A DNA stretch of 64,000 nucleotides, taken from contig NZ_OY782759.1 in assembly GCF_963678195.1 (NCBI RefSeq), positions 2,046,001-2,110,000 of the forward strand, read 5' to 3'. Below, piece after piece: positions 1 through 64,000 of this stretch (the first letter of the stretch is position 1; the number at the start of each line of letters is the position of its first letter). The notes below the pieces were generated by a model. It was not told the origin of the DNA, ran no database searches, and saw only the letters and a program-made list of their open reading frames with translations. The translations under genes were made by a program, and so were the position numbers. The DNA comes from an uncultured Hyphomonas sp. (GTDB lineage: Bacteria; Pseudomonadota; Alphaproteobacteria; Caulobacterales; Hyphomonadaceae).

Positions 1-174
1 GGCGACACTGTCTCTTCCGGCGATGTCATTGCCGAGATCGAAACCGACAAGGCGACGATGGAAGTCGAAGCCGTCGATGAAGGCACGCTCGCCAAGATCC
101 TCGTGCCGGAAGGCACTGAAGGGGTGAAGGTCAACTCGGTGATCGCCGTGCTGGCGGAAGAGGGTGAAGATGCC
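1..174 (+). repeat. Lipoyl-domain coding repeat, partner at 1401-1574
   Basis: The DNA coding the lipoyl domain of pdhB (1-174) is closely similar, about four bases in five by eye, to the segment coding the lipoyl domain of pdhC at 1401-1574. Both encode GDT(V/I)SSGD(V/I)IAEIETDK and continue to [12 protein letters not shown] with no length difference. It is a direct repeat inside two adjacent genes, best explained by domain duplication and possibly kept similar by gene conversion. Confidence 0.8.
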
Positions 175-1308
175 GGTAGCGTCGAGGCAAAAAAGTCGCC
201 TGACAGCAGCCCCGTGCCTGAAACCGAAAAGAAAGATGAAGCGCCCGCCTCCGAAGGCGCCGCTGCGCCGGATGCACCAGAGGTCGAAGTGCTCTCGGAT
301 CCTTCAATTCCGGAAGGTACCAGCTTTACAGAGACAACCGTCCGCGACGCGCTGCGTGACGCCATGGCCGAGGAAATGCGGCGGGATGAGGACGTCTTCC
401 TGATGGGCGAGGAAGTCGCCCAGTATCAGGGCGCCTACAAAGTCTCCCGCGAACTGTTGCAGGAATTCGGTGACCGCCGTGTGGTCGATACGCCGATCAC
501 GGAGCATGGCTTTGCCGGCCTCGGCGTCGGTGCGGCCTTTGCGGGCCTGAAGCCGATTGTCGAATTCATGACCTTCAACTTCGCCATGCAGGCAATCGAC
601 CAGATTGTGAACTCGGCGGCCAAGACGCTCTATATGTCCGGCGGGCAGATGGGCTGTCCCATCGTGTTCCGCGGCCCGAATGGCGCAGCCGCCCGCGTCG
701 GCGCGCAGCACAGCCAGGACTATTCCTCCTGGTATGGTCATATTCCGGGCCTGAAAGTGGTGGCGCCTTATGACGCCGCCGATGCGAAGGGCCTGCTGAA
801 GGCAGCCATCCGCGATCCGAACCCGGTGATCTTCCTGGAACATGAACTACTCTACGGCCATTCCTTCCCGGTGCCGGATCTGGATGACCATGTCCTGCCG
901 ATCGGCAAGGCGGCCATCAAGCGTCAGGGCACGGATGTGACACTGGTCGCGCATTCCCGCATGGTCGGCTTCGCGCTGGAAGCTGCCGAGAAACTGGCAG
1001 AGCAGGGGATCGACGCCGAAGTCGTCGACCTGCGCACCATCCGCCCGCTCGACACGGCCACCGTGATCGAAAGTGTGAAGAAGACGAACCGCATCGTCTG
1101 CTGTGAGGAAGGCTGGCGCTTCATGGGCGTCGGCGCGGAGATCGCCGCCACCGTCACCGCCGAAGCCTTCGATTATCTAGACGCCCCGCCGGCCCGCGTG
1201 CACCAGAAAGATGTGCCGCTGCCCTACGCCGCCAACCTCGAAGCCCTGAGCCTGCCGAACGCCGACGATATCGTCGAGGCGGCGCTCAAGGTCTGCTACG
1301 TGAAGTAA
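1..1308 (+). CDS. pdhB: Pyruvate dehydrogenase E1 component subunit beta with N-terminal lipoyl domain (5' partial)
   Basis: The reading frame is open from base 1, so the true start lies upstream of the window. It carries the thiamine-dependent E1-beta half of pyruvate dehydrogenase, which with E1-alpha decarboxylates pyruvate and acetylates lipoyl groups. The first ~60 residues are most of a lipoyl domain with the motif ETDKATME; the lipoyl-lysine codon is at 49-51. An acidic/alanine-rich linker follows, then the transketolase pyrimidine-binding and C-terminal domains from about base 330 ([13 protein letters not shown] onward). A lipoyl domain fused to E1-beta is known in alphaproteobacteria. 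pdhC starts 14 nt downstream in the same direction, so this is an operon. pdhA is expected just upstream. Confidence 0.95.
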
Positions 1309-1322
1309 GGGGACAAGATACC

Positions 1323-2693
1323 ATGTCCATCAACATCACCATGCCGGCGCTCTCTCCCACGATGGAAGAAGGCACGCTATCCAAATGGCTCGTCAAGGAA
1401 GGGGACACGATCTCCTCAGGCGACATCATCGCCGAGATCGAGACCGACAAGGCCACGATGGAAGTCGAGGCCGTGGATGAAGGCACGGTCGCCAAACTCC
1501 TGGTCGATGCCGGAACCGAAGGCGTGAAGGTCAACGCCGTCATCGCCGTCCTGGCAGAAGAGGGCGAGGATGCCAGCTCGGTCGAAGTGCCGGATGCGAA
1601 GGCCGCACCGGAGCCCGCCAAGGAGCCTCCTAAAGAGGCAAAGAAAGAGTCATCTGAAGACACGCCGAAGTCAGACAAAGTCACGGCGAAGTCCGATGTG
1701 GTCATGGATAAGTCCGGTAAGGTCGGTGGCAGTCAGGGCAAAAAAGAGCTCGCGACCACGCCGCTGCCGTCCGCAAACACCGCTGACGGGCGCATCAAGG
1801 CGAGCCCGCTGGCGCGCCGGATTGCGGACATGAAAGGCATCGACCTGTCAGACATTTCAGGTACGGGCCCGCGCGGCCGGATTATCAAGCGCGACGTGGA
1901 AAACGCGAAGCCAAGTGCCGTGCCATCTGCAGCATCTGCAGCAGCGCCGAAGCCGGATGGCCTGATCCTGCCGCAGGTCCTCGACGACCGTATCTACGCG
2001 CCGGACAGCTATGAGCTGAAACCGCTCGACGGCATGCGCAAGACGGTGGCCCGCCGCCTGACCGAAAGCTTCATGCAGGTTCCGCACTTCCCGCTGAATG
2101 TTGACCTCAACCTCGACCGTCTGCTCGCCTCGCGATCTGCAATAAATGCAGCAGCACAGAAGGGGATCAAGATCTCGGTCAACGACATGCTGATCAAGGC
2201 CGCGGCCCTCGCCCTGATCGACGAGCCGGACTGCAATGCCAGCTACACCGACAAGGGCATCGCCTATCACAAGCACGCAAATGTCTCGGTCGCCGTCGCC
2301 ATTGATGGCGGCCTGATAACGCCGGTGATTTTTGAGGCGGAAGAAAAAGGCCTCTCCGAGATTTCGAAGGAAATGAAGGATCTGGCAGAGCGCGCCCGGG
2401 AGCGTAAACTGAAGCCGCAGGAATATACCGGCGGGACGTTCTCGATCTCGAATCTCGGCATGTTCGGCATCAAATCCTTTGCCTCGATCATCAATCCGCC
2501 GGAGGGCATGATCCTCTCCGTCGGCGCCGGCGAGAAGCGCGCTGTGGTCAACGCCAAGGGCAATGTCGAGGCCGCCACCATCATGAGCGTCACGCTCACC
2601 TGCGACCACCGCGTTGTTGGCGGCGCAGAGGGCGCCAAATGGCTGCAGGCCTTCAAGCGCTACGTTGAAACGCCTGAAGCGATGCTCCTCTAG
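1323..2693 (+). CDS. pdhC: Dihydrolipoyllysine acetyltransferase, E2 of pyruvate dehydrogenase
   Basis: The 456-residue E2 core transfers acetyl groups from lipoamide to CoA. Visible domains are one lipoyl domain at about residues 1-80 with lipoyl Lys43 (ETDKATME), a Lys/Ser/Pro-rich linker, a peripheral subunit-binding domain at about 160-195 ([20 protein letters not shown]), and the catalytic acyltransferase domain from about 225 to the end, with the active-site motif TCDHRVVGG. The start is preceded by AAGGGGACAAGATACC, a good ribosome site. It sits between pdhB and lpdA with gaps of 14 and 15 nt, so the three are cotranscribed. The linker segment at residues 100-145 is unusually rich in Lys, Ser and Asp for an E2 linker. 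Family assignment is secure. Confidence 0.97.
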
Positions 2694-2708
2694 GCCGGAA
2701 GGAAACCC

Positions 2709-4124
2709 ATGAGTACCCAATACGACCTCATCGTGATCGGTTCCGGTCCCGGCGGCTATGTGACCGCGATCCGGGCTACGCAGCTTGGCCTGAAGACGGC
2801 TATCGTCGAGCGCGATGCCCTTGGCGGCATCTGCCTCAACTGGGGCTGTATCCCCACCAAGGCGCTGCTGCGTTCGGCTGAGGTGCTGTATCTTGCGAAA
2901 CACGCCAAGGATTTCGGGCTCGTCATCGACAAGGCGGACTTCGATTTGGAAGCGGTCGTAAAGCGCTCTCGCGGCGTGGCGAACCAGCTGTCGAACGGCG
3001 TGAAGTTCCTCATGAAGAAGAACAAGATCGACGTTCTGGAAGGCACTGCACGCCTTGAGAAAGGGGCGCCTGCGCCGAAAGTCATCGTGAAGGGCAAGGA
3101 CGGGAAGGATACATCGTACCAGTCCAAGCACGTCATCCTCGCCACCGGCGCCCGCGCGCGTGACATCCCGCAGGCTGGCCTCGTTGCGGACGGCAAACTT
3201 GTCTGGACCTATCGCGAAGCCATGACGCCTGATGTGATGCCGAAGCGGCTGCTGGTCATCGGCTCCGGTGCCATCGGGATCGAGTTTGCGAGCTTCTATA
3301 ACGAGCTGGGTGCGGAGACGACTGTCGTCGAAGTCATGGACCGCATCCTGCCGGTGGAAGACGAGGAAATCTCGAAGCATGCCGAGAAGGAATTCAAGAA
3401 GCAGGGAATGAAGATCCTGACCGGCACGCAGGTCGGCAATTTGAAGCCCGGCAAGAATACCGTCACCGCCGAGATCACCGGCAAGGATGGTAAGAAGGAG
3501 TCGCAGGAATTTGACCGCGTCATCCTGGCCGTCGGCATCGTGGGCAATGTCGAGGATCTCGGCCTTGAGGCCCTCGGCGCAAAGATCGAGAAAACCCACG
3601 TTGTGGTCGACGGCCATGGCAAGACCGGCGTGCCCGGCCTCTATGCCATTGGCGACCTGACCGGTCCTCCCTGGCTCGCCCATAAGGCCAGCCATGAAGG
3701 CGTTATGTGCGTTGAGGGTATCGCCGGCAAAGGCCATGGTGAGAAGTTCGATCCGTGGAACGTGCCCGGCTGCACCTATTCGCACCCGCAGGTCGCCAGC
3801 GTCGGCCTCACGGAGAAGGCGGCGAAGGAGAAAGGCTACGACATCAAGGTCGGCCGCTTCCCCTTCATCGGCAACGGCAAAGCCATTGCCCTCGGCGCAC
3901 CGGATGGGTTCGTGAAGACAGTCTTCGACAAGAAAACCGGTGAGCTGCTCGGCGCGCACATGGTCGGCGCGGAAGTGACTGAGCTGATCCAGGGCTATGT
4001 CATTGCCCGGCAGGGCGAGCTGACGGAACAGGACCTCGCGCACACTGTCTTCCCACACCCAACGCTGTCGGAAATGATGCACGAATCCGTGCTCGATGCA
4101 GAAGGCCGTGTTCTCCACACCTAA
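2709..4124 (+). CDS. lpdA: Dihydrolipoyl dehydrogenase (E3)
   Basis: A 471-residue FAD-dependent disulfide oxidoreductase that reoxidises dihydrolipoamide and makes NADH. The N-terminal FAD-binding motif is GSGPGGY. The redox-active disulfide is Cys42/Cys47 in GGICLNWGCIPTK. A second Rossmann motif (GSGAIGIEFASF) binds NAD, and the C-terminal catalytic His-Glu pair is in FPHPTLSEMMHE. AGGAAGG precedes the ATG. As last gene of the pdhBC-lpdA operon it most likely serves the pyruvate dehydrogenase complex, though E3 can be shared with other 2-oxoacid dehydrogenases and the glycine cleavage system. Confidence 0.96.
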   Translation: MSTQYDLIVIGSGPGGYVTAIRATQLGLKTAIVERDALGGICLNWGCIPTKALLRSAEVLYLAKHAKDFGLVIDKADFDLEAVVKRSRGVANQLSNGVKFLMKKNKIDVLEGTARLEKGAPAPKVIVKGKDGKDTSYQSKHVILATGARARDIPQAGLVADGKLVWTYREAMTPDVMPKRLLVIGSGAIGIEFASFYNELGAETTVVEVMDRILPVEDEEISKHAEKEFKKQGMKILTGTQVGNLKPGKNTVTAEITGKDGKKESQEFDRVILAVGIVGNVEDLGLEALGAKIEKTHVVVDGHGKTGVPGLYAIGDLTGPPWLAHKASHEGVMCVEGIAGKGHGEKFDPWNVPGCTYSHPQVASVGLTEKAAKEKGYDIKVGRFPFIGNGKAIALGAPDGFVKTVFDKKTGELLGAHMVGAEVTELIQGYVIARQGELTEQDLAHTVFPHPTLSEMMHESVLDAEGRVLHT

Positions 4125-4203
4125 GCGCGCCACAGCCGCTTCCTTGCCCTTGCGCAGTCCCGCCTGATACGCAGGATGCGTGCATCAAGGTCAGGGGTTG
4201 CAG

Positions 4204-5349
4204 ATGATCGGAAGACTAGCCGCGTGTATGGTTGTGGTAGCGGGACTGGCGGCATGTGCGCCGAAGCCTGCGCCTGAAGAGGACAAGCCGGTCGTGACTG
4301 AACCTGCCGCAGACCTGCCGGAACCGAGGGAAGGCGTGGTCACAGACCGTTTCGCGCGTCTCGCGCTTGCCTGCGTTCACAAGGAATACCCGAACAAGAT
4401 CGGGCACCTCATGAATTCCGATGCTGATGCCGGTACACCTCGGGAATTCCACCCGGCCTTCTACGGCTGCTTCGACTGGCATTCATCGGTACATGGTCAC
4501 TGGCTGCTTGTGCGCATTCTCAACACCGATCCGGACACGCCTTACCGTCCGGCGATCATCGACGCGCTGTCGCAAAGTTTCACACCGGAAAACATTACTG
4601 GCGAACTGGCCTACTTCGAGTCGCCAGACCGAGCGGGCTTCGAACGTCCCTATGGCCAGGCCTGGTTCCTGCAGCTGATGGGCGAGCTGCGCGAAGCTGA
4701 TTTCCCGGAGGCCGCAACCTGGGTCGAAACCCTCACTCCGCTGGAAGACCAGATAGAGGCGAATACGTCAGCCTGGCTCGACAAACTGGTTTATCCGATC
4801 CGCATTGGCACCCACAATCAGACGGCCTTCGCGTTCGGCCTCATGCTGGATTGGGCGGATATGGCAGATCGCATGCAATTCCGGGAGAAGCTGGCCGCCA
4901 AGGTGCTGGGCTTCTACGAGAAAGACGTAAACTGCCCGCTAGCCTATGAACCTTCGGGCGAGGACTTCCTGTCGCCCTGCCTGATGGAAGCAGACCTCAT
5001 GCGCCGCGTTATGGGCACAGAGCAATATGCCGCCTGGCTGAGCCTGTTCCTGCCACAGATCCCGGTGGATGGCAGCGCCGACTGGCTGGAGCCCGGCATG
5101 GTGCTCGACCCGTCGGACGGCAAACTCGTCCACCTCGATGGTGTGAATCTCTCCCGTGCCTGGGCGCTTGAGGGCATCGCCTCAGCCCTGCCTCCAAGCG
5201 ACCCCCGACGGGCCGCGTTGCTGGCCGCTGCAGCGCGCCATAAGGAAACCGGTATCGCGGCCGTCAGCGACACGCACTATTCGGGTAGCCACTGGCTCGC
5301 GAGCTTTGCGACCTATCTCGAAACCCAGCGGGGCATTCGCAGTCAATGA
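4204..5349 (+). CDS. DUF2891 family lipoprotein
   Basis: A 381-residue protein beginning MIGRLAACMVVVAGLAAC. The lipobox GLAAC after a hydrophobic stretch predicts a lipoprotein. An in-frame ATG lies 24 nt upstream (4180) but would put extra residues before the signal peptide, so 4204 is preferred. The remainder resembles DUF2891 proteins: FHPAFYGCFDWHSSVHGHW near the N terminus, repeated Trp/His/Asp positions such as IRIGTHNQTAFAFGLMLDWA, and a closing SDTHYSGSHWLASFATYL segment. No reaction is established for the family; the conserved His/Trp helical pattern recalls alpha/alpha-toroid glycan-acting folds, which is inference. It overlaps the next gene by ATGA, implying translational coupling. 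Confidence 0.8.
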   Translation: MIGRLAACMVVVAGLAACAPKPAPEEDKPVVTEPAADLPEPREGVVTDRFARLALACVHKEYPNKIGHLMNSDADAGTPREFHPAFYGCFDWHSSVHGHWLLVRILNTDPDTPYRPAIIDALSQSFTPENITGELAYFESPDRAGFERPYGQAWFLQLMGELREADFPEAATWVETLTPLEDQIEANTSAWLDKLVYPIRIGTHNQTAFAFGLMLDWADMADRMQFREKLAAKVLGFYEKDVNCPLAYEPSGEDFLSPCLMEADLMRRVMGTEQYAAWLSLFLPQIPVDGSADWLEPGMVLDPSDGKLVHLDGVNLSRAWALEGIASALPPSDPRRAALLAAAARHKETGIAAVSDTHYSGSHWLASFATYLETQRGIRSQ

Positions 5350-6554
5350 AACTGCCTTTCGGCCCCGGAGCGCTCGTTGCGGCCGCCTTCATAGGGCCGG
5401 GTACCGTCACCGCCTGTACGCTGGCTGGCGCAAACTTTGGCTACGCCCTGATCTGGGCGCTGGTCTTTGCGACCATCGCGACCATGGTTTTGCAGGACAT
5501 GGCAGCCCGACTGGGTATCGCCAGCGGCAAAGGGCTGGGCGAGGCACTTATCGCGCCCGGAACGCCAATCGTACTGAAATGGCTGTCAGTGGCTCTGGTT
5601 ATGGCGGCATTGGCCCTAGGTAATGCTGCATATGAAGCGGGTAATCTCTCCGGCGGTGCTCTGGGGGCAGGGGCCGCGTTTGGTTTGCCAGAAACAGCCC
5701 AGCGCGGGATTGTCTGGGCACTCGCGGCACTGGCGGCGGTGGTTATTCTGATCGGGCGCTACAAGCTGCTGGAGCGGCTTCTGGTCGGATTGGTCATCCT
5801 GATGAGCCTCGCATTTGCAGGCAGCCTGTTTCTGGTTCGCCCGGATGTAACGCAAATGTTCATGGGCCTCAGGCCGGGTTTGCCGGAAGGCAGTCTTCTG
5901 ACGGCAATTGCCCTCATCGGGACAACGATCGTTCCCTATAATCTCTTCCTGCACGCAGCCTCCGTCCGCGAGAAATGGCCGGAGGGCGGGCCCGAAGCGC
6001 TACGCGCCGCCAGCGCGGACACGCGTGCCTCGATTGGCCTTGGCGGGTTGATCTCGATCCTGATCCTTTCAACGGCTGCGGCCAGCCTCTTCGGCTCAGG
6101 TATGCAGATACAAGGGGCAGCCGATATGGCCGCAAGTCTGGAGCCGGCCTATGGGCCGCTGGCACGCCTGCTGGTTGGCGCAGGCCTTTTGGCGGCAGGC
6201 TTGTCATCTGCGGTGACAGCCCCGATTGCGACGGCGTACGCTGTTTGTGAGGTCACCGGTCTGCGCAATCGCGGACAGGCATTCCGGGGAATCGCTTTGG
6301 CCGTCCTTGCCATCGGAACAATCGTTGCGTCGCTCGGTCTGAAGCCAGTGAACCTGATCTTGGTCGCCCAGGTTGCGAATGGTATCTTGCTGCCGATCGT
6401 CGCTGTGTTTCTGATTGTCACAATGAACCGGAAATCCATTCTCGGGGAGCATGTGAATGGTCTCTGGAGCAACATTCTGGGGAGCATCGTTGTTCTGATT
6501 GCCAGTGGCTTTGGATTGAGACTTGTTCTCCGGGCATTCGGAGTCTGGCCATGA
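5346..6554 (+). CDS. NRAMP-related membrane transporter lacking canonical metal ligands
   Basis: A 402-residue protein with about 11 hydrophobic helices and an NRAMP-like layout (PF01566 type). In canonical NRAMP metal transporters helix 1 has Asp-Pro-Gly-Asn and helix 6 has Met-Pro-His; here the aligned positions read Gly17-Pro-Gly-Thr20 and Val196-Pro-Tyr198, so the Asp, Asn and Met known to bind Mn/Fe are absent. It overlaps the DUF2891 gene by 4 nt at the start and pxpA by 4 nt at the end. An NRAMP-like gene beside ycsF/kipI/kipA is also known in Bacillus. The transported substrate is therefore uncertain: a different cation, or an organic compound linked to 5-oxoproline, is possible. Confidence 0.82.
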   Translation: MKLPFGPGALVAAAFIGPGTVTACTLAGANFGYALIWALVFATIATMVLQDMAARLGIASGKGLGEALIAPGTPIVLKWLSVALVMAALALGNAAYEAGNLSGGALGAGAAFGLPETAQRGIVWALAALAAVVILIGRYKLLERLLVGLVILMSLAFAGSLFLVRPDVTQMFMGLRPGLPEGSLLTAIALIGTTIVPYNLFLHAASVREKWPEGGPEALRAASADTRASIGLGGLISILILSTAAASLFGSGMQIQGAADMAASLEPAYGPLARLLVGAGLLAAGLSSAVTAPIATAYAVCEVTGLRNRGQAFRGIALAVLAIGTIVASLGLKPVNLILVAQVANGILLPIVAVFLIVTMNRKSILGEHVNGLWSNILGSIVVLIASGFGLRLVLRAFGVWP

Positions 6555-7303
6555 GGTCTTCGATTTGTCTGAACGCAGATGTGGGCGAATTGCCGGGGCC
6601 TGAAGGCCGGGCACTTGATCGGGCAATCCTGGATGTCGTGACCCGATGCAGTATCGCTTGCGGAGGTCATGCTGGAGATGACGAAACGATGGAGGCAACT
6701 ATCCGCGCCGGGCATGCCCGGGGCGTGAGAATTGGCGCACACCCGTCTTATCCTGACCGTGAAGGTTTCGGCCGGTCACGGGCAAACATCGGTGATGAAG
6801 ACCTTTTCCGTTCCCTGATGTCCCAGGTCAGGACGTTGAAAGCGATCGCTCGGGAACGAAACGCGGTGATTGCTCACCTCAAGCCGCATGGCGCTTTATA
6901 CAATGACGCAGCGAAGAGTGAGCCCCTCGCAGAACGCGTGGTCTCCCTGTGCCTCGAAACGGATATACCGGAACTTATCGGGCCGCCGGAGTCAGAGCTG
7001 GAAGCGAGCGCAAAACGGGCTGGCCTTGTTTTTGTCCCTGAGGCATTTGCGGACCGGTCTTATGAGGCCGATGGCAGCCTGACGCCCCGGACCATGGAAG
7101 GGGCATTGATCACCGATGATGCCCGCCAGTTGGAACAGGTCCTCAATTTGATTGAGACCGGACATGTCACTGCGCGCACAGGAGAAATGATCAAAGTGTC
7201 AGCCGATACAATTTGTCTGCACGGAGATACGCCCGGTGCTGCCCGTGCAGCGCACCTCCTCAAGACGTCTTTGCTGGACCGCGGCGTAACGATCGAGGCG
7301 TGA
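6551..7303 (+). CDS. pxpA: 5-oxoprolinase subunit A (LamB/YcsF family)
   Basis: A 250-residue LamB/YcsF protein. Motifs include ICLNADVGE near the N terminus, CGGHAGDDETM, and GAHPSYPDREGFGR, which belong to the family's metal-binding barrel. With PxpB and PxpC it forms the bacterial ATP-dependent 5-oxoprolinase that opens 5-oxoproline to glutamate, clearing a spontaneous damage product of glutamine and glutathione-type peptides. ATGA overlap with the upstream transporter and a 3-nt gap to pxpB indicate a tightly coupled operon. Length matches the family (about 250). Confidence 0.93.
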   Translation: MRSSICLNADVGELPGPEGRALDRAILDVVTRCSIACGGHAGDDETMEATIRAGHARGVRIGAHPSYPDREGFGRSRANIGDEDLFRSLMSQVRTLKAIARERNAVIAHLKPHGALYNDAAKSEPLAERVVSLCLETDIPELIGPPESELEASAKRAGLVFVPEAFADRSYEADGSLTPRTMEGALITDDARQLEQVLNLIETGHVTARTGEMIKVSADTICLHGDTPGAARAAHLLKTSLLDRGVTIEA

Positions 7304-7306
7304 GAC

Positions 7307-7939
7307 ATGATCGATTGCGATATTGCTCTTCTCGGCGATGACGCGGTGTCCCTGCGACCGGCCTATAGAGAGCATCGCCATACGCTTGCGCAGTCTCTGC
7401 GCGAAGGCGGGCGCTGGGTGGATGTCGTGCCTGGAAAAGAGGTTGTGGCTGTGCGGTTCGACCCTCTGGTCACGGCGCCTGCAGAAGCAATTGCCGGTCT
7501 TGAAGATTGGTTGAAAAACTATGATGGGCAGTCATCCGGAGCAGGGGAGCCGATAGAGCTCGTATTGGACATATCCGCCGCAAATGCTCCGGACCTTGAA
7601 GCCCTGGCTCAACAGAACAAATTGTCGCCGGAGGCATTCCTGCAGAAAGTTATTCAGAGCGATCTGGTCGTGGACATGCTCGGTTTCACCCCGGGCTTTG
7701 CCTATGTCGACGGTGTGGATAAGAGCCTGGTGGCAGAACGCCTATCCGTACCCAGAGTAAAGGTGCCAGCCGGTTCGGTAGGACTACTGAGTGGTCAGAT
7801 CGGATTGTATGCTCTCGAAGGGCCGGGCGGTTGGCCGATTATTGGCCGCCTGAACGAAAAGCTGTTCGACGCAGAGAAACGAAATCCGTTCCTGCTGCAG
7901 GCGGGGCAACCGATTTCCCTGAAGCTGGCAGCCAGTTGA
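7307..7939 (+). CDS. pxpB: 5-oxoprolinase subunit B (KipI family)
   Basis: A 210-residue allophanate-hydrolase subunit 1 / KipI-family protein. The typical segment DMLGFTPGFAYVDGVD and the C-terminal AGSVGLLSGQIGLYALEGPGG-like region (positions 7765-7830) identify it. The first ~90 residues form the diverged N-terminal domain. It partners PxpC in the ATP-dependent half of 5-oxoprolinase. In Bacillus the homologue KipI also inhibits a sporulation kinase; nothing here suggests that role. pxpC starts one base after the stop. Confidence 0.9.
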   Translation: MIDCDIALLGDDAVSLRPAYREHRHTLAQSLREGGRWVDVVPGKEVVAVRFDPLVTAPAEAIAGLEDWLKNYDGQSSGAGEPIELVLDISAANAPDLEALAQQNKLSPEAFLQKVIQSDLVVDMLGFTPGFAYVDGVDKSLVAERLSVPRVKVPAGSVGLLSGQIGLYALEGPGGWPIIGRLNEKLFDAEKRNPFLLQAGQPISLKLAAS

Positions 7940-7940
7940 T

Positions 7941-8870
7941 ATGAGCTTCATTGTACTAAAACCGGGGCTTCAAACGACGCTGCAAGCATCGCCACGACAT
8001 GGATTTCGTCATATGGGCGTGCCGGCGTCGGGGCCCGCAGATCCTCTCTCCATGGCGCTTGCAAACAGATTGGTCGGCAATCGTTCGGATACTTGCTCGC
8101 TGGAAATTCCGTACGGTGTATTTTCGCTGGAAGCAAAGGCGGAAGCAAAAATTGCGGTGACGGGCGCCCCGGTAGCAGTCCTGATAGATGGCAATGTCGC
8201 GCCGATGCACAAGACTCTTTCGGTGCGGGCAGGGGACGCGATAGAGCTCGGTCCGGCTGAAACAGGCGCACGAGTATATCTGTCTGTCGCGGGTGGCTTC
8301 ACGGGGAACGCATTTCTGGGAAGCACGTCGACCTATCTGCCAGCCGGGTTTGGCGGACAGGAAGGGCGTGCGCTCAAGAACGGAGATGTGCTTTCCGTAT
8401 GTAACCCAGACACCAACCCGGTTGATCTGGAGACGCCTGAACAAATGCGGCAGGTCTTTTCTCACGGATTCGCGTTGCGGTGTGCCCCGGGGCCGGATGA
8501 AGACCTGATTGCCGGCTGGGATCGCATACAGGATTTCGTGGCCTCACGCCGCGCTGACAGAACCGGCATTGAAGTCACGGGCTCCTGGCCACAATTGCAG
8601 AATTCAGCACTGAAACCGAGCGCGCCCATATTTCCCGGTGGGATCCAGCTTACGCCATCCGGCGCGGCTTTCGTCCTGCTACAGGACGCGCAGACCACGG
8701 GCGGCTACCCACACGTTCTACAGGTCGCTCATGCCGACCAGCACCTGCTCGGGCAAATCCGGCCGGGTGACCGAATTCAGTTCCTGAAAAGGACTCCTGA
8801 AGAAGCGGCAGAAGATCTGCGGGAGAAGGTGGCGTACTTCAGAGACTGGTTACCTGATTTGCATCTCTAA
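7941..8870 (+). CDS. pxpC: 5-oxoprolinase subunit C (KipA family)
   Basis: A 309-residue allophanate-hydrolase subunit 2 / KipA-family protein: FIVLKPGLQTTLQ at the N terminus, RHMGVPASGPADP, and the late motif LQDAQTTGGYPHVLQVA are characteristic. With PxpA and PxpB it completes 5-oxoprolinase. The gene ends the plus-strand operon; its stop codon overlaps the stop of ccoS on the other strand by 4 nt (8867-8870), so the two operons converge with no space for a conventional intergenic terminator. Confidence 0.92.
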   Translation: MSFIVLKPGLQTTLQASPRHGFRHMGVPASGPADPLSMALANRLVGNRSDTCSLEIPYGVFSLEAKAEAKIAVTGAPVAVLIDGNVAPMHKTLSVRAGDAIELGPAETGARVYLSVAGGFTGNAFLGSTSTYLPAGFGGQEGRALKNGDVLSVCNPDTNPVDLETPEQMRQVFSHGFALRCAPGPDEDLIAGWDRIQDFVASRRADRTGIEVTGSWPQLQNSALKPSAPIFPGGIQLTPSGAAFVLLQDAQTTGGYPHVLQVAHADQHLLGQIRPGDRIQFLKRTPEEAAEDLREKVAYFRDWLPDLHL

Positions 8871-9019
8871 AGCGGTTTGTCTTCATCATCGATGAGGATG
8901 CGATTGGCAGACCCAACGGGATCATCGAATTGCCCCGAACGCACAGACCAGATGAACGCGCCCAATCCGAGCAGGCCCATGAAAAGGGCAATCGGGATGA
9001 GAAAGAGAATACCGCTCAT
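8867..9019 (-). CDS. ccoS: Cytochrome oxidase maturation protein CcoS
   Basis: A 50-residue single-helix membrane protein starting MSGILFLIPIALFMGLLG and ending with a short acidic tail, matching CcoS/FixS in size and layout. The in-frame ATG at 9058 would lie inside ccoI; the ATG at 9019, one base after the ccoI stop, is the likely start. CcoS is needed with CcoI for haem/copper insertion into the CcoN subunit of cbb3 oxidase. It is the last gene of the ccoGHIS unit. Confidence 0.9.
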   Translation of the reverse strand: MSGILFLIPIALFMGLLGLGAFIWSVRSGQFDDPVGSANRILIDDEDKPL

Positions 9020-9020
9020 A

Positions 9021-11237
9021 TTATTTGTCTTGCGCGAATGCTGCGAGACGGATCGCATTCAGCGACACCGCAACAGAGGAAAAGGACATTGCCAGGGCGG
9101 CAACAAGCGGCGTGGCATGGCCGGTGACGGCAATCGGAATCGCGACCAGATTGTAGAGGGCCGCAAAGGTGAAGTTCTCAAGCATGACGCTGCGCGTGCG
9201 CTTCGACAGTTTGAGCAAAACCGGCAAGGACTGAATGCCGCCTGAGTAAACCGCATCGCTTGCGGATTGGCTTATGTCGATCGCGGAGCCGGGGGTGACT
9301 GACGCGTGCGCCAGAGACAATGCTCCGGCGTCGTTAAGGCCGTCGCCGACCATCAGGACCTTGTGTCCCTGATCTCGCAGAGATTCCAGGTGCGCGGCTT
9401 TGTCCTGCGGCGATGCAGCAGCTGTGTAGTGTGAGATCCCCAGCTCGGACGCAACTTCGCTGACCCTGTCTTCCGTATCGCCAGAAAGGATTTCCGTTTC
9501 ATATCCGGCTTCGGCAAGCGCCCTGATGGCATCATCTGTTCCCGGGATGAGGCGATCCGTAAACTCCAGCGGCACCGGCTCTTGATCACCGCGCTGCAGG
9601 TACAGGTTCCGGGTATGTGTCTCGCCGCGGCCCACGCCGATCCAGCGGCCCGAGCCCAGTCTCCACAATTGTCCTTCGACAGACGCCTCAAGACCACAGC
9701 CGGGCACTTCCTTGACATCCGCCGCTACAGGACCGGGGCCTGCGACGTCAGATATGGCGCGTGAAAGCGGATGGCGGCTGGAGCGGGCGAGCAGGGCGGC
9801 ATCGGCGATGACCTCTGGTCCCGTATCTTCGCTCAGTTGAGGGACGCCGAGAGACAGCGTGCCGGTTTTGTCCAGTACGATCCGGTCCACCGATGCAAAA
9901 CGTTCCAGCGCGTCGCCGGATTTCAGAAAAATGCCGCGCTGGAAGAGTTTGCCCGCTGCAACCACGTGCGCCACCGGTGCGGCAAGGGCGAGTGCGCAGG
10001 GGCAGGTAATGATCAATGTCGACACCGCGATCAGGATAGATTCCCGAAATCCTGCACCGGCCAGCATCCAGCCAATGAAAGTCAGAGCCGCTGCAGAGTG
10101 GACGAAGGGCACGTAGAGGGCGACAGCCTTGTCCGCGATCCGCCTGTAAGCAGAGCGCCGTTGTTCACCGGCCTCCAGCATCCGTCCTATGTCGGCAAGC
10201 AGGGAGTCCGAAGCACGTGACAAGGCTTTTGCCTGAACCGGGCCCGAGAGGTTCACCGAACCGGCATAAATTCTCATGCCTTTGGAAAGGACATGGGGCG
10301 CGCTTTCTCCGGTAACCAGACTTTCGTCCAGCTCGCAAATATCATCCGCGAGGGCCATATCGACGACCGCTCGTTCCCCCTGCGCCAGAAGGATTGTGTC
10401 GCCCGGCGCCACAACGCCAGGGTTCACCTTGATTGCGTTTCCATCGCAGTCGACACGCGTAACTGCCCGGCTCGACATCCCGGCAAGGTCATTTGCGGCA
10501 GAACAGGCTCGTCGTCTCACACGGGCTTCCAGAAACCGCCCGATCAGAAGGAAGAAGATCAGCATTGCGGCTGCGTCGAAATAGGCGTGCTCTCCGCCGC
10601 GGATTGTCTCCACAACGCTCACTGTAAAGGCGAGAATGATGGCCAGTGAGATTGGCACATCCATATTTGCGCGGCCGCGCCGCAAGACAGACCAGGCAGA
10701 CCGGAAAAATGGGCGCCCGGAAAATGCAACGGCCGGTAGCGCAATCACGCCCGAAATCGCGTGCATGATTTGCTTGGTGTTACTCCCCATCTCGCCGGCA
10801 CCGGACCAGACAGAAACAGAAAGCAGCATGATGTTCGCCGCCGCAAAGGCAGCAACACCCATTGCCAGGAGAAGGTCCTTCTCTTCCTTGCGCTGGACTT
10901 CGTCTGCGTCAGTCTCTGCTGCGGCGCTGACGCCGTAACCAAGACCCGATACGGTTTCGGCGATCTCCGAGGCGGGCAGGGGGCCTTGCCAGGTGATATT
11001 GAATTTGCCCGTGGAGAGGTTCAGCCGGGCTTCAGAGACACCCTCTAAGGCACTGACCGATTTCTCGATTTTTGCCAGACATCCCGCGCATTTCGCACCC
11101 GAAACATGAAGTTCCAGATGCTGGGATTTGCCACTTTTCTGCACAAAAGCGGACAGGCCCGAATATGGCGACTCCTGCTCTGGTGTGTCGCTGAGGGACC
11201 AGTCACGCGTATGCGCGAGGACGTCCGTCGTGCTCAT
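9021..11237 (-). CDS. ccoI: Copper-translocating P-type ATPase CcoI/FixI
   Basis: A 738-residue P1B ATPase in the cytoplasmic membrane that supplies copper for cbb3 oxidase assembly. A heavy-metal-associated domain near the N terminus has Cys50 and Cys53 (KCAGC). The membrane metal site CPC is at residues 412-414, the phosphorylated aspartate is Asp456 in DKTGT, the dephosphorylation loop is TGES, and the hinge motif is GDGLNDAG. The start ATG overlaps the ccoH stop by 4 nt. Position between ccoH and ccoS, rather than with a copper-resistance regulator, argues for the assembly-type ATPase rather than a detoxifying CopA. Confidence 0.95.
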   Translation of the reverse strand: MSTTDVLAHTRDWSLSDTPEQESPYSGLSAFVQKSGKSQHLELHVSGAKCAGCLAKIEKSVSALEGVSEARLNLSTGKFNITWQGPLPASEIAETVSGLGYGVSAAAETDADEVQRKEEKDLLLAMGVAAFAAANIMLLSVSVWSGAGEMGSNTKQIMHAISGVIALPAVAFSGRPFFRSAWSVLRRGRANMDVPISLAIILAFTVSVVETIRGGEHAYFDAAAMLIFFLLIGRFLEARVRRRACSAANDLAGMSSRAVTRVDCDGNAIKVNPGVVAPGDTILLAQGERAVVDMALADDICELDESLVTGESAPHVLSKGMRIYAGSVNLSGPVQAKALSRASDSLLADIGRMLEAGEQRRSAYRRIADKAVALYVPFVHSAAALTFIGWMLAGAGFRESILIAVSTLIITCPCALALAAPVAHVVAAGKLFQRGIFLKSGDALERFASVDRIVLDKTGTLSLGVPQLSEDTGPEVIADAALLARSSRHPLSRAISDVAGPGPVAADVKEVPGCGLEASVEGQLWRLGSGRWIGVGRGETHTRNLYLQRGDQEPVPLEFTDRLIPGTDDAIRALAEAGYETEILSGDTEDRVSEVASELGISHYTAAASPQDKAAHLESLRDQGHKVLMVGDGLNDAGALSLAHASVTPGSAIDISQSASDAVYSGGIQSLPVLLKLSKRTRSVMLENFTFAALYNLVAIPIAVTGHATPLVAALAMSFSSVAVSLNAIRLAAFAQDK

Positions 11238-11743
11238 GGGATGATCAGTTTCTTACTCGCTGTGAACTCAACCTGATCTGTACCATAGGGAACGCTCGCT
11301 TGCACACGCGCTTCCCATACGCCTTTCTCGAGCAGGCTGATGTCGGCAAAATAGTCGCCGTTTGCGCTGCGCTGAAGCTCAACCGGAACATCTGCAGCTC
11401 CGGTGACGGTGCGGCGCAGTTGTGCCTGCACATCCTGTGTCGTGAGCGGGGCGTCCTCCTGAGTGAGAAAGCGCACAACCAGCCGGTCACCCGTTTCTGT
11501 CGGGGTCAGGCCAATTTGTGCTGACCAGCCCTGTTCTTCCTGGATTCGGCGCGCCGAAATGGTTTCGTTGTAGTGGAGGCCCTGAATGTAGGATTTCTGC
11601 TCGTCCTCACCGGGAAATGAGCTCAGTGCTGCCCACAGGAAGATCCCGTTGACGATGAACATGAACCCGAAGAATGCGCAGAGCATCAGGAAGACGTGCC
11701 ACCCATTCAGGCGGAACTGTTTGCGGGTTGCAGTGGCAGGCAT
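11234..11743 (-). CDS. ccoH: cbb3 oxidase assembly protein CcoH (FixH)
   Basis: A 169-residue FixH-family protein: a short cytosolic N terminus, one membrane helix at about residues 15-37 (FLMLCAFFGFMFIVNGIFLW), then a periplasmic domain with the family feature YNETISARR and a beta-sandwich-like C-terminal region. It is required for stable assembly of cbb3 oxidase. Its first base overlaps the last base of ccoG and its stop overlaps the ccoI start, so the genes are translationally coupled. Confidence 0.92.
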   Translation of the reverse strand: MPATATRKQFRLNGWHVFLMLCAFFGFMFIVNGIFLWAALSSFPGEDEQKSYIQGLHYNETISARRIQEEQGWSAQIGLTPTETGDRLVVRFLTQEDAPLTTQDVQAQLRRTVTGAADVPVELQRSANGDYFADISLLEKGVWEARVQASVPYGTDQVEFTASKKLIIP

Positions 11744-13188
11744 CAGTTCTCTCCCTGAACAAAGACAGCTGCAGCGTCTTCAGCTTCGCCAGTCTCTGTA
11801 TCGCGGACAATCACGGTGTAGTCGACCCGTGGCGCAGTGCCTTCAGGTGCACGGGTGACAAGCATGCGGAAGCGCTCCACACGATGCGAGCCAAGGTCAA
11901 GTTCGACAACGCCGTTTTCCTCTGTTTCGAGTCCGATCATCTGAAGCGACGCGCCGTCCAGGCCTTCAATCTCAACCGCAACATGGCGTCGCCCGGAGGC
12001 CTTATTGACCAGTTTGAGCGTATATCCATTCCGGATGTCGCCGCTGGACAGGCGGACAAAGGGCGGTGACCGGTCTTTCAGAACGTTCACTTCAAATGTG
12101 GATTTGTTGAAATACCCAAATCCGACCATGGATGCGATGATGAGCATAAGGGTGGCGTACAGGATCGTACGGACACGGAAAATCTTGTAAGTCGGTTTGC
12201 GCCCGGCAGCTCTATCAGCAACGGCGACATCCGTATCGTATGCGATAAGACCGGTCGGCCGTCCGATCTTTTTCATGATGTCGTCACAAGCATCAATGCA
12301 GAGTGCGCAATGGATGCACTCAAGCTGGGCGCCATCGCGGATGTCGATACCCATCGGGCAGACCTGCACGCATTGTTTGCAATCGATGCAGTCGCCGCGG
12401 CCTTCCCAGCTTTCGTTCTTGCGGTGAGGGCCACGCGGCTCACCGCGGTCGAAGCGGTAGGTCACGTTCAGCGCATTCTCATCCGTCAGGGCGCCCTGAA
12501 TACGTGGCCATGGGCACATATAGGTGCAGACCTGTTCCCGCATCCAGCCAGCGAGGAAGTAGGTCGTAAATGTCAGAATACCTGCGAAGAAATACGCTGT
12601 GAGCGGAGCTTCACCCGTGAACCAGCCTTTCGCGACAGTTGGCGCATCGTGCCAGTAAAGAACGAAAGCGCCGCCTGTCCAGAATGCGATGATCAGCCAG
12701 ATGAGATGTTTGCCCAGCTTCCGCCAGGCTTTGTTGAAGGACCAGGGTTGTGCATCAAGGCGCATCCGGGCTGCCCGGTCGCCTTCGAACGCTCGCTCAA
12801 CCCAGATGTAGAGGTCCGTCCAGACCGTCTGGGGGCAGGTGTAGCCGCACCATGCGCGGCCAAACAGAGACGTAACCAGGAACAGTCCGAGCGTGGCGAC
12901 GATGAGTAGCCCGGCCAGATAATAGAGTTCCTGAGGCCAGATCTCGAACCAGAAGAAATAGAATTTTTCACCGGCAAAGTCAGCCAGAACGGCCTGATCC
13001 GGAATACCCTCACCGCGGTTCCAGCGGATCCAGGGAAGGGCATAATAGATGCCCAGGGTGACGGCCATTACGACCCACTTGATCATCCGGAATTTGCCAT
13101 GGGCAAGTTTCGGGTAGATCTGCTTCCGCCCTTCGTAAAGGGACGGAGGCGTCGCATTGGACTTCGTGTGATCGATGACAGTCGTCAT
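11743..13188 (-). CDS. ccoG: cbb3 oxidase accessory polyferredoxin CcoG (FixG)
   Basis: A 481-residue membrane iron-sulfur protein. It has about five hydrophobic helices and two clustered ferredoxin motifs (CIDCKQCVQVCP and CIHCALCIDACD) for two 4Fe-4S clusters, plus upstream cysteines in CGYTCPQ and YMCPW. The C-terminal ~120 residues form the periplasmic Ig-like FixG domain. CcoG reduces copper during cbb3 oxidase maturation. It is the first gene of the ccoGHIS unit, 33 nt downstream of ccoP, so it may be read from the ccoN promoter. Confidence 0.95.
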   Translation of the reverse strand: MTTVIDHTKSNATPPSLYEGRKQIYPKLAHGKFRMIKWVVMAVTLGIYYALPWIRWNRGEGIPDQAVLADFAGEKFYFFWFEIWPQELYYLAGLLIVATLGLFLVTSLFGRAWCGYTCPQTVWTDLYIWVERAFEGDRAARMRLDAQPWSFNKAWRKLGKHLIWLIIAFWTGGAFVLYWHDAPTVAKGWFTGEAPLTAYFFAGILTFTTYFLAGWMREQVCTYMCPWPRIQGALTDENALNVTYRFDRGEPRGPHRKNESWEGRGDCIDCKQCVQVCPMGIDIRDGAQLECIHCALCIDACDDIMKKIGRPTGLIAYDTDVAVADRAAGRKPTYKIFRVRTILYATLMLIIASMVGFGYFNKSTFEVNVLKDRSPPFVRLSSGDIRNGYTLKLVNKASGRRHVAVEIEGLDGASLQMIGLETEENGVVELDLGSHRVERFRMLVTRAPEGTAPRVDYTVIVRDTETGEAEDAAAVFVQGEN

Positions 13189-13221
13189 TACCTGGGCACC
13201 AATATACTTCGATTACTAGGT

Positions 13222-14109
13222 TTACTCACCGCCACCGAGGGAGTGCACGTAAACGGCCAACGCCTTGATGGTGGCGTCGTCAAGACGACCCTGCCAAGCT
13301 GGCATATGGGAGTTGCGGGCATTCGTGATGGTGGCGCGGATGTCGTCCGGGTTCGAACCATAGAGCCAATCGGCGTCGGTGAGGTTCGGGGCGCCGACAT
13401 CTCGGGAGCCTTCTGCGTCCATGCCATGGCAACTTGCGCAGTTCGTCAGGAACAGTTCATCCCCACGAGCCGCAGCAGCTGCGTTGGCCTCATGACCGCT
13501 GACGCTGAGCACATACTGCACCAGGTCATCGATCTGCGCTGAGGTCAGCAGGCCATCGCGCCCGAAAGCCGGCATGGCGGAGAACCGGGTATCCGGATCT
13601 TCCTCATGACGGATGCCGTGACGGATCGTCTGCTCAATACCATCAAGCGTACCATCCCACAGCCAGACATCGTCTGCCAGCATCGGGTAGCCCTTGGCGC
13701 CGCGGCCGCCAGAGCCGTGGCAGGTCGCACAATTGTCGCCAAAGGCACTTTCACCCATGGCCATCGCAAATTGCTGCAGGTCCAGATTGTTCTGAATGTC
13801 CTGCAGAGACGCATCCAGCAGCTGGGCCGATGCCGCACTGCGTTCGGCATGCAGCGATGCGACGCTTTCAGCGACCGCGTCCCGGTCAGACATGCCGAGA
13901 ACACCAGGAGTGTTCCGGCTACCCATGCCCGGAAGCGACGGCAGGGCTGGCATGGCGATCATATAAAGGATCGCCCAGAAGATCGTGCCATACCAGATAT
14001 ACAGCCACCAGCGGGGAAGGGGGTTGTTCAGCTCCTTGATGCCATCCCAGGAATGCCCGGTTGTTTCCACGCCGGACAGGACATCAACTTCCTTGTCGGT
14101 CTCACTCAT
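13222..14109 (-). CDS. ccoP: cbb3-type cytochrome c oxidase subunit III (dihaem)
   Basis: A 295-residue dihaem c-type cytochrome that passes electrons to CcoO. One membrane helix near residues 28-50 (WLYIWYGTIFWAILYMIAM) is followed by two cytochrome c domains with haem motifs CATCH and CASCH. The start chosen (14109) has AAGGGG nine bases upstream and overlaps the ccoQ stop within ATGAGTGA; longer in-frame starts at 14127 and 14190 would lie inside ccoQ. Confidence 0.95.
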   Translation of the reverse strand: MSETDKEVDVLSGVETTGHSWDGIKELNNPLPRWWLYIWYGTIFWAILYMIAMPALPSLPGMGSRNTPGVLGMSDRDAVAESVASLHAERSAASAQLLDASLQDIQNNLDLQQFAMAMGESAFGDNCATCHGSGGRGAKGYPMLADDVWLWDGTLDGIEQTIRHGIRHEEDPDTRFSAMPAFGRDGLLTSAQIDDLVQYVLSVSGHEANAAAAARGDELFLTNCASCHGMDAEGSRDVGAPNLTDADWLYGSNPDDIRATITNARNSHMPAWQGRLDDATIKALAVYVHSLGGGE

Positions 14110-14263
14110 CTCCAGGTTCCCCTTCATCGAGCGGCCAACGGGCCGCTGCTTGGAATTTTTCCTTGTTTGACGGCCACAATGCGTACGCAACAGCGACTGC
14201 GAACATCAGAACGAAGAAGCCCAGGCCCCATGTCTGGGCAAATTTTGACAGAATCTCATACAT
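14102..14263 (-). CDS. ccoQ: cbb3-type cytochrome oxidase subunit CcoQ/FixQ
   Basis: A 53-residue protein read directly from the minus strand between ccoO and ccoP. It begins MYEILSKFAQTWGLGFF, has one membrane helix, and continues with ALWPSNKEKFQAAA and an acidic tail, which is the standard CcoQ pattern. The ATG is 10 nt after the ccoO stop and the TGA overlaps the ccoP start by 8 nt. CcoQ stabilises association of CcoP with the oxidase core. Confidence 0.93.
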   Translation of the reverse strand: MYEILSKFAQTWGLGFFVLMFAVAVAYALWPSNKEKFQAAARWPLDEGEPGDE

Positions 14264-14273
14264 GGCCCTGCCC

Positions 14274-15041
14274 TTACCTGCGATTATCCAGGTCGTCGGC
14301 TTCGTAGGTGGAGAAGTCCACCAGCGTGCCGACCATCTGGAGGTAAGCGACGAGCGCGTCGAGTTCCGTCACATTCTCCGGATTGCCGTCATAGTCGGCG
14401 ATCCGAACCGTGCCTTCGCGACCGGCAGCCTCTTCATAGCGGGCCACGAGCGCATCCTGCGCGTCATAGTCTGCATCAGGATCAGCTTGAGCGATCAGGT
14501 CGGCCTGGGCGTTCTCGATCATCTCATCGGTGTACGGAACCCCTTCGAAACGAAGCGCCTTCAGGTGATCGTCGATCGTTTCGAAGTGAAGCGTATTGTC
14601 AGCGAGGAACGCGTAAGGCGGCATCACCGATTCCGGAACCATCGACTGCGGATCCTTGAGGTGATCCACATGCCAGGTGTCGGAGTACTTGCCACCAACA
14701 CGGGCCAGGTCAGGCCCTGTGCGTTTGGAGCCCCACTGGAACGGGTGGTCATACATGCTCTCTGCAGCCAGGGAGTAGTGGCCGTACCGTTCGACCTCGT
14801 CCCGGAGCGGCCGCACCATCTGCGAGTGGCAGACATAGCAGCCCTCGCGGATGTAGACATTGCGGCCGGCCAGTTCGAGTGGCGTGTACGGGCGCATCCC
14901 TTCAACTTTCTCGATCGTGTTCTCGAGATAGAAGAGCGGTGCGATTTCCACGATCCCGCCGATGGCGACAGTGACCAGGATACCCAGCGTGAGTGCCAGA
15001 GAGTGACGCTCAAGCGTTTCGTGCTTTTTTATCAAGCCCAT
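14274..15041 (-). CDS. ccoO: cbb3-type cytochrome c oxidase subunit II (monohaem)
   Basis: A 255-residue membrane-anchored monohaem cytochrome c. The N-terminal helix at about residues 15-40 is followed by the haem motif CYVCHSQ and the family segment [16 protein letters not shown]. The late [13 protein letters not shown] is also typical of FixO. It starts 11 nt downstream of the ccoN stop. It accepts electrons from CcoP and delivers them to the haem-copper centre of CcoN. Confidence 0.96.
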
Positions 15042-15052
15042 GAGTAACTCTC

Positions 15053-16723
15053 CTATTCAGCGGGCTGGAGCGTCGCGGCGGCCGGTGCATCGACAGGGCG
15101 GGTGCCTTCAGCGGCAGCGCCGTGGCCGAGAGCCGTGCGGACGAGATTGTAGGCCATGATCAGCGCACCCGTGAGGTACAGGCTGCCGCCCAGGGCGCGG
15201 ATGATGTAGCTGACGTGCTTAGCTTCGACAGTTTCAATGAAGCTGTACTCGAGGAAGCCGTACTCATTGTAGGCGCGCCACATCAGGCCTTCGAGGATAC
15301 CGGCAAAGTACATCGCAACGATGTAGAAAACGATGCCGATGGTCGCGAGCCAGAAGTGCCACTCAACAAGCTTAAGCGAGTAGAGGGACGGACGCTTCCA
15401 GAGCCACTGCGTTGCGCAATAGAGCGCACCGAAGGAGATGAAGCCCACCCAGCCCATCGAACCGGAGTGAACGTGGGCAATGCCCCATTCCGTGTAGTGC
15501 GACAGCGCGTTGACGGCGCGGACGCTCATCAGCGGGCCTTCAAAGGTCGACATGCCGTAGAAGGCGAGGGCGACGACCATCATCCGGACGACGGGGTCTG
15601 TCCGCAGACGGTCCCAAGCACCCGACAGCGTCATAACGCCGTTGATCATACCGCCCCAGCTGGGCATCCAGAGCATCACGGAGAAGGTCATGCCCAGTGT
15701 CTGCGCCCACTGCGGCAGTGCCGTGTAGTGCAGGTGGTGCGGACCAGCCCAGATGTAGATGAAGATCAGCGACCAGAAGTGCACGATCGACAGGCGGTAG
15801 GAGTAGACCGGCCGCTGCACCCGCTTCGGAATGAAGTAGTACATGATGGCCAGGAAGCCCGTCGTAAGGAAGAAGCCCACGGCGTTGTGGCCGTACCACC
15901 ATTGGGTCAGAGCATCCTGAACCCCGCCGAAGAGCTGGTAGCTCTTGGAACCAGTCAGTGTGACGGGGAGGGTCAGGTTGTTCACGATGTGCAGCATGGC
16001 GATCGTGACGATGAAAGAGAGATAGAACCAGTTGGCCACATAGATGTGGGGTTCTTTCCGTTTCCAGATCGTGCCGAGGAAAACGAGGAGATAAGCCACC
16101 CAGACAATGGTCAGCCAGAGATCGGCATACCATTCCGGTTCAGCATATTCCTTGGATTGGGTAACTCCCATCAGATAACCGGTGCCGGCAATCGCGATGA
16201 AGAGGTTGTAGCCCCAGAAAACGAACCATGGCCACATGCCGCCTGCCAGACGTGTCCGGCAGGTACGCTGAACGACGTAGAAGCTGGTTGCCAGCAGAAC
16301 GTTGCCGCCGAACGCAAAAATGACCGCTGAAGTATGCAGCGGACGCAGGCGCCCGAAGTTCGTCCAGCCAAGCTGTTCGAAGTAGAAGATATTGGGGAAG
16401 GCCAGCTGGAGGGCGATAATCAGCCCGACCAGGAACCCGGCAATGCCCCAGAACATAGAAGCCGTGACGCCAAATTTGACAATCGTGTCTTCATAGACCG
16501 TCTGATCGAATGGATCCCGGTCACCCAGGCTGCCTGCCCAGAGTGCAAGTGCCAGAAGCCCTACCACGGCGAGGCCGAGGAAGAGCCAGGCATGTGCGCC
16601 CATAAGCGGATCGGCAGCATGGCTAGCGATCAGCAATGCCAATATGGCGAAGATGCTGGTAAAGGCCGCGACACTGCCAATGCTGGCAAATGCCGAGGAC
16701 CGTCTTTTTAGTAACGTGCTCAC
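15053..16723 (-). CDS. ccoN: cbb3-type cytochrome c oxidase subunit I
   Basis: The catalytic haem-copper subunit of the high-affinity cbb3 oxidase, 556 residues with about 12-14 membrane helices. Family-specific stretches include [33 protein letters not shown] and [17 protein letters not shown], which contain haem and CuB histidines. The frame is open further upstream, but AGGGGG lies about 9 nt before a GTG at 16723 (encoding [10 protein letters not shown]), and this gives a normal CcoN N terminus, so GTG is chosen. It is the first gene of ccoNOQP and points away from the fixLJ genes. Confidence 0.95.
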
Positions 16724-16872
16724 GTTGTTGACCCCCTGCGAGTCGTTGGAATTCTGGCGCCTTGATGCCGGTGTCGACTTCAAACCGGTATACGGTAAAA
16801 TACGGATGGGCTTCGCTGTCGCATCCGCCTAGTTCACAAAACGTATTCAAATCCACTCGAAGGAGCAAACAG
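16724..16872. promoter_or_regulatory. Divergent promoter region between ccoN and the small membrane protein gene
   Basis: These 149 bases must hold the ccoN promoter on one strand and the promoter for 16873-17139 on the other. I looked for the FNR/FixK palindrome TTGAT-N4-ATCAA and found none. Partial arms TTGAT (about 16773) and TTCAA are spaced too far apart. AAGGAG serves as ribosome site for the plus-strand gene. Regulation by FixLJ or FixK is therefore inferred from gene context only. Confidence 0.5.
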
Positions 16873-17139
16873 ATGACAAAATGGCTTTTGACGGGAGCAG
16901 CCCTTCTCGTGGCCGGTTTGTTAAAGATCTGGCAGCACACCAACGCTCCAATGACTCTGGAAGACTATCTCGCCTTCCGTTGCGGGTCTGCGTCCGGTGC
17001 AGCTGGCGATTCCTTTCTGACATTCGCAGGGCATTGCTGGGGATGTCCGGTAGCCGCGATTGGTGCAACGATGGTCGCCTATAGTGCGGTTATGATCATT
17101 GCATCGTCTCGCCGTCAGATGCTTGCCGTCCGCCGTTGA
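16873..17139 (+). CDS. Small membrane protein with HCWGC motif, unknown function
   Basis: An 88-residue protein with AAGGAG seven bases before its ATG. It has a hydrophobic segment at about residues 4-18 and a second at about 58-80, with a loop of about 35 residues between them that contains Cys37 and ends in the motif HCWGCP just at the start of the second helix. I do not recognise the family with certainty. The His-Cys-X-X-Cys pattern next to a cbb3 oxidase cluster and a haem-PAS kinase suggests a metal, haem or redox accessory role, but this is inference. It is transcribed away from ccoN and towards fixL, 55 nt upstream of it. Confidence 0.72.
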   Translation: MTKWLLTGAALLVAGLLKIWQHTNAPMTLEDYLAFRCGSASGAAGDSFLTFAGHCWGCPVAAIGATMVAYSAVMIIASSRRQMLAVRR

Positions 17140-17194
17140 CCGGCCCGGTCGCGCTCATTCCACATTTTGATACGGCTTACTTGGTACCAGGCAC

Positions 17195-18346
17195 TTGACC
17201 GATTTCACCAGCGACGCGGTATCGACAGATCTTGAGGCGCTACAGCTTCACCTGAGGTCGATTCTGGCTTCGGTGCCTGACGGCATGATTGTGATTGATG
17301 AAAAGGGGAAGATCCTCGCCTTTTCCAACGCGGCGGAAAAACTCTTTTCTTACAAGGCGGAAGATGTGATTGGCGCGGATGTCAGCCTGCTCATGGGCGG
17401 GCATGACGAAGCCAACCATCAGGCCTACGTCAACACTTACCTCGAGACCGGAAAGCGCCACATCATAGGCGTTGGCCGCGTCGTTACAGCGAAGCGATCA
17501 GACGGCACGCTCTTCCCGGTCGACCTTAAAATCGGAGAGGCCAGGGTTGGCGATCATTACCTGTTCACCGCCTTCGTCCGCGACCTTTCCGAGCAACGCC
17601 GCAATGAATTGCGCATGCAGGAAATGCAGGCCGAACTGGTGCATTTTTCCCGTATGAGCGCGGTCGGTACGATGGCTTCTGCGCTCGCCCACGAACTGAA
17701 TCAGCCCCTCACAGCGGTCGCGAACTACCTTGAAGCGGCGCGTGACTTGCTCGAATCCGATTCGGATAATGCGCGCGAAATACTGCACGAGGCGCTGGAT
17801 GAGGCCTCTCGTCAGGCTGTGCGAGCGGGTGAAATTGTCCGCAAATTGCGCGGCTATGTGTCTCGCGGGGAAATTGATGCGCGGTCCGTCGTGCTTGCAC
17901 CTTTGCTGGTTGATTCGATCGCCCTTGCCCGAATCTCCGGAGACATGGCGGACATTCCGATCGACAAGGATATAGAACCAGATCTGGGCGCGGTCCTTGC
18001 CGATCCAATTCAAGTCCAGCAGGTCGTCATAAACCTGCTCCGTAATGCCGCTGAAGCTCTCAACGGGGTCGCGTCACCCAAGATGCGGGTTGCCGCCCGG
18101 AAACACCCGGAATCCTTTGTGACCGTTGAAGTGTGCGACAATGGACCCGGCATGTCTGAAGAGGTCCGGAAAACCCTCTTCAAACCCTTCATGACTTCCA
18201 AATCCCAGGGCATGGGCCTTGGTTTGTCGATCTGTCAGACGATTATCGAGGCCCATGGCGGGAAGATCGAAGCGACTCCAGCAGCTGAAGGTGGCACGTG
18301 TTTTCGGTTCACACTCAGGCAGGATACCGCTAGTGGGAATTCATGA
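17195..18346 (+). CDS. fixL: FixL-like oxygen-sensing histidine kinase
   Basis: A soluble 383-residue sensor kinase with no membrane helices. A PAS domain (about 20-130) matches the haem PAS of FixL. Aligning HIIGVGR with the Bradyrhizobium FixL segment places His75 at the haem ligand, and His89 and Arg95 at the conserved distal/propionate positions, while the position of Arg206 in that protein is Thr here. The HisKA domain has phospho-acceptor His166 (ALAHELNQPL), followed by an HATPase domain with DNGPGM and GMGLGLSI. The start is a TTG; no in-frame ATG precedes the PAS domain. It overlaps fixJ by 4 nt, forming a classic pair that probably controls the adjacent cco cluster. Confidence 0.9.
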   Translation: MTDFTSDAVSTDLEALQLHLRSILASVPDGMIVIDEKGKILAFSNAAEKLFSYKAEDVIGADVSLLMGGHDEANHQAYVNTYLETGKRHIIGVGRVVTAKRSDGTLFPVDLKIGEARVGDHYLFTAFVRDLSEQRRNELRMQEMQAELVHFSRMSAVGTMASALAHELNQPLTAVANYLEAARDLLESDSDNAREILHEALDEASRQAVRAGEIVRKLRGYVSRGEIDARSVVLAPLLVDSIALARISGDMADIPIDKDIEPDLGAVLADPIQVQQVVINLLRNAAEALNGVASPKMRVAARKHPESFVTVEVCDNGPGMSEEVRKTLFKPFMTSKSQGMGLGLSICQTIIEAHGGKIEATPAAEGGTCFRFTLRQDTASGNS

Positions 18347-18975
18347 GTGAACAAAGACTGATCCACCTCGTCGACGATGATGATGCCGTCAGGCACTCGG
18401 CCAGCTTCATGCTTCGCCATGCCGGATTCGCCGTAAAGACCTATTCAGATGGCGTGGCGTTTCTCGAAGTCGCCGACGATGCGCAAGCTGGCTGCATCCT
18501 GCTGGATGTGCAGATGCCGCGCATGGACGGACTGGAAGTTCAGGAGCAGCTCAACGCCAAGGGAATCGCGATGCCGGTCATCGTTCTGACCGGACATGGC
18601 GATGTGAATGTCGCGGTCAAAGCCATGAAGGCTGGCGCTGTGGACTTCGTCGAAAAGCCCTATGAAAAACAAACACTTGTGGAGGCGCTCAATCGCGCAT
18701 TCCAGCATCTTCAGGAGCGCTCCGAACGCGATCTCCTGGTGGATAAAGCCCGCGGCAAGATAGAGCATCTAACGCCGCGAGAGCGTGAGGTTCTTGAGGG
18801 GCTGGTTGATGGACATACAAACAAGTCCATAGCCGATACTCTGGATATCTCTCCACGCACCGTTGAGATCCACCGGGCAAACCTGATGGAGAAACTTGGC
18901 GCGACAAGTCTCTCGGGCGTCCTGCGCATTGCCTTCGCGGCCGGAATTGGCTTTCAGGGCAAGGTTACGGACTAG
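18343..18975 (+). CDS. fixJ: FixJ-family response regulator
   Basis: A 210-residue two-domain regulator: receiver domain at about 5-120 with phosphorylatable Asp55 (LLDVQMPRMDG), TGHGDVNVAVKAMKAGA and Lys in VEKPY, then a LuxR-type helix-turn-helix at about 135-200 (LTPREREVLEGLVDG, SPRTVEIHRANLMEKLG). ATGA overlap with fixL shows they are a pair. In related bacteria FixJ activates fixK, which then drives the cbb3 operon; no fixK is present in this window, so direct action or a distant fixK is possible. Confidence 0.92.
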   Translation: MSEQRLIHLVDDDDAVRHSASFMLRHAGFAVKTYSDGVAFLEVADDAQAGCILLDVQMPRMDGLEVQEQLNAKGIAMPVIVLTGHGDVNVAVKAMKAGAVDFVEKPYEKQTLVEALNRAFQHLQERSERDLLVDKARGKIEHLTPREREVLEGLVDGHTNKSIADTLDISPRTVEIHRANLMEKLGATSLSGVLRIAFAAGIGFQGKVTD

Positions 18976-19041
18976 TACCTAAAGACAGAGACCGGCCGTT
19001 CCGCCAACATACAGGCTCGATAATCCTGTTGTTGGGTGGCC

Positions 19042-19467
19042 ATGTCGAACGCTTTGCTGAACAGACCAAAAAATGTTGCCGTCATTGACGACAGCGATGC
19101 TGTGCGCCGGTCTTTGTCACTGTTGCTAACCGCAAGAGGCTACGCGGCGATGGCCTTCGCCACCGGAGCCGAATTTCTCAAATCTCCTCTGAAGGGGTCC
19201 TTCGATTTCCTGTTGATCGATTACAAAATGGAAGATCTCTCCGGCGTCGACGTTTTGCATGCTCTCAGAGGGGAGGGCGTGGATACGCCCGCAGCAATGG
19301 TCTCGGGGTGGGAAACGTCGGGACTGGAGTGCCTGGCGATAGAGGCCGGATTTGCGGCATTCATCCGGAAGCCAATGCTGGACCACATTCTGTTTTCACT
19401 GATCGGTCCTCCGCTAGGCGGGGAAGGGGTGTCGCGCCGGCGCCCGAAAGCTGAAGGCGCAGCTTAA
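19042..19467 (+). CDS. Single-domain receiver protein
   Basis: A 141-residue stand-alone receiver domain without an output domain. It shows the acidic pair IDD, phospho-acceptor Asp60 (FLLIDYKMEDLSG), a Ser in AMVSGWE and Lys in FIRKP. A GTG six bases upstream (19036) is an alternative start. It follows fixJ by 66 nt on the same strand. The Caulobacter FixT protein is a single-domain receiver that inhibits FixL, so a feedback role is tempting. However, this protein has only one cysteine, so it cannot carry the iron-sulfur cluster reported for FixT. Function is inferred from location only. Confidence 0.75.
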   Translation: MSNALLNRPKNVAVIDDSDAVRRSLSLLLTARGYAAMAFATGAEFLKSPLKGSFDFLLIDYKMEDLSGVDVLHALRGEGVDTPAAMVSGWETSGLECLAIEAGFAAFIRKPMLDHILFSLIGPPLGGEGVSRRRPKAEGAA

Positions 19468-19676
19468 CAAAACCTTTCACACTGATCTCCAGCACATATG
19501 TTGCCGATGAAAACTGCAGGCGCTGACCGCAGGTTGCTTTGATGGCGACAAGCGTATGATGGGGCTCAGGCTGCTCGAACCGATAACCACAAGGTCCGGA
19601 TCTTATTGGGTTTTTATATTCCCAAGTCGCATAATCATCATTATGGGAAATTGGGTTATAGCGCGCAGTGGTGCTT
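19468..19676. other. Intergenic region between convergent genes, holding the dif-like site
   Basis: This 209-base gap separates the receiver gene (plus) from the metallo-hydrolase gene (minus); both genes point into it. Apart from the dif-like sequence at 19624-19651 I see no gene, and no clear intrinsic terminator with a T-tract. Confidence 0.7.
19624..19651 (+). other. dif: Candidate chromosome dimer resolution site (dif)
   Basis: A 28-bp XerCD-site layout: left arm AAGTCGCATAA, 6-bp spacer TCATCA, right arm TTATGGGAAAT. Compared with Escherichia coli dif, the XerC arm keeps the core CGCATAA (7 of 11 overall) and the XerD arm keeps 9 of 11 (TTATG..AAAT). The arms form the expected partial palindrome CATAAT/ATTATG around the spacer. 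It lies in a noncoding gap between convergent genes. GGGNAGGG octamers lie mostly on the plus strand left of it and on the minus strand right of it, as expected for FtsK-orienting KOPS around dif. No XerC/XerD gene is in the window. Confidence 0.85.
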
Positions 19677-20480
19677 TTATCTGATCTCTATGACCATCCC
19701 GTCGAAGCCAGGCTCCACGGATTTGGGGAGCTCCCTCTTCAGCGTCTCATAATCCAGATCCACGTGCATATTGGTCAGCACGGCGGCTCGGGGTTTGAGT
19801 TCAGCGATCCAGTCCAGCGCTTTCGCGACGTTGGCGTGGGTCGGATGGTCGGTATAGCGCAGCGCATCGATTACCAGTGTATCCAGGCCCTCAAGCGCAG
19901 TTTTCGTACGCCCGGGCAAATCGCTGACATCATTGCAATAGGCGAAATTGTTTATCCTGAAGCCAAGGCAGCGGATGCGCCCGTGCTCCATGTCGACCGG
20001 CAACATCGTGATATTGCCGCCTGCTCCGGAGATCTCGAACGGCGTGTACGGCGTTATATCGGGCTGAAGGTCGAGTATGGGTGGATAGCCGCCCATACCT
20101 TCGAAGCAGTAATCGAACCGCTTTGTCAGGATGTCCCGTGTTGCGGCATTCATGAAAGTCGGCAACGCGGCCCGCTGGCGGATGACCAGTGGCCGGACAT
20201 CATCTATTCCATGCACCTGATCTGCATGCTCGTGGGTATAGACGAGCGCATCCAAACGGGTGACGCCTGCGTCCAGAAGCTGCTCGCGCAGGTCGGGCGA
20301 AGTGTCGATGAGTGCAGACGTTACACCGCCGCGCCCATCATCCTTTTCGATCAGCACACAGCAACGCCGGCGCCGGTTTTTTGGTTCGTTCGGATCGCAT
20401 GCGCCCCAGTCTCCACCGACACGCGGCACACCGCCGGAAGAACCGGTGCCGAGGAGCGTGCAGCGAAATCCTGCGCTCAT
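19677..20480 (-). CDS. MBL-fold metallo-hydrolase (PhnP-like)
   Basis: A 267-residue metallo-beta-lactamase-fold hydrolase opening with LLGTGSSGGVPRVGG, as in the PhnP/YcdI-type phosphodiesterase-like family. The metal motif reads HEHADQ rather than the canonical HxHxDH, so the last histidine is Gln; a later His (MDVEHG/NMHVD-type positions) remains. In many alphaproteobacteria this gene follows tatD, as here, with a 4-nt overlap. Substrate is not known; phosphodiester or cyclic phosphate cleavage is suggested by family only. Confidence 0.85.
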   Translation of the reverse strand: MSAGFRCTLLGTGSSGGVPRVGGDWGACDPNEPKNRRRRCCVLIEKDDGRGGVTSALIDTSPDLREQLLDAGVTRLDALVYTHEHADQVHGIDDVRPLVIRQRAALPTFMNAATRDILTKRFDYCFEGMGGYPPILDLQPDITPYTPFEISGAGGNITMLPVDMEHGRIRCLGFRINNFAYCNDVSDLPGRTKTALEGLDTLVIDALRYTDHPTHANVAKALDWIAELKPRAAVLTNMHVDLDYETLKRELPKSVEPGFDGMVIEIR

Positions 20481-21253
20481 TGTTGGGTTACCTTGGCGAA
20501 CAGACGAACGGCATTTTCATCTGTTATCTGCTTGATCTCATCAACAGGCATGCCTTTCAGGCTCGCCAGCGCCTCTGCCACATGGGTCAGGTAAGCTGGT
20601 TCGTTGCGCCGCCCGCGCATTGGGACAGGAGCCAGATAGGGGCAATCCGTTTCAAGAATAATCCTGTCGATCGGAACGTCCGCTATGACCGCCCGGACTT
20701 CTTTTGCGCTCTTGAATGAAAGAATTCCCGATACAGACACATAGGCGCCGAGAGACAGCGCCCTCTGAGCGAGATCCGGCCCACCGGTGTAGCAATGCAG
20801 CAATGGTTGGAATGTGCCCTTTCGATATTCGTCCTCGAGTATATCAGCCATCAACTCATCGGCTTCGCGCGTATGAAGGATCAGGGGTAAGCCAGTGTCC
20901 CGTGCTGCGGATATGTGTTTGCGCAGGCTTGTCACCTGGTCATCCTCAGCGCTGTAGCCGTAGTGAAAATCGAGCCCCGTCTCGCCAATGGCAACCACTT
21001 CCGGATTCGATGCGGCCTTTATGAGCGTCTCAACCGTCAGGTCCGGAAAGTCTTTTGCGTGATGCGGGTGCACGCCGGCAGAGCACCATATGTCGCCATG
21101 AGAGCGGGCGATGGCGAGGACAGAGGCGAAATTGTCAAACCTGTCGCAAATAGCGAGAAACCTGGCCACACCGGCTTCGCGGGCGCGTTCAAGCACCTCT
21201 TCCAGGTCGTCGGCAAAAGGTTCGCCGTGCAAATTGACGTGAGTATCAAACAT
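20477..21253 (-). CDS. tatD: TatD-family metal-dependent hydrolase/DNase
   Basis: A 258-residue TIM-barrel hydrolase with MFDTHVNLHGE at the N terminus, GETGLDFHYGYS, LILHTREADE, LHCYTGG and the late metal-binding ETDCPYLAP. TatD proteins are Mg-dependent 3'-5' nucleases. The usual first metal motif HxH is seen as THVNLH. The frame continues 9 nt upstream to a TTG (21262), but the ATG at 21253 is preferred. It lies between holB and the metallo-hydrolase in a compact minus-strand operon. Confidence 0.93.
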   Translation of the reverse strand: MFDTHVNLHGEPFADDLEEVLERAREAGVARFLAICDRFDNFASVLAIARSHGDIWCSAGVHPHHAKDFPDLTVETLIKAASNPEVVAIGETGLDFHYGYSAEDDQVTSLRKHISAARDTGLPLILHTREADELMADILEDEYRKGTFQPLLHCYTGGPDLAQRALSLGAYVSVSGILSFKSAKEVRAVIADVPIDRIILETDCPYLAPVPMRGRRNEPAYLTHVAEALASLKGMPVDEIKQITDENAVRLFAKVTQQ

Positions 21254-21266
21254 GGGTCTCAATCAC

Positions 21267-22199
21267 TTAACGGCCGGATGCTGACAAAAGTCCGGAGACC
21301 AGTTTCGCTGCAGCTTGCTCGGGATCCATGTTCAGTTCACCAACTTCTCCGACCAGCTTCACTGTGTTGAGCCAGGTCCGGGATTTCGGAGGTTCCTCTG
21401 TTGCGTCTTCCGCAAGCTTTGCCAGTACTTCGTCCCTGAATGCCGCGAACGCTGTCTGGTCTATGCCCGCTGCCTGTATGGCCCTCGTTACGAGCGCGTC
21501 ATTGGGCCGTGGCATGGAGGTCATCAGTGTGCGTGCGGCGTTGGCAGCAATGCGGCAAGTTTCGGAAGCTCTCTCCACCGCCAGTCCGGGACGGCCATGC
21601 CGGATTGCGGAAACGTCTCCCTCATAGCCCTGAAGCTTCAATACCTCGGACATCTCTTCCTTGTTCAAAGTGTGGACCCGGAGCGTGCGGCAGCGTGAGC
21701 GGATCGTTGGGAGTACCGGGCGGGATCCGTGATTGACCAGAAACATGATGGCCGCCTTGGGCGGTTCTTCCAGCGTCTTCAGGATCGCGTTGGCGGAGTT
21801 CCGGTTCAGCTCATCCAGAGAATCCACAATACCCACGCGCCAGCCACCCATCGCTGGCCGATAGGTGAAAAACTCATTGAAGGCGCGGATTTGCTCGATT
21901 GAGATATCCTGCTTCAGTTTGCCTTTATCATTCAATTCACGCGTCAGGATGCGTAGGTCCGGGTGGCCGCCGGACAGGCAACGCGACATGACCGGGTCAT
22001 CCACAGACGCATCGAATGGCGCATCGGCCGATCCTCGTGCGCCAAGCAACCAGGCCGCACAGCGCATGGCAAAGCGTGCCTTTCCGATCCCCGAGGGGCC
22101 TTCAATCATCCAGGCATGGTGCATCCGGCCGCTGGCGGCCGCTGCCTCAAACGTCCGCTCAGCGTCATTATATCCGATGAGAGGAAGCGCCGCAGTCAT
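21267..22199 (-). CDS. holB: DNA polymerase III subunit delta prime
   Basis: A 310-residue clamp-loader ATPase-like protein. MTAALPLIGYNDAERTF opens the protein, followed by the Walker A-like GPSGIGKA, the sensor region LDELNRNSANAILKTLEEPP and FLVNHGSRPVLPTIRSRC, all typical of HolB. It loads the beta clamp together with the DnaX and HolA subunits. The ATG overlaps the tmk stop by 4 nt, which is the common alphaproteobacterial tmk-holB arrangement. Confidence 0.94.
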   Translation of the reverse strand: MTAALPLIGYNDAERTFEAAAASGRMHHAWMIEGPSGIGKARFAMRCAAWLLGARGSADAPFDASVDDPVMSRCLSGGHPDLRILTRELNDKGKLKQDISIEQIRAFNEFFTYRPAMGGWRVGIVDSLDELNRNSANAILKTLEEPPKAAIMFLVNHGSRPVLPTIRSRCRTLRVHTLNKEEMSEVLKLQGYEGDVSAIRHGRPGLAVERASETCRIAANAARTLMTSMPRPNDALVTRAIQAAGIDQTAFAAFRDEVLAKLAEDATEEPPKSRTWLNTVKLVGEVGELNMDPEQAAAKLVSGLLSASGR

Positions 22200-22846
22200 G
22201 CGCGAGTCTCCTGGCTAATGCCCAGACGGATCTCGATCTCGTGCCACGCGCGTTCCGATACCTCTTCTGGCGCCTTCGACGCATCCAGCAGGACGCAGCG
22301 CTCCGGTTCGCTGCGGGCAATATCTATAAATGCCTGTCTTACGGCCTCGTGAAACGCCTTGTCCCTGAGTTCAAAAGCATCTGCTGTTCCGCCACGCTCG
22401 GCGCGCCGCTGGGCGGCTTGCTCCACGGGGGCATCCAGGACGAGCGTGAGCTCAGGTCGGCTGTCACCAAGCACAGTATTTTCCAACATCTTCAGTATGG
22501 CCGGTCCGACACCGCTCTGAACGCTTTGATAAACGCGCGTGGAATCGGCGAACCGGTCACACAGGACCCAGTGCCCAGCCTCTAGCGCCGGTCTGATCTT
22601 CTTTTCCAGATGATCCGTTCGCGCCGCATTCATCAGAAGGGCTTCGGCCATGGAAGACCAACTCTGCTCCCCCGGCGGATGCAGAACGAGATTCCGGATG
22701 GCTTCGGCAAGGTCTGTCCCGCCTGGCTCGCGCGTCTGAACGACCGATTGGCCTGCCGCTTCCAGCTTCTCCCGCAATGCTGCGAGCAATGTGGACTTGC
22801 CGGTACCTTCGCCGCCTTCCAGCGTTATGAAGCGTCCCCGTGTCAC
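22196..22846 (-). CDS. tmk: Thymidylate kinase
   Basis: A 216-residue dTMP kinase with P-loop EGGEGTGKST, the DR(E)-type loop TREPGGT and the catalytic segment CDRFADSTRVYQ. It phosphorylates dTMP to dTDP for DNA synthesis. Length fits the family (about 210). It overlaps dacA and holB by 4 nt on each side, so the three are translated together. Confidence 0.95.
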   Translation of the reverse strand: MTRGRFITLEGGEGTGKSTLLAALREKLEAAGQSVVQTREPGGTDLAEAIRNLVLHPPGEQSWSSMAEALLMNAARTDHLEKKIRPALEAGHWVLCDRFADSTRVYQSVQSGVGPAILKMLENTVLGDSRPELTLVLDAPVEQAAQRRAERGGTADAFELRDKAFHEAVRQAFIDIARSEPERCVLLDASKAPEEVSERAWHEIEIRLGISQETRA

Positions 22847-24012
22847 GACTGGCTTTCACCGCCGCCGAGCATCTGGCTCAGCCCTTCAATTGCGCGTCCA
22901 AAGAAACCAAGCTGGCCGACGTCTGCGTCCGCGACGATTGGAGACTCCACCGGCTTCTGACCTTCGATGGTGATCACAAGACGGCCCAGTTCATCACCCT
23001 TTTTGATCGGGGCTTCGACCGGTCCGGGAAGAACGATCTCGGCTTTTGCCTTTTCCATGCTTGCCTTGTAGCCAGCTACGCGCAGATCGCCCGCAAGCTT
23101 TACCGGAACATTTTGTGTTTCCCCGAGCCAGACAGGCACATCCGGCAGGTCGACGGTCTCCGGTGTCAGCGTTTTCAGATCGAAGCTGCTAAAGGCAATC
23201 CGCATGAGGCGCTCACCCTCAGAAGCGCGCGCGGCCATGGTCGGCAAACCATTGATGACCACGGTGCGTCGAACCCCGTCACGGACAGCAGAAGCGGTCA
23301 GGCCGTAGCCCGAAACTTCAAGGTGCCCGGTCTTCACGCCATCGGCGCCGGAGACTTCCAGCAAGGGGTTCCGGTTGGCCTGGGTGAAGTCACGCCACGT
23401 GTAAGAGGGCAAGGAGTACCAGGCATAGTATTCGGGGTAATTGTCGATCGTCAGCTTGGCCAGTTTTGCGAGATCTTCTGCAGAGATCACATGCCCGACG
23501 GCTTCAAGACCTGTGGCGTTGAGGAAGTTCGCCGAGTTCAGGCCCAGTTCATGGGCGAGATTGGTCATACGGCGGGCAAAGGCTTCTTCCGAACCGGAGA
23601 TGTTCTCAGCCAGCACGATACACGCATCATTTCCGGACATGATAATGACGCCGTGCAGAAGTTCCTCGACCGTTGGCGTGTCACCTGGTGCGAGCCCCAT
23701 TGTCGACGTACCGGACGGAAATCCACCTTTGCGCCAGGCGTTTTCACTGACCGTGAACTTGTCACTCATGGAAAGCTCGCCGCGGCGAACCATTTCGAAG
23801 ACCGTGTAGGCCGTCATCATCTTGGTCATGGAAGCAGGGACCATGGGTTCCTGGCCGGCCTTGGAAAACAGGATCGCGCCGGTTTCGTGATCCATGATGA
23901 CCGCATGCGTTGCCGGCGTATCCATCATCTGCGCGTTGGCGGCACCCATCATGCCCGACAGGGCGAAAGCGGCTGCGGCGACAGTGTTTCTGGCGATCTT
24001 CGGCAAGTTCAT
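22843..24012 (-). CDS. dacA: D-alanyl-D-alanine carboxypeptidase (PBP5/6 family)
   Basis: A 389-residue serine peptidase that trims peptidoglycan pentapeptides in the periplasm. The signal peptide ends near residue 28 (GMMGAANAQ). Catalytic motifs are Ser61-Met-Thr-Lys64, Ser126-Gly-Asn128 and Lys227-Thr-Gly. The C-terminal beta-rich PBP5 domain follows, with no obvious long amphipathic anchor. The start at 24012 has GGAGG eight bases upstream; the frame is open to 24030. It heads the tmk-holB-tatD run with a 111-nt gap after rlpA. Confidence 0.94.
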   Translation of the reverse strand: MNLPKIARNTVAAAAFALSGMMGAANAQMMDTPATHAVIMDHETGAILFSKAGQEPMVPASMTKMMTAYTVFEMVRRGELSMSDKFTVSENAWRKGGFPSGTSTMGLAPGDTPTVEELLHGVIIMSGNDACIVLAENISGSEEAFARRMTNLAHELGLNSANFLNATGLEAVGHVISAEDLAKLAKLTIDNYPEYYAWYSLPSYTWRDFTQANRNPLLEVSGADGVKTGHLEVSGYGLTASAVRDGVRRTVVINGLPTMAARASEGERLMRIAFSSFDLKTLTPETVDLPDVPVWLGETQNVPVKLAGDLRVAGYKASMEKAKAEIVLPGPVEAPIKKGDELGRLVITIEGQKPVESPIVADADVGQLGFFGRAIEGLSQMLGGGESQS

Positions 24013-24040
24013 CAAAGGGGCCTCCAACATTCTGTTCGGA

Positions 24041-24060
24041 GGCCGGAATCAAATCCGGCC
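24041..24060 (-). terminator. Inverted repeat between rlpA and dacA
   Basis: A perfect 7-bp stem, GGCCGGA and TCCGGCC, with a 6-base loop, lies in the leader of dacA and downstream of rlpA, both read leftwards. No T-run follows on the minus strand, so an intrinsic terminator is weakly supported; an attenuating or stabilising hairpin is equally possible. Confidence 0.35.
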
Positions 24061-24123
24061 CAGTTTCCGATTATACAGGAAAAAGGGCCGGTTTGTGGTC
24101 GGGGTCAATGGCGGGGCGTGCGG

Positions 24124-25422
24124 TTATTCGCCTGTAACAATGCGTCCTTGCGCAATTCCGGCATAGGAGAGGTCTTCCCGGGCGCGTTCGGCTTCCGACC
24201 GGCTGACCAGTGGTCCGACGCGGACGCGGAAATAGTCAGCGCCATTCACGCGGGCGGGAACAATCGTCACCGGGAGTGAAGCCTGCACGCGATTGCTCAG
24301 TGACTGTGCGTTCGAGATATCCGTGAAGGAGCCAATCTGGACGAAGAAATCGCCCGTCGGTGCTGCAGCTGGCTGAGGATCAAAGGTGTAGGTGGGCCGA
24401 ACTGCACGTTGCGGCTCCGCCGAGACGGTTTGATAGGCAACCGGCTCCATGAAATCGTCCGCTGCGGCAGGCTGCGGTGCAGCCTCTGCGGGCAACGCTG
24501 CCGACTGAGCATAGACCGGGGCTTCCGCCTGCGGTGCGGTGGTTGCGACGGCAGGAGCAGAGCCCAGATAGCGAACCCGGAGCGTGGCCTTCCCTGCCCC
24601 GCCCATGCCAAGCTCATTGGCCGCGCGAGGGGAAACCTGAAGCGATGCGCTGTCTTCAAACGGACCACGGTCATTGACCCGGAGTACGACTTCCTTGCCG
24701 GTCTCTTCGTTCACAACCTGGATCAGGCTCGGAAGAGGCAATGTTGGATGAGCGGCCGTCATGGCATCCGGAGCAAAGGTTTCGCCATTGGCCGTCGGCA
24801 GGCCGTTGAACTCGCTTCCATACACAATCGCAACGGCCGTCTCGTCGAAGACCGGGACCGGCTCGCTGGAGACGGAATAAGACGTGGCTGGCGTCAGCTG
24901 GCGCGGCGCTTGCTGGAACTGCTGAGGCGCTGGCGCAGGGACAGGCTGAACCTGAATTGGCGCGGGCGCCGGTGCGGCAACCGCCTGCAGGCTTGGCAGC
25001 GCTTCGCTCTCTACAGCGGAGATCGAACGCTCGGCTTCGATACGTGCAGCGGCGGCGCGGGCTTCGAAACTGTTGCCAGTGGAGACGGGCGTGCTGGAAT
25101 AATTCGGGGACGGGGTCTTCGTGCTCGCATAGTCACGCCCCCCCTGCTCTGCCGGTTGAGCTTGCGGCGAAGGTGAAACGGGCGAACCCGGATAGCGGAA
25201 TTGAATCCGCGCCTGCTTCTTCGCTGAGGCGTCTGCAGAACGGCTCGGCTCGATATACTGGGGCTTGCCGGCAGGATACGGCGAAGTTCCGTTTGCATAG
25301 ACGATGGGTGCCGGATTGCGGCGGTCAGCATGCGCAGGTGTCACGACAGAGATCGCAACCGCGCCAGCCAGGACCAGAGACGTCAGGTGCAGAGATTTTG
25401 AATCGGAAGAAACGGTCTTCAA
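24124..25422 (-). CDS. rlpA: RlpA-like septal/envelope protein with SPOR domain
   Basis: A 432-residue exported protein. A signal sequence (LVLAGAVAISVVTPAHA) is followed by a long Pro/Ala/Gln-rich linker, then a double-psi beta-barrel at about residues 205-300 with IVYGSEFNGLPTANGETF and RVNDRGPF, the catalytic region of RlpA lytic transglycosylases. A SPOR domain follows at about 355-430 (FFVQIGSFTDISNAQSLSNR), which binds denuded septal glycan. The signal peptide lacks a clear lipobox cysteine, unlike E. coli RlpA. Its place before dacA fits a peptidoglycan role. Confidence 0.92.
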   Translation of the reverse strand: MKTVSSDSKSLHLTSLVLAGAVAISVVTPAHADRRNPAPIVYANGTSPYPAGKPQYIEPSRSADASAKKQARIQFRYPGSPVSPSPQAQPAEQGGRDYASTKTPSPNYSSTPVSTGNSFEARAAAARIEAERSISAVESEALPSLQAVAAPAPAPIQVQPVPAPAPQQFQQAPRQLTPATSYSVSSEPVPVFDETAVAIVYGSEFNGLPTANGETFAPDAMTAAHPTLPLPSLIQVVNEETGKEVVLRVNDRGPFEDSASLQVSPRAANELGMGGAGKATLRVRYLGSAPAVATTAPQAEAPVYAQSAALPAEAAPQPAAADDFMEPVAYQTVSAEPQRAVRPTYTFDPQPAAAPTGDFFVQIGSFTDISNAQSLSNRVQASLPVTIVPARVNGADYFRVRVGPLVSRSEAERAREDLSYAGIAQGRIVTGE

Positions 25423-25444
25423 GGTTCACCTCATTCTGAGCTGC

Positions 25445-25461
25445 GGGTCATTTGATGACCC
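25445..25461. promoter_or_regulatory. Short palindrome in the rlpA/DUF2804 divergent region
   Basis: GGGTCA and TGACCC flank a 5-base spacer 23 bases upstream of the rlpA start. A longer-looped repeat, GTGTGGT and ACCACAC, lies at about 25507-25534. The surrounding 256-base gap (25423-25678) contains no gene that I can support and must hold two divergent promoters. An operator is possible but unproven. Confidence 0.3.
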
Positions 25462-25678
25462 TTTGGGACGGCTTTTCTGCCCTCCAGCGAACCCTATGTA
25501 GCATAGTGTGGTGCAGTCCTTATGAACCACACCTGAAGGATCCGGAGACTACGGTTACCGGTTGTTTACATCTTTTCAAGCTGCGCTCTTGCCGGATCCC
25601 GGAAACGCAGGTGAAGAGAAAGAACATCAATTAGAGCGAGCGAAGACCGCTGCCTGCACACTCAGGGGGAAGAACGAA

Positions 25679-26698
25679 ATGCAACAAAGACTCGGAGAAG
25701 GTCCCCTGCTCGATGCGCGCGGCCGCTTGGTTGAGCGTGGTTGGTCCACCGCAGAAGTTCGCCAATATGAGAGGTCAGCCATCCGGGCGAACGGCCTCCG
25801 GATCAAGGAGTGGGACTATTACTGCATCCTCACGCCGGACTTCGGCCTCGCTCTGACCGTTGCCGACAATGGCTATCTTGGTTTCCTCGGTACGTCCTGG
25901 ATGGACCTGAAGAGCGGGACGGCTGTGAATGACGGCGCAGTCATCCCTTTTCCAATGGGCCGGATGGACCTGCCTGCGTCCGCCGACCGCGGCGACATCG
26001 TCCAGAAGCACAAAGACATGTCGCTGAGCTTTCTGCACGAGGAAGGCGGACGCCGCCTGATCGTGGATGCGCCGCGCTTCGATGGCGGGCGCGGGCTGAA
26101 GGGAGAATTGTGGCTCGCCCAGCCTCAGATGGACCGTATGGTCATCGCCACGCCCTTCCCGAATGCGCCCAAGGCATTCTACTACAATCAGAAGATCAAT
26201 TGCCTTCCCGCCACCGGGGAAATCAGGATCGGCAGTGATGTTTATCAGTTCTCGCCGGACTCCGCCTTTGGTGTCCTGGATTGGGGACGAGGCGTGTGGA
26301 CTTACAGCAATGTCTGGTACTGGGGCTCTGCCTCCGGGATGTGCGGCGACCGCTGCGTTGGCTTCAATATAGGCTACGGCTTCGGTGATACGTCCGCGGC
26401 GTCTGAAAACATGGTTTTTGTGGACGGAAAGGCGCACAAGTTGGATCAGGTAACGTTCCAAATGCCGGACGGTCCGCCGGATTCTGCGCCCTGGCGCTTC
26501 ACCAGCAATAATGGCCGGTTCGAGCTGAGTTTCGAGCCGATTGTCAATCGGCACCACACGACAGATCTCGGCCTCTTCAAGACGTCCCAGGATCAGGTGT
26601 TTGGCTTGTTTTCTGGCGACGTGAAACTGGACGACGGCTCGACATTGAAAATCGACGCCCTGCCCGGTTTTGCGGAAGAAGTGCGGAACCGCTGGTAA
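25679..26698 (+). CDS. DUF2804 domain protein
   Basis: A 339-residue protein with the DUF2804 pattern: GPLLDARGRLVERGW near the N terminus, repeated WDYY/YYN/DWGRGVWTYSNVWYWGSA and GFNIGYGFGD segments, and FELSFEPI near the end. The family resembles the lipocalin-like/AttH-type beta-barrels of carotenoid 1,2-hydratase relatives, so binding or modification of a hydrophobic substrate is a guess. The frame is open back to 25562, but GGGGGAAG precedes the ATG at 25679. No signal peptide is seen. It stands alone. Confidence 0.85.
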   Translation: MQQRLGEGPLLDARGRLVERGWSTAEVRQYERSAIRANGLRIKEWDYYCILTPDFGLALTVADNGYLGFLGTSWMDLKSGTAVNDGAVIPFPMGRMDLPASADRGDIVQKHKDMSLSFLHEEGGRRLIVDAPRFDGGRGLKGELWLAQPQMDRMVIATPFPNAPKAFYYNQKINCLPATGEIRIGSDVYQFSPDSAFGVLDWGRGVWTYSNVWYWGSASGMCGDRCVGFNIGYGFGDTSAASENMVFVDGKAHKLDQVTFQMPDGPPDSAPWRFTSNNGRFELSFEPIVNRHHTTDLGLFKTSQDQVFGLFSGDVKLDDGSTLKIDALPGFAEEVRNRW

Positions 26699-26732
26699 CG
26701 TGAAAAGCGGGGGCTGGAACAAATCTGTTTTG

Positions 26733-26823
<91 letters not shown>

Positions 26824-26975
26824 GCAGCAAACGGCTGTTTTCACGATCCTGGCCCGGCAGGCAAGCCCTGATCTGCGCTCGCCTGCCCCGCTCTCTTTGC
26901 GGAAGGTCTGGCCATTCGGTCCGGAGTGTCCGAGAGTTGCCGGGAAAACGATAAGAATTCCGGAGGAGAGAGCCC

Positions 26976-28175
26976 ATGCTCGAGGGCATAAAGGTCATTG
27001 AATACGCGACTTACATGGCAGCCCCGGGGGCAGGATCGATCCTCAGCGACTGGGGCGCCGACGTTGTCAAAGTCGAACCGCCGGGCGGCGATCCGATCCG
27101 GATTTTCTTCCGGACCATCGGGACGGACCTCCAGGACAATCCGGTCTTCGACTTTGACAATCGCGGCAAGAAATCCATTGCCGTGGATACGTCGAAACCT
27201 GAGGGCCAGAAGCTGCTCCGGAAGATGGTGGAAGAGGCAGACGTCTTCCTCACAAATGTGCGTCCGGGCGGGCTGGAGCGGTCCGGCCTCAGCTATGAAG
27301 AACTCAGCAAGATCAATCCGAAGCTCGTTTACTGCTCGCTCACAGGCTACGGCCTGGAGGGCCCGGACGCCGACCGACCAGGATTCGACGTGGCCAGCTT
27401 CTGGAGCCGAACCGGGGTTGGCGCGTTGACGGTTCCAAAAGGGCAAGAGCCCTTCCCGCTTCGCACAGCATTCGGCGATCATACAACCTCAATGGCCACC
27501 GCTGCCGGCATCTGCGCGGCGCTTGTTGAAGCCACACGCACAGGCAAGGGACGCCTGGTGGAGTCGTCCCTGTTCCGGGCGGGTCTCTATGCCCTCGGCT
27601 CCGACTTCGCGATCCAGCTTTTCTTCAACCGGGTCGCCTCGACGAAGAGCCGGCATGAGCAGAACGTGCCGATAACCAATTTCTTCAAAACGAAGGACAA
27701 TAGCTGGATTTGTATCGTTCAGCGTCAGGGAGATGTGGACTGGGTGCCGATGTGCAAGGTGATCGGCCGCGAGGACCTGATTGAAGATCCCCGTTTTACA
27801 AGCTCCAAGGCTCGAAGGAAGAATGCATCGGATCTGGTCGACTTCATCGATGAGGGCTTCGCGAAATTCACGAAAGCGGAAATCTCGGCCCGCCTCGATG
27901 AGCATTCCATCGCCTGGGCACCGGTTCAGACGCTTGCCGAAGTCGCCGAGGATCCGCAGACGAAGGCCGCGGGCGCCATTGTCGAAGTGCCAAGCAGCAA
28001 AGGCGATGGCACCACCTTCCCGTCCCCGGCCTCTCCTGTACGGTTCCCGGGCGCCGATGATGGCCCAAAGGGACCGTCACCGAAACTGGGAGAGCACACG
28101 CGTGCTGTGCTGGAAGACCTCGGCCTCGCCGCGAGTGAGATTGACGCGCTCTACGGCGAGGGTGTGGTGAAGTAA
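26976..28175 (+). CDS. CaiB/BaiF family CoA-transferase
   Basis: A 399-residue family III CoA-transferase. LEGIKVIEYATYMAAPGAG and SDWGADVVKVEPPGGDPIR at the N terminus and the conserved Asp in RPGFDVASFW identify the fold of interlocked dimers. GGAGGAGAG precedes the ATG. The family moves CoA between organic acids or racemises 2-methylacyl-CoA; the substrate cannot be read from sequence. It converges with an enoyl-CoA hydratase gene 3 nt away, which hints at acyl-CoA catabolism. Confidence 0.9.
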   Translation: MLEGIKVIEYATYMAAPGAGSILSDWGADVVKVEPPGGDPIRIFFRTIGTDLQDNPVFDFDNRGKKSIAVDTSKPEGQKLLRKMVEEADVFLTNVRPGGLERSGLSYEELSKINPKLVYCSLTGYGLEGPDADRPGFDVASFWSRTGVGALTVPKGQEPFPLRTAFGDHTTSMATAAGICAALVEATRTGKGRLVESSLFRAGLYALGSDFAIQLFFNRVASTKSRHEQNVPITNFFKTKDNSWICIVQRQGDVDWVPMCKVIGREDLIEDPRFTSSKARRKNASDLVDFIDEGFAKFTKAEISARLDEHSIAWAPVQTLAEVAEDPQTKAAGAIVEVPSSKGDGTTFPSPASPVRFPGADDGPKGPSPKLGEHTRAVLEDLGLAASEIDALYGEGVVK

Positions 28176-28178
28176 CGC

Positions 28179-28976
28179 CTATTCGCCTTTGAAGTCCGGT
28201 GTGCGCTTTTCGAGAATGGCGTTGACGCCTTCCATGTGGTCGTCCGTCTCGTGCATCAGGGCCTGCGCCGCGGCAGACATTTCCATGATTGTGTCATAAG
28301 ACGTCGTCGCGCCCTGACGCATCAGCGTCTTGGCGAGGCGCAGGGCCTGCGGCGGCTGCCCCGCAATACGTTTGGCCAGGTTCATGGCTTCATCCATCAG
28401 CGAGTCTGCCGGAACAACCTGGGAGACAAGTCCCCACTCGCAAGCGGTCCGGGCATCGATGACATCACCGGTGAAGAGCAGCTGCGCCGCCCGAGACGAG
28501 CCGATCAGGCGCGGAAGCAGCCAGGCGCCGCCATCACCAGGAATCAGGCCGAGCTTCAGGAACGTCACGCCCATCTTCGCCTTCTCTGAGGCGATACGAA
28601 TATCCGCCATACAGGCCACGTCACAGCCCAGGCCAATTGCCGGTCCGTTGATGGCCGAGATCAGCGGCACTTCGAGATTGTAGAGGGAGCGGACAATCAC
28701 ATGGATATTCCGGCGGTAGCCATCGCGGATGTCATGCGGCTTGCCGCCGAATGCCCCGGTCTTGTTCTGCATCGCTTTCACATCGCCGCCGGCAGAGAAG
28801 GCCCGGCCCGCTCCTGTAAGGATGGCGCAGCGGATTTCGGGGTCCGCGGTGATTTCCGCGCATGCCGCAGCAATCGCCTTTCCATCGCCATCCTGGCCGA
28901 GCGCATTCATCGCGTCCGGCCGGTTGAGCGTCATGATGACGATTGGACCCTGTTTTTCGAGTTTGATGACCGACAT
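28179..28976 (-). CDS. Enoyl-CoA hydratase/isomerase family protein
   Basis: A 265-residue crotonase-fold protein. Oxyanion-hole segments are AFSAGGDVKAM and INGPAIGLGCDVACMADIRIAS, followed by GLIPGDGGAWLLPRLIG. One acidic position typical of true hydratases (Glu before the glycine-rich loop) appears as GDGG, so hydratase versus isomerase activity is open. The start at 28976 has GGAGG seven bases upstream; the frame is open to 29018. Confidence 0.9.
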   Translation of the reverse strand: MSVIKLEKQGPIVIMTLNRPDAMNALGQDGDGKAIAAACAEITADPEIRCAILTGAGRAFSAGGDVKAMQNKTGAFGGKPHDIRDGYRRNIHVIVRSLYNLEVPLISAINGPAIGLGCDVACMADIRIASEKAKMGVTFLKLGLIPGDGGAWLLPRLIGSSRAAQLLFTGDVIDARTACEWGLVSQVVPADSLMDEAMNLAKRIAGQPPQALRLAKTLMRQGATTSYDTIMEMSAAAQALMHETDDHMEGVNAILEKRTPDFKGE

Positions 28977-29120
28977 CCGGTTTGCCTCCAATTCTGCTGG
29001 CGCAGACCTGACAGCCAACGCTGGTTTTGTCCATGTCCTGCACCGGTACGGCGTGGTGTCAGACTGCCACAGTTACGCTCGCAGGCAGCGGCGGATCAGT
29101 CCAGCCGAGAGGCGCCAGAA

Positions 29121-29618
29121 CTATTGGCAGACCTGAAACGTGACGAGGCCGTCGCCCGATCCGAAGCGCTCCATTGTGTATTTTTCAATATCGACAAGAT
29201 ATCCGTCCCCGCCGAGATTTGCCGTGCAACATCCGTGGCAGTCCGCGTCTGAACACGCGTCAAAGACCTTTACCATCAGGGTTCGGTCATCCTGCTGAAG
29301 ACGGAGGCGTTTCATACCCAGTGTCTCCCAGTCCTTGAGATGAACAGCGACGATATTGTGATCCCTCACCCAGCTTTCAGTTTTTTTGCCGGATAGACCG
29401 TAAAACTGGCCAGCCCATGTGCAGCCATTGTTTTCAATACACTCCTCGCTACCCGGCTTCGGATAGGACTCGTAATTGGTCAGCTGTGCTGTGTGCCGCT
29501 GCGACTCGCAAACAGGGGCGGTTGCTGCGGTGGTCTGATGTGGTGGCATGGAACAGCCTGTCGCGGCGAAGAAGCCAACCAACAGTGACCAATGTCGAAC
29601 GCGGGACAGAACGGACAT
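29121..29618 (-). CDS. Cysteine-rich lipoprotein, possible double-psi beta-barrel
   Basis: A 165-residue protein starting MSVLSRVRHWSLLVGFFAATGC, a signal peptide with a lipobox-like cysteine. The mature part has nine or more cysteines, including ECIENNGCTWAGQF and DACSDADCHGCCTANL, then YLVDIEKYTMERFG. This order, with a central Val-Phe-Asp-Ala-Cys strand, resembles expansin/RlpA-type double-psi barrels with disulfides; I do not recognise a named bacterial family. The frame is open back to 29717 inside the upstream gene. The ATG lies one base after the stop of 29620-30411, so it is cotranslated with that gene. Confidence 0.7.
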   Translation of the reverse strand: MSVLSRVRHWSLLVGFFAATGCSMPPHQTTAATAPVCESQRHTAQLTNYESYPKPGSEECIENNGCTWAGQFYGLSGKKTESWVRDHNIVAVHLKDWETLGMKRLRLQQDDRTLMVKVFDACSDADCHGCCTANLGGDGYLVDIEKYTMERFGSGDGLVTFQVCQ

Positions 29619-29619
29619 C

Positions 29620-30411
29620 TCAGGCAGTGACAGGGCTGCGAAAGCGCGTTCCCGGCGCGGGGGGATCGTTTCGCCCGCCTGCAAAACACTGCGCCTTGGA
29701 CATCCAGTCTTCTGCAATCGGTCCCGTCACACGCAAGGCGGTGTCTTTGACGTTGCGCGTCTGTGTGACGACCTGGCAGAACTCTGTTGCGCGGCCTTCA
29801 ATACGGTTTTCTCCATCGTCATCGCCAAACGTCCATTCGTCACCGGAGGGCGCGATCAGTCTGATGAAAGGCATCGGCCCGGGCGCCTCTTCCTGACGGA
29901 CCCGATAGGTCCAGCCATAAGTGTTGACGCCAAGAACGACGATATTCCGGATCCGGTCCTGATCGACACGTGCGGTTCCCAGCACGTCATAAATCTCCTG
30001 CCCGTGCGCCCAGGTTTCCATCAGGCGCGCGGTGATGGATGACCGGGCACTCATCGACGGCCCGGCCCATTTCAGACGGGCTTTCGGGTCGGCTTTTGTG
30101 AACGCTGCGGCGGTCGCCTGAGCCTGATCCCACCAGGCTGAAAGTAATTCGCGTCCTGCCGCGTCTCCGGCGTGCGCCTGTTCGCGGTTGCGCATGCCGT
30201 ACTTGCCCACCGCTGCCAGCTCGGTTTCCAGGCGCGCTTCATCAGCCAGCTGCAGCTCCGCCATCCAGTTCCAGTAGTGAAGGTGCCGGAGCACATCGTC
30301 GACGTGCCAGCCTTTGAACTGGGTTACTTTGCCGAAGTCCGCGTTTGGCCGGTTGACCAGCAGACCATAGAGCGCGCGGCTTTCTGCGAGGAAGTCGCCA
30401 GCTTGTTCCAT
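29620..30411 (-). CDS. TIGR03084-like (DinB/maleylpyruvate isomerase-fold) protein
   Basis: A 263-residue protein with a DinB-like four-helix N-terminal part: QFKGWHVDDVLRHLHYWNW supplies one metal His region and METWAHGQEIYD another, typical of the mycothiol-dependent maleylpyruvate isomerase fold. The C-terminal domain (about 170-250, RATEFCQVVTQTRNV) resembles TIGR03084/wHTH-type tails. GGAGG precedes the ATG at 30411; the frame is open to 30453. The thiol partner is unknown, as alphaproteobacteria generally lack mycothiol. Confidence 0.78.
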   Translation of the reverse strand: MEQAGDFLAESRALYGLLVNRPNADFGKVTQFKGWHVDDVLRHLHYWNWMAELQLADEARLETELAAVGKYGMRNREQAHAGDAAGRELLSAWWDQAQATAAAFTKADPKARLKWAGPSMSARSSITARLMETWAHGQEIYDVLGTARVDQDRIRNIVVLGVNTYGWTYRVRQEEAPGPMPFIRLIAPSGDEWTFGDDDGENRIEGRATEFCQVVTQTRNVKDTALRVTGPIAEDWMSKAQCFAGGRNDPPAPGTRFRSPVTA

Positions 30412-30464
30412 TGTATTTCCTCCCGGCCCTTTCCTAGGCCGGGACAAAAGCAATGGCTACAGGG

Positions 30465-31079
30465 TCAGCGCGTGAAAACGATGGAGAAAGTGACCGGCAC
30501 ATCCGGTGTAATGCCCGGAAGGTTTGCCAACTCCCGCAGCTTTTCGACGCCGCCGTCCAACCCGAAGTCCGCGGCGTTGACGATGATCGGTACGCTCGTT
30601 CCGACCTGAACCTTGTCCGCCCCGATCCGCGTCACCAGCAGGTCGGTGTCGATTTCCTGCGTTTCGCCATGCAGGTCCAAGGTGGCAGTCACCGGTACAT
30701 TCACCGCATCGCCAATCGCCAGGTCCGTGAAGACGGCCGGGTTCAGTTTGGTTGTGACCGTCGCTTCCGGGTAGGTTTCCGTTTCGAACAGGAATTCGCG
30801 CATGCGCTCGTTCCGGATATCGATATTGGTCTCTACAGACGAGAGCGGAATTTCGATCTCGGCATCGCCATTGGCCATCACTGTGCCCGACAGGCCGCTG
30901 AATGTGTGGGCCTCGGCCAGGGTGCCAGCTTTCACCGAAACGAATGAAAACCGGGACGCGCCGGAATCGACGGTCCAGTCGCCATCGAGCGTGGACATCT
31001 CAGCAGGCGCTGGCGGCGAACAGGCCGCAACGCCAAGTGCGGCAGCGGCGAAGAGAGAGCGTATCAAAACGGTTTTCAT
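30465..31079 (-). CDS. YceI-family lipoprotein
   Basis: A 204-residue protein with signal peptide and lipobox (ALGVAAC) followed by a YceI domain: GDWTVDSGASRFSF, then alternating beta strands ending VPVTFSIVF. YceI proteins are lipocalin-like barrels that bind isoprenoid or other lipids in the periplasm. AGGAG lies 5 nt before the ATG at 31079. Compared with generic YceI the segment NADGD/VETNIDIRNERMREFLF is well kept. The ligand here is unknown. Confidence 0.88.
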   Translation of the reverse strand: MKTVLIRSLFAAAALGVAACSPPAPAEMSTLDGDWTVDSGASRFSFVSVKAGTLAEAHTFSGLSGTVMANGDAEIEIPLSSVETNIDIRNERMREFLFETETYPEATVTTKLNPAVFTDLAIGDAVNVPVTATLDLHGETQEIDTDLLVTRIGADKVQVGTSVPIIVNAADFGLDGGVEKLRELANLPGITPDVPVTFSIVFTR

Positions 31080-31208
31080 GGGGGACTCCTGTCGTGAACT
31101 CAGGTGTTCTCGGATGTGGTGTATCGAAACAGAAGTGCCAGAGCATGCCAACACAAGTCTGTCTTACGATCCTGCAAACCGGCGCAAAGCCTCTGTTTCA
31201 GGCGGACG

Positions 31209-31658
31209 CTATTCCTCGAGTGCCTTGATCATGTCGACGCGCGTTCCGTGGCGTCCGCCTTCGAATTCGGCGGTCAGGAACGCGTCCACGATATCCAGGG
31301 CGAGGCCCTCACCGATCACCCGCGCACCGAGGGAGAGCATATTCGCGTCATTGTGCTGGCGGATCATTCTTGCCGAGAAGGTATCGCTGCAAACACCGCA
31401 GCGAATGCCTTTCACCTTATTGGCCGCCATCATGATGCCCTGCCCGGTGCCGCAGACGATGATGCCGAGCTGGCACTCGCCGGAGGCCACCTTCTGAGCC
31501 GCGGCTTCGCCATGAATTGGATAGTGAGTGCTTTCTGACGTCATCGGCCCGATGTCGATCACGTCCCAGCCCTGAGCCGCGACATGCGCCGCTATGGTCT
31601 TGCGAAGTTCGATGTCAGCGTGATCGCTGGACAGAACAATACGTTTATTGGTGCTCAT
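31209..31658 (-). CDS. rpiB: Ribose 5-phosphate isomerase B
   Basis: A 149-residue RpiB/LacAB isomerase interconverting ribose 5-phosphate and ribulose 5-phosphate. It has VLSSDHADIELR, the catalytic-cysteine loop IVCGTGQGIMMAAN, and the phosphate-binding NDANMLSLGARV. Full length for the family. It starts 10 nt after the guaA stop, so it is probably cotranscribed; ribose phosphate supply for PRPP and purines makes that neighbour sensible. Confidence 0.95.
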   Translation of the reverse strand: MSTNKRIVLSSDHADIELRKTIAAHVAAQGWDVIDIGPMTSESTHYPIHGEAAAQKVASGECQLGIIVCGTGQGIMMAANKVKGIRCGVCSDTFSARMIRQHNDANMLSLGARVIGEGLALDIVDAFLTAEFEGGRHGTRVDMIKALEE

Positions 31659-31668
31659 CGCTCGTACC

Positions 31669-33231
31669 CTATTCCCACTCGATCGTACCGGGCGGTTTTG
31701 AAGTCACATCGTAGACAACGCGATTGACGCCTTTGACCTCATTGATGATGCGCGTGGCAACGCGGCCCAGGAAATCGTGCTCGAATGGATAATAGTCCGC
31801 CGTCATACCATCTGTTGACGTGACGGCCCGCAGCGCGAGTACGGCTTCATAGGTCCGCTCGTCGCCCATGACGCCGACCGTATTCACGGGCAGCAGAACG
31901 CTGAAGGCCTGCCAGATTTCATTGTAGAGCCCGGCCTTCCGGATCTCTTCGATATAGATCGCATCGGCCTTGCGGAGCGTATCGGCCTTCTCGTGTGTAA
32001 TCTCACCCGGGATACGGATGGCGAGGCCAGGCCCCGGGAATGGGTGGCGGTCGACGAAGGCATCGGTCAGGCCAAGTTCCCGGCCAAGCGCCCGCACTTC
32101 GTCCTTGAACAATTCGCGAAGTGGTTCGACCAGCTTCATGTTCATGCGTTCAGGCAGGCCGCCGACATTATGGTGACTCTTGATCGTGACGCTCGGCCCG
32201 CCGAGGGCAGAGACGCTTTCGATGACGTCCGGATAGAGCGTGCCCTGCGCCAGAAAATCCGCGCCGCCAATCTTCTTCGCCTCGTCTTCGAACACATCGA
32301 TGAACAGGCCACCGATGATCTTCCGCTTGCGCTCCGGATCGGTGACGCCTTCGAGCTTGCCAAGGAAGAGTTCCGAAGCGTCCACATGGACGAGCGGGAT
32401 GTTGTAGTGTTCGCGGAACAGGTTCACGACCTGATCGCTTTCCCCTGCCCGCATCAGACCGTGGTCGACATAGACGCAGGTCAACTGGTCGCCGATGGCT
32501 TCGTGGATCAGAACCGCCGCGACTGAGGAATCGACGCCGCCCGACAAACCGCAGATGACGCGCCCGTCACCGACCTGCTCACGTATCTTCTGGACGGCTT
32601 CAGCGCGGTAAGCAGCCATCGTCCAGTCGCCTTTCAGGCCGGCTACGCCGTGCGTAAAGTTGCGGAGCAGTTGCCGGCCGTGCGTCGTATGGACGACTTC
32701 CGGGTGGAACTGGGTGCCATAGAAGCGGCGCTCAGGATCCGCGATGATGGCGTAGGGCGCGCCGGGGGATTTTGCTATGACACCGAAACCAGACGCCATT
32801 TCGGCGACGTGGTCGCCATGGCTCATCCAGACCTGCTCATGATCGCCGGCGTGGAACAGGCCCTCGAGGATCGGATCTTCGACGACTTTCTCGATGAAGG
32901 CCCGGCCGAATTCGCGGCTGGTGCCGCTTTCGACTTTGCCGCCGAGCTGTTCCATCATCACCTGCTGGCCATAGCAGATACCGAGGACCGGAACGCCGAG
33001 GCTGAAAACGGTGTCGTCCGCGCGGGGGCTGTTGTCCCAGGTAACGCTGGACGGCCCGCCGGAGAGGATAATCGCCTGCGGGTCATAGTCTGCCAGAAAG
33101 GCGGCATCGACCTTGTTGAAGGGGTGGATTTCGCAATAGACGCCGCTCTCGCGAAGTCGCCGGGCGATCAGCTGGGTCACCTGGCTTCCAAAGTCGACGA
33201 TAAGGGCGCGTTCGTGTCTCTGGTCAGTCAT
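31669..33231 (-). CDS. guaA: GMP synthase (glutamine-hydrolysing)
   Basis: A 520-residue enzyme converting XMP to GMP. The N-terminal class I amidotransferase has nucleophile Cys in GICYGQQ and the late His-Glu in FHPEV. The ATP pyrophosphatase domain carries the P-loop SGGVDSS at about residue 230. The C-terminal dimerisation domain ends in KPPGTIEWE, the family's standard terminus. guaB, the preceding pathway step, lies 6.3 kb further on the same strand. Confidence 0.97.
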
Positions 33232-33331
33232 GGCGCCGCTTAGCCGAGGATGAGGGATTCGTCCATATCAAGATGCGGCTGCGGCGCTGCCAGCGCTTGA
33301 CCCTGCTTCCGGACCGGCATTTCCTGCCCTT

Positions 33332-34396
33332 ATGACAACCACGCTTCCCCTGGAAAGCCGCAAACAAGCGGCATTCGAACATGCGCGCGCCGGCCTGTTT
33401 GACGACGCCGCGGCCCTTTTGCTGTCGGTTCTGAGCGAGACGCCGAAAGACATCGGGAGTTTGCTGCTCCTGGGCGATGTGCAGCACGCTGCCGGCCGGA
33501 CGCAGGATGCAAGCCGGGCCTATTCCGGCGCGCTTCAGGCCATCCAGCTTTCCGGCGGCCAAGTGGCGCCTGGTTTCCAGCAAGGCGTTCAGCGGGCGCA
33601 AGCCCGTCTCGGCGAGTATGCCCAGGGCTATGAGGCCTTCATCGAAGGCGAACTCCCGAAAGCGCAGCGGACAAGCCGGTTTGACCAGTCCGTAGACATC
33701 CTGCTGGGCAAGTCCGGCATCTATCTTCAGCAGCCGACGAAATACTATTTCCCCGGCCTGCCGCAGATCCAGTTCTATGACACGTCGGACTTCGACTGGG
33801 TGCCGGGCCTTGAGGCAAAGACGCCCGAGATCAAAAACGAACTCATGGGCGTTCTGTCTGATCATCAGGCCTTCCGGCCCTATCTGGAACGGCCCGACAG
33901 CCAGCCGAATGTGAAGAGCCACAAACTTGTCGGCAATGACGACTGGAGTGCCTTCTACCTCTGGAAAGACGGCGAGCGGGTTGAAGAAAACTGTGCGCGC
34001 TGTCCGGTTACCGCGGCCGCTTTCGACAATATTCCACTGGACCGCCTGCCCGGTCAGGCGCCATCGGTCCTGTTCTCCCTTCTGAAGCCCGGCGCGCACA
34101 TCCCGCCGCATCACGGCCTGATCAATACGCGCCTGATCTGCCACCTCCCGGTTCTGGTGCCGGGCCCTGCCTGGCTGCGGGTCGGCAGTGACACCCGTCA
34201 CTGGCAGGAAGGCAAAGTCTGTATCTTTGACGACAGTGTCGAACATGAAGCGAAGAATGAAGCGAGCGAGACCCGCGTCGTTCTCCTGTTCGACATCTGG
34301 CGCCCGGAACTGACCCTCGAAGAACGCGAGGAAGTCACCAAATTCCTTGGTGCCATCTCCACCTATTCCGGCGAAAAAATCGTCAGCGGAAACTAG
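33332..34396 (+). CDS. Aspartyl/asparaginyl beta-hydroxylase family protein with TPR-like N terminus
   Basis: A 354-residue protein. Residues about 1-110 are helical repeats resembling TPRs (AFEHARAGLFDDAAALLLS, LLLLGDVQHAAGRTQDASRAY). The C-terminal domain is the Fe(II)/2-oxoglutarate oxygenase of AspH type: HIPPHHGLINTRL, HLPVLVPG, and the second iron His in FDDSVEHEAKNE, with Arg in ETRVVLLFDIWRP for 2-oxoglutarate. No signal peptide or membrane anchor. Members hydroxylate Asp/Asn in proteins or modify lipid A; the target is unknown. It converges with rsmB, overlapping by 4 nt. Confidence 0.88.
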   Translation: MTTTLPLESRKQAAFEHARAGLFDDAAALLLSVLSETPKDIGSLLLLGDVQHAAGRTQDASRAYSGALQAIQLSGGQVAPGFQQGVQRAQARLGEYAQGYEAFIEGELPKAQRTSRFDQSVDILLGKSGIYLQQPTKYYFPGLPQIQFYDTSDFDWVPGLEAKTPEIKNELMGVLSDHQAFRPYLERPDSQPNVKSHKLVGNDDWSAFYLWKDGERVEENCARCPVTAAAFDNIPLDRLPGQAPSVLFSLLKPGAHIPPHHGLINTRLICHLPVLVPGPAWLRVGSDTRHWQEGKVCIFDDSVEHEAKNEASETRVVLLFDIWRPELTLEEREEVTKFLGAISTYSGEKIVSGN

Positions 34397-35697
34397 GCCT
34401 TCCTGAGTACCGCAAAGAAGAAACCGTCCGTTTCTGCCCGGCGCGGCGTGAGCCGGACACTGCCGGATGGCCCTCGATAATTGCGCATCATGGCTGCGCC
34501 TTCATCGGTCAGCAGGCCGGATGCGATCGCGGCCTCGGCGGCATCTTCCTCAGTAAACTCCGGATGGCCGGACAGGAATTCCGAGACGCGGTCTTCATCC
34601 TCCTCCATCAGAAAGCTGCAGGTCGCGTAGACCAGACGCCCGCCCGGTTTCACGAAGGTGGAGGCCTTGGCGAGAATGTCAGTCTGCTCCTGCTGGCGCT
34701 TGGCCAGCTGGCCCGGCTTCAGACGCCATTTTGCATCCGGACGGCGGCGCCAGGTGCCTGTCCCCGTGCACGGTGCGTCGACGAAGACGAGATCCATCTG
34801 GCCGGTCAGGTCTTCCAGTTGGGTCGGCTCCGACGGATGGACGAGCTGAACATTGTGGGCGCCGGAGCGTTTCAGGCGCGGGATCAGCGCCGAGAGGCGC
34901 CGGCCGTCGATGTCATAGGCGAAGATCTGCCCCTTCCCCTGCATCTGGGAAGCCAGAGCGAGCGTCTTGCCGCCGCCGCCGGCGCAATAGTCCAGCACCT
35001 GCTCACCGGGCCGAGCATTGCCCGCAGCCGCCGCGATCTGGGATCCGGCATCCTGAACCTCGACCCAGCCTTTCGAATAGGCCGGGATGCTTTCGAGGCT
35101 CGCCTCGCGCTGAGACGGGTCGCGGGCGGGAATATGATAGGCATTGTGGAGCAGCTGCGACGGCTCTGCCTTCGCGCTTTTCAGCGGCGCGGCGGCCTTC
35201 TCCGCATCCACTTTCAGCGTGTTGACCCGCAGGTCGACATCGGCGCGCACCGACATGGCCTGGGCTTCGACGACAGCCTCTTCCGCGAACACACGCGCCA
35301 GGTGCGGCGCCAGCCATTCGGGATAGTCACCCTGCACATGCGGCGGCGCTGTCGGGTCCGGCGCCATGACGAGGCGTTCGCGCTCCTGCAGGGTCAGTTT
35401 TGACGGGGCATGTTCTTCGTCCATCGCCGCGTCGATCTCGCGGATATTCCAGCCCCAGGCATGGGCCAGCGCGCCGAGGATCAGGCCCCGGGGGCTGTCG
35501 TCGCCCATGGCATGCGCGATGGAGTTCCGCTTGCGCAGCGCATCCAGTACGAGGCCGGAAACCCAGGCGCGGTCCTTGGCACCGGCATAGCGGGCGCGTT
35601 TGCCCCAGTCGCGGGCCGCCGATTTAACCGGCTGGTGACGGTTCAGGACGTCTGAAATGACGTCGATGGCTGCCGCGATACGTCCGCCGTTGCGCAT
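34393..35697 (-). CDS. rsmB: 16S rRNA m5C methyltransferase (RsmB/RsmF family)
   Basis: A 434-residue SAM-dependent RNA methyltransferase. An N-terminal helical region (about 1-120) is followed by the NOL1/NOP2/Sun domain with DYCAGGGGKTLALA (SAM site), FVDAPCTGTGTWRRRPDAKW and YATCSF; the two cysteines in APC and TCS are the release base and nucleophile. The first part is shorter than the NusB-like domain of E. coli RsmB, so exact target C967 is inferred from family. It is commonly placed between guaA and guaB in alphaproteobacteria, as here. Confidence 0.88.
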   Translation of the reverse strand: MRNGGRIAAAIDVISDVLNRHQPVKSAARDWGKRARYAGAKDRAWVSGLVLDALRKRNSIAHAMGDDSPRGLILGALAHAWGWNIREIDAAMDEEHAPSKLTLQERERLVMAPDPTAPPHVQGDYPEWLAPHLARVFAEEAVVEAQAMSVRADVDLRVNTLKVDAEKAAAPLKSAKAEPSQLLHNAYHIPARDPSQREASLESIPAYSKGWVEVQDAGSQIAAAAGNARPGEQVLDYCAGGGGKTLALASQMQGKGQIFAYDIDGRRLSALIPRLKRSGAHNVQLVHPSEPTQLEDLTGQMDLVFVDAPCTGTGTWRRRPDAKWRLKPGQLAKRQQEQTDILAKASTFVKPGGRLVYATCSFLMEEDEDRVSEFLSGHPEFTEEDAAEAAIASGLLTDEGAAMMRNYRGPSGSVRLTPRRAETDGFFFAVLRKA

Positions 35698-35770
35698 GAT
35701 TTTGGTGCTCCTTTTGGGGAGGGCTGTGTTAGCGTCTCAAAAAACATAATGAAACCAGAAAGGGCGGAAG

Positions 35771-36376
35771 ATGCTGGAGATAGACCTGCCGGAGGGGCTG
35801 AGACGGGCCAGTGCGGCGGACTGGCGGCAAGTCGGGGACATAACCGGCGAAGCTTTCGAATCCGATCCGGTGAACCTCTGGATCTTTGGGCGCACGCACG
35901 CGCTGAGACCGACTTTCTCCCTTCTGGCGCAGTCGATCTACCTGAAACACGGCATCTGCCACCTGGCGGGCGATGGTGGCGCAACGATGTGGATCGAGTC
36001 GCAGAACCGGAAGGAGCTCGGGCTGATACCGACGCTGCGCCTCTTGCCGACCCTGATGTTCAAGGGAACCCAAGGCTCCATCTTCCGGGCTCTCAATGCC
36101 GGCAAGGTGATGGACGAACACCACCCGAAAGACCCGCACGTCTACCTCTTCACGATTGGTACGCGTCAAGCCACGCGCGGCAAGGGACTGGGCAAGCTGA
36201 TGATGACGCCGATGAAGGCCGCCGCCGACAAGGCCCGCCTGCCCCTCTATCTCGAAAACTCGAACCCGATGAATACCGGCTTCTACCAGAGCCACGGATT
36301 TGAACGGATGAAACTGTTTGAGATCGGCCCGGGCGCCCCGCCCATGGAAGCGATGTGGCGGGAGCCAAAGACCTAG
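35771..36376 (+). CDS. GNAT family N-acetyltransferase
   Basis: A 201-residue acetyltransferase. The acetyl-CoA loop is RGKGLGKLMMTPM, followed by PLYLENSNPMNTGFYQSHGF, which is the usual GNAT motif A/B ending. The C terminus is KLFEIGPGAPPMEAMWREPKT. The substrate is unknown. The same C-terminal coding end reappears in degraded form at about 37014-37086. Confidence 0.88.
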   Translation: MLEIDLPEGLRRASAADWRQVGDITGEAFESDPVNLWIFGRTHALRPTFSLLAQSIYLKHGICHLAGDGGATMWIESQNRKELGLIPTLRLLPTLMFKGTQGSIFRALNAGKVMDEHHPKDPHVYLFTIGTRQATRGKGLGKLMMTPMKAAADKARLPLYLENSNPMNTGFYQSHGFERMKLFEIGPGAPPMEAMWREPKT

Positions 36377-36388
36377 CGCGCAGGCCTG

Positions 36389-36847
36389 CTAGCAGCCGTC
36401 GCCACTGCGTTGCCATCTTGAGGAATTGAAAATGGTGGTGGTGCCCTCGCCGGTTTCAACTTCGAAGCTGCTAGAGACCCGCACCAGGTTGAAGGCGTAG
36501 TGAACGCGCAGATTGCCGCTTAGCGGCCCGCAAGTGATCTTCGCATCCATTGTGGTCAGGTCACCCGTGGAACTGTAATTCTCTTCCGAGATCACGCACT
36601 GGCGATCTGCATATGTTTTGAGGAAAGTCTGATCCACCGCGCTCAACGTGTTGTTGCCTGCATCAATACAAATCGAACCGCTGCTGCTCTGTTGCTCGGT
36701 CTCTGTGCCGTCCGGCATTGTCTGCCTGACGAAGGACGTGTCGGTCCACGCGCCTGTGCCGAAGTTGCCCGGAGACTGGGCGACAGCAGGCTGTCCGCAG
36801 ACGGCCACGCTCAGCGCGGCAAGCGCGAGATAAGAAGAGAATTTCAT
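36389..36847 (-). CDS. Exported protein, DUF3617-like
   Basis: A 152-residue protein with a cleavable signal peptide (MKFSSYLALAALSVAVCGQPAVAQ). The mature region has four spaced cysteines (SICIDAG, RQCVISEE, KITCGPL, SGDGC) and a Trp before the last, a layout that recalls DUF3617. The match is by pattern only. It converges with the GNAT gene, 12 nt away. No function can be stated. Confidence 0.65.
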   Translation of the reverse strand: MKFSSYLALAALSVAVCGQPAVAQSPGNFGTGAWTDTSFVRQTMPDGTETEQQSSSGSICIDAGNNTLSAVDQTFLKTYADRQCVISEENYSSTGDLTTMDAKITCGPLSGNLRVHYAFNLVRVSSSFEVETGEGTTTIFNSSRWQRSGDGC

Positions 36848-36920
36848 TGGATGGTCCCCTTGAAGCTATTGCTGCCTGCTCAGGATAGCCACCCGTCAGA
36901 CACGGTCAATCGAACCTTAC

Positions 36921-36991
36921 CTACCCCCGGCTAAGCGAATAATTCGGCGCCTCGCGCGTCATGTGTAGTCGTGCACATGGCATTTCTTAAA
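36921..36991 (-). pseudogene. Relic of a second guaB 3' end
   Basis: On the minus strand these bases encode the last residues of IMP dehydrogenase, [13 protein letters not shown] followed by TAG; intact guaB at 39504 ends [13 protein letters not shown]. Most codons differ synonymously (AAT/AAC, TAT/TAC, CTT/CTG). Just upstream the His-Val-His-Asp codons are kept, but one base is lost before the ATG, so the frame is broken. Nothing of the remaining guaB body is present. It is a diverged copy, not a recent duplicate. Confidence 0.8.
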
Positions 36992-37013
36992 GGCACTCAA
37001 CCATCGTCGAACC

Positions 37014-37086
37014 TACGGAGAACAGCGAAACTGTTCGAAGTCGGCCCCGGCTCCCCGCCCTGGAGGCAATGTGGCGTGAGCCGCGT
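37014..37086 (+). pseudogene. Relic of a second GNAT 3' end
   Basis: From 37028 the plus strand encodes KLFEVGPGSPP and, after restoring one missing base between 37060 and 37061, MEAMWREPR. The intact GNAT gene ends KLFEIGPGAPPMEAMWREPKT. Differences are again mostly synonymous, and a short indel-bearing match extends upstream to about 37014. The body of the gene is absent. It lies about 25 nt from the guaB relic, pointing the other way. Confidence 0.78.
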
Positions 37087-37156
37087 GATATCCAGCACGT
37101 GTGACCGGCGCGGGCTTCAGCCCGTCCGGCAATTGGGTGTTGGATAAGGGGCGGGA

Positions 37157-37750
37157 TCAGCTGCTGTCATTCCACCGGCTGAAGGCATCCGCCAGCAGCA
37201 TGGGCAGGCCTGCCGCCGCCGCGCCGAGTTCGGGTTTCAGCTGATGTGTCCTGATTGGCAGACACAGCGGACGCGAGGCCCCTGCCCGGCGCTGGCGCTC
37301 CATCACGCGGGCGACACGCACGGCATATTTCTCAGGGTTGCGCAGGATGCGGGCGAGCGCCTCGAAGCGGCGCATGAGGCTCGCAACGGGCACCGGACCA
37401 GACGCGCCAGGAGCGCCATCGGGGAAGTCCGGGCCGTCGAGCGTGAAGACCTGGGTCTGTCCGCTCAGCGCGATGCTGTAAGGGATCTGGGCCTTGGTAA
37501 GTACAGGCTCCTCCTCCGCCGGAGCCGCCTTCGCGTTGCGCGGCTTCGGTGGATCAAGCGTCAGGCTAAGCGCCATCAGCATGATCAGACGGCGGAGGAT
37601 GATCACCAATGCCTTCACCCGCGCCTTCCACCACCGCGCCGCGGACTGCGGAACGGTGTCGGAAGACCTGGTCAGCCCGGCATCATATGTGGCCTCTGCC
37701 AGGCTGACGCGAACCTGCTGCAGGGCGAAGGCGATGTAATCTGTGCTCAT
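37157..37750 (-). CDS. Hypothetical protein
   Basis: A 197-residue open frame with no family I recognise. It has an Arg/Lys-rich segment with a short hydrophobic stretch (LVIILRRLIMLMALSLTL, about residues 48-65), a Pro/Ala/Glu linker, and a basic C-terminal half (RNPEKYAVRVARVMERQRR). The layout suggests a single membrane pass or amphipathic helix with cytosolic tails. No clear ribosome site is seen upstream of the ATG. It lies just right of the guaB/GNAT relics. Confidence 0.6.
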   Translation of the reverse strand: MSTDYIAFALQQVRVSLAEATYDAGLTRSSDTVPQSAARWWKARVKALVIILRRLIMLMALSLTLDPPKPRNAKAAPAEEEPVLTKAQIPYSIALSGQTQVFTLDGPDFPDGAPGASGPVPVASLMRRFEALARILRNPEKYAVRVARVMERQRRAGASRPLCLPIRTHQLKPELGAAAAGLPMLLADAFSRWNDSS

Positions 37751-37853
37751 GCGCGGAGTATGGCGCGCGGGCTTATCCGGTTGGATTGGGTGGGGGATAA
37801 ACGCACCTGCCCGCTAGCCTTCGAACATCTCGGCCAGTGCCGCGGCGAGCCCG

Positions 37854-38333
37854 CTAGGCGAACACGAGCGAGACGATGCCGAGCGCAGCGAGTCCGATCT
37901 GCCGAGCATCCCGTTCGCCCAGCAATAGGATTCCGATGTCGATACCCAACGCTGCGGAAATGACGAAGCACAGGAAGTTCAGCGCCGCGCCCAGCGGTGC
38001 GCGCCCGGAAGAAACCTCAAGCTCCGGCCGGGCCACCGCGATCGCGGCGAGCGTTTTCGAGACGACGTAATTGAACGCCACTTCGCGCACAGGGTCTGCC
38101 CCCGCGATGCGGGTCTTCATGAAGTTAAGGGCGATCGTGCGCCCCTTCCCCTCGATCAGCAGCGCGTAGTCGCTGCGTTGCGGGCTTTCCGTCACGACGT
38201 AGCGCAGCGTGCGGATATCTTCGAACAGCAACTCCCAGCTGCGCTTGCGGCGAGTGTGGATGCGTATCCTATCGTCCAGAAGGCTGACAACCAGCGCACG
38301 CCGTCCCGCCACCCAAGGTGGACAGTCTTTCAT
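37854..38333 (-). CDS. Hypothetical membrane protein
   Basis: A 159-residue protein starting MKDCPPWVAGRRALVV, with GGAA five bases before the ATG (frame open to 38420). The first ~100 residues look like a small beta-rich PH-like or receptor-like domain (ALVVSLLDDRIRIHTRRKRSWELLFEDIRTLRYV), and the last ~55 are two hydrophobic helices. No family name can be given. It is divergent from the membrane protein gene at 38361. Confidence 0.6.
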   Translation of the reverse strand: MKDCPPWVAGRRALVVSLLDDRIRIHTRRKRSWELLFEDIRTLRYVVTESPQRSDYALLIEGKGRTIALNFMKTRIAGADPVREVAFNYVVSKTLAAIAVARPELEVSSGRAPLGAALNFLCFVISAALGIDIGILLLGERDARQIGLAALGIVSLVFA

Positions 38334-38360
38334 TTCGATTCCATAATAATGTAGCGTTTC

Positions 38361-39485
38361 GTGTCTGTGGGGGACGGCGCAGTGCTCAGGTCGCGGTTGC
38401 TGACAATGTTTCGGGACCATCAGATCGCTGTGATCCGATGGTCCATACTTGTGCTCTTCTTGTGGTTCATTCTCAGAATTGGCCGGTTCACCACTTCCAT
38501 AACCGAATGCGACACAAAACCGTATTTCGACGTTATGGCCATTTCGGGCTTTCTGTCCTGCCTATCAGGTTGCCTCATCGCAACGCTGACGGAGGGCCGC
38601 TATCTGAAGGTAAAAGCGCAACTGATTGCCGATGGCATTATCGACCCCTACCACGGGTCAGTCATTCAGCGGTATGTGTCCCACAATCAGTGGAAGTGGC
38701 GCCGCCGCTCTCGTTTGTTCATTCTCGTTGTGGCTGCAGTGGGTAATATTGCGGCTCTCGGCAATGAGATCTCTTTTGAGTTCGGACTTGGCGTAACGCT
38801 TTGCGGGGCAGTGCTCGGAGATCGCCTTGGCTCTCTCGCAGGACACGGAACATTTACACAGTATTTTCGCAAACGCCCGAATTCTCTGCGGCTGATCCCC
38901 GATCACCCCGACAACGCAGGCGGTTCAGCAGGGCTGGGCAGCTTCATCCTGTTTTCCGGACTGCTGATATCGATCATAATCGTCTGGCTAATCTACTGGC
39001 TGTTCAACCTGTCCTCATTTGAAGTCCGCTGCACAGACTTTTTGTATGAGTATTCCACGTTGAACTATGAGCAGTACACGTGGTTTTTCTACATTCTTTT
39101 GGTTGTTTGCTCCGCATTCATGTATTTTTCCGTCGTCAGGCCAATTCTTGACATGCGGCCCATGATGAAGAGTGCCAAGCGGACAATGGCGGACGTCTAT
39201 GCCGGAAACAGTCCGGTCCGGACCTTCGAACTCGTAGACGATCTCTACGACAGGAATTCCGACGAGGCATTCCAGACGAGGCTCGACAAGATCCGTCAGC
39301 GTATTTCCATACAGAACAAGATCGCGCGGCTGCCGGAGTTTCCGTTGTCCACACTGGCGCTGCAGGCCTTCCGGGTCTCCCGCCTCACGCCGTTGCTGTC
39401 AGTCCTGATTGGGATGATCCCGCTTTCCGATCCAATGCCCGGAATGCTGTCAGACTTCATTGAGGAACTGCTGAAAGGTCTCTGA
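38361..39485 (+). CDS. Hypothetical multi-pass membrane protein
   Basis: A 374-residue protein with hydrophobic segments at about residues 25-45, 60-75, 118-155, 190-220 and 243-262, and a long hydrophilic C-terminal part ending in IEELLKGL. The track start is a GTG (38361); an ATG at 38406 gives MFRDHQIAVIRWS and is a possible alternative; neither has a strong ribosome site. Its base composition looks somewhat more AT-rich than its neighbours. I cannot assign a family. Confidence 0.65.
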   Translation: MSVGDGAVLRSRLLTMFRDHQIAVIRWSILVLFLWFILRIGRFTTSITECDTKPYFDVMAISGFLSCLSGCLIATLTEGRYLKVKAQLIADGIIDPYHGSVIQRYVSHNQWKWRRRSRLFILVVAAVGNIAALGNEISFEFGLGVTLCGAVLGDRLGSLAGHGTFTQYFRKRPNSLRLIPDHPDNAGGSAGLGSFILFSGLLISIIIVWLIYWLFNLSSFEVRCTDFLYEYSTLNYEQYTWFFYILLVVCSAFMYFSVVRPILDMRPMMKSAKRTMADVYAGNSPVRTFELVDDLYDRNSDEAFQTRLDKIRQRISIQNKIARLPEFPLSTLALQAFRVSRLTPLLSVLIGMIPLSDPMPGMLSDFIEELLKGL

Positions 39486-39503
39486 CCCAGTCAGCTTCTT
39501 TCC

Positions 39504-42437
<2,934 letters not shown>

Positions 42438-42575
42438 CCGGACACGGCACACCTGCAGGGTCGTAAGCTATGCCGGATATCCCGGTCATAGTGCCTGATG
42501 ACAAATGTTGACCCGGCGCTCAAACCTCCCATAGAAAATAGTTACAAATGAAAATAATTGCTCTGGGAGGAGCGT

Positions 42576-43745
42576 ATGTTGAGGCTTTCGGACTACGGGA
42601 TGTCCCGTGAGAGAGGATTTCTTGCGTCATTTGATCCGGCGAAGGTGGAACTTCCCCCTGCCCTGAAACCGGCCCGGGACATGGCCTTGTCCATCCCTCA
42701 ACTCGTCTGCACAGGCCGCGTGCGGGCCATGCTGGAACGGTTGCCGGTGACCGACCTCACCGATTTCTGCGCCACCGCCAGCGAGGCCGAACAGCGGATC
42801 GCCATGCTGCACTATTCCTTCATGGTGCAGACCTATGTCTGGGGAGAGGCCGAAGCACCGCGTGCCCTGCCCGCCTGTCTCGCCGTGCCGATCTGGCAGC
42901 TCAGCAAGAGCCTCGGCCAGCCGCCGCTGCTACCCTATTCGTCCTACACGCTGGAGAACTGGGCCCTGATCGACGAGGCCGGACCGATCGATCTTTCCAA
43001 TGTGCGGGTGATCCAGCACTTTGACGGAGGGATGGACGAAGCCTGGTTTATCCTCGTTCATGTTGCCATCGAGGCGCGGGCCGGTGAGATGCTGGATGAA
43101 TCCCTCTCCCTCATTGCGGCTGCCGAAGCTGGCGACACCAAAGCAGCCGCTCGCTGCCTGTCTGTCATGTCGGCTGTGTGGGACGATGTGAACGCGATCT
43201 TTGACCGGATGCCGGAGCGCTGCGATCCCTATTGCTATTTCCACCGGGTGCGTCCGTGGATCCATGGCTGGAAGGACAATCCGGCCCTTGGCGGCGGACT
43301 TGTCTATGAAGGGGTGGACGAGACCGGCGGGGCGCCGCAGGCCTTCCGTGGACAGACGGGATCTCAATCCTCCATCGTGCCTGCGATGGACACGCTGCTG
43401 AGCGTTGGCCACGCGGCAGATCCGCTGCGCAGCTTCCTGGATGAACTTCACGCCTACCGTCCGCCAGCGCACCGCCGCCTGATCGAGGACATCCGCGCCG
43501 CCAGCAAGGCGCGGGCTTTCGTGGAGGGTTCGGGCGATGCGACCCTGAAGTCGCTCTACAATGAGAACGTTTCGAAGCTCGCCCGCTTCCGCACCCGGCA
43601 CCTCGAATATGCAGCCAGCTACATCAACAAGCAGGCAAGCCACAGCGCAGGCAACGACCCCGATGTCGGCACCGGCGGGACGCCCTTCATGAAATACCTG
43701 AAGAAGCACCGCGACGAAGCCGAGGCGCACCTGCTGCCGGTTTAG
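42576..43745 (+). CDS. Indoleamine 2,3-dioxygenase family protein
   Basis: A 389-residue haem dioxygenase-like protein. Typical IDO stretches are YTLENWALIDE, FDGGMDEAWFILVHVAIEA, FRGQTGSQSSIVPAMD, and RTRHLEYAASYI, where His342 is the candidate proximal haem ligand, followed by GTGGTPFMKYL. GGAGG precedes the ATG. IDO opens the indole ring of tryptophan or related indoles. No other kynurenine gene lies nearby, so the physiological substrate is open. The 137 bases upstream hold no gene. Confidence 0.88.
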   Translation: MLRLSDYGMSRERGFLASFDPAKVELPPALKPARDMALSIPQLVCTGRVRAMLERLPVTDLTDFCATASEAEQRIAMLHYSFMVQTYVWGEAEAPRALPACLAVPIWQLSKSLGQPPLLPYSSYTLENWALIDEAGPIDLSNVRVIQHFDGGMDEAWFILVHVAIEARAGEMLDESLSLIAAAEAGDTKAAARCLSVMSAVWDDVNAIFDRMPERCDPYCYFHRVRPWIHGWKDNPALGGGLVYEGVDETGGAPQAFRGQTGSQSSIVPAMDTLLSVGHAADPLRSFLDELHAYRPPAHRRLIEDIRAASKARAFVEGSGDATLKSLYNENVSKLARFRTRHLEYAASYINKQASHSAGNDPDVGTGGTPFMKYLKKHRDEAEAHLLPV

Positions 43746-43748
43746 GCG

Positions 43749-44180
43749 CTAGTCGACGCAGATCGTCTGAGTCGCTCTGCCGTTTTCGACGCGGGCATAG
43801 CAGCCAAAAGGCTCGTCGCTGGTCTGGCAGACACCTTGCGTTGGTTTCCCGGCCTCAATAGGCCCCGCCGTGTCCTCGAGCCGGCATTGCCCGAGACAGT
43901 CTTCACTCCCGCGGCATGCCTGCCCGGCATCCGGATATGTCTGAATACAATGCTGCCAGCCCAGCATCCCGGCTCGCTGAACTTCGCCGCCGGCGGCTTC
44001 ACAGCGAGCCCGTTCAGCGGGTGTCGCAAACTGGGATGCGAATTGTATACGCTCATAGGGGGGCGCTGAGCTGCCAAAGTCAGGATTGGCCGCATGATAG
44101 TCACGCAACGCACTGCAGGCGGCGATCACGGTGATCGCCGCCCCCATAAGGATCAGACGCGCTGGCGTCACCCGGGCCAT
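43749..44180 (-). CDS. Hypothetical cysteine-containing lipoprotein
   Basis: A 143-residue protein with a signal peptide and lipobox (MGAAITVIAAC). The mature part carries eight or more cysteines, in CRGSEDCLGQC, ARCEAAGGE, HCIQTY, VCQTSDEPFGC and a C-terminal ICVD. The spacing suggests a disulfide-linked extracytoplasmic fold. I do not recognise the family. Its ATG overlaps the end of the GFA gene by 13 nt, so the two are cotranslated. Confidence 0.7.
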   Translation of the reverse strand: MARVTPARLILMGAAITVIAACSALRDYHAANPDFGSSAPPYERIQFASQFATPAERARCEAAGGEVQRAGMLGWQHCIQTYPDAGQACRGSEDCLGQCRLEDTAGPIEAGKPTQGVCQTSDEPFGCYARVENGRATQTICVD

Positions 44181-44575
44181 CTCTCAAAGGCCGGAACGCC
44201 ATCCGGAATATGATGGAAGCTCGGCGCGTCGGCCGTCTGCATCACCACCTGCGGCTGTCCGAACAGGCTGGTATCGTCGAGTGACCCCACCTTCAGGATC
44301 ACCGCATCCGGCAAGGCCGGGGAGCGTGTCAGAATGTGCGTTCCGCAGTTCTGGCAGAACTCCCGCGTCACCGCACCTTGAAGGTCGCCCCGCTTGAAGC
44401 CTTTCGGCTCACCTTTGGTGTACCGGAAGCCCGCCGTGGGCATGGCCATGAAATCGTTCGCCTGGCCGCCGGTAATGTACTGGCATTCCCGGCAATGGCA
44501 TTCGCCCTTCATGACCGGTTCTCCATCCGCTTCGTAACGGATTTCGCCGCAATAGCAGCCGCCTGTGGTTGTCAT
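44168..44575 (-). CDS. GFA family (Mss4-like) zinc protein
   Basis: A 135-residue protein of the glutathione-dependent formaldehyde-activating (GFA/CENP-V) family. Zinc cysteines appear as CYCGEIRYEADG, GECHCRECQ and CQNCGTHI. The family fold is Mss4-like; enzymatic formaldehyde activation is doubtful for most members. It starts an operon-like pair with the lipoprotein downstream. Confidence 0.9.
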   Translation of the reverse strand: MTTTGGCYCGEIRYEADGEPVMKGECHCRECQYITGGQANDFMAMPTAGFRYTKGEPKGFKRGDLQGAVTREFCQNCGTHILTRSPALPDAVILKVGSLDDTSLFGQPQVVMQTADAPSFHHIPDGVPAFERWPG

Positions 44576-44718
44576 CGTCTATCCTCCCAATGTGTTGTCG
44601 CAATTGTGGAATGCCCGCCATGTTGGCGCAAGCGACAGTTAATTGGAACCTTTCCTGATGCTCGGGCATAAGTCTTGCGGAGGGAGTTGTTGAGCCAGAA
44701 CGGGAAAAGCCTGCTCGC

Positions 44719-45021
44719 ATGTCTGTAGACTCCACCACCCGCCAGATCACCGGCACTTCGGATATTTCCGTTGACGACGCGATTGCGCGGGCGCTCTGCG
44801 TGGCGAGAGACGGTTTTGGTGAGCCAGACTGGTTCGATGTCGTCACGGCGCGCGGCTTTATTTCCAACGGTCAGGTCACGCACTACCAGGTGACGCTGAA
44901 CCTGGGCTACGAAAAAGCCCGGCACAGCGATGGGATGTGTAGCAACGAATACTATTTCCGACGTGCCTGTGGCGGCGGCCGGAGTTTCTCGGGCCGTTAC
45001 ACGATCGAAGCGCGCCTCTGA
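44719..45021 (+). CDS. Dodecin-like protein with C-terminal extension
   Basis: A 100-residue protein. Residues about 10-65 match the dodecin pattern: an initial strand ITGTSDISVDDAI, a helix, then DWFDVVTARGFISNGQVTHYQVTLNLGYE, where the Trp is in the flavin-stacking region. Classic dodecins end at the GYE/GFR strand; here about 30 more residues follow with two cysteines (MCSNEYYFRRACGGG). Flavin or coenzyme A storage in a dodecamer is the family's role. The extension has no match I know. Confidence 0.75.
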   Translation: MSVDSTTRQITGTSDISVDDAIARALCVARDGFGEPDWFDVVTARGFISNGQVTHYQVTLNLGYEKARHSDGMCSNEYYFRRACGGGRSFSGRYTIEARL

Positions 45022-45236
45022 TATTCGTCCGGCAGTTGCACAGGCTTTCACCGGACATGTGTCAGTTCTGGAGCCCTTCTGGCCCTGCCTGTCTCCGAGT
45101 TAGACCTCTTCATGCCTTCGCAAGCATTCCCGCCCCTCTGAATCACCTGTAAATACTATAGTTTCACCCTTGGTATTGTCGCTCTGGTCCGGGAATTGCC
45201 ACTCGGAGTATACTTTTCAGGTATTCCAAGGGCAGG
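45022..45236. other. Intergenic gap without recognised genes
   Basis: The 215 bases between the dodecin-like gene and the sulfotransferase gene contain no open frame or RNA that I can support. The promoter of the sulfotransferase gene is presumably here. Confidence 0.5.
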
Positions 45237-46199
45237 TTGAACTCCGTGCGAGGTCTAGGTCGTCTCAAACTCACATCTGTCGCGCTGGTTGACTATGTCG
45301 CAGCGCAGCGGCTGAAGAATACCCTGCTGATCAATGGATTCTGGCGGAGCGGCACAACATGGCTGCAACAGACGCTGGTCGAAGCGCTTCATGCGAAATC
45401 GCTGTTTGAGCCATTTTCGCCCGCGGCCTGTCATCACTGGGACCAGTTCCGCGGACGGATCTCGGACGCCAGTTCCAATGTTTACATGCCCCTCTCGGCG
45501 GACTGCCTCACGCCTCGCGACCGGGTAAAACTGCACCTCGCGCTGAAGGGCGTCGGCACCCACGGATATACGCACTTCCTGAGAGGGCCAGGCGACAATT
45601 CCTGGTCACGGGACCTCGTGGTCAAGTTTACCCAACTCGGTTTTGTGCTCGACGATGTAGCCGACACCTACCAGGTGCCGATCATCCATATACGGCGCCA
45701 CCCTGCTGCTGTGTTTGCGAGTTTCAGCGAGACCGACTGGTCCTGGCGATTCGAGGATGTTCGCCTCAGGGAGCTGTACAGCCCGCAGGATTATTCAAAA
45801 GGCTCGCTTGAGCGGGAACGCGCCGAAACCCTGCTTCGCTTCGACCAGTTCCCTGCGCAAAGGCTGGCCGCCATGTGGAGTCTGAGCGAAAGGTCCGCCC
45901 AGAGAAGCATCATTGCCGGCAAGGCTCATCTGGTGCGTTATGAGGATGTTGTGGACCAGGGCCCCGGTATCCTGAACCGGCTGGAACTGTCTTCGGTGAA
46001 TATTCCATCGAACGACACAGCGAGCCCTGTAACAACGTCAGGCCGGGAACAATTGTCGGTTTCGCAGCGCCTGAACGACTGGCAGTCGCGCCTCACACGA
46101 ACAGAAATCAATACAATCGAGTCCGTCTGCAACGAGCTCTTCCCGGACAATGGCTATTTCGACCGCGATGCGTGGAAGTCCGGCACCTATTCCCGCTAA
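45237..46199 (+). CDS. Sulfotransferase-domain protein
   Basis: A 320-residue PAPS-dependent sulfotransferase-like protein. The 5'-phosphosulfate-binding loop is NGFWRSGTTWLQQ, and the 3'-phosphate motif is IIHIRRHPAAVFASF. The first codon shown is TTG; a GTG nine bases later (45246) is equally likely and has GGCAGG upstream. The acceptor (lipid, sugar or protein) cannot be predicted. No sulfate-activation genes are in the window. Confidence 0.85.
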   Translation: MNSVRGLGRLKLTSVALVDYVAAQRLKNTLLINGFWRSGTTWLQQTLVEALHAKSLFEPFSPAACHHWDQFRGRISDASSNVYMPLSADCLTPRDRVKLHLALKGVGTHGYTHFLRGPGDNSWSRDLVVKFTQLGFVLDDVADTYQVPIIHIRRHPAAVFASFSETDWSWRFEDVRLRELYSPQDYSKGSLERERAETLLRFDQFPAQRLAAMWSLSERSAQRSIIAGKAHLVRYEDVVDQGPGILNRLELSSVNIPSNDTASPVTTSGREQLSVSQRLNDWQSRLTRTEINTIESVCNELFPDNGYFDRDAWKSGTYSR

Positions 46200-46217
46200 G
46201 CAGCGGGACACCCCTGC

Positions 46218-46937
46218 TCACTTTGCCTGTGAGCTCCCTTTGAAGCCCTTTGCGACAACAAAGATTTCCGGACTGCCGGCGCGGCTCGCCGGTGGCTTGA
46301 TATGTTTCACGCTGGAGAAGTTCGCTTTCAGCAGGTCCAGCACTTCCTTTGTCGCGCCGCCCTGGAAAACCTTCGAGCAGAAGGTCCCGCCCGGCGCGAG
46401 ATGTTCCACTGCGAACGCGGCCGCCATCTCAACCAGCGCGACCGTCCGCAAATGGTCGGTCTGTTTATGGCCGGTCGTGTTGGCTGCCATGTCAGACAGG
46501 ACCAGGTCCGGCGCGCCGGTCAGCCCCTTGAGCAACTCCATGACATCTTCCGGATTGTTGATATCCCCCTGAACGATGTGAACGCCGGCCAGTGGTTCCA
46601 CCGGCAAGAGGTCGATCCCGGCGATCTCACTTGCACCCTTGATCTGGGCCACCTGCATCCAGCCGCCGGGCGCACAGCCGAGGTCGACCACGCGTTGTCC
46701 GCGGCGGAACAGGTGCAGTTTCTCGTCGATTTCCAGCAGCTTGTAGGCTGCACGGGCACGGTAGCCTTCGGACTTGGCCTTCTGGACGTAAGGGTCCTGA
46801 AGCTGGCGCTCGATCCAGCGCTTGGAGCTTTCATTCTTGGCGCGGTGGGCGATGATCTTGCGTTCGCCCATGCGGCGTCCGGAGGACCCCTTCGTATCGG
46901 AGGGGCCTTTCCAGCGGCGTTTTTCGTCGTCCGTCAT
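46218..46937 (-). CDS. rlmE: 23S rRNA (U2552) 2'-O-methyltransferase
   Basis: A 239-residue FtsJ/RrmJ methyltransferase. RSKAYKLLEIDEK-like segment (SRAAYKLLEIDEKL), the SAM site VVDLGCAPGGWMQVA, DLLPVEPLAGVHIVQGDI and VLSDMAANTTGH identify it. An N-terminal ~45-residue basic extension precedes the catalytic domain. Its ATG overlaps the ppx stop by 4 nt. Confidence 0.94.
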   Translation of the reverse strand: MTDDEKRRWKGPSDTKGSSGRRMGERKIIAHRAKNESSKRWIERQLQDPYVQKAKSEGYRARAAYKLLEIDEKLHLFRRGQRVVDLGCAPGGWMQVAQIKGASEIAGIDLLPVEPLAGVHIVQGDINNPEDVMELLKGLTGAPDLVLSDMAANTTGHKQTDHLRTVALVEMAAAFAVEHLAPGGTFCSKVFQGGATKEVLDLLKANFSSVKHIKPPASRAGSPEIFVVAKGFKGSSQAK

Positions 46938-48082
46938 GGTGAGGCCTCCGCTGACCGGCCATTGCTGTCATTCGGCGAAGCCGGGGCTGCATCGCCGGCG
47001 CCGCTCTGACCATTCCGGCGGCGATTGCCGCGTCTGCGTTGACCTTTGCCGCCATACATCATCGACAGCAACAGGCCCTCGCGCAGGCCCCTGTCGCCAA
47101 CACGCATGCGCTCGCCGGGGAAAGCATCCCAGATCGATTGCATGATCGCGCAGCCGGACAGCATGAGGCTGGCCCGCTCTTCTCCGATCGTTGGCAAGGT
47201 GGCGCGGCCATCGAGGCCCAGATCCCGCAGGAGCTTGACCGCCGCGTCTGCTTCGTCACGGTTCATCCAGCTGCCGTCGACCTTGTCGCGGCGATAGCGT
47301 TCCAGCTTCAAGTGAACGCCGGCGAGGCATGTCACCGTACCAGACGTGCCGATCAGGTGTGAGCCGCTGGTTGCCATGGCGCGGCTGACGCGTTCGGTGC
47401 CCTTCCAGGCTTTGATCACCTCGCCGCAATGCGCAAGCATGGCCGGGAATGCCTCCTCTTCCGGCAAATGGCCGAAGCGCTCATGCAGAGTGACCACGCC
47501 CAGAGGCAAGCTCGTCCAATCCTGAATGGGCGCGCGCTTGACCAGGCCGTGCGAGCCGCCTTCGCGCGCCACTTTTGCGTTGACCCAGGAAAGCTCTGTG
47601 GAACCTCCGCCGATATCGACCACAAGCACCGTTTTCGCGTCGTCCGCCATAAGGTCATGGCATCCGATGGTCGCAAGCCGCGCTTCTTCCTTGGCGTTGA
47701 TGATCTTGAAGGTCAGGCCGGTTTCTTCCTGGACCCTGCGGATGAAATCCGGCCCGTTTTCAGCCTGCCGGCAGGCCTCCGTCGCGATGCATCGCACCCG
47801 GCCGACGCCGTGGTGTTTCAGCTTGCGGCGGATGGCTTTCAGCGCGTCCAGCGCCCGCTCGATGGCGGCGTCAGACATGCGTCCCGTTTCGTGCAAGCCT
47901 TCGCCGAGACGCGCAATCTGCGAATGCGAATCAACGACGCGGAAGGACTTCCCCCACGGCTCCGCCACGAGCAGGCGGCAATTATTTGTCCCAAGGTCGA
48001 CAGCCGCATAAAGCGGTCCGCTACGTCCCTTGCGCGAACCTCGCCGGTTACCCCGGCGGTTCGCCGCTTTTTTGTCAGCCAT
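46934..48082 (-). CDS. ppx: Exopolyphosphatase/GppA family phosphatase
   Basis: A 382-residue protein with actin-like ATPase fold: AAVDLGTNNCRLLVAEP, a TEACRQAENG segment, VVDIGGGSTELSW and GTSGTVTCLAGVHL. An Arg/Lys-rich N-terminal tail of about 25 residues precedes the domain, and another basic Gly/Arg/Asn tail ends it. It hydrolyses polyphosphate or pppGpp; the two activities cannot be separated here. The start at 48082 is preferred; the frame is open to 48112. Confidence 0.92.
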   Translation of the reverse strand: MADKKAANRRGNRRGSRKGRSGPLYAAVDLGTNNCRLLVAEPWGKSFRVVDSHSQIARLGEGLHETGRMSDAAIERALDALKAIRRKLKHHGVGRVRCIATEACRQAENGPDFIRRVQEETGLTFKIINAKEEARLATIGCHDLMADDAKTVLVVDIGGGSTELSWVNAKVAREGGSHGLVKRAPIQDWTSLPLGVVTLHERFGHLPEEEAFPAMLAHCGEVIKAWKGTERVSRAMATSGSHLIGTSGTVTCLAGVHLKLERYRRDKVDGSWMNRDEADAAVKLLRDLGLDGRATLPTIGEERASLMLSGCAIMQSIWDAFPGERMRVGDRGLREGLLLSMMYGGKGQRRRGNRRRNGQSGAGDAAPASPNDSNGRSAEASP

Positions 48083-48133
48083 GATGTGGCCCAAACTTAA
48101 ATCTTGAGGCAATCTCTAGCACAGGAGACGGAA

Positions 48134-48586
48134 ATGACCAGTAGACGTAGCCTCTTTGGATGGTTGACCGGGGGACGCGGCCGCAAGAGCAAGCCGTCCG
48201 CCGAAGCACCCTATGTGCTGGACCGCCCCGTTGACCGGAATGTCAGCTACAATGCCGTCTCCACATTCACGGCGAAGTACCAGATCGGACAGGTCGTCCG
48301 GCACCGCCACTTCCCGTTCCGCGGAATCATTTTCGATGTGGATCCGCAGTTCGCGAACACAGACGAATGGTATGAGGCCATTCCGGAAGAGGTACGTCCC
48401 CGCAAGGATCAGCCCTTCTACCACCTGTTCGCCGAGAATGAGCGCACGCACTACGTTGCTTATGTGTCGGAACAGAATCTCGTTCCGGATGACTCTGCCC
48501 AGCCGTTGAATCATCCCGACATCCAGGAATGGTTCAACCTGACTTCGCGCGGCACCTACGAACTCAAAAAGGGCGTCGCAAACTAG
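48134..48586 (+). CDS. hspQ: HspQ family heat-shock/protease-specificity protein
   Basis: A 150-residue protein. The HspQ/YccV domain is at about 45-145: AKYQIGQVVRHRHFPFRGIIFDVDPQF, WYEAIPEEVRPRKDQPFYHL, HYVAYVSEQNLVPD. The first ~40 residues are a basic extension. HspQ binds hemimethylated DNA in vitro and enhances Lon proteolysis in enterobacteria. GGAG lies eight bases before the ATG at 48134. Confidence 0.9.
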   Translation: MTSRRSLFGWLTGGRGRKSKPSAEAPYVLDRPVDRNVSYNAVSTFTAKYQIGQVVRHRHFPFRGIIFDVDPQFANTDEWYEAIPEEVRPRKDQPFYHLFAENERTHYVAYVSEQNLVPDDSAQPLNHPDIQEWFNLTSRGTYELKKGVAN

Positions 48587-48589
48587 GCA

Positions 48590-48775
48590 TCAGTTTGCCG
48601 GGCCTTCAGGCACGCCGTCCCCACTCCCCAGAATACTTATCACCTCGTCCCAGTGCGCCAGCGCTTCGGTGTCACCCTGCGCGGCGACTTCAGCAGCCCG
48701 CAACGTTGCGATCACCTCCGCATCCTCGCCATACTGAGCCGAGAGCTGGGCGGCGATTCTGGCGGCTTCACTCAT
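48590..48775 (-). CDS. Small hypothetical protein coupled to hldE
   Basis: A 61-residue, acidic, helical protein (MSEAARIAAQLSAQYGEDAEVIATLRAAEVAA...). Its ATG overlaps the hldE stop by 4 nt, which argues for real translation. It has no membrane segment or cysteine. I do not recognise a family. Confidence 0.62.
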   Translation of the reverse strand: MSEAARIAAQLSAQYGEDAEVIATLRAAEVAAQGDTEALAHWDEVISILGSGDGVPEGPAN

Positions 48776-50238
48776 GTCTTGCCCGAATTGGCCCGGGCAA
48801 TCGCCGCGGTCGTCGACTGTCCGTCCAGCACCGGCACGATGTGAACCGTGCCGCCCCGGGCCAGGACAATGTCCGCGCCGACAATTGTCTCCAGCGTATA
48901 GTCACCGCCTTTGACCAGCAGGTCTGGCTGGAGGGCTTCGATCAGAGCGGCGGGCGTATCCTCATCGAACACGACGACGGCATCTACGGCACTGAGGCCG
49001 GACAACACCCGTGCCCGGGATTCCGCATCGTTTACGGGACGCGTCGGTCCTTTCAGCCGCTTGACGGAAGCATCTGAATTGAGGCCAACGATCAGGCGCC
49101 CACAACGGCTCTTGGCCTCTTCCAGCACTTTGAGGTGCCCGGGGTGCAGGATATCGAAACAGCCATTGGTGAAGCCGACCGTGAGACCGGCGTCGCGCCA
49201 GGTTGCGACCTGCGAGATAGCGGTCTCGAGCGGGATATGGCTGACACCGCCATTGACGAGCCCCATTTCGAGCGCGCCCTTCAGCTCAGCGGCGGAAACG
49301 GTCGCCGTTCCGGACTTGCCGACAGCAATCCCCGAGGCCGCAATGGCGAGGTCCACGGCCTGGCTGAGCGTCCCGCCGCCCGCAAGGCCGAGCGCCAGCG
49401 CGGCGATGGACGTATCCCCTGCTCCGGAGACGTCATAGACTTCGCGCGCCTTGCCGGCCCGGTGCGTCACCTCTCCATCCTGCGTGATAAAGGACATGCC
49501 TTTCGCTGCGCGCGTGACGACAACGGCCTTGGCCGGAAGGGTTTTCGCAGCAGCGGCCAGTGCCTCAGCAGCATCCCGGTCAGTTTCTGTCGGCATGCCG
49601 AACGCATGCGCAAGCTCGTTCCCATTTGGCTTGAGCAGGTCGACTGCGCCATAGCGGCGGAAATCCCGGCCCTTCGGATCAGCGATCACCGGAATACCAA
49701 AGGCCTCGCCTGCATCCAGCGCAGCCTTGATCACGGCATCGGTCATCGCGCCCTTGGCGTAATCCGACAGGATAATCAGGGCTGCATCTGCGGCAACCTG
49801 ATGGATCGCGCCAGTTAGTTTGACTTCGATGTCCGGGCCGATACTTGCGATTTCTTCCGCATCGACGCGCAGCAATTGCTGGGAGCCGGCGACGAAACGC
49901 GTTTTCAGAGTGGTCGGCCGGCCGCGCATGGCGATGAGATCGGCCTCGACATTCTCGACCTGCCCCATCAGAGAAGCGAGTTCGCGGCCTTCAGGGTCAT
50001 CTCCCACCACGCCGACCAGCGCCGTGAAAAGCCCCAGCGATGCGAGATTCCGGGCCACATTGCCTGCCCCGCCCGGCATGGAGGCTTCCCGGGTACGGCG
50101 CATGATCGGCACCGGTGCCTCGGGCGAAATGCGGGACACGTCGCCATAGACGAACCGGTCGAGCATGACATCGCCGATACAGACAATCTTCCGGCCCGCA
50201 GCCGCATCGATCAGATCAATCAGGGATGAGCGCGCCAT
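48772..50238 (-). CDS. hldE: Bifunctional heptose-7-phosphate kinase / heptose-1-phosphate adenylyltransferase
   Basis: A 488-residue bifunctional enzyme of ADP-heptose synthesis for LPS core. The N-terminal ribokinase-like domain (about 1-315) has PGGAGNVARNLASLG and DTSGAGDTSIAA. The C-terminal nucleotidyltransferase domain (about 345-488) has GFTNGCFDILHPGHLKVL and KGGDYTLETIVGA. HldE products act before HldD epimerisation. It supports an LPS-bearing outer membrane. Full length for the family. Confidence 0.95.
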   Translation of the reverse strand: MARSSLIDLIDAAAGRKIVCIGDVMLDRFVYGDVSRISPEAPVPIMRRTREASMPGGAGNVARNLASLGLFTALVGVVGDDPEGRELASLMGQVENVEADLIAMRGRPTTLKTRFVAGSQQLLRVDAEEIASIGPDIEVKLTGAIHQVAADAALIILSDYAKGAMTDAVIKAALDAGEAFGIPVIADPKGRDFRRYGAVDLLKPNGNELAHAFGMPTETDRDAAEALAAAAKTLPAKAVVVTRAAKGMSFITQDGEVTHRAGKAREVYDVSGAGDTSIAALALGLAGGGTLSQAVDLAIAASGIAVGKSGTATVSAAELKGALEMGLVNGGVSHIPLETAISQVATWRDAGLTVGFTNGCFDILHPGHLKVLEEAKSRCGRLIVGLNSDASVKRLKGPTRPVNDAESRARVLSGLSAVDAVVVFDEDTPAALIEALQPDLLVKGGDYTLETIVGADIVLARGGTVHIVPVLDGQSTTAAIARANSGKT

Positions 50239-50406
50239 CAGCCGCGAACCGTCCCGGCCAAAAGGGAATCGGACATGTTCTACTCCGGTTTTGAATGGAT
50301 ATAGCCGCTGGCAGGAGCCCGTAAAAGGCGAAGCCGCAGGATCGGTGGATCCAAACCGTCCTGCGGTACGTATCTAACCCATAAGAGTAAGAGGAAGGAA
50401 GCTCCC

Positions 50407-51867
50407 CTGTCTGACGCATCGGCTCCCATTATCGTCTGGTTCCGGGAAGACCTGCGACTGTCAGACAACCCTGCCCTGCATGCCGCAGTGCAGCAAGACT
50501 GTCCGGTGGTCTGCGTATATATTCACTCGGACGGATGCGAAGGCACACGTCCACTGGGCGGTGCTTCCCGCTGGTGGCTGGACAAGTCACTCAGGTCACT
50601 TTCTGACGATCTGGAACAGCTGGGTGGACGGCTGACAGTCCGGGCAGGCGATGGCAGCGCCTGCCTGGATGAGTTGATTGAGGAGACGGGCGCAAAGGCC
50701 GTCTACTGGAACCGGCGCTATGGCAAGGCGGAGCGGGATATCGACACCGCAATAAAATCACGACTGAAAGACCGGGACATTGACGTTCAGAGTTTCAACG
50801 GACGCCTGCTCGTTGAGCCCTGGGTCCTGAAAACGGGATCCGGCGGTTTCTACAAGGTGTTTACGCCCTTCTGGAAGGCGCTGCGGGATTGTTACACGGC
50901 GCCAGCTGCCCTGCCCCGGCCGAATTCCCTGGAGGGTCCTCAACCCGATACACTCAAAATCGGCGACCTCGGTCTGCATCCGAGCAGGCCGGATTGGTCC
51001 ACTGGCTTCGATGCGGTCTGGACGCCTGGAGAGACGGGAGCGTACACGCGCCTGAAAGACTTTCTCGACGGGCCGGTCGACGCCTACCCTGACGACCGCG
51101 ATCTTCCGGGTAAGGAGGAAGGCACCTCCGGCTTGTCCCCCCACCTTCAGTTCGGGGAGATCGGCCCTGCGCAAATCTGGCGCGCGACGATTGCCGCAAT
51201 GGAAGCGGAAAAGATAAAAGATGCAGGCGGATGGAAATTTCTTTCAGAAGTCGCCTGGCGGGAGTTTTCCTATGTCCTCCTCTACTACCGGCCAGACCTT
51301 GCCGACGAAAACTACAATGTCGATTTCGACCATATGCCATGGCGGACGGATGAAGATGCCCTGAGGGCATGGCAGAGTGGCCAGACCGGTTACCCCATCG
51401 TTGATGCGGGTATGCGGCAATTGTGGGAAACGGGCTGGATGCACAATCGGGTCCGGATGATTGTTGCTTCCTTTCTGACAAAGCATTTGTTGCTGCATTG
51501 GCGCCAGGGCGAGGACTGGTTCTGGGACACGCTGGTGGATGCGGATCCGGCTTCCAACCCGGCAAGCTGGCAATGGACTGCCGGGTCCGGCGCAGACGCT
51601 GCGCCCTACTTCCGGGTGTTCAATCCTATCACACAGGGTCAGAAATTCGATTCCGACGGCACCTATGTCCGCCGTTGGTGTCCTGAACTGGCAAGTCTTC
51701 CGGACAAGGTTTTACACGAGCCCTGGTCGGCAGATGAGGCAACCCTTCGCAAGGCCGGCGTGAAACTCGGAACGGATTATCCGCGTCCGCTCGTTGAGCA
51801 TAAAGCCGGCCGGGCACGCGCCCTGGAAGCCTACGAAACCCTTAAATCTCAACGTTCAAGCAAGTAA
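50407..51867 (+). CDS. phrB: Deoxyribodipyrimidine photolyase, apparent CTG start
   Basis: A photolyase of about 486 residues that repairs UV dimers with FADH and an antenna cofactor. The frame from 50407 encodes the essential N-terminal PIIVWFREDLRLSDNPALH, then SQFSWRE-type helices (WREFSYVLLYYRPDLADENY), GYPIVDAGMRQLWETGWMHNR and GADAAPYFRVFNP. In this frame there is no ATG, GTG or TTG between the stop at 50302 and the WFRED motif; the first are past it (a GTG at 50488). GAGGAAGGAAG lies about eight bases before a CTG at 50407, making CTG the likely start. Confidence 0.9.
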   Translation: MSDASAPIIVWFREDLRLSDNPALHAAVQQDCPVVCVYIHSDGCEGTRPLGGASRWWLDKSLRSLSDDLEQLGGRLTVRAGDGSACLDELIEETGAKAVYWNRRYGKAERDIDTAIKSRLKDRDIDVQSFNGRLLVEPWVLKTGSGGFYKVFTPFWKALRDCYTAPAALPRPNSLEGPQPDTLKIGDLGLHPSRPDWSTGFDAVWTPGETGAYTRLKDFLDGPVDAYPDDRDLPGKEEGTSGLSPHLQFGEIGPAQIWRATIAAMEAEKIKDAGGWKFLSEVAWREFSYVLLYYRPDLADENYNVDFDHMPWRTDEDALRAWQSGQTGYPIVDAGMRQLWETGWMHNRVRMIVASFLTKHLLLHWRQGEDWFWDTLVDADPASNPASWQWTAGSGADAAPYFRVFNPITQGQKFDSDGTYVRRWCPELASLPDKVLHEPWSADEATLRKAGVKLGTDYPRPLVEHKAGRARALEAYETLKSQRSSK

Positions 51868-51966
51868 GACAGGCCAGCCATGAAACAGGATAATCCGGAA
51901 GCCATTGGATTCGAGCGCTCATTCTGGCAAACTGGGGACAGTTCCCTATGGCCAGAGGGAGGTACC

Positions 51967-53193
51967 ATGACCGGGACGATACCAGCTTCGCCCAACACGA
52001 TCCGGACCCTGAAAAATGTTCCGGCAAGCTTCAGGATCGCCTGTCTTGCCCTTCTGAACACCCAGCATGGTACATTGGAGTTTCAGCTGCCGGATGACAG
52101 GCAACTTGTGTTCAGGAACAAGCATCCCGGTCCACATGCAATAATATCCGTGCACGACTACAATTTCGTAAAGCGGGCCATGGCCGGCGGCGATGTTGGT
52201 TTCGCCGAGGCCTATATGGATGGGGAGTGGTCGACACCTGACCTGACTGAAGTCCTGCGCTTCTTTTCCGCGAATTTTGAAGCAACTGGCAAACTGGCCG
52301 TTGGCGGGGCCGTCGTGCGCTGGGTCAATATGGTGCGGCACGTTTTCTCCAGCCGCAACACACGCGAAGGCGCCAAGAAGAACATCATGGCGCATTACGA
52401 CCTCGGGAATGATTTCTACTCCCTCTGGCTCGACCCCTCCATGACCTACTCATCAGCAGTGTTCGAGAGCCCGAATGTTTCCCTGGAACAGGGTCAGCAC
52501 GCCAAATACAGGAACATCTGTGACCGGATCGATGCCGGACCGTCCAGCGAGATTCTCGAGATTGGATGCGGCTGGGGCGGTTTTGCGGAATACGCCGCCA
52601 AACAGCGAGGTTCAAAAGTCACCTGTCTGACCATCTCTCCTTCCCAGCGTGACTATGCAATGGCGCGGATGCAGCGGGAAGGCCTGAGCGAACGGGTTGA
52701 AATACGGCTCGAAGATTACCGGGATCACTCAGGCAATTATGATGGGGTTGCGTCCATCGAAATGTTCGAAGCCGTCGGTGAGTCCTACTGGCCGAGCTAT
52801 TTTGCAAAGATCTTCGAGACCCTGAAACACAGCGGCAAAGCGGCCCTGCAGATCATCACGATCGATGACGACCTGTTCCCCAGATACCGCAAGCGCGTGG
52901 ACTTCATCCAGCGCCACATCTTTCCGGGCGGCATGCTGCCGAGCGAGAAAGCGCTGAAAGAACAGTTCCATCTGGCCGGGCTCCGCCATGACGGCGTCAC
53001 CTATTTCGGACAGGACTACGCCCGCACCTGCCGCGAATGGTCCCGCAGCTTCAATGACGCCTGGGACCAGATCTCCAGGCTCGGCTTCGACGAACCCTTC
53101 CGCCGCATGTGGAACTTCTACCTCGCCTATTGCGAGGCAGGTTTCGAAGGCGGCCGGATCAATGTCGGCCAGTTCCAGTTGTCGAAAGCCTGA
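51967..53193 (+). CDS. cfa: Cyclopropane-fatty-acyl-phospholipid synthase
   Basis: A 408-residue SAM-dependent lipid methyltransferase. An N-terminal region is followed by MAHYDLGNDFYSLWLDPSMTYSSA, the SAM site LEIGCGWGGFAEYAA, and QIITIDDDLFPRYRKRVDFIQRHIFPGG, with catalytic Glu/Cys-type positions of Cfa (YCEAGFEGGRI). It methylenates unsaturated acyl chains in the membrane. AGGGAGG lies five bases before the ATG at 51967; an in-frame ATG at 51880 would add 29 residues. It ends directly against pyrG (convergent). Confidence 0.9.
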   Translation: MTGTIPASPNTIRTLKNVPASFRIACLALLNTQHGTLEFQLPDDRQLVFRNKHPGPHAIISVHDYNFVKRAMAGGDVGFAEAYMDGEWSTPDLTEVLRFFSANFEATGKLAVGGAVVRWVNMVRHVFSSRNTREGAKKNIMAHYDLGNDFYSLWLDPSMTYSSAVFESPNVSLEQGQHAKYRNICDRIDAGPSSEILEIGCGWGGFAEYAAKQRGSKVTCLTISPSQRDYAMARMQREGLSERVEIRLEDYRDHSGNYDGVASIEMFEAVGESYWPSYFAKIFETLKHSGKAALQIITIDDDLFPRYRKRVDFIQRHIFPGGMLPSEKALKEQFHLAGLRHDGVTYFGQDYARTCREWSRSFNDAWDQISRLGFDEPFRRMWNFYLAYCEAGFEGGRINVGQFQLSKA

Positions 53194-54894
<1,701 letters not shown>

Positions 54895-55365
54895 TTATTG
54901 GGGATTGCCGCTTTCAGGCGCAGGCGCTTCCGGTTCAGGCTCAACTGCTGCTGCGCCTTCGCCATCTTCACCCTCTGTCGCGGTTTCCGGAACCACGGCG
55001 CCGTCATCCGACAGGCCGGCCTGCCCTGACAGCAGCGGAGCAGTCGGATCGAACAGGTCCGTCGGAGTGACCGGCGCCGGAGCGCCGTCTTCAGGCGCCA
55101 GGACACGTTCAATATCCGAACGGTTGTCGCCTCCGCGGTTGGCCAGAGTGGTCAGCGAGAGACTGGTGATGAAGAAAATGGCACCGAAAATGATGGTTGA
55201 ACGCACCACAGCCCCGGCAGCACCACGGCCAGACAGCAGCGAATTGGCGCCACCGCCGCCACCGCCACCGATACCGAGTCCACCGCCTTCTGACTTCTGG
55301 ACCAGCACCAAGCCGATCATGACAAGGCTGGCTAGAATGTGAATCACAAGGATAACGTTCTGCAT
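54895..55365 (-). CDS. secG: Preprotein translocase subunit SecG
   Basis: A 156-residue SecG: two membrane helices (QNVILVIHILASLVMIGLVL and a second at about 50-70) around a glycine-rich loop (GGGLGIGGGGGGGANSLL), followed by an acidic, Ala/Pro/Glu-rich tail of about 75 residues. SecG aids SecYEG translocation. The start at 55365 gives the typical N terminus. Confidence 0.93.
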   Translation of the reverse strand: MQNVILVIHILASLVMIGLVLVQKSEGGGLGIGGGGGGGANSLLSGRGAAGAVVRSTIIFGAIFFITSLSLTTLANRGGDNRSDIERVLAPEDGAPAPVTPTDLFDPTAPLLSGQAGLSDDGAVVPETATEGEDGEGAAAVEPEPEAPAPESGNPQ

Positions 55366-55391
55366 GACAAATCCGATACGTTTCGTCCAAG

Positions 55392-55418
55392 GCGCCCGCA
55401 TATAGGGAATGCGGGCGC
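55392..55418 (-). terminator. Strong hairpin between tpiA and secG
   Basis: A perfect 10-bp inverted repeat, GCGCCCGCAT and ATGCGGGCGC, with a 7-base loop. It lies 32 nt after the tpiA stop and 26 nt before the secG start, both read leftwards. There is no T-tract after the stem, so this is either a factor-assisted terminator for tpiA or a structured secG leader. Confidence 0.45.
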
Positions 55419-55450
55419 AGGCCAAGTCCTGCCTTCAGTCAGAATAGCAA

Positions 55451-56194
55451 TCAGGCTGCAGCATAAATGGCGAGGAAGTCCACCGCCTTCAAGCTTGCAC
55501 CGCCGATCAGCCCCCCATTGACGTTTTGGACCGCCAGCAGATCCGCGGCATTACCCGGTTTCATGCTGCCCCCATAGAGAATTGGGATGAGATCAGCATC
55601 CGCGCCGAACATATCCGCCAGGCTGCTGCGCAGGGCATTGTGCATTTCATCAACAGCTTCGACCGTCGCGACATTGCCGGTTCCGATGGCCCAGACAGGC
55701 TCATAAGCGATTACGAGACTGTCTGCAGCGGCGCCTGAAGGCAGAGAGCCGCGGAGCATGTTGGTCACAACCTCAATCGCCTTGCCGCTGTCACGTTCTG
55801 CAGCGGTTTCGCCGACACAGATGATCGGCGTGAGGCCGGCACGAAGCGCTGCCGCTGCCTGTGCCGCGACGATTTCGCTTGTCTCACCATGGTCCGCGCG
55901 GCGCTCTGAATGCCCCACGATCACATAGGAGGCGCCGGCATCCGCGAGCATTTCCGCCGAAACGTCGCCAGTATGGGCACCGCTTTCGTTCACATGGCAG
56001 GTTTCGCCGCCGATCTTTAAAGTACTCTCACGCGCCTGGTCTGCTGCCTGCATCAACAAAGTGGCGGGAACGCAGATCAGCGCTTCCACATTTTCCTTGG
56101 CTGGCGTGACCCCAGCAGCGATGGCAACAATTTCCTCAAGCGAGCTCCGAAGCCCGTTCATCTTCCAGTTCCCGGCAATAAGTGTCCGTGCCAT
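55451..56194 (-). CDS. tpiA: Triose-phosphate isomerase
   Basis: A 247-residue TIM barrel: GNWKMNG (substrate Lys), VGHSERR (catalytic His), and AYEPVWAIGTG (catalytic Glu in the loop) with YGGSMKPGNA near the end. It interconverts dihydroxyacetone phosphate and glyceraldehyde 3-phosphate. Divergent from ppiD, with an 83-base promoter gap. Confidence 0.96.
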   Translation of the reverse strand: MARTLIAGNWKMNGLRSSLEEIVAIAAGVTPAKENVEALICVPATLLMQAADQARESTLKIGGETCHVNESGAHTGDVSAEMLADAGASYVIVGHSERRADHGETSEIVAAQAAAALRAGLTPIICVGETAAERDSGKAIEVVTNMLRGSLPSGAAADSLVIAYEPVWAIGTGNVATVEAVDEMHNALRSSLADMFGADADLIPILYGGSMKPGNAADLLAVQNVNGGLIGGASLKAVDFLAIYAAA

Positions 56195-56277
56195 CAGCGT
56201 TCCCTATCTTGATTGACATTGCCGGGTCGCCTAGCAAGCACTGAGCCATCCTGCAAATAGTTGAAAGTACACGCCTC

Positions 56278-58194
56278 ATGCTCGCGCTCATGAAACGCCT
56301 GACCCAAACGATTCTTGGCAAGTTCATTGCCATGATCATCATTGCTGGCATGGCGTTCTGGGGTGTGGACCAGGTTTTCAACCAGGTTCGTAACGGTCTC
56401 GGCTCTGATCTGCTGGCTGCGGGCAGATCTTCGGTTACCGTGGATGCCTTCGACCGGCGGATTGAAGTCATGTTGCGCAACGTGAACCAGCAGTCTGACG
56501 ATCCGATCACCAAAGAACAGGCGATCGAGCGGGGCATGGTCGATCAGGTGTTCCAGCTACAGCAATCGCAAACAACGATGCTCGGCTTTGCATCCAAGAT
56601 CGGCATTGCGCCCTCTACCGATGCCGTGCTGGCGGAGTTGAAAAAAACGGACGCCTTCAAGAATCCCCTGACCGGCGAACTGGATCTCGCGACGTATCAG
56701 CGCGTTCTGGCCCAGAACCGGTTTTCCCAGGCAGAATACGAGGCTCAGCTGAAAAGCGACCTGACTCTGCAGGCCCTGCAAGCCGGAACGCTCGCCGGAC
56801 TGATGCCGCCGGACGTGCTGAAAGCCATTCAGAGCCGCTATCTGGCAGAATCACGCGATGTCGCCTGGTTCATTCTGGACGCGGCCGACATTCCCGAGCC
56901 CGCCGCACCAACCGAAGAAGACGTTCTCGCCTTCTACAATGAGAATCTGGATGCGCTGAAACAGCCGGAGCGACGCTCCATCGACCTTCTGAAAGTGTCT
57001 GCTGATGACTTCCTGAGCCAGGTCGAGGTGACAGACCAGGAAATCGCGACGATCTATGAAGCCAGCAAGTCGGAGCGCTTCTCAGAGCCTGAACAGCGTA
57101 CTTATGTTGAGTTGATGTTCGGTTCGCGCGATGCCGCCCGGGATGCGTTCGCAGCGCTCGCCGGCGGGGCGGATCCTTCGACGCTCCAGGGGATCGTTTC
57201 CCGGGAGTCCAGAACATCGCTGGCGGAGGATGTCGAAGACCAGTTGCTGCGCGATGCGATGTTTGGCCCGGGCCGTCAAAGTGGCGCTCTCTTCGGGCCG
57301 AAAGACATGGGCGACGGACGCTGGCTGGTGGCACGCCTCGTGTCGATCCAGCCGGGCGCCGTTTTCCCGCTGGAAAGCGTCAGTGATGAAATTCGCTCAG
57401 GCCTCGCACGTGAACGCGCCACCCTTCTGCTCTACGACAAGCTTGAAGCGCTGGACCGTTCGATCAATGCCGGTTTTGACCTGAAACAAATCGCAGAAGA
57501 GACCGGCGTGCCGGTCATCTCTTTCGAGCCAGTCGACAAGAATGGCTACACGGAAGACGGTCTGCCGATGATCGGCCTTCTGGAAGCTGGTGACGCATTC
57601 CAGCAAGCTTTCCTGATGAATGTCGACGACACATCAAACCAGTTCACCAAGGATGATGTGACCTATGTGATCTCCACCCGCGAGATCGTACCGCCATCTA
57701 CTCCGGCGTTCGATGAAGTGAAGGATGACGTCCGTCAGGCACTGGTTTTGCGGAATGAGGGCGAAGCTGCGCAAACCCTGGTCAACGAGATCAAGGACCG
57801 CATCACCAGCGGTGCCTCCACCCTTGAAGCCGAGGCACAAGCCGTGAGCGCCCCTGTTGAAACACCTCCGGCGTCTATAACCCGCATGACTGCCGAAGAA
57901 AGCGGTTTACCGAATTCGGCCATCGGCGGCATTTTCTCCGGCAAACAGGGTGATGTCTTCACCTATCCTAACCGGACGGGCGACAAATACATGATCGTGC
58001 AGCTTCAGGCCGTGAATGATCCATCGGCAGAAGCGCTGGCCGCAGCGGACCCGAACGCGTCGAGCTCTCTTGTCTCCTCGCTCGATTCAGATCTGGCCAC
58101 AGCAATGGAAGCCGAGATGGCGGGCGCGGTGAAGCTGAAGGTGAACGGCGCAGCCTACAACGCCTACAAGGCATCGATTTCGTCAAACCAATGA
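56278..58194 (+). CDS. ppiD: Periplasmic folding chaperone PpiD-like (SurA N-terminal/parvulin)
   Basis: A 638-residue protein with an N-terminal membrane anchor (LGKFIAMIIIAGMAFWGVDQ), a SurA/PpiD N-terminal chaperone domain at about 35-160, and a central parvulin-like region (about 240-360). It acts on the outer face of the inner membrane on newly exported proteins. The parvulin part is diverged, so isomerase activity may be weak or lost. Its stop overlaps the trpE start by 4 nt. Confidence 0.9.
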   Translation: MLALMKRLTQTILGKFIAMIIIAGMAFWGVDQVFNQVRNGLGSDLLAAGRSSVTVDAFDRRIEVMLRNVNQQSDDPITKEQAIERGMVDQVFQLQQSQTTMLGFASKIGIAPSTDAVLAELKKTDAFKNPLTGELDLATYQRVLAQNRFSQAEYEAQLKSDLTLQALQAGTLAGLMPPDVLKAIQSRYLAESRDVAWFILDAADIPEPAAPTEEDVLAFYNENLDALKQPERRSIDLLKVSADDFLSQVEVTDQEIATIYEASKSERFSEPEQRTYVELMFGSRDAARDAFAALAGGADPSTLQGIVSRESRTSLAEDVEDQLLRDAMFGPGRQSGALFGPKDMGDGRWLVARLVSIQPGAVFPLESVSDEIRSGLARERATLLLYDKLEALDRSINAGFDLKQIAEETGVPVISFEPVDKNGYTEDGLPMIGLLEAGDAFQQAFLMNVDDTSNQFTKDDVTYVISTREIVPPSTPAFDEVKDDVRQALVLRNEGEAAQTLVNEIKDRITSGASTLEAEAQAVSAPVETPPASITRMTAEESGLPNSAIGGIFSGKQGDVFTYPNRTGDKYMIVQLQAVNDPSAEALAAADPNASSSLVSSLDSDLATAMEAEMAGAVKLKVNGAAYNAYKASISSNQ

Positions 58195-59618
58195 GCCGCG
58201 CAAAGCTGATCGTTCGCCGACGGATCGGGGATGTCGAAACGCCCGTCGGTGCCATGCTGAAACTGGGTGACGACACGCCCGGCACGTTCCTGTTCGAGTC
58301 GATTGCAGGCGGTGAACGGCTGGGCCGGTATTCCTTTATCGGTGGGGCACCACAGGTCTGGTTCCGCATCAATGATGGGGTTGCAGAAACCGCAACGACG
58401 GCAGATTTCTCAGACGCCTCTCCCGTTGAAGGTACGCCGGTCGAAGCTCTCAGAGCTTTCGTTGAAGCTGCCCGAGCAGAGACAGAAGATGACCTGCCGC
58501 CGATGGCGTCCGGTGCGTTCGGTTATGTCGGCTATGACATGATTCAGCATGTCGAGCCCGTCTCGATCACCAAGCCGGACGCACTCAATGTGCCGGAAGC
58601 CCTGCTCGTCATTCCCAAAGTGGTGATCGTTTTTGACCATATCTATCAGGAACTGCTCCTGATCGGCCGGGTTGAGAACGGCAATGAAAACGAGATCAAT
58701 CAGCAACTCGATAAAATCGAAGAACAGCTTCAGGTCCTGCCCGTCCTGCCACCGGCAGACCAATCTGCTGAGCCTGTCACGCTGACTTCGAATACCAGCA
58801 AGGAACGGTACTTCGAAATTGTCGAGACGTGCCGGGACTACATCAAGGCAGGTGACATCTTCCAGGTTGTTCCGAGCCAGCGCTTTTCGACTCCGTTCAA
58901 CAAGAAATCGATCAGCTTCTATCGCGCCCTGCGGCGCCTGAATCCGTCGGCGTTCATGTTCCACATGAATTTGGGCGATGTCCGGTTAGTCGGATCCAGT
59001 CCGGAAATCCTTGTGCGTGTAAGGAATGGACGGGTTGCCATCCGGCCGATCGCCGGCACCCGCCCCCGCTCCGGAGATCCGGTTGAGGATGCGAAGCGCG
59101 CCGAAAGCCTGTTGAACGACCCGAAGGAGATTGCCGAACACCTGATGTTGCTCGACCTCGGCCGTAATGATGTCGGCAGGGTTGCGGCATATGGAAGTGT
59201 TCAGGTCACCGAGCAATTCATCGTCGAACGCTACAGCCATGTCATGCACATCGTCAGTCATGTTGAAGGCGACCTGCGCGAAGGGCTCGACGCGGTGGAC
59301 GCGCTGTTTGCGGGATTTCCTGCGGGCACTGTCTCTGGTGCACCGAAGATCCGCGCCATGCAGATCATCGACGAGATGGAAACGAATGCCCGTGAAATTT
59401 ATGGCGGCGCCGTCGGATATTTTGGCTGGAACGGAGATCTCGACACCTGCATCGCCCTGCGGACCGCTGTGCTGAAAGATGGCCAGCTGCATATCCAGGC
59501 AGGCGGCGGCGTCGTGCTCGATTCCAACCCGCAATACGAATATGACGAAACCCAGCACAAGGCTGGCGCGCTGAAGCGGGCCGCAGAACTGGCTGCAGCT
59601 TACGAGTTCGACCAATGA
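58191..59618 (+). CDS. trpE: Anthranilate synthase component I
   Basis: A 475-residue chorismate-using enzyme: FLFESIAGGERLGRYSFIG near the N terminus, then KERYFEIVETCRDYIKAGDIFQVVPSQRF, RPIAGTRPRSG, AEHLMLLDLGRNDVGRVA and AGTVSGAPKIRAMQIIDE of the chorismate-binding domain. With TrpG it makes anthranilate. It overlaps ppiD and trpG by 4 nt, so the tryptophan genes form one operon with ppiD. No leader-peptide attenuator can exist upstream within ppiD. Confidence 0.96.
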   Translation: MSRAKLIVRRRIGDVETPVGAMLKLGDDTPGTFLFESIAGGERLGRYSFIGGAPQVWFRINDGVAETATTADFSDASPVEGTPVEALRAFVEAARAETEDDLPPMASGAFGYVGYDMIQHVEPVSITKPDALNVPEALLVIPKVVIVFDHIYQELLLIGRVENGNENEINQQLDKIEEQLQVLPVLPPADQSAEPVTLTSNTSKERYFEIVETCRDYIKAGDIFQVVPSQRFSTPFNKKSISFYRALRRLNPSAFMFHMNLGDVRLVGSSPEILVRVRNGRVAIRPIAGTRPRSGDPVEDAKRAESLLNDPKEIAEHLMLLDLGRNDVGRVAAYGSVQVTEQFIVERYSHVMHIVSHVEGDLREGLDAVDALFAGFPAGTVSGAPKIRAMQIIDEMETNAREIYGGAVGYFGWNGDLDTCIALRTAVLKDGQLHIQAGGGVVLDSNPQYEYDETQHKAGALKRAAELAAAYEFDQ

Positions 59619-60193
59619 GCCGGAAGAAGATTCTCGTCGTAGACAATTATGACAGCTTTACCTGGAACCTGGTCCATTACCTGGAAGAGCTTGGTGCCGA
59701 AACAACGGTTGTCCGGAATGATGAGCTGACCGTCGAGGAAGCGCTCGCAAGCGGCGCGGATGGCGTGCTCCTCTCCCCCGGCCCGTGCACACCGAATGAG
59801 GCGGGCATCTGCGTGGACCTGATCCGCAATGCACCGGAAGATCTGCCGATCCTGGGCGTGTGTCTCGGGCACCAATCCATCGGTCAGGCCTTCGGTGGGA
59901 AGGTCATCACTGCGCGGGAAATCCGCCACGGCAAGCTTTCAGACATCCATCAGACCGGCGGAGTTCTGTTTCAGGGGCTACCGGAGACGTATCGTGTGGT
60001 GCGTTACCACTCTCTGGCTGTCCGCCCTGAAGACCTGCCGGAAGACCTCGTCGCTGATGCCTTTACCGATGACGGTGAGATCATGGCCCTGCATCATAAA
60101 ACCCGCCCGGTGTATGGCGTGCAGTTCCACCCGGAAAGTATCCTGACCGAACACGGCCATGCCTTGCTCAAAAACTGGTTGGACAGGCTCTGA
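59615..60193 (+). CDS. trpG: Anthranilate synthase component II (glutamine amidotransferase)
   Basis: A 192-residue class I amidotransferase supplying ammonia to TrpE. VVDNYDSFTWNLVHYL opens it, the nucleophile is Cys in LGVCLGHQSIGQAFGG, and the catalytic His-Glu is in QFHPESILTEHG. Overlaps trpE by 4 nt. Confidence 0.95.
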   Translation: MSRKKILVVDNYDSFTWNLVHYLEELGAETTVVRNDELTVEEALASGADGVLLSPGPCTPNEAGICVDLIRNAPEDLPILGVCLGHQSIGQAFGGKVITAREIRHGKLSDIHQTGGVLFQGLPETYRVVRYHSLAVRPEDLPEDLVADAFTDDGEIMALHHKTRPVYGVQFHPESILTEHGHALLKNWLDRL

Positions 60194-60242
60194 TCCTCCT
60201 CCGCTATTGAGCCCGCCAGTCAAGACCGCTATCGGTTCGCCA

Positions 60243-61280
60243 ATGACCGACACTTCCCCTCTCTCCCATGCGCTGCAAGCGCTCGCGCGGCGCCAGCCGC
60301 TTGAAGACGATGTTCTGAAGGGAGCGTTCGATACACTTCTGTCAGGTGACGCTGCCCCAGAAGAAATTGGCGCATTCCTTATGGGGCTCGTAGTGCGCGG
60401 TGAGACTGCGGACGAGCTGACCGCCGGCGCGGCGATCATGCGTCAACATGCACGCAAGGTACCAACAACCGGTCCCTTGCTGGACACTTGCGGAACCGGC
60501 GGCTTGCCATGGAAGAGCCTCAACACGTCAACGGCATGCGCAATCGTTATTGCGGCTGCCGGTGGGCGCGTTGCCAAGCATGGCAACCGTTCCGTGCCGC
60601 CTAAAACCGGATCCGCTGATGTCCTGGAAGCGCTCGGCGTGAACCTGGAGATCAGCGAAGAGGAGTTCACCAATTGCCTCGACGGCGCTGGCGTTGCTTT
60701 CCTATTTGCGCGTAGCCATCACAGCGCCATGCGCCATGTCGCGCCCGTTCGGGCCAGGCTTGGCATCCGGACGATCTTCAACCTCCTTGGGCCGCTGACC
60801 AATCCGGCCGGAGCGTGTCATCAGGTTCTCGGTGTATTTGCGCCCGAATGGGTTGAGCCGATGGCAGAGACGCTCGGCAGGCTCGGCACGGAGCGGGCCT
60901 GGGTCGTTCATGGCCTCGATGGTATAGACGAACTTTCCATCGCCGGTCCGAGCAAGGTGTGCGAAGTCCTTGAGGACGGGACGCTCAACAAGTTTGAAGT
61001 CCACCCGTCCGATGCCGGGCTGGGAACACATCCGCTCTCAGCGTTGGAGAGTGAAGACGTTGCAGGCAATGCGCTTGCCATCACCGAACTTCTTGACGGA
61101 CATGAGAACCCCTTTCGGGAAACAGTTCTTCTGAATGCTGCGGCAGGGCTGCACGTTCATGGCAAGGCCTCGGACCTGAAGGAAGGCGCTGCCATGGCGG
61201 CAGAAGCGATCGACTCCGGCAAGGCAAAGCAGACATTACGCAAGCTGGTGAAGCTTTCGCGGGGCGAACCGCTCGAATGA
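60243..61280 (+). CDS. trpD: Anthranilate phosphoribosyltransferase
   Basis: A 345-residue enzyme adding phosphoribosyl from PRPP to anthranilate. It shows DTCGTGG and KHGNRSVPPKTGSADVLEALG (PRPP/anthranilate site) and RTIFNLLGPLTNPA. The chosen ATG at 60243 follows a 49-nt gap after trpG; the frame is open upstream. The stop overlaps trpC by 4 nt. Confidence 0.95.
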   Translation: MTDTSPLSHALQALARRQPLEDDVLKGAFDTLLSGDAAPEEIGAFLMGLVVRGETADELTAGAAIMRQHARKVPTTGPLLDTCGTGGLPWKSLNTSTACAIVIAAAGGRVAKHGNRSVPPKTGSADVLEALGVNLEISEEEFTNCLDGAGVAFLFARSHHSAMRHVAPVRARLGIRTIFNLLGPLTNPAGACHQVLGVFAPEWVEPMAETLGRLGTERAWVVHGLDGIDELSIAGPSKVCEVLEDGTLNKFEVHPSDAGLGTHPLSALESEDVAGNALAITELLDGHENPFRETVLLNAAAGLHVHGKASDLKEGAAMAAEAIDSGKAKQTLRKLVKLSRGEPLE

Positions 61281-62080
61281 AGACAGCGCTCGACAAGATC
61301 ATCGATTACAAACACGGCGAAGTGGCAGAGCTGAAGCAGCAGATCAGCTTTGCAGCTATGGATGAGAAGGCCCGTGCCGCCTCGCCTGCGCGAGGCTTCT
61401 CTGCAGCACTGTCCCGTGTCGCCGCTGAAGATCAGAACGCACTGATTTGCGAGCTGAAACGAAAAAGCCCCTCGGCGGGAGAGATCCTGACCGGCGCAGA
61501 TCCGGTTCAGATCGCAACGGAATATGAGGCCGGTGGCGCTGCGTGCCTGTCGGTGCTGACCGATGGTCCGAGTTTTGGTGGCTCTCTTGAGGACTTCGCG
61601 GCGATCCGGGAAGCCGTCACAATTCCGATGTTGCGCAAGGACTTCATGGTCGATCCGATTCAGGTCGCAGAGGCGCGCGCCTGGGGAGCGGACTGCATTC
61701 TGGTCATCATGGCCAGCCTGGACGATACACAGGCCGCCGAACTGACTGACTGCGCCATCGGCTACGGCATGGACGTTCTGGTCGAGACTCACAATGAGGC
61801 CGAACTGGAACGCGGGCTGCGCCTGCCCTCGCCGCTGATCGGTGTGAACAATCGGGACCTGAAACGCATGGTTACCGATCTGTCGACGACCGAGCGCCTT
61901 GCGCCGCTCATACCTGCCGACCGCCAGATCGTCTCCGAAAGCGGAATTTCGACTGCAGCCCACATAAATCGGTTGCGTCAGACCGGTGCGCGCCGCTTCC
62001 TGATCGGCGAAAGCCTGATGAAGCGCGGATCGGAGCGGCAAGCTGCCGTCAGAGAGTTGCGCACAACTTCCGGCAATTGA
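61277..62080 (+). CDS. trpC: Indole-3-glycerol phosphate synthase
   Basis: A 267-residue TIM barrel making the indole ring: [12 protein letters not shown], the catalytic region [38 protein letters not shown] and SESGI. Its stop is 63 nt before the lexA ATG at 62143, but SOS boxes lie in the gap, so lexA has its own control. Confidence 0.95.
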
Positions 62081-62083
62081 CCC

Positions 62084-62115
62084 GAACAGGGAACACATGT
62101 AGAACACATGTGAAC
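62084..62115 (+). promoter_or_regulatory. LexA-binding boxes upstream of lexA
   Basis: GAAC occurs at 62084-62087, 62091-62094, 62102-62105 and 62112-62115. The pair 62091/62102 is separated by 7 bases, the exact GAAC-N7-GAAC box of alphaproteobacterial LexA. The pair 62102/62112 is separated by 6, and the first pair by 3, so an imperfect second box overlaps. It lies 28-59 nt before the lexA ATG, in the right place for autoregulation. Confidence 0.85.
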
Positions 62116-62142
62116 AAAGATTCGGACCAGAGGCGGCCCAAC

Positions 62143-62826
62143 ATGTTGACCAATAAGCAAAAAGAGCTCCTGCTCTTCATCAATGAGCGGATTAAGGAGA
62201 CCGGCGTCTCTCCCTCTTTTGACGAGATGAAGGAAGCGCTCGATCTCGCTTCGAAATCCGGTATTCACCGTCTCATAACTGCCCTCGAAGAACGCGGCTT
62301 CATCCGCCGCCTCGCCCACCGGGCCCGGGCCCTGGAAGTTCTGAAATTGCCGGAATCGGCTGTGGCATCTGCTACGCCTCGTGGACGGAAGGACTTCCGC
62401 CCTGCCCTCGTTTCTGCGGGTCGGCCGGCGGCTGAAGCGTCGCCGCGCACCGTTCCTCTGATTGGCCGGATCGCCGCCGGTCTCCCGATTTCCGCTATCC
62501 AGCAGGACAACGGGCATGTGAACGCCCCGGATGGGCTATCCGACAGCGAAGAGCATTTCGCACTCGAGGTGCAGGGCGACTCCATGATCGATGCAGGTAT
62601 TCTGGAGGGAGATATCGTGATCTGCCGCCGGACTGAATCGGCCAGCACCGGGGATATTGTCGTGGCTCTCATCGATGGTGAGGAGGCGACGCTGAAACGC
62701 CTGCGTCGCAAGGGAGCCTCCGTAGCACTGGAAGCAGCCAACCCGGCCTACGAAACGCGTATATTCGGGCCAGACCGTGTCGCGGTCCAGGGTCGTCTTG
62801 TGGCGCTGGTGCGCCGATACGACTAA
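62143..62826 (+). CDS. lexA: SOS response repressor and protease LexA
   Basis: A 227-residue repressor. The N-terminal winged helix (about 1-65) is typical ([34 protein letters not shown]). Cleavage site Ala112-Gly113, catalytic Ser147 (VQGDSMID) and Lys185 complete the peptidase domain. The ATG at 62143 lies after the LexA boxes; the frame is open to 62077. The gene converges with comEC, overlapping it by 4 nt. Confidence 0.95.
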
Positions 62827-64000
62827 TTACATGCCCGCCAGGGCCGTTTTCCACATGCAGGAGCGGTCAGGCGCTTTGGGCCTTTCTGTCCCGATTTTAT
62901 GGTTATGCCGCCGGATGTGATCACGTCGGGCCAATCCAGTCTGAGATGAAGGTCGTCGAGGCGGAGTTCGACTGCCGGTTCTGATACGTCACCGTCCCGG
63001 TAGAGCGTCACTGCCCCATCTCCGATACCGTTCCCTGCGACACGATAGGTGCATGTTAAGGCATCGCACGCAGGGCCCACTTCAGTACGGGCGTATCGAA
63101 GCGGCGACAATCCATCGCCGTCGGTCATTTCGAAGCGGACGATTTCTCCATTCCCGCCCCTAAGGAACAGCTCACCGGATGGCGCCCAATGGGCAATAAC
63201 GTCTTCTGACCGCACCCACAGGATAGCTGCGGGCAGGATCAGCAAAACAGAGAGCAAGATGCGCGCGCTTCCCCGTGCCGCCATCGCACAAGCAATTGCG
63301 CAGGAGCTGAGCACCAGCGTTGCTGCTGGCATCGTCTTGGGGAGTGTGTAGGCTGCGTTTGGCAGGGAAGCGCACCAATGGGCCACTGCCAGGACAGCTT
63401 CCAGCGACAGTCCGAACAATCTCAATCCTGTATCCCCAAATCCAAAGGGTGTCAGGATCAGCGACAAGGCCGCGAGCGGGGCACTGACGAAAGATATGAT
63501 CGGCATCGCCAGCAGATTGGCGAGAAGGCCAAACCCGGCCAACCGGTCAAAGTGATAGATTGCGAATGGCGCGGTAGCGGCACCCGCCACCAATGACGTC
63601 ACGAAGAGAGATGCCCAGCTGAAGCTCATCGATCCAAGAATGCGTTCTCGCTCTGCCCGTCGCCGCGACCAGGCATCATAAGTTGCGATCAATGCCCCGG
63701 ACGCAGCGAATGACATCTGGAACCCTGGAGTCATCACACTTTCAGGCTGCAGCAAGACCACCAGACTCATCGCGATTGCATAGGAGCGTAAACTGAGCGC
63801 TGCTCGGTCTGCGAGTACGGCGCCGAAGACAACCGCCGACATGATGAACGCCCGCTGCGTGGAAACGCTAGCTCCTGAAATAACAAGGTAAACGAAGCTC
63901 GCTGACAAGGCTGCGATCGCCGCAGGTTTCTGAACGGCTATGCGCAGCGCCAGCGGCTCTATGAAGGCCAGACCGCGCCTTACAAGCAGGAAGACAAGCC
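62823..64000 (-). CDS. comEC: ComEC/Rec2 family DNA-uptake membrane protein (5' partial)
   Basis: The frame runs to the window edge, so the start lies beyond 64000. The visible ~390 residues are the C-terminal part of the competence domain: [51 protein letters not shown], several membrane helices, then a soluble tail. ComEC is the inner-membrane channel for transforming DNA. No metallo-beta-lactamase domain is visible at the end; the remaining protein is short after the helices, as in alphaproteobacterial forms. It is adjacent to and convergent with lexA. Confidence 0.9.

Follow-up and report, generated by a model that had tools for sequence, protein, structure and literature searches.

Does the 209-bp non-coding gap at positions 19468-19676 of the Hyphomonas DNA analyzed here (a stretch of 64,000 nucleotides, hereafter the window, equivalent to C1:2046001-2110000 of the genome) hold the dif site of the chromosome, or does it hold a palindrome that only resembles one? 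The gap is bordered on the left by a response-regulator gene with nothing but a receiver domain, which runs toward the site (19036-19467, + strand), and on the right by a gene for a beta-lactamase-fold hydrolase (19677-20480, - strand). These neighbors are convergent because the forward reading frame ends at 19467 and the reverse one at 19677. The original prediction had placed a dif site with the spacer TCATCA between them at 19624-19651 (C1:2065624-2065651), and both coordinates and letters are exact. The 28-mer AAGTCGCATAA/TCATCA/TTATGGGAAAT consists of a XerC-type left arm, AAGTCGCATAA (19624-19634, + strand; 7 of 11 bases identical to the E. coli arm), a central region of 6 bp, TCATCA, as read from the sequence (19635-19640, + strand), and a XerD-type right arm, TTATGGGAAAT (19641-19651, + strand; 9 of 11 bases identical). 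In this 11+6+11 architecture the inner arms are palindromic, as are 20 of the 28 positions overall, and the G+C content of the 28-mer is 32% as opposed to roughly 60% in the surrounding region.

The site shares with E. coli dif its length of 28 bp, the division into 11+6+11 and the inner arms CGCATAA and TTATG..AAAT, which the prediction had likewise named. Altogether 18 of 28 bases are identical to E. coli dif, with the differences in the outer left arm, in the centre and in TTATGGG, where E. coli has TTATGTT. Among the alphaproteobacterial sites tabulated by Carnoy and Roten (2009, PMC2731167), the dif of Mesorhizobium loti has the identical left 11-mer AAGTCGCATAA (Table 1). In M. loti and Agrobacterium tumefaciens the sites are intergenic, too, with one assigned per chromosome, but their right arms read TTATGGAACTT rather than TTATGGGAAAT and their centres differ (PMC2731167). 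The dif of Caulobacter crescentus resembles ours in lying near the terminus of an alphaproteobacterial chromosome, whereas the CGCATAA left arm is missing from the sequence published for it (PMC2731167, Table 1). Hyphomonas is absent from the main texts of PMC2731167 and PMC3025954, and a literature search for Hyphomonas together with dif, with supplementary dif tables outside its scope, found nothing relevant; a Hyphomonas dif site may well be in print already. We regard it as very nearly certain that the 28-mer is the chromosomal dif site, based on its sequence, uniqueness, position, the polarity of nearby octamers, conservation in the genus and the protein genes of the same genome. It is an ordinary chromosomal dif and as such a further example of a well-known element.

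The full 28-mer has a single match at up to 3 mismatches in the 3,672,159-bp single-contig genome, and a 17-base pattern of the two arms likewise finds only this place on both strands of the whole genome at the same threshold. Reversed versions of both patterns have no match genome-wide at up to 3 mismatches. Inside the window the arm pattern again points to this one place at up to 3 mismatches; the palindrome can be read on the opposite strand as well, with 3 mismatches, and so yields a second entry for the same position. A two-arm pattern search of the window and the 20 kb to its left gave no second place with at least 13 of 17 arm positions. With up to 3 mismatches allowed, no better dif match turned up anywhere else in the genome. 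That the likeness arose by chance is an explanation for which we found no supporting point, and we consider its probability practically nil: 100 shuffled windows contained on average 0.05 arm-pattern matches at up to 3 mismatches and none reached 2, while the 28-mer matches the arm pattern exactly; the reversed pattern is absent from the genome; and the site is conserved as a single copy in 36 of 37 genomes of the genus.

In E. coli, FtsK is oriented toward dif by polar octamers (KOPS) of the type GGGNAGGG. The locus resembles the E. coli dif/XerCD/FtsK arrangement in its terminus position and in the convergence of GGGNAGGG on the site. Genome-wide, GGGNAGGG occurs 444 times in forward and 426 times in reverse orientation; its backwards reading is found 265 and 273 times. 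Within a contiguous 344 kb around dif, the left side carries 27 forward copies and 1 reverse copy and the right side 3 forward and 31 reverse copies, so that 27 of 28 and 31 of 34 octamers, respectively, are directed at the site; the counts in the window alone are 8 forward and 1 reverse on the left and 1 forward and 15 reverse on the right. The interval that best separates the two orientations, C1:2065421-2070592, spans 5.2 kb, contains dif and leaves 4 exceptions among 62 octamers. Close to the site, copies directed at dif lie at 19270-19277 (+ strand), at 19421-19428 (+ strand; the nearest on the left) and at 24592-24599 (- strand; the nearest on the right). Of the 6,667 octamers that fit XXXNXXXX and were counted at least 40 times, none is directed at the site as strongly as GGGNAGGG, with 58 copies pointing towards dif and 4 away from it. 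It is also densest within 20 kb of dif: the two 10-kb bins next to the site hold 5.0 and 4.0 directed copies per 10 kb, and those farther away 0.9-2.3. Part of this polarity reflects general strand composition because the backwards octamer GGGANGGG is polar in the 344 kb as well (17 forward and 1 reverse on the left, 6 forward and 16 reverse on the right). By analogy with E. coli, the host FtsK would read GGGNAGGG in the direction of dif.

The composition of the chromosome points to the same region. Over the 344 kb, cumulative GC skew is highest at 2074355, i.e., 8.7 kb from dif and not exactly at the site, compared to a median distance of 7,277 bp (quartiles 2,056-21,446) that PMC2731167 gives for 161 proteobacterial chromosomes. 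The positional analysis as a whole covered about 16-17% of the chromosome. In twenty 10-kb samples spread around it, the skew is negative at 1 and 180 kb, positive from 360 kb to 1,980 kb and negative again from 2,160 kb onward except for a value of +0.001 at 2,520 kb, so that the sampled skew changes sign around dif. A second switch in GGGNAGGG polarity at C1:245550-249285, almost diametrically opposite dif, marks the replication origin, and the skew minimum of the origin stretch is found at 228556, 17-21 kb off this switch. The replichores from there to dif measure 1.818 and 1.854 Mb (49.5:50.5). The original prediction had proposed GC skew and a genome-wide search for dif-like 28-mers as checks, and both favor it: the reading as the chromosome's own dif site is supported by a sequence that is unique in the genome, sits inside the octamer switch and is 8.7 kb from the skew maximum. 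Taking dif as the terminus of the chromosome, one can now read the position and strand bias of the genes in the window relative to replication.

How widely the site is shared was assessed by searching 61 genomes (37 of the genus including our own and 24 others of the same order) for the arm pattern with no more than 1 mismatch; 41 of them matched. Within the genus, 36 of 37 genomes contain exactly one copy, and the one other genome (G031) has no match to the arm pattern at this threshold. Of the 24 others of the order, only 5 have a match under the same condition, and the arm pattern is therefore lineage-specific. Because the search pattern fixed every position other than the centre and positions 23-24, conservation at the fixed positions is less informative; at the free ones, all 21 genus sequences compared agree in the first two and the last base of the centre and in GG at positions 23-24. 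A genus-wide dif site with clear octamer polarity is now available.

These comparisons also bear on another reading of the gap, in which the palindrome would serve as a bidirectional terminator that ends both transcripts and its likeness to dif would be accidental. The gap does separate convergent genes, and a 51-nt RNA from the site folds better than its shuffles (z = -3.1 on the + strand and -2.3 on the - strand). However, the relatives compared retain the 28-mer but not the outer CCCAA/TTGGG part of the stem, and it is for this reason that we reject the terminator. In addition, the inner stem is A-T rich, no conserved G+C-rich stem followed by a T run as in intrinsic terminators was found at the site, and a terminator scan gave two hits that both lie elsewhere in the 209-bp gap. 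A terminator would also leave the uniqueness of the sequence, the octamer polarity and the terminus position unexplained, and we consider this reading extremely unlikely.

We compared up to 10 kb on each side of the site in 20 genus relatives (of the 35 with a match besides our own genome). Summed over these relatives, the octamers number 66 forward and 11 reverse on the left and 7 forward and 68 reverse on the right. The gene order hydrolase-TatD-holB-tmk-dac-RlpA is present on the right in 20 of 20 relatives at nearly equal distance from dif, beginning with the same beta-lactamase-fold hydrolase gene as the right neighbor of dif in each relative fetched. In contrast to this constant right flank, the left flank varies between three gene sets: ccoNO-fixLJ in 9 of 20 relatives, genes for pyruvate dehydrogenase, a Nramp-like protein and a pxpC-like protein in 7, and genes for IMP dehydrogenase, rsmB and guaA in 4. 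Several of these left-flank gene names we presume from sequence likeness. Our own genome has the pyruvate dehydrogenase and Nramp-like genes 14-21 kb to the left of dif, past the fix/cbb3 cluster, and the guaA/IMPDH genes 14-21 kb to its right on the opposite strand. Given this location on the right of dif and on the other strand, the four genomes with the guaA set would fit a terminus-spanning inversion with one break just left of dif. We had also considered the orientation of dif relative to the octamers as an informative character across relatives and dropped it because the octamers point at dif from both sides either way.

A variable flank is also what could be expected if the 28-mer were a dif-like attachment site left by a phage or plasmid that uses Xer recombination and not the chromosome's own dif, and dif sites do occur in contigs of tailed phages (see below). 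Yet the searches at up to 3 mismatches gave a single dif-like place genome-wide, and the right flank consists of housekeeping-type genes common to all 20 relatives fetched. The behavior of ccoN, which is encoded elsewhere in the genome of 11 relatives without a fix cluster beside dif, speaks against this origin as well. We judge a mobile-element origin to be highly improbable and retain the chromosomal dif site as our interpretation.

The fix/cbb3 cluster itself consists of ccoO and ccoN of a cbb3 oxidase (14274-16783, - strand) and of fixL-like and fixJ-like genes (17195-18975, + strand), all neighbors outside dif. The FixL-like kinase contains just one PAS region and falls far short of the cut-off for full-length FixL (415.6 against 850), and the FixJ-like protein scores 251.4, just below its cut-off of 255. 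The original prediction had set fixLJ and the cbb3 oxidase genes beside the terminus, which holds true for this genome; as a trait of the genus it does not, given that the cluster is found there in just 9 of 20 relatives. We also considered a recent acquisition of the fixLJ-cbb3 cluster beside dif and found no support for it, since all 14 genomes searched have ccoN, including 11 that have it away from dif and lack a fix cluster there (about 605 kb from dif in G016).

The genome further encodes the proteins expected to act on such a site. Two full-length Xer-type tyrosine recombinases are encoded at C1:278701 and C1:3608233, and the R, HxxR and Y motifs of this family are visible by eye in both translations. 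The first has its top score with the general Xer subfamily model, above the cut-off, and scores higher for XerD than for XerC; the top score of the second is with the XerC model. The best scores among the XerC and XerD equivalog models are for XerD in one protein (L022) and for XerC in the other (L023), with both below the NCBI equivalog cut-offs (303.9 vs 335.15 bits for the XerC-like and 290.3 vs 329.6 bits for the XerD-like protein), so that the two assignments are tentative. An FtsK with a gamma domain is encoded at C1:257899 (E = 4e-27, above the cut-off). Extrapolating from established Xer biology, FtsK at the division septum would read GGGNAGGG-type octamers and pump the DNA of both replichores toward dif, where XerC would bind AAGTCGCATAA and XerD would bind TTATGGGAAAT. 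FtsK gamma would then activate XerD, and strand exchange across the 6-bp centre would convert a chromosome dimer into two monomers.

A wider search of the class showed an exact 17-base match in 79 of 385 genomes, 78 of which have it once. The sole genome with two matches (G315) carries a site at G315:C23:450036 (L395:10036-10063, - strand), and no terminase was recognized by eye in the surrounding listed reading frames. Three Asticcacaulis genomes have dif matches on two contigs each (L077/L128, L089/L090 and L091/L134); these perhaps correspond to one dif per replicon of the two-chromosome genome of this genus.

Matches also appeared in viral contigs (L196-L200 and L223-L337, e.g., the site L196:4977-5004), and this side result is less ordinary than the chromosomal dif and would matter more if confirmed. 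An exact scan with a 19-base dif pattern found six viral contigs, and in five of these the site is no more than about 210 bp from a terminase gene; the 17-base pattern matched at least 120 stretches compared to 22 for the reversed pattern. Among the matches listed, a terminase gene lies within 3 kb in 49 of 123 dif loci (the analysis below covers these 49) and in 0 of 22 control loci. The 49 loci, again among the matches listed, comprise 44 with a large terminase gene (terL) and five with only a small one (terS), and dif is located upstream of the terL start in 44 of 44 cases. PHROGs profiles assigned the large terminase family to all 41 TerL proteins scanned (of 44) and the small terminase family to 7 of 10 terS genes, including all five loci with terS only; two (L197 and L308) had no assignment and L280 was not scanned.

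To pick loci independently of dif, we took 80 by TerL similarity and examined up to 900 bp before terL. A dif-like site is present there in 11 of 80 loci at up to 3 mismatches (one of these 11 is on a contig that the dif search had found as well) and in 7 of 80 at up to 1 mismatch; the remaining 69 have no site before terL, and some have little sequence there. Elsewhere in the same 80 loci there is no site at up to 1 mismatch, nine loci have weaker ones, and the reversed pattern occurs in none of them before terL and in three elsewhere. Among deposited phage records, that of C72C1 has a site with 2 mismatches between terS and terL (L397:19397-19424). This record is circular with 61 annotated features, among them a repressor and a replication initiator, and contains no annotated integrase and no PF00589 match; a search of plasmid DNA with its terS-terL gap found no match. 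Sinorhizobium phage phiM5 and MW202879, which have a related terminase, contain no site at up to 4 mismatches, and a search at up to 3 found none in eight isolated pelagiphages whose TerL is related.

Tyrosine integrases (PF00589) were found in none of the 37 dif-plus-terminase contigs searched (12 of the 49 were left out) but in 2 of the 12 controls, whose contigs are longer; their absence from the former is weak evidence because most contigs are fragments. In the set picked by TerL, an integrase was present in 1 of 10 loci that carry a site (here a site of 2 mismatches) and in 1 of 30 without. In the class sample of 385, 30 of 32 prophage loci with related TerL were covered (in 30 genomes) and none had a dif-like site within about 1.5 kb, and none of the 37 genus genomes searched has two sites at up to 1 mismatch. 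It is possible, if somewhat short of probable, that a broad set of tailed phages with dif upstream of terL (often in the terS-terL gap) and no tyrosine integrase found exploits XerC and XerD of the host, either for integration at dif or for resolving multimers as circular phage-plasmids. The negative results in the 30 chromosomal TerL loci, the genus genomes and the eight pelagiphages speak against integration. Filamentous and tailless vibriophages are described as hijacking Xer (PMC4246890 and PMC9966536). No report of dif at terminase genes of tailed phages was found in titles and abstract openings or in passages of PMC3861242 and PMC7901474, a scope outside which most subscription papers and all preprints fall. 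If true, dif located at their packaging genes would offer tailed phages another way to become lysogenic or to resolve multimers that needs no integrase of their own. Finally, one contig titled as a metagenome-assembled genome of Acidobacteria (L107, JAQCLD010000108.1) has dif between a terS-like and a terL-like gene and is, judging from this arrangement, probably a phage contig.
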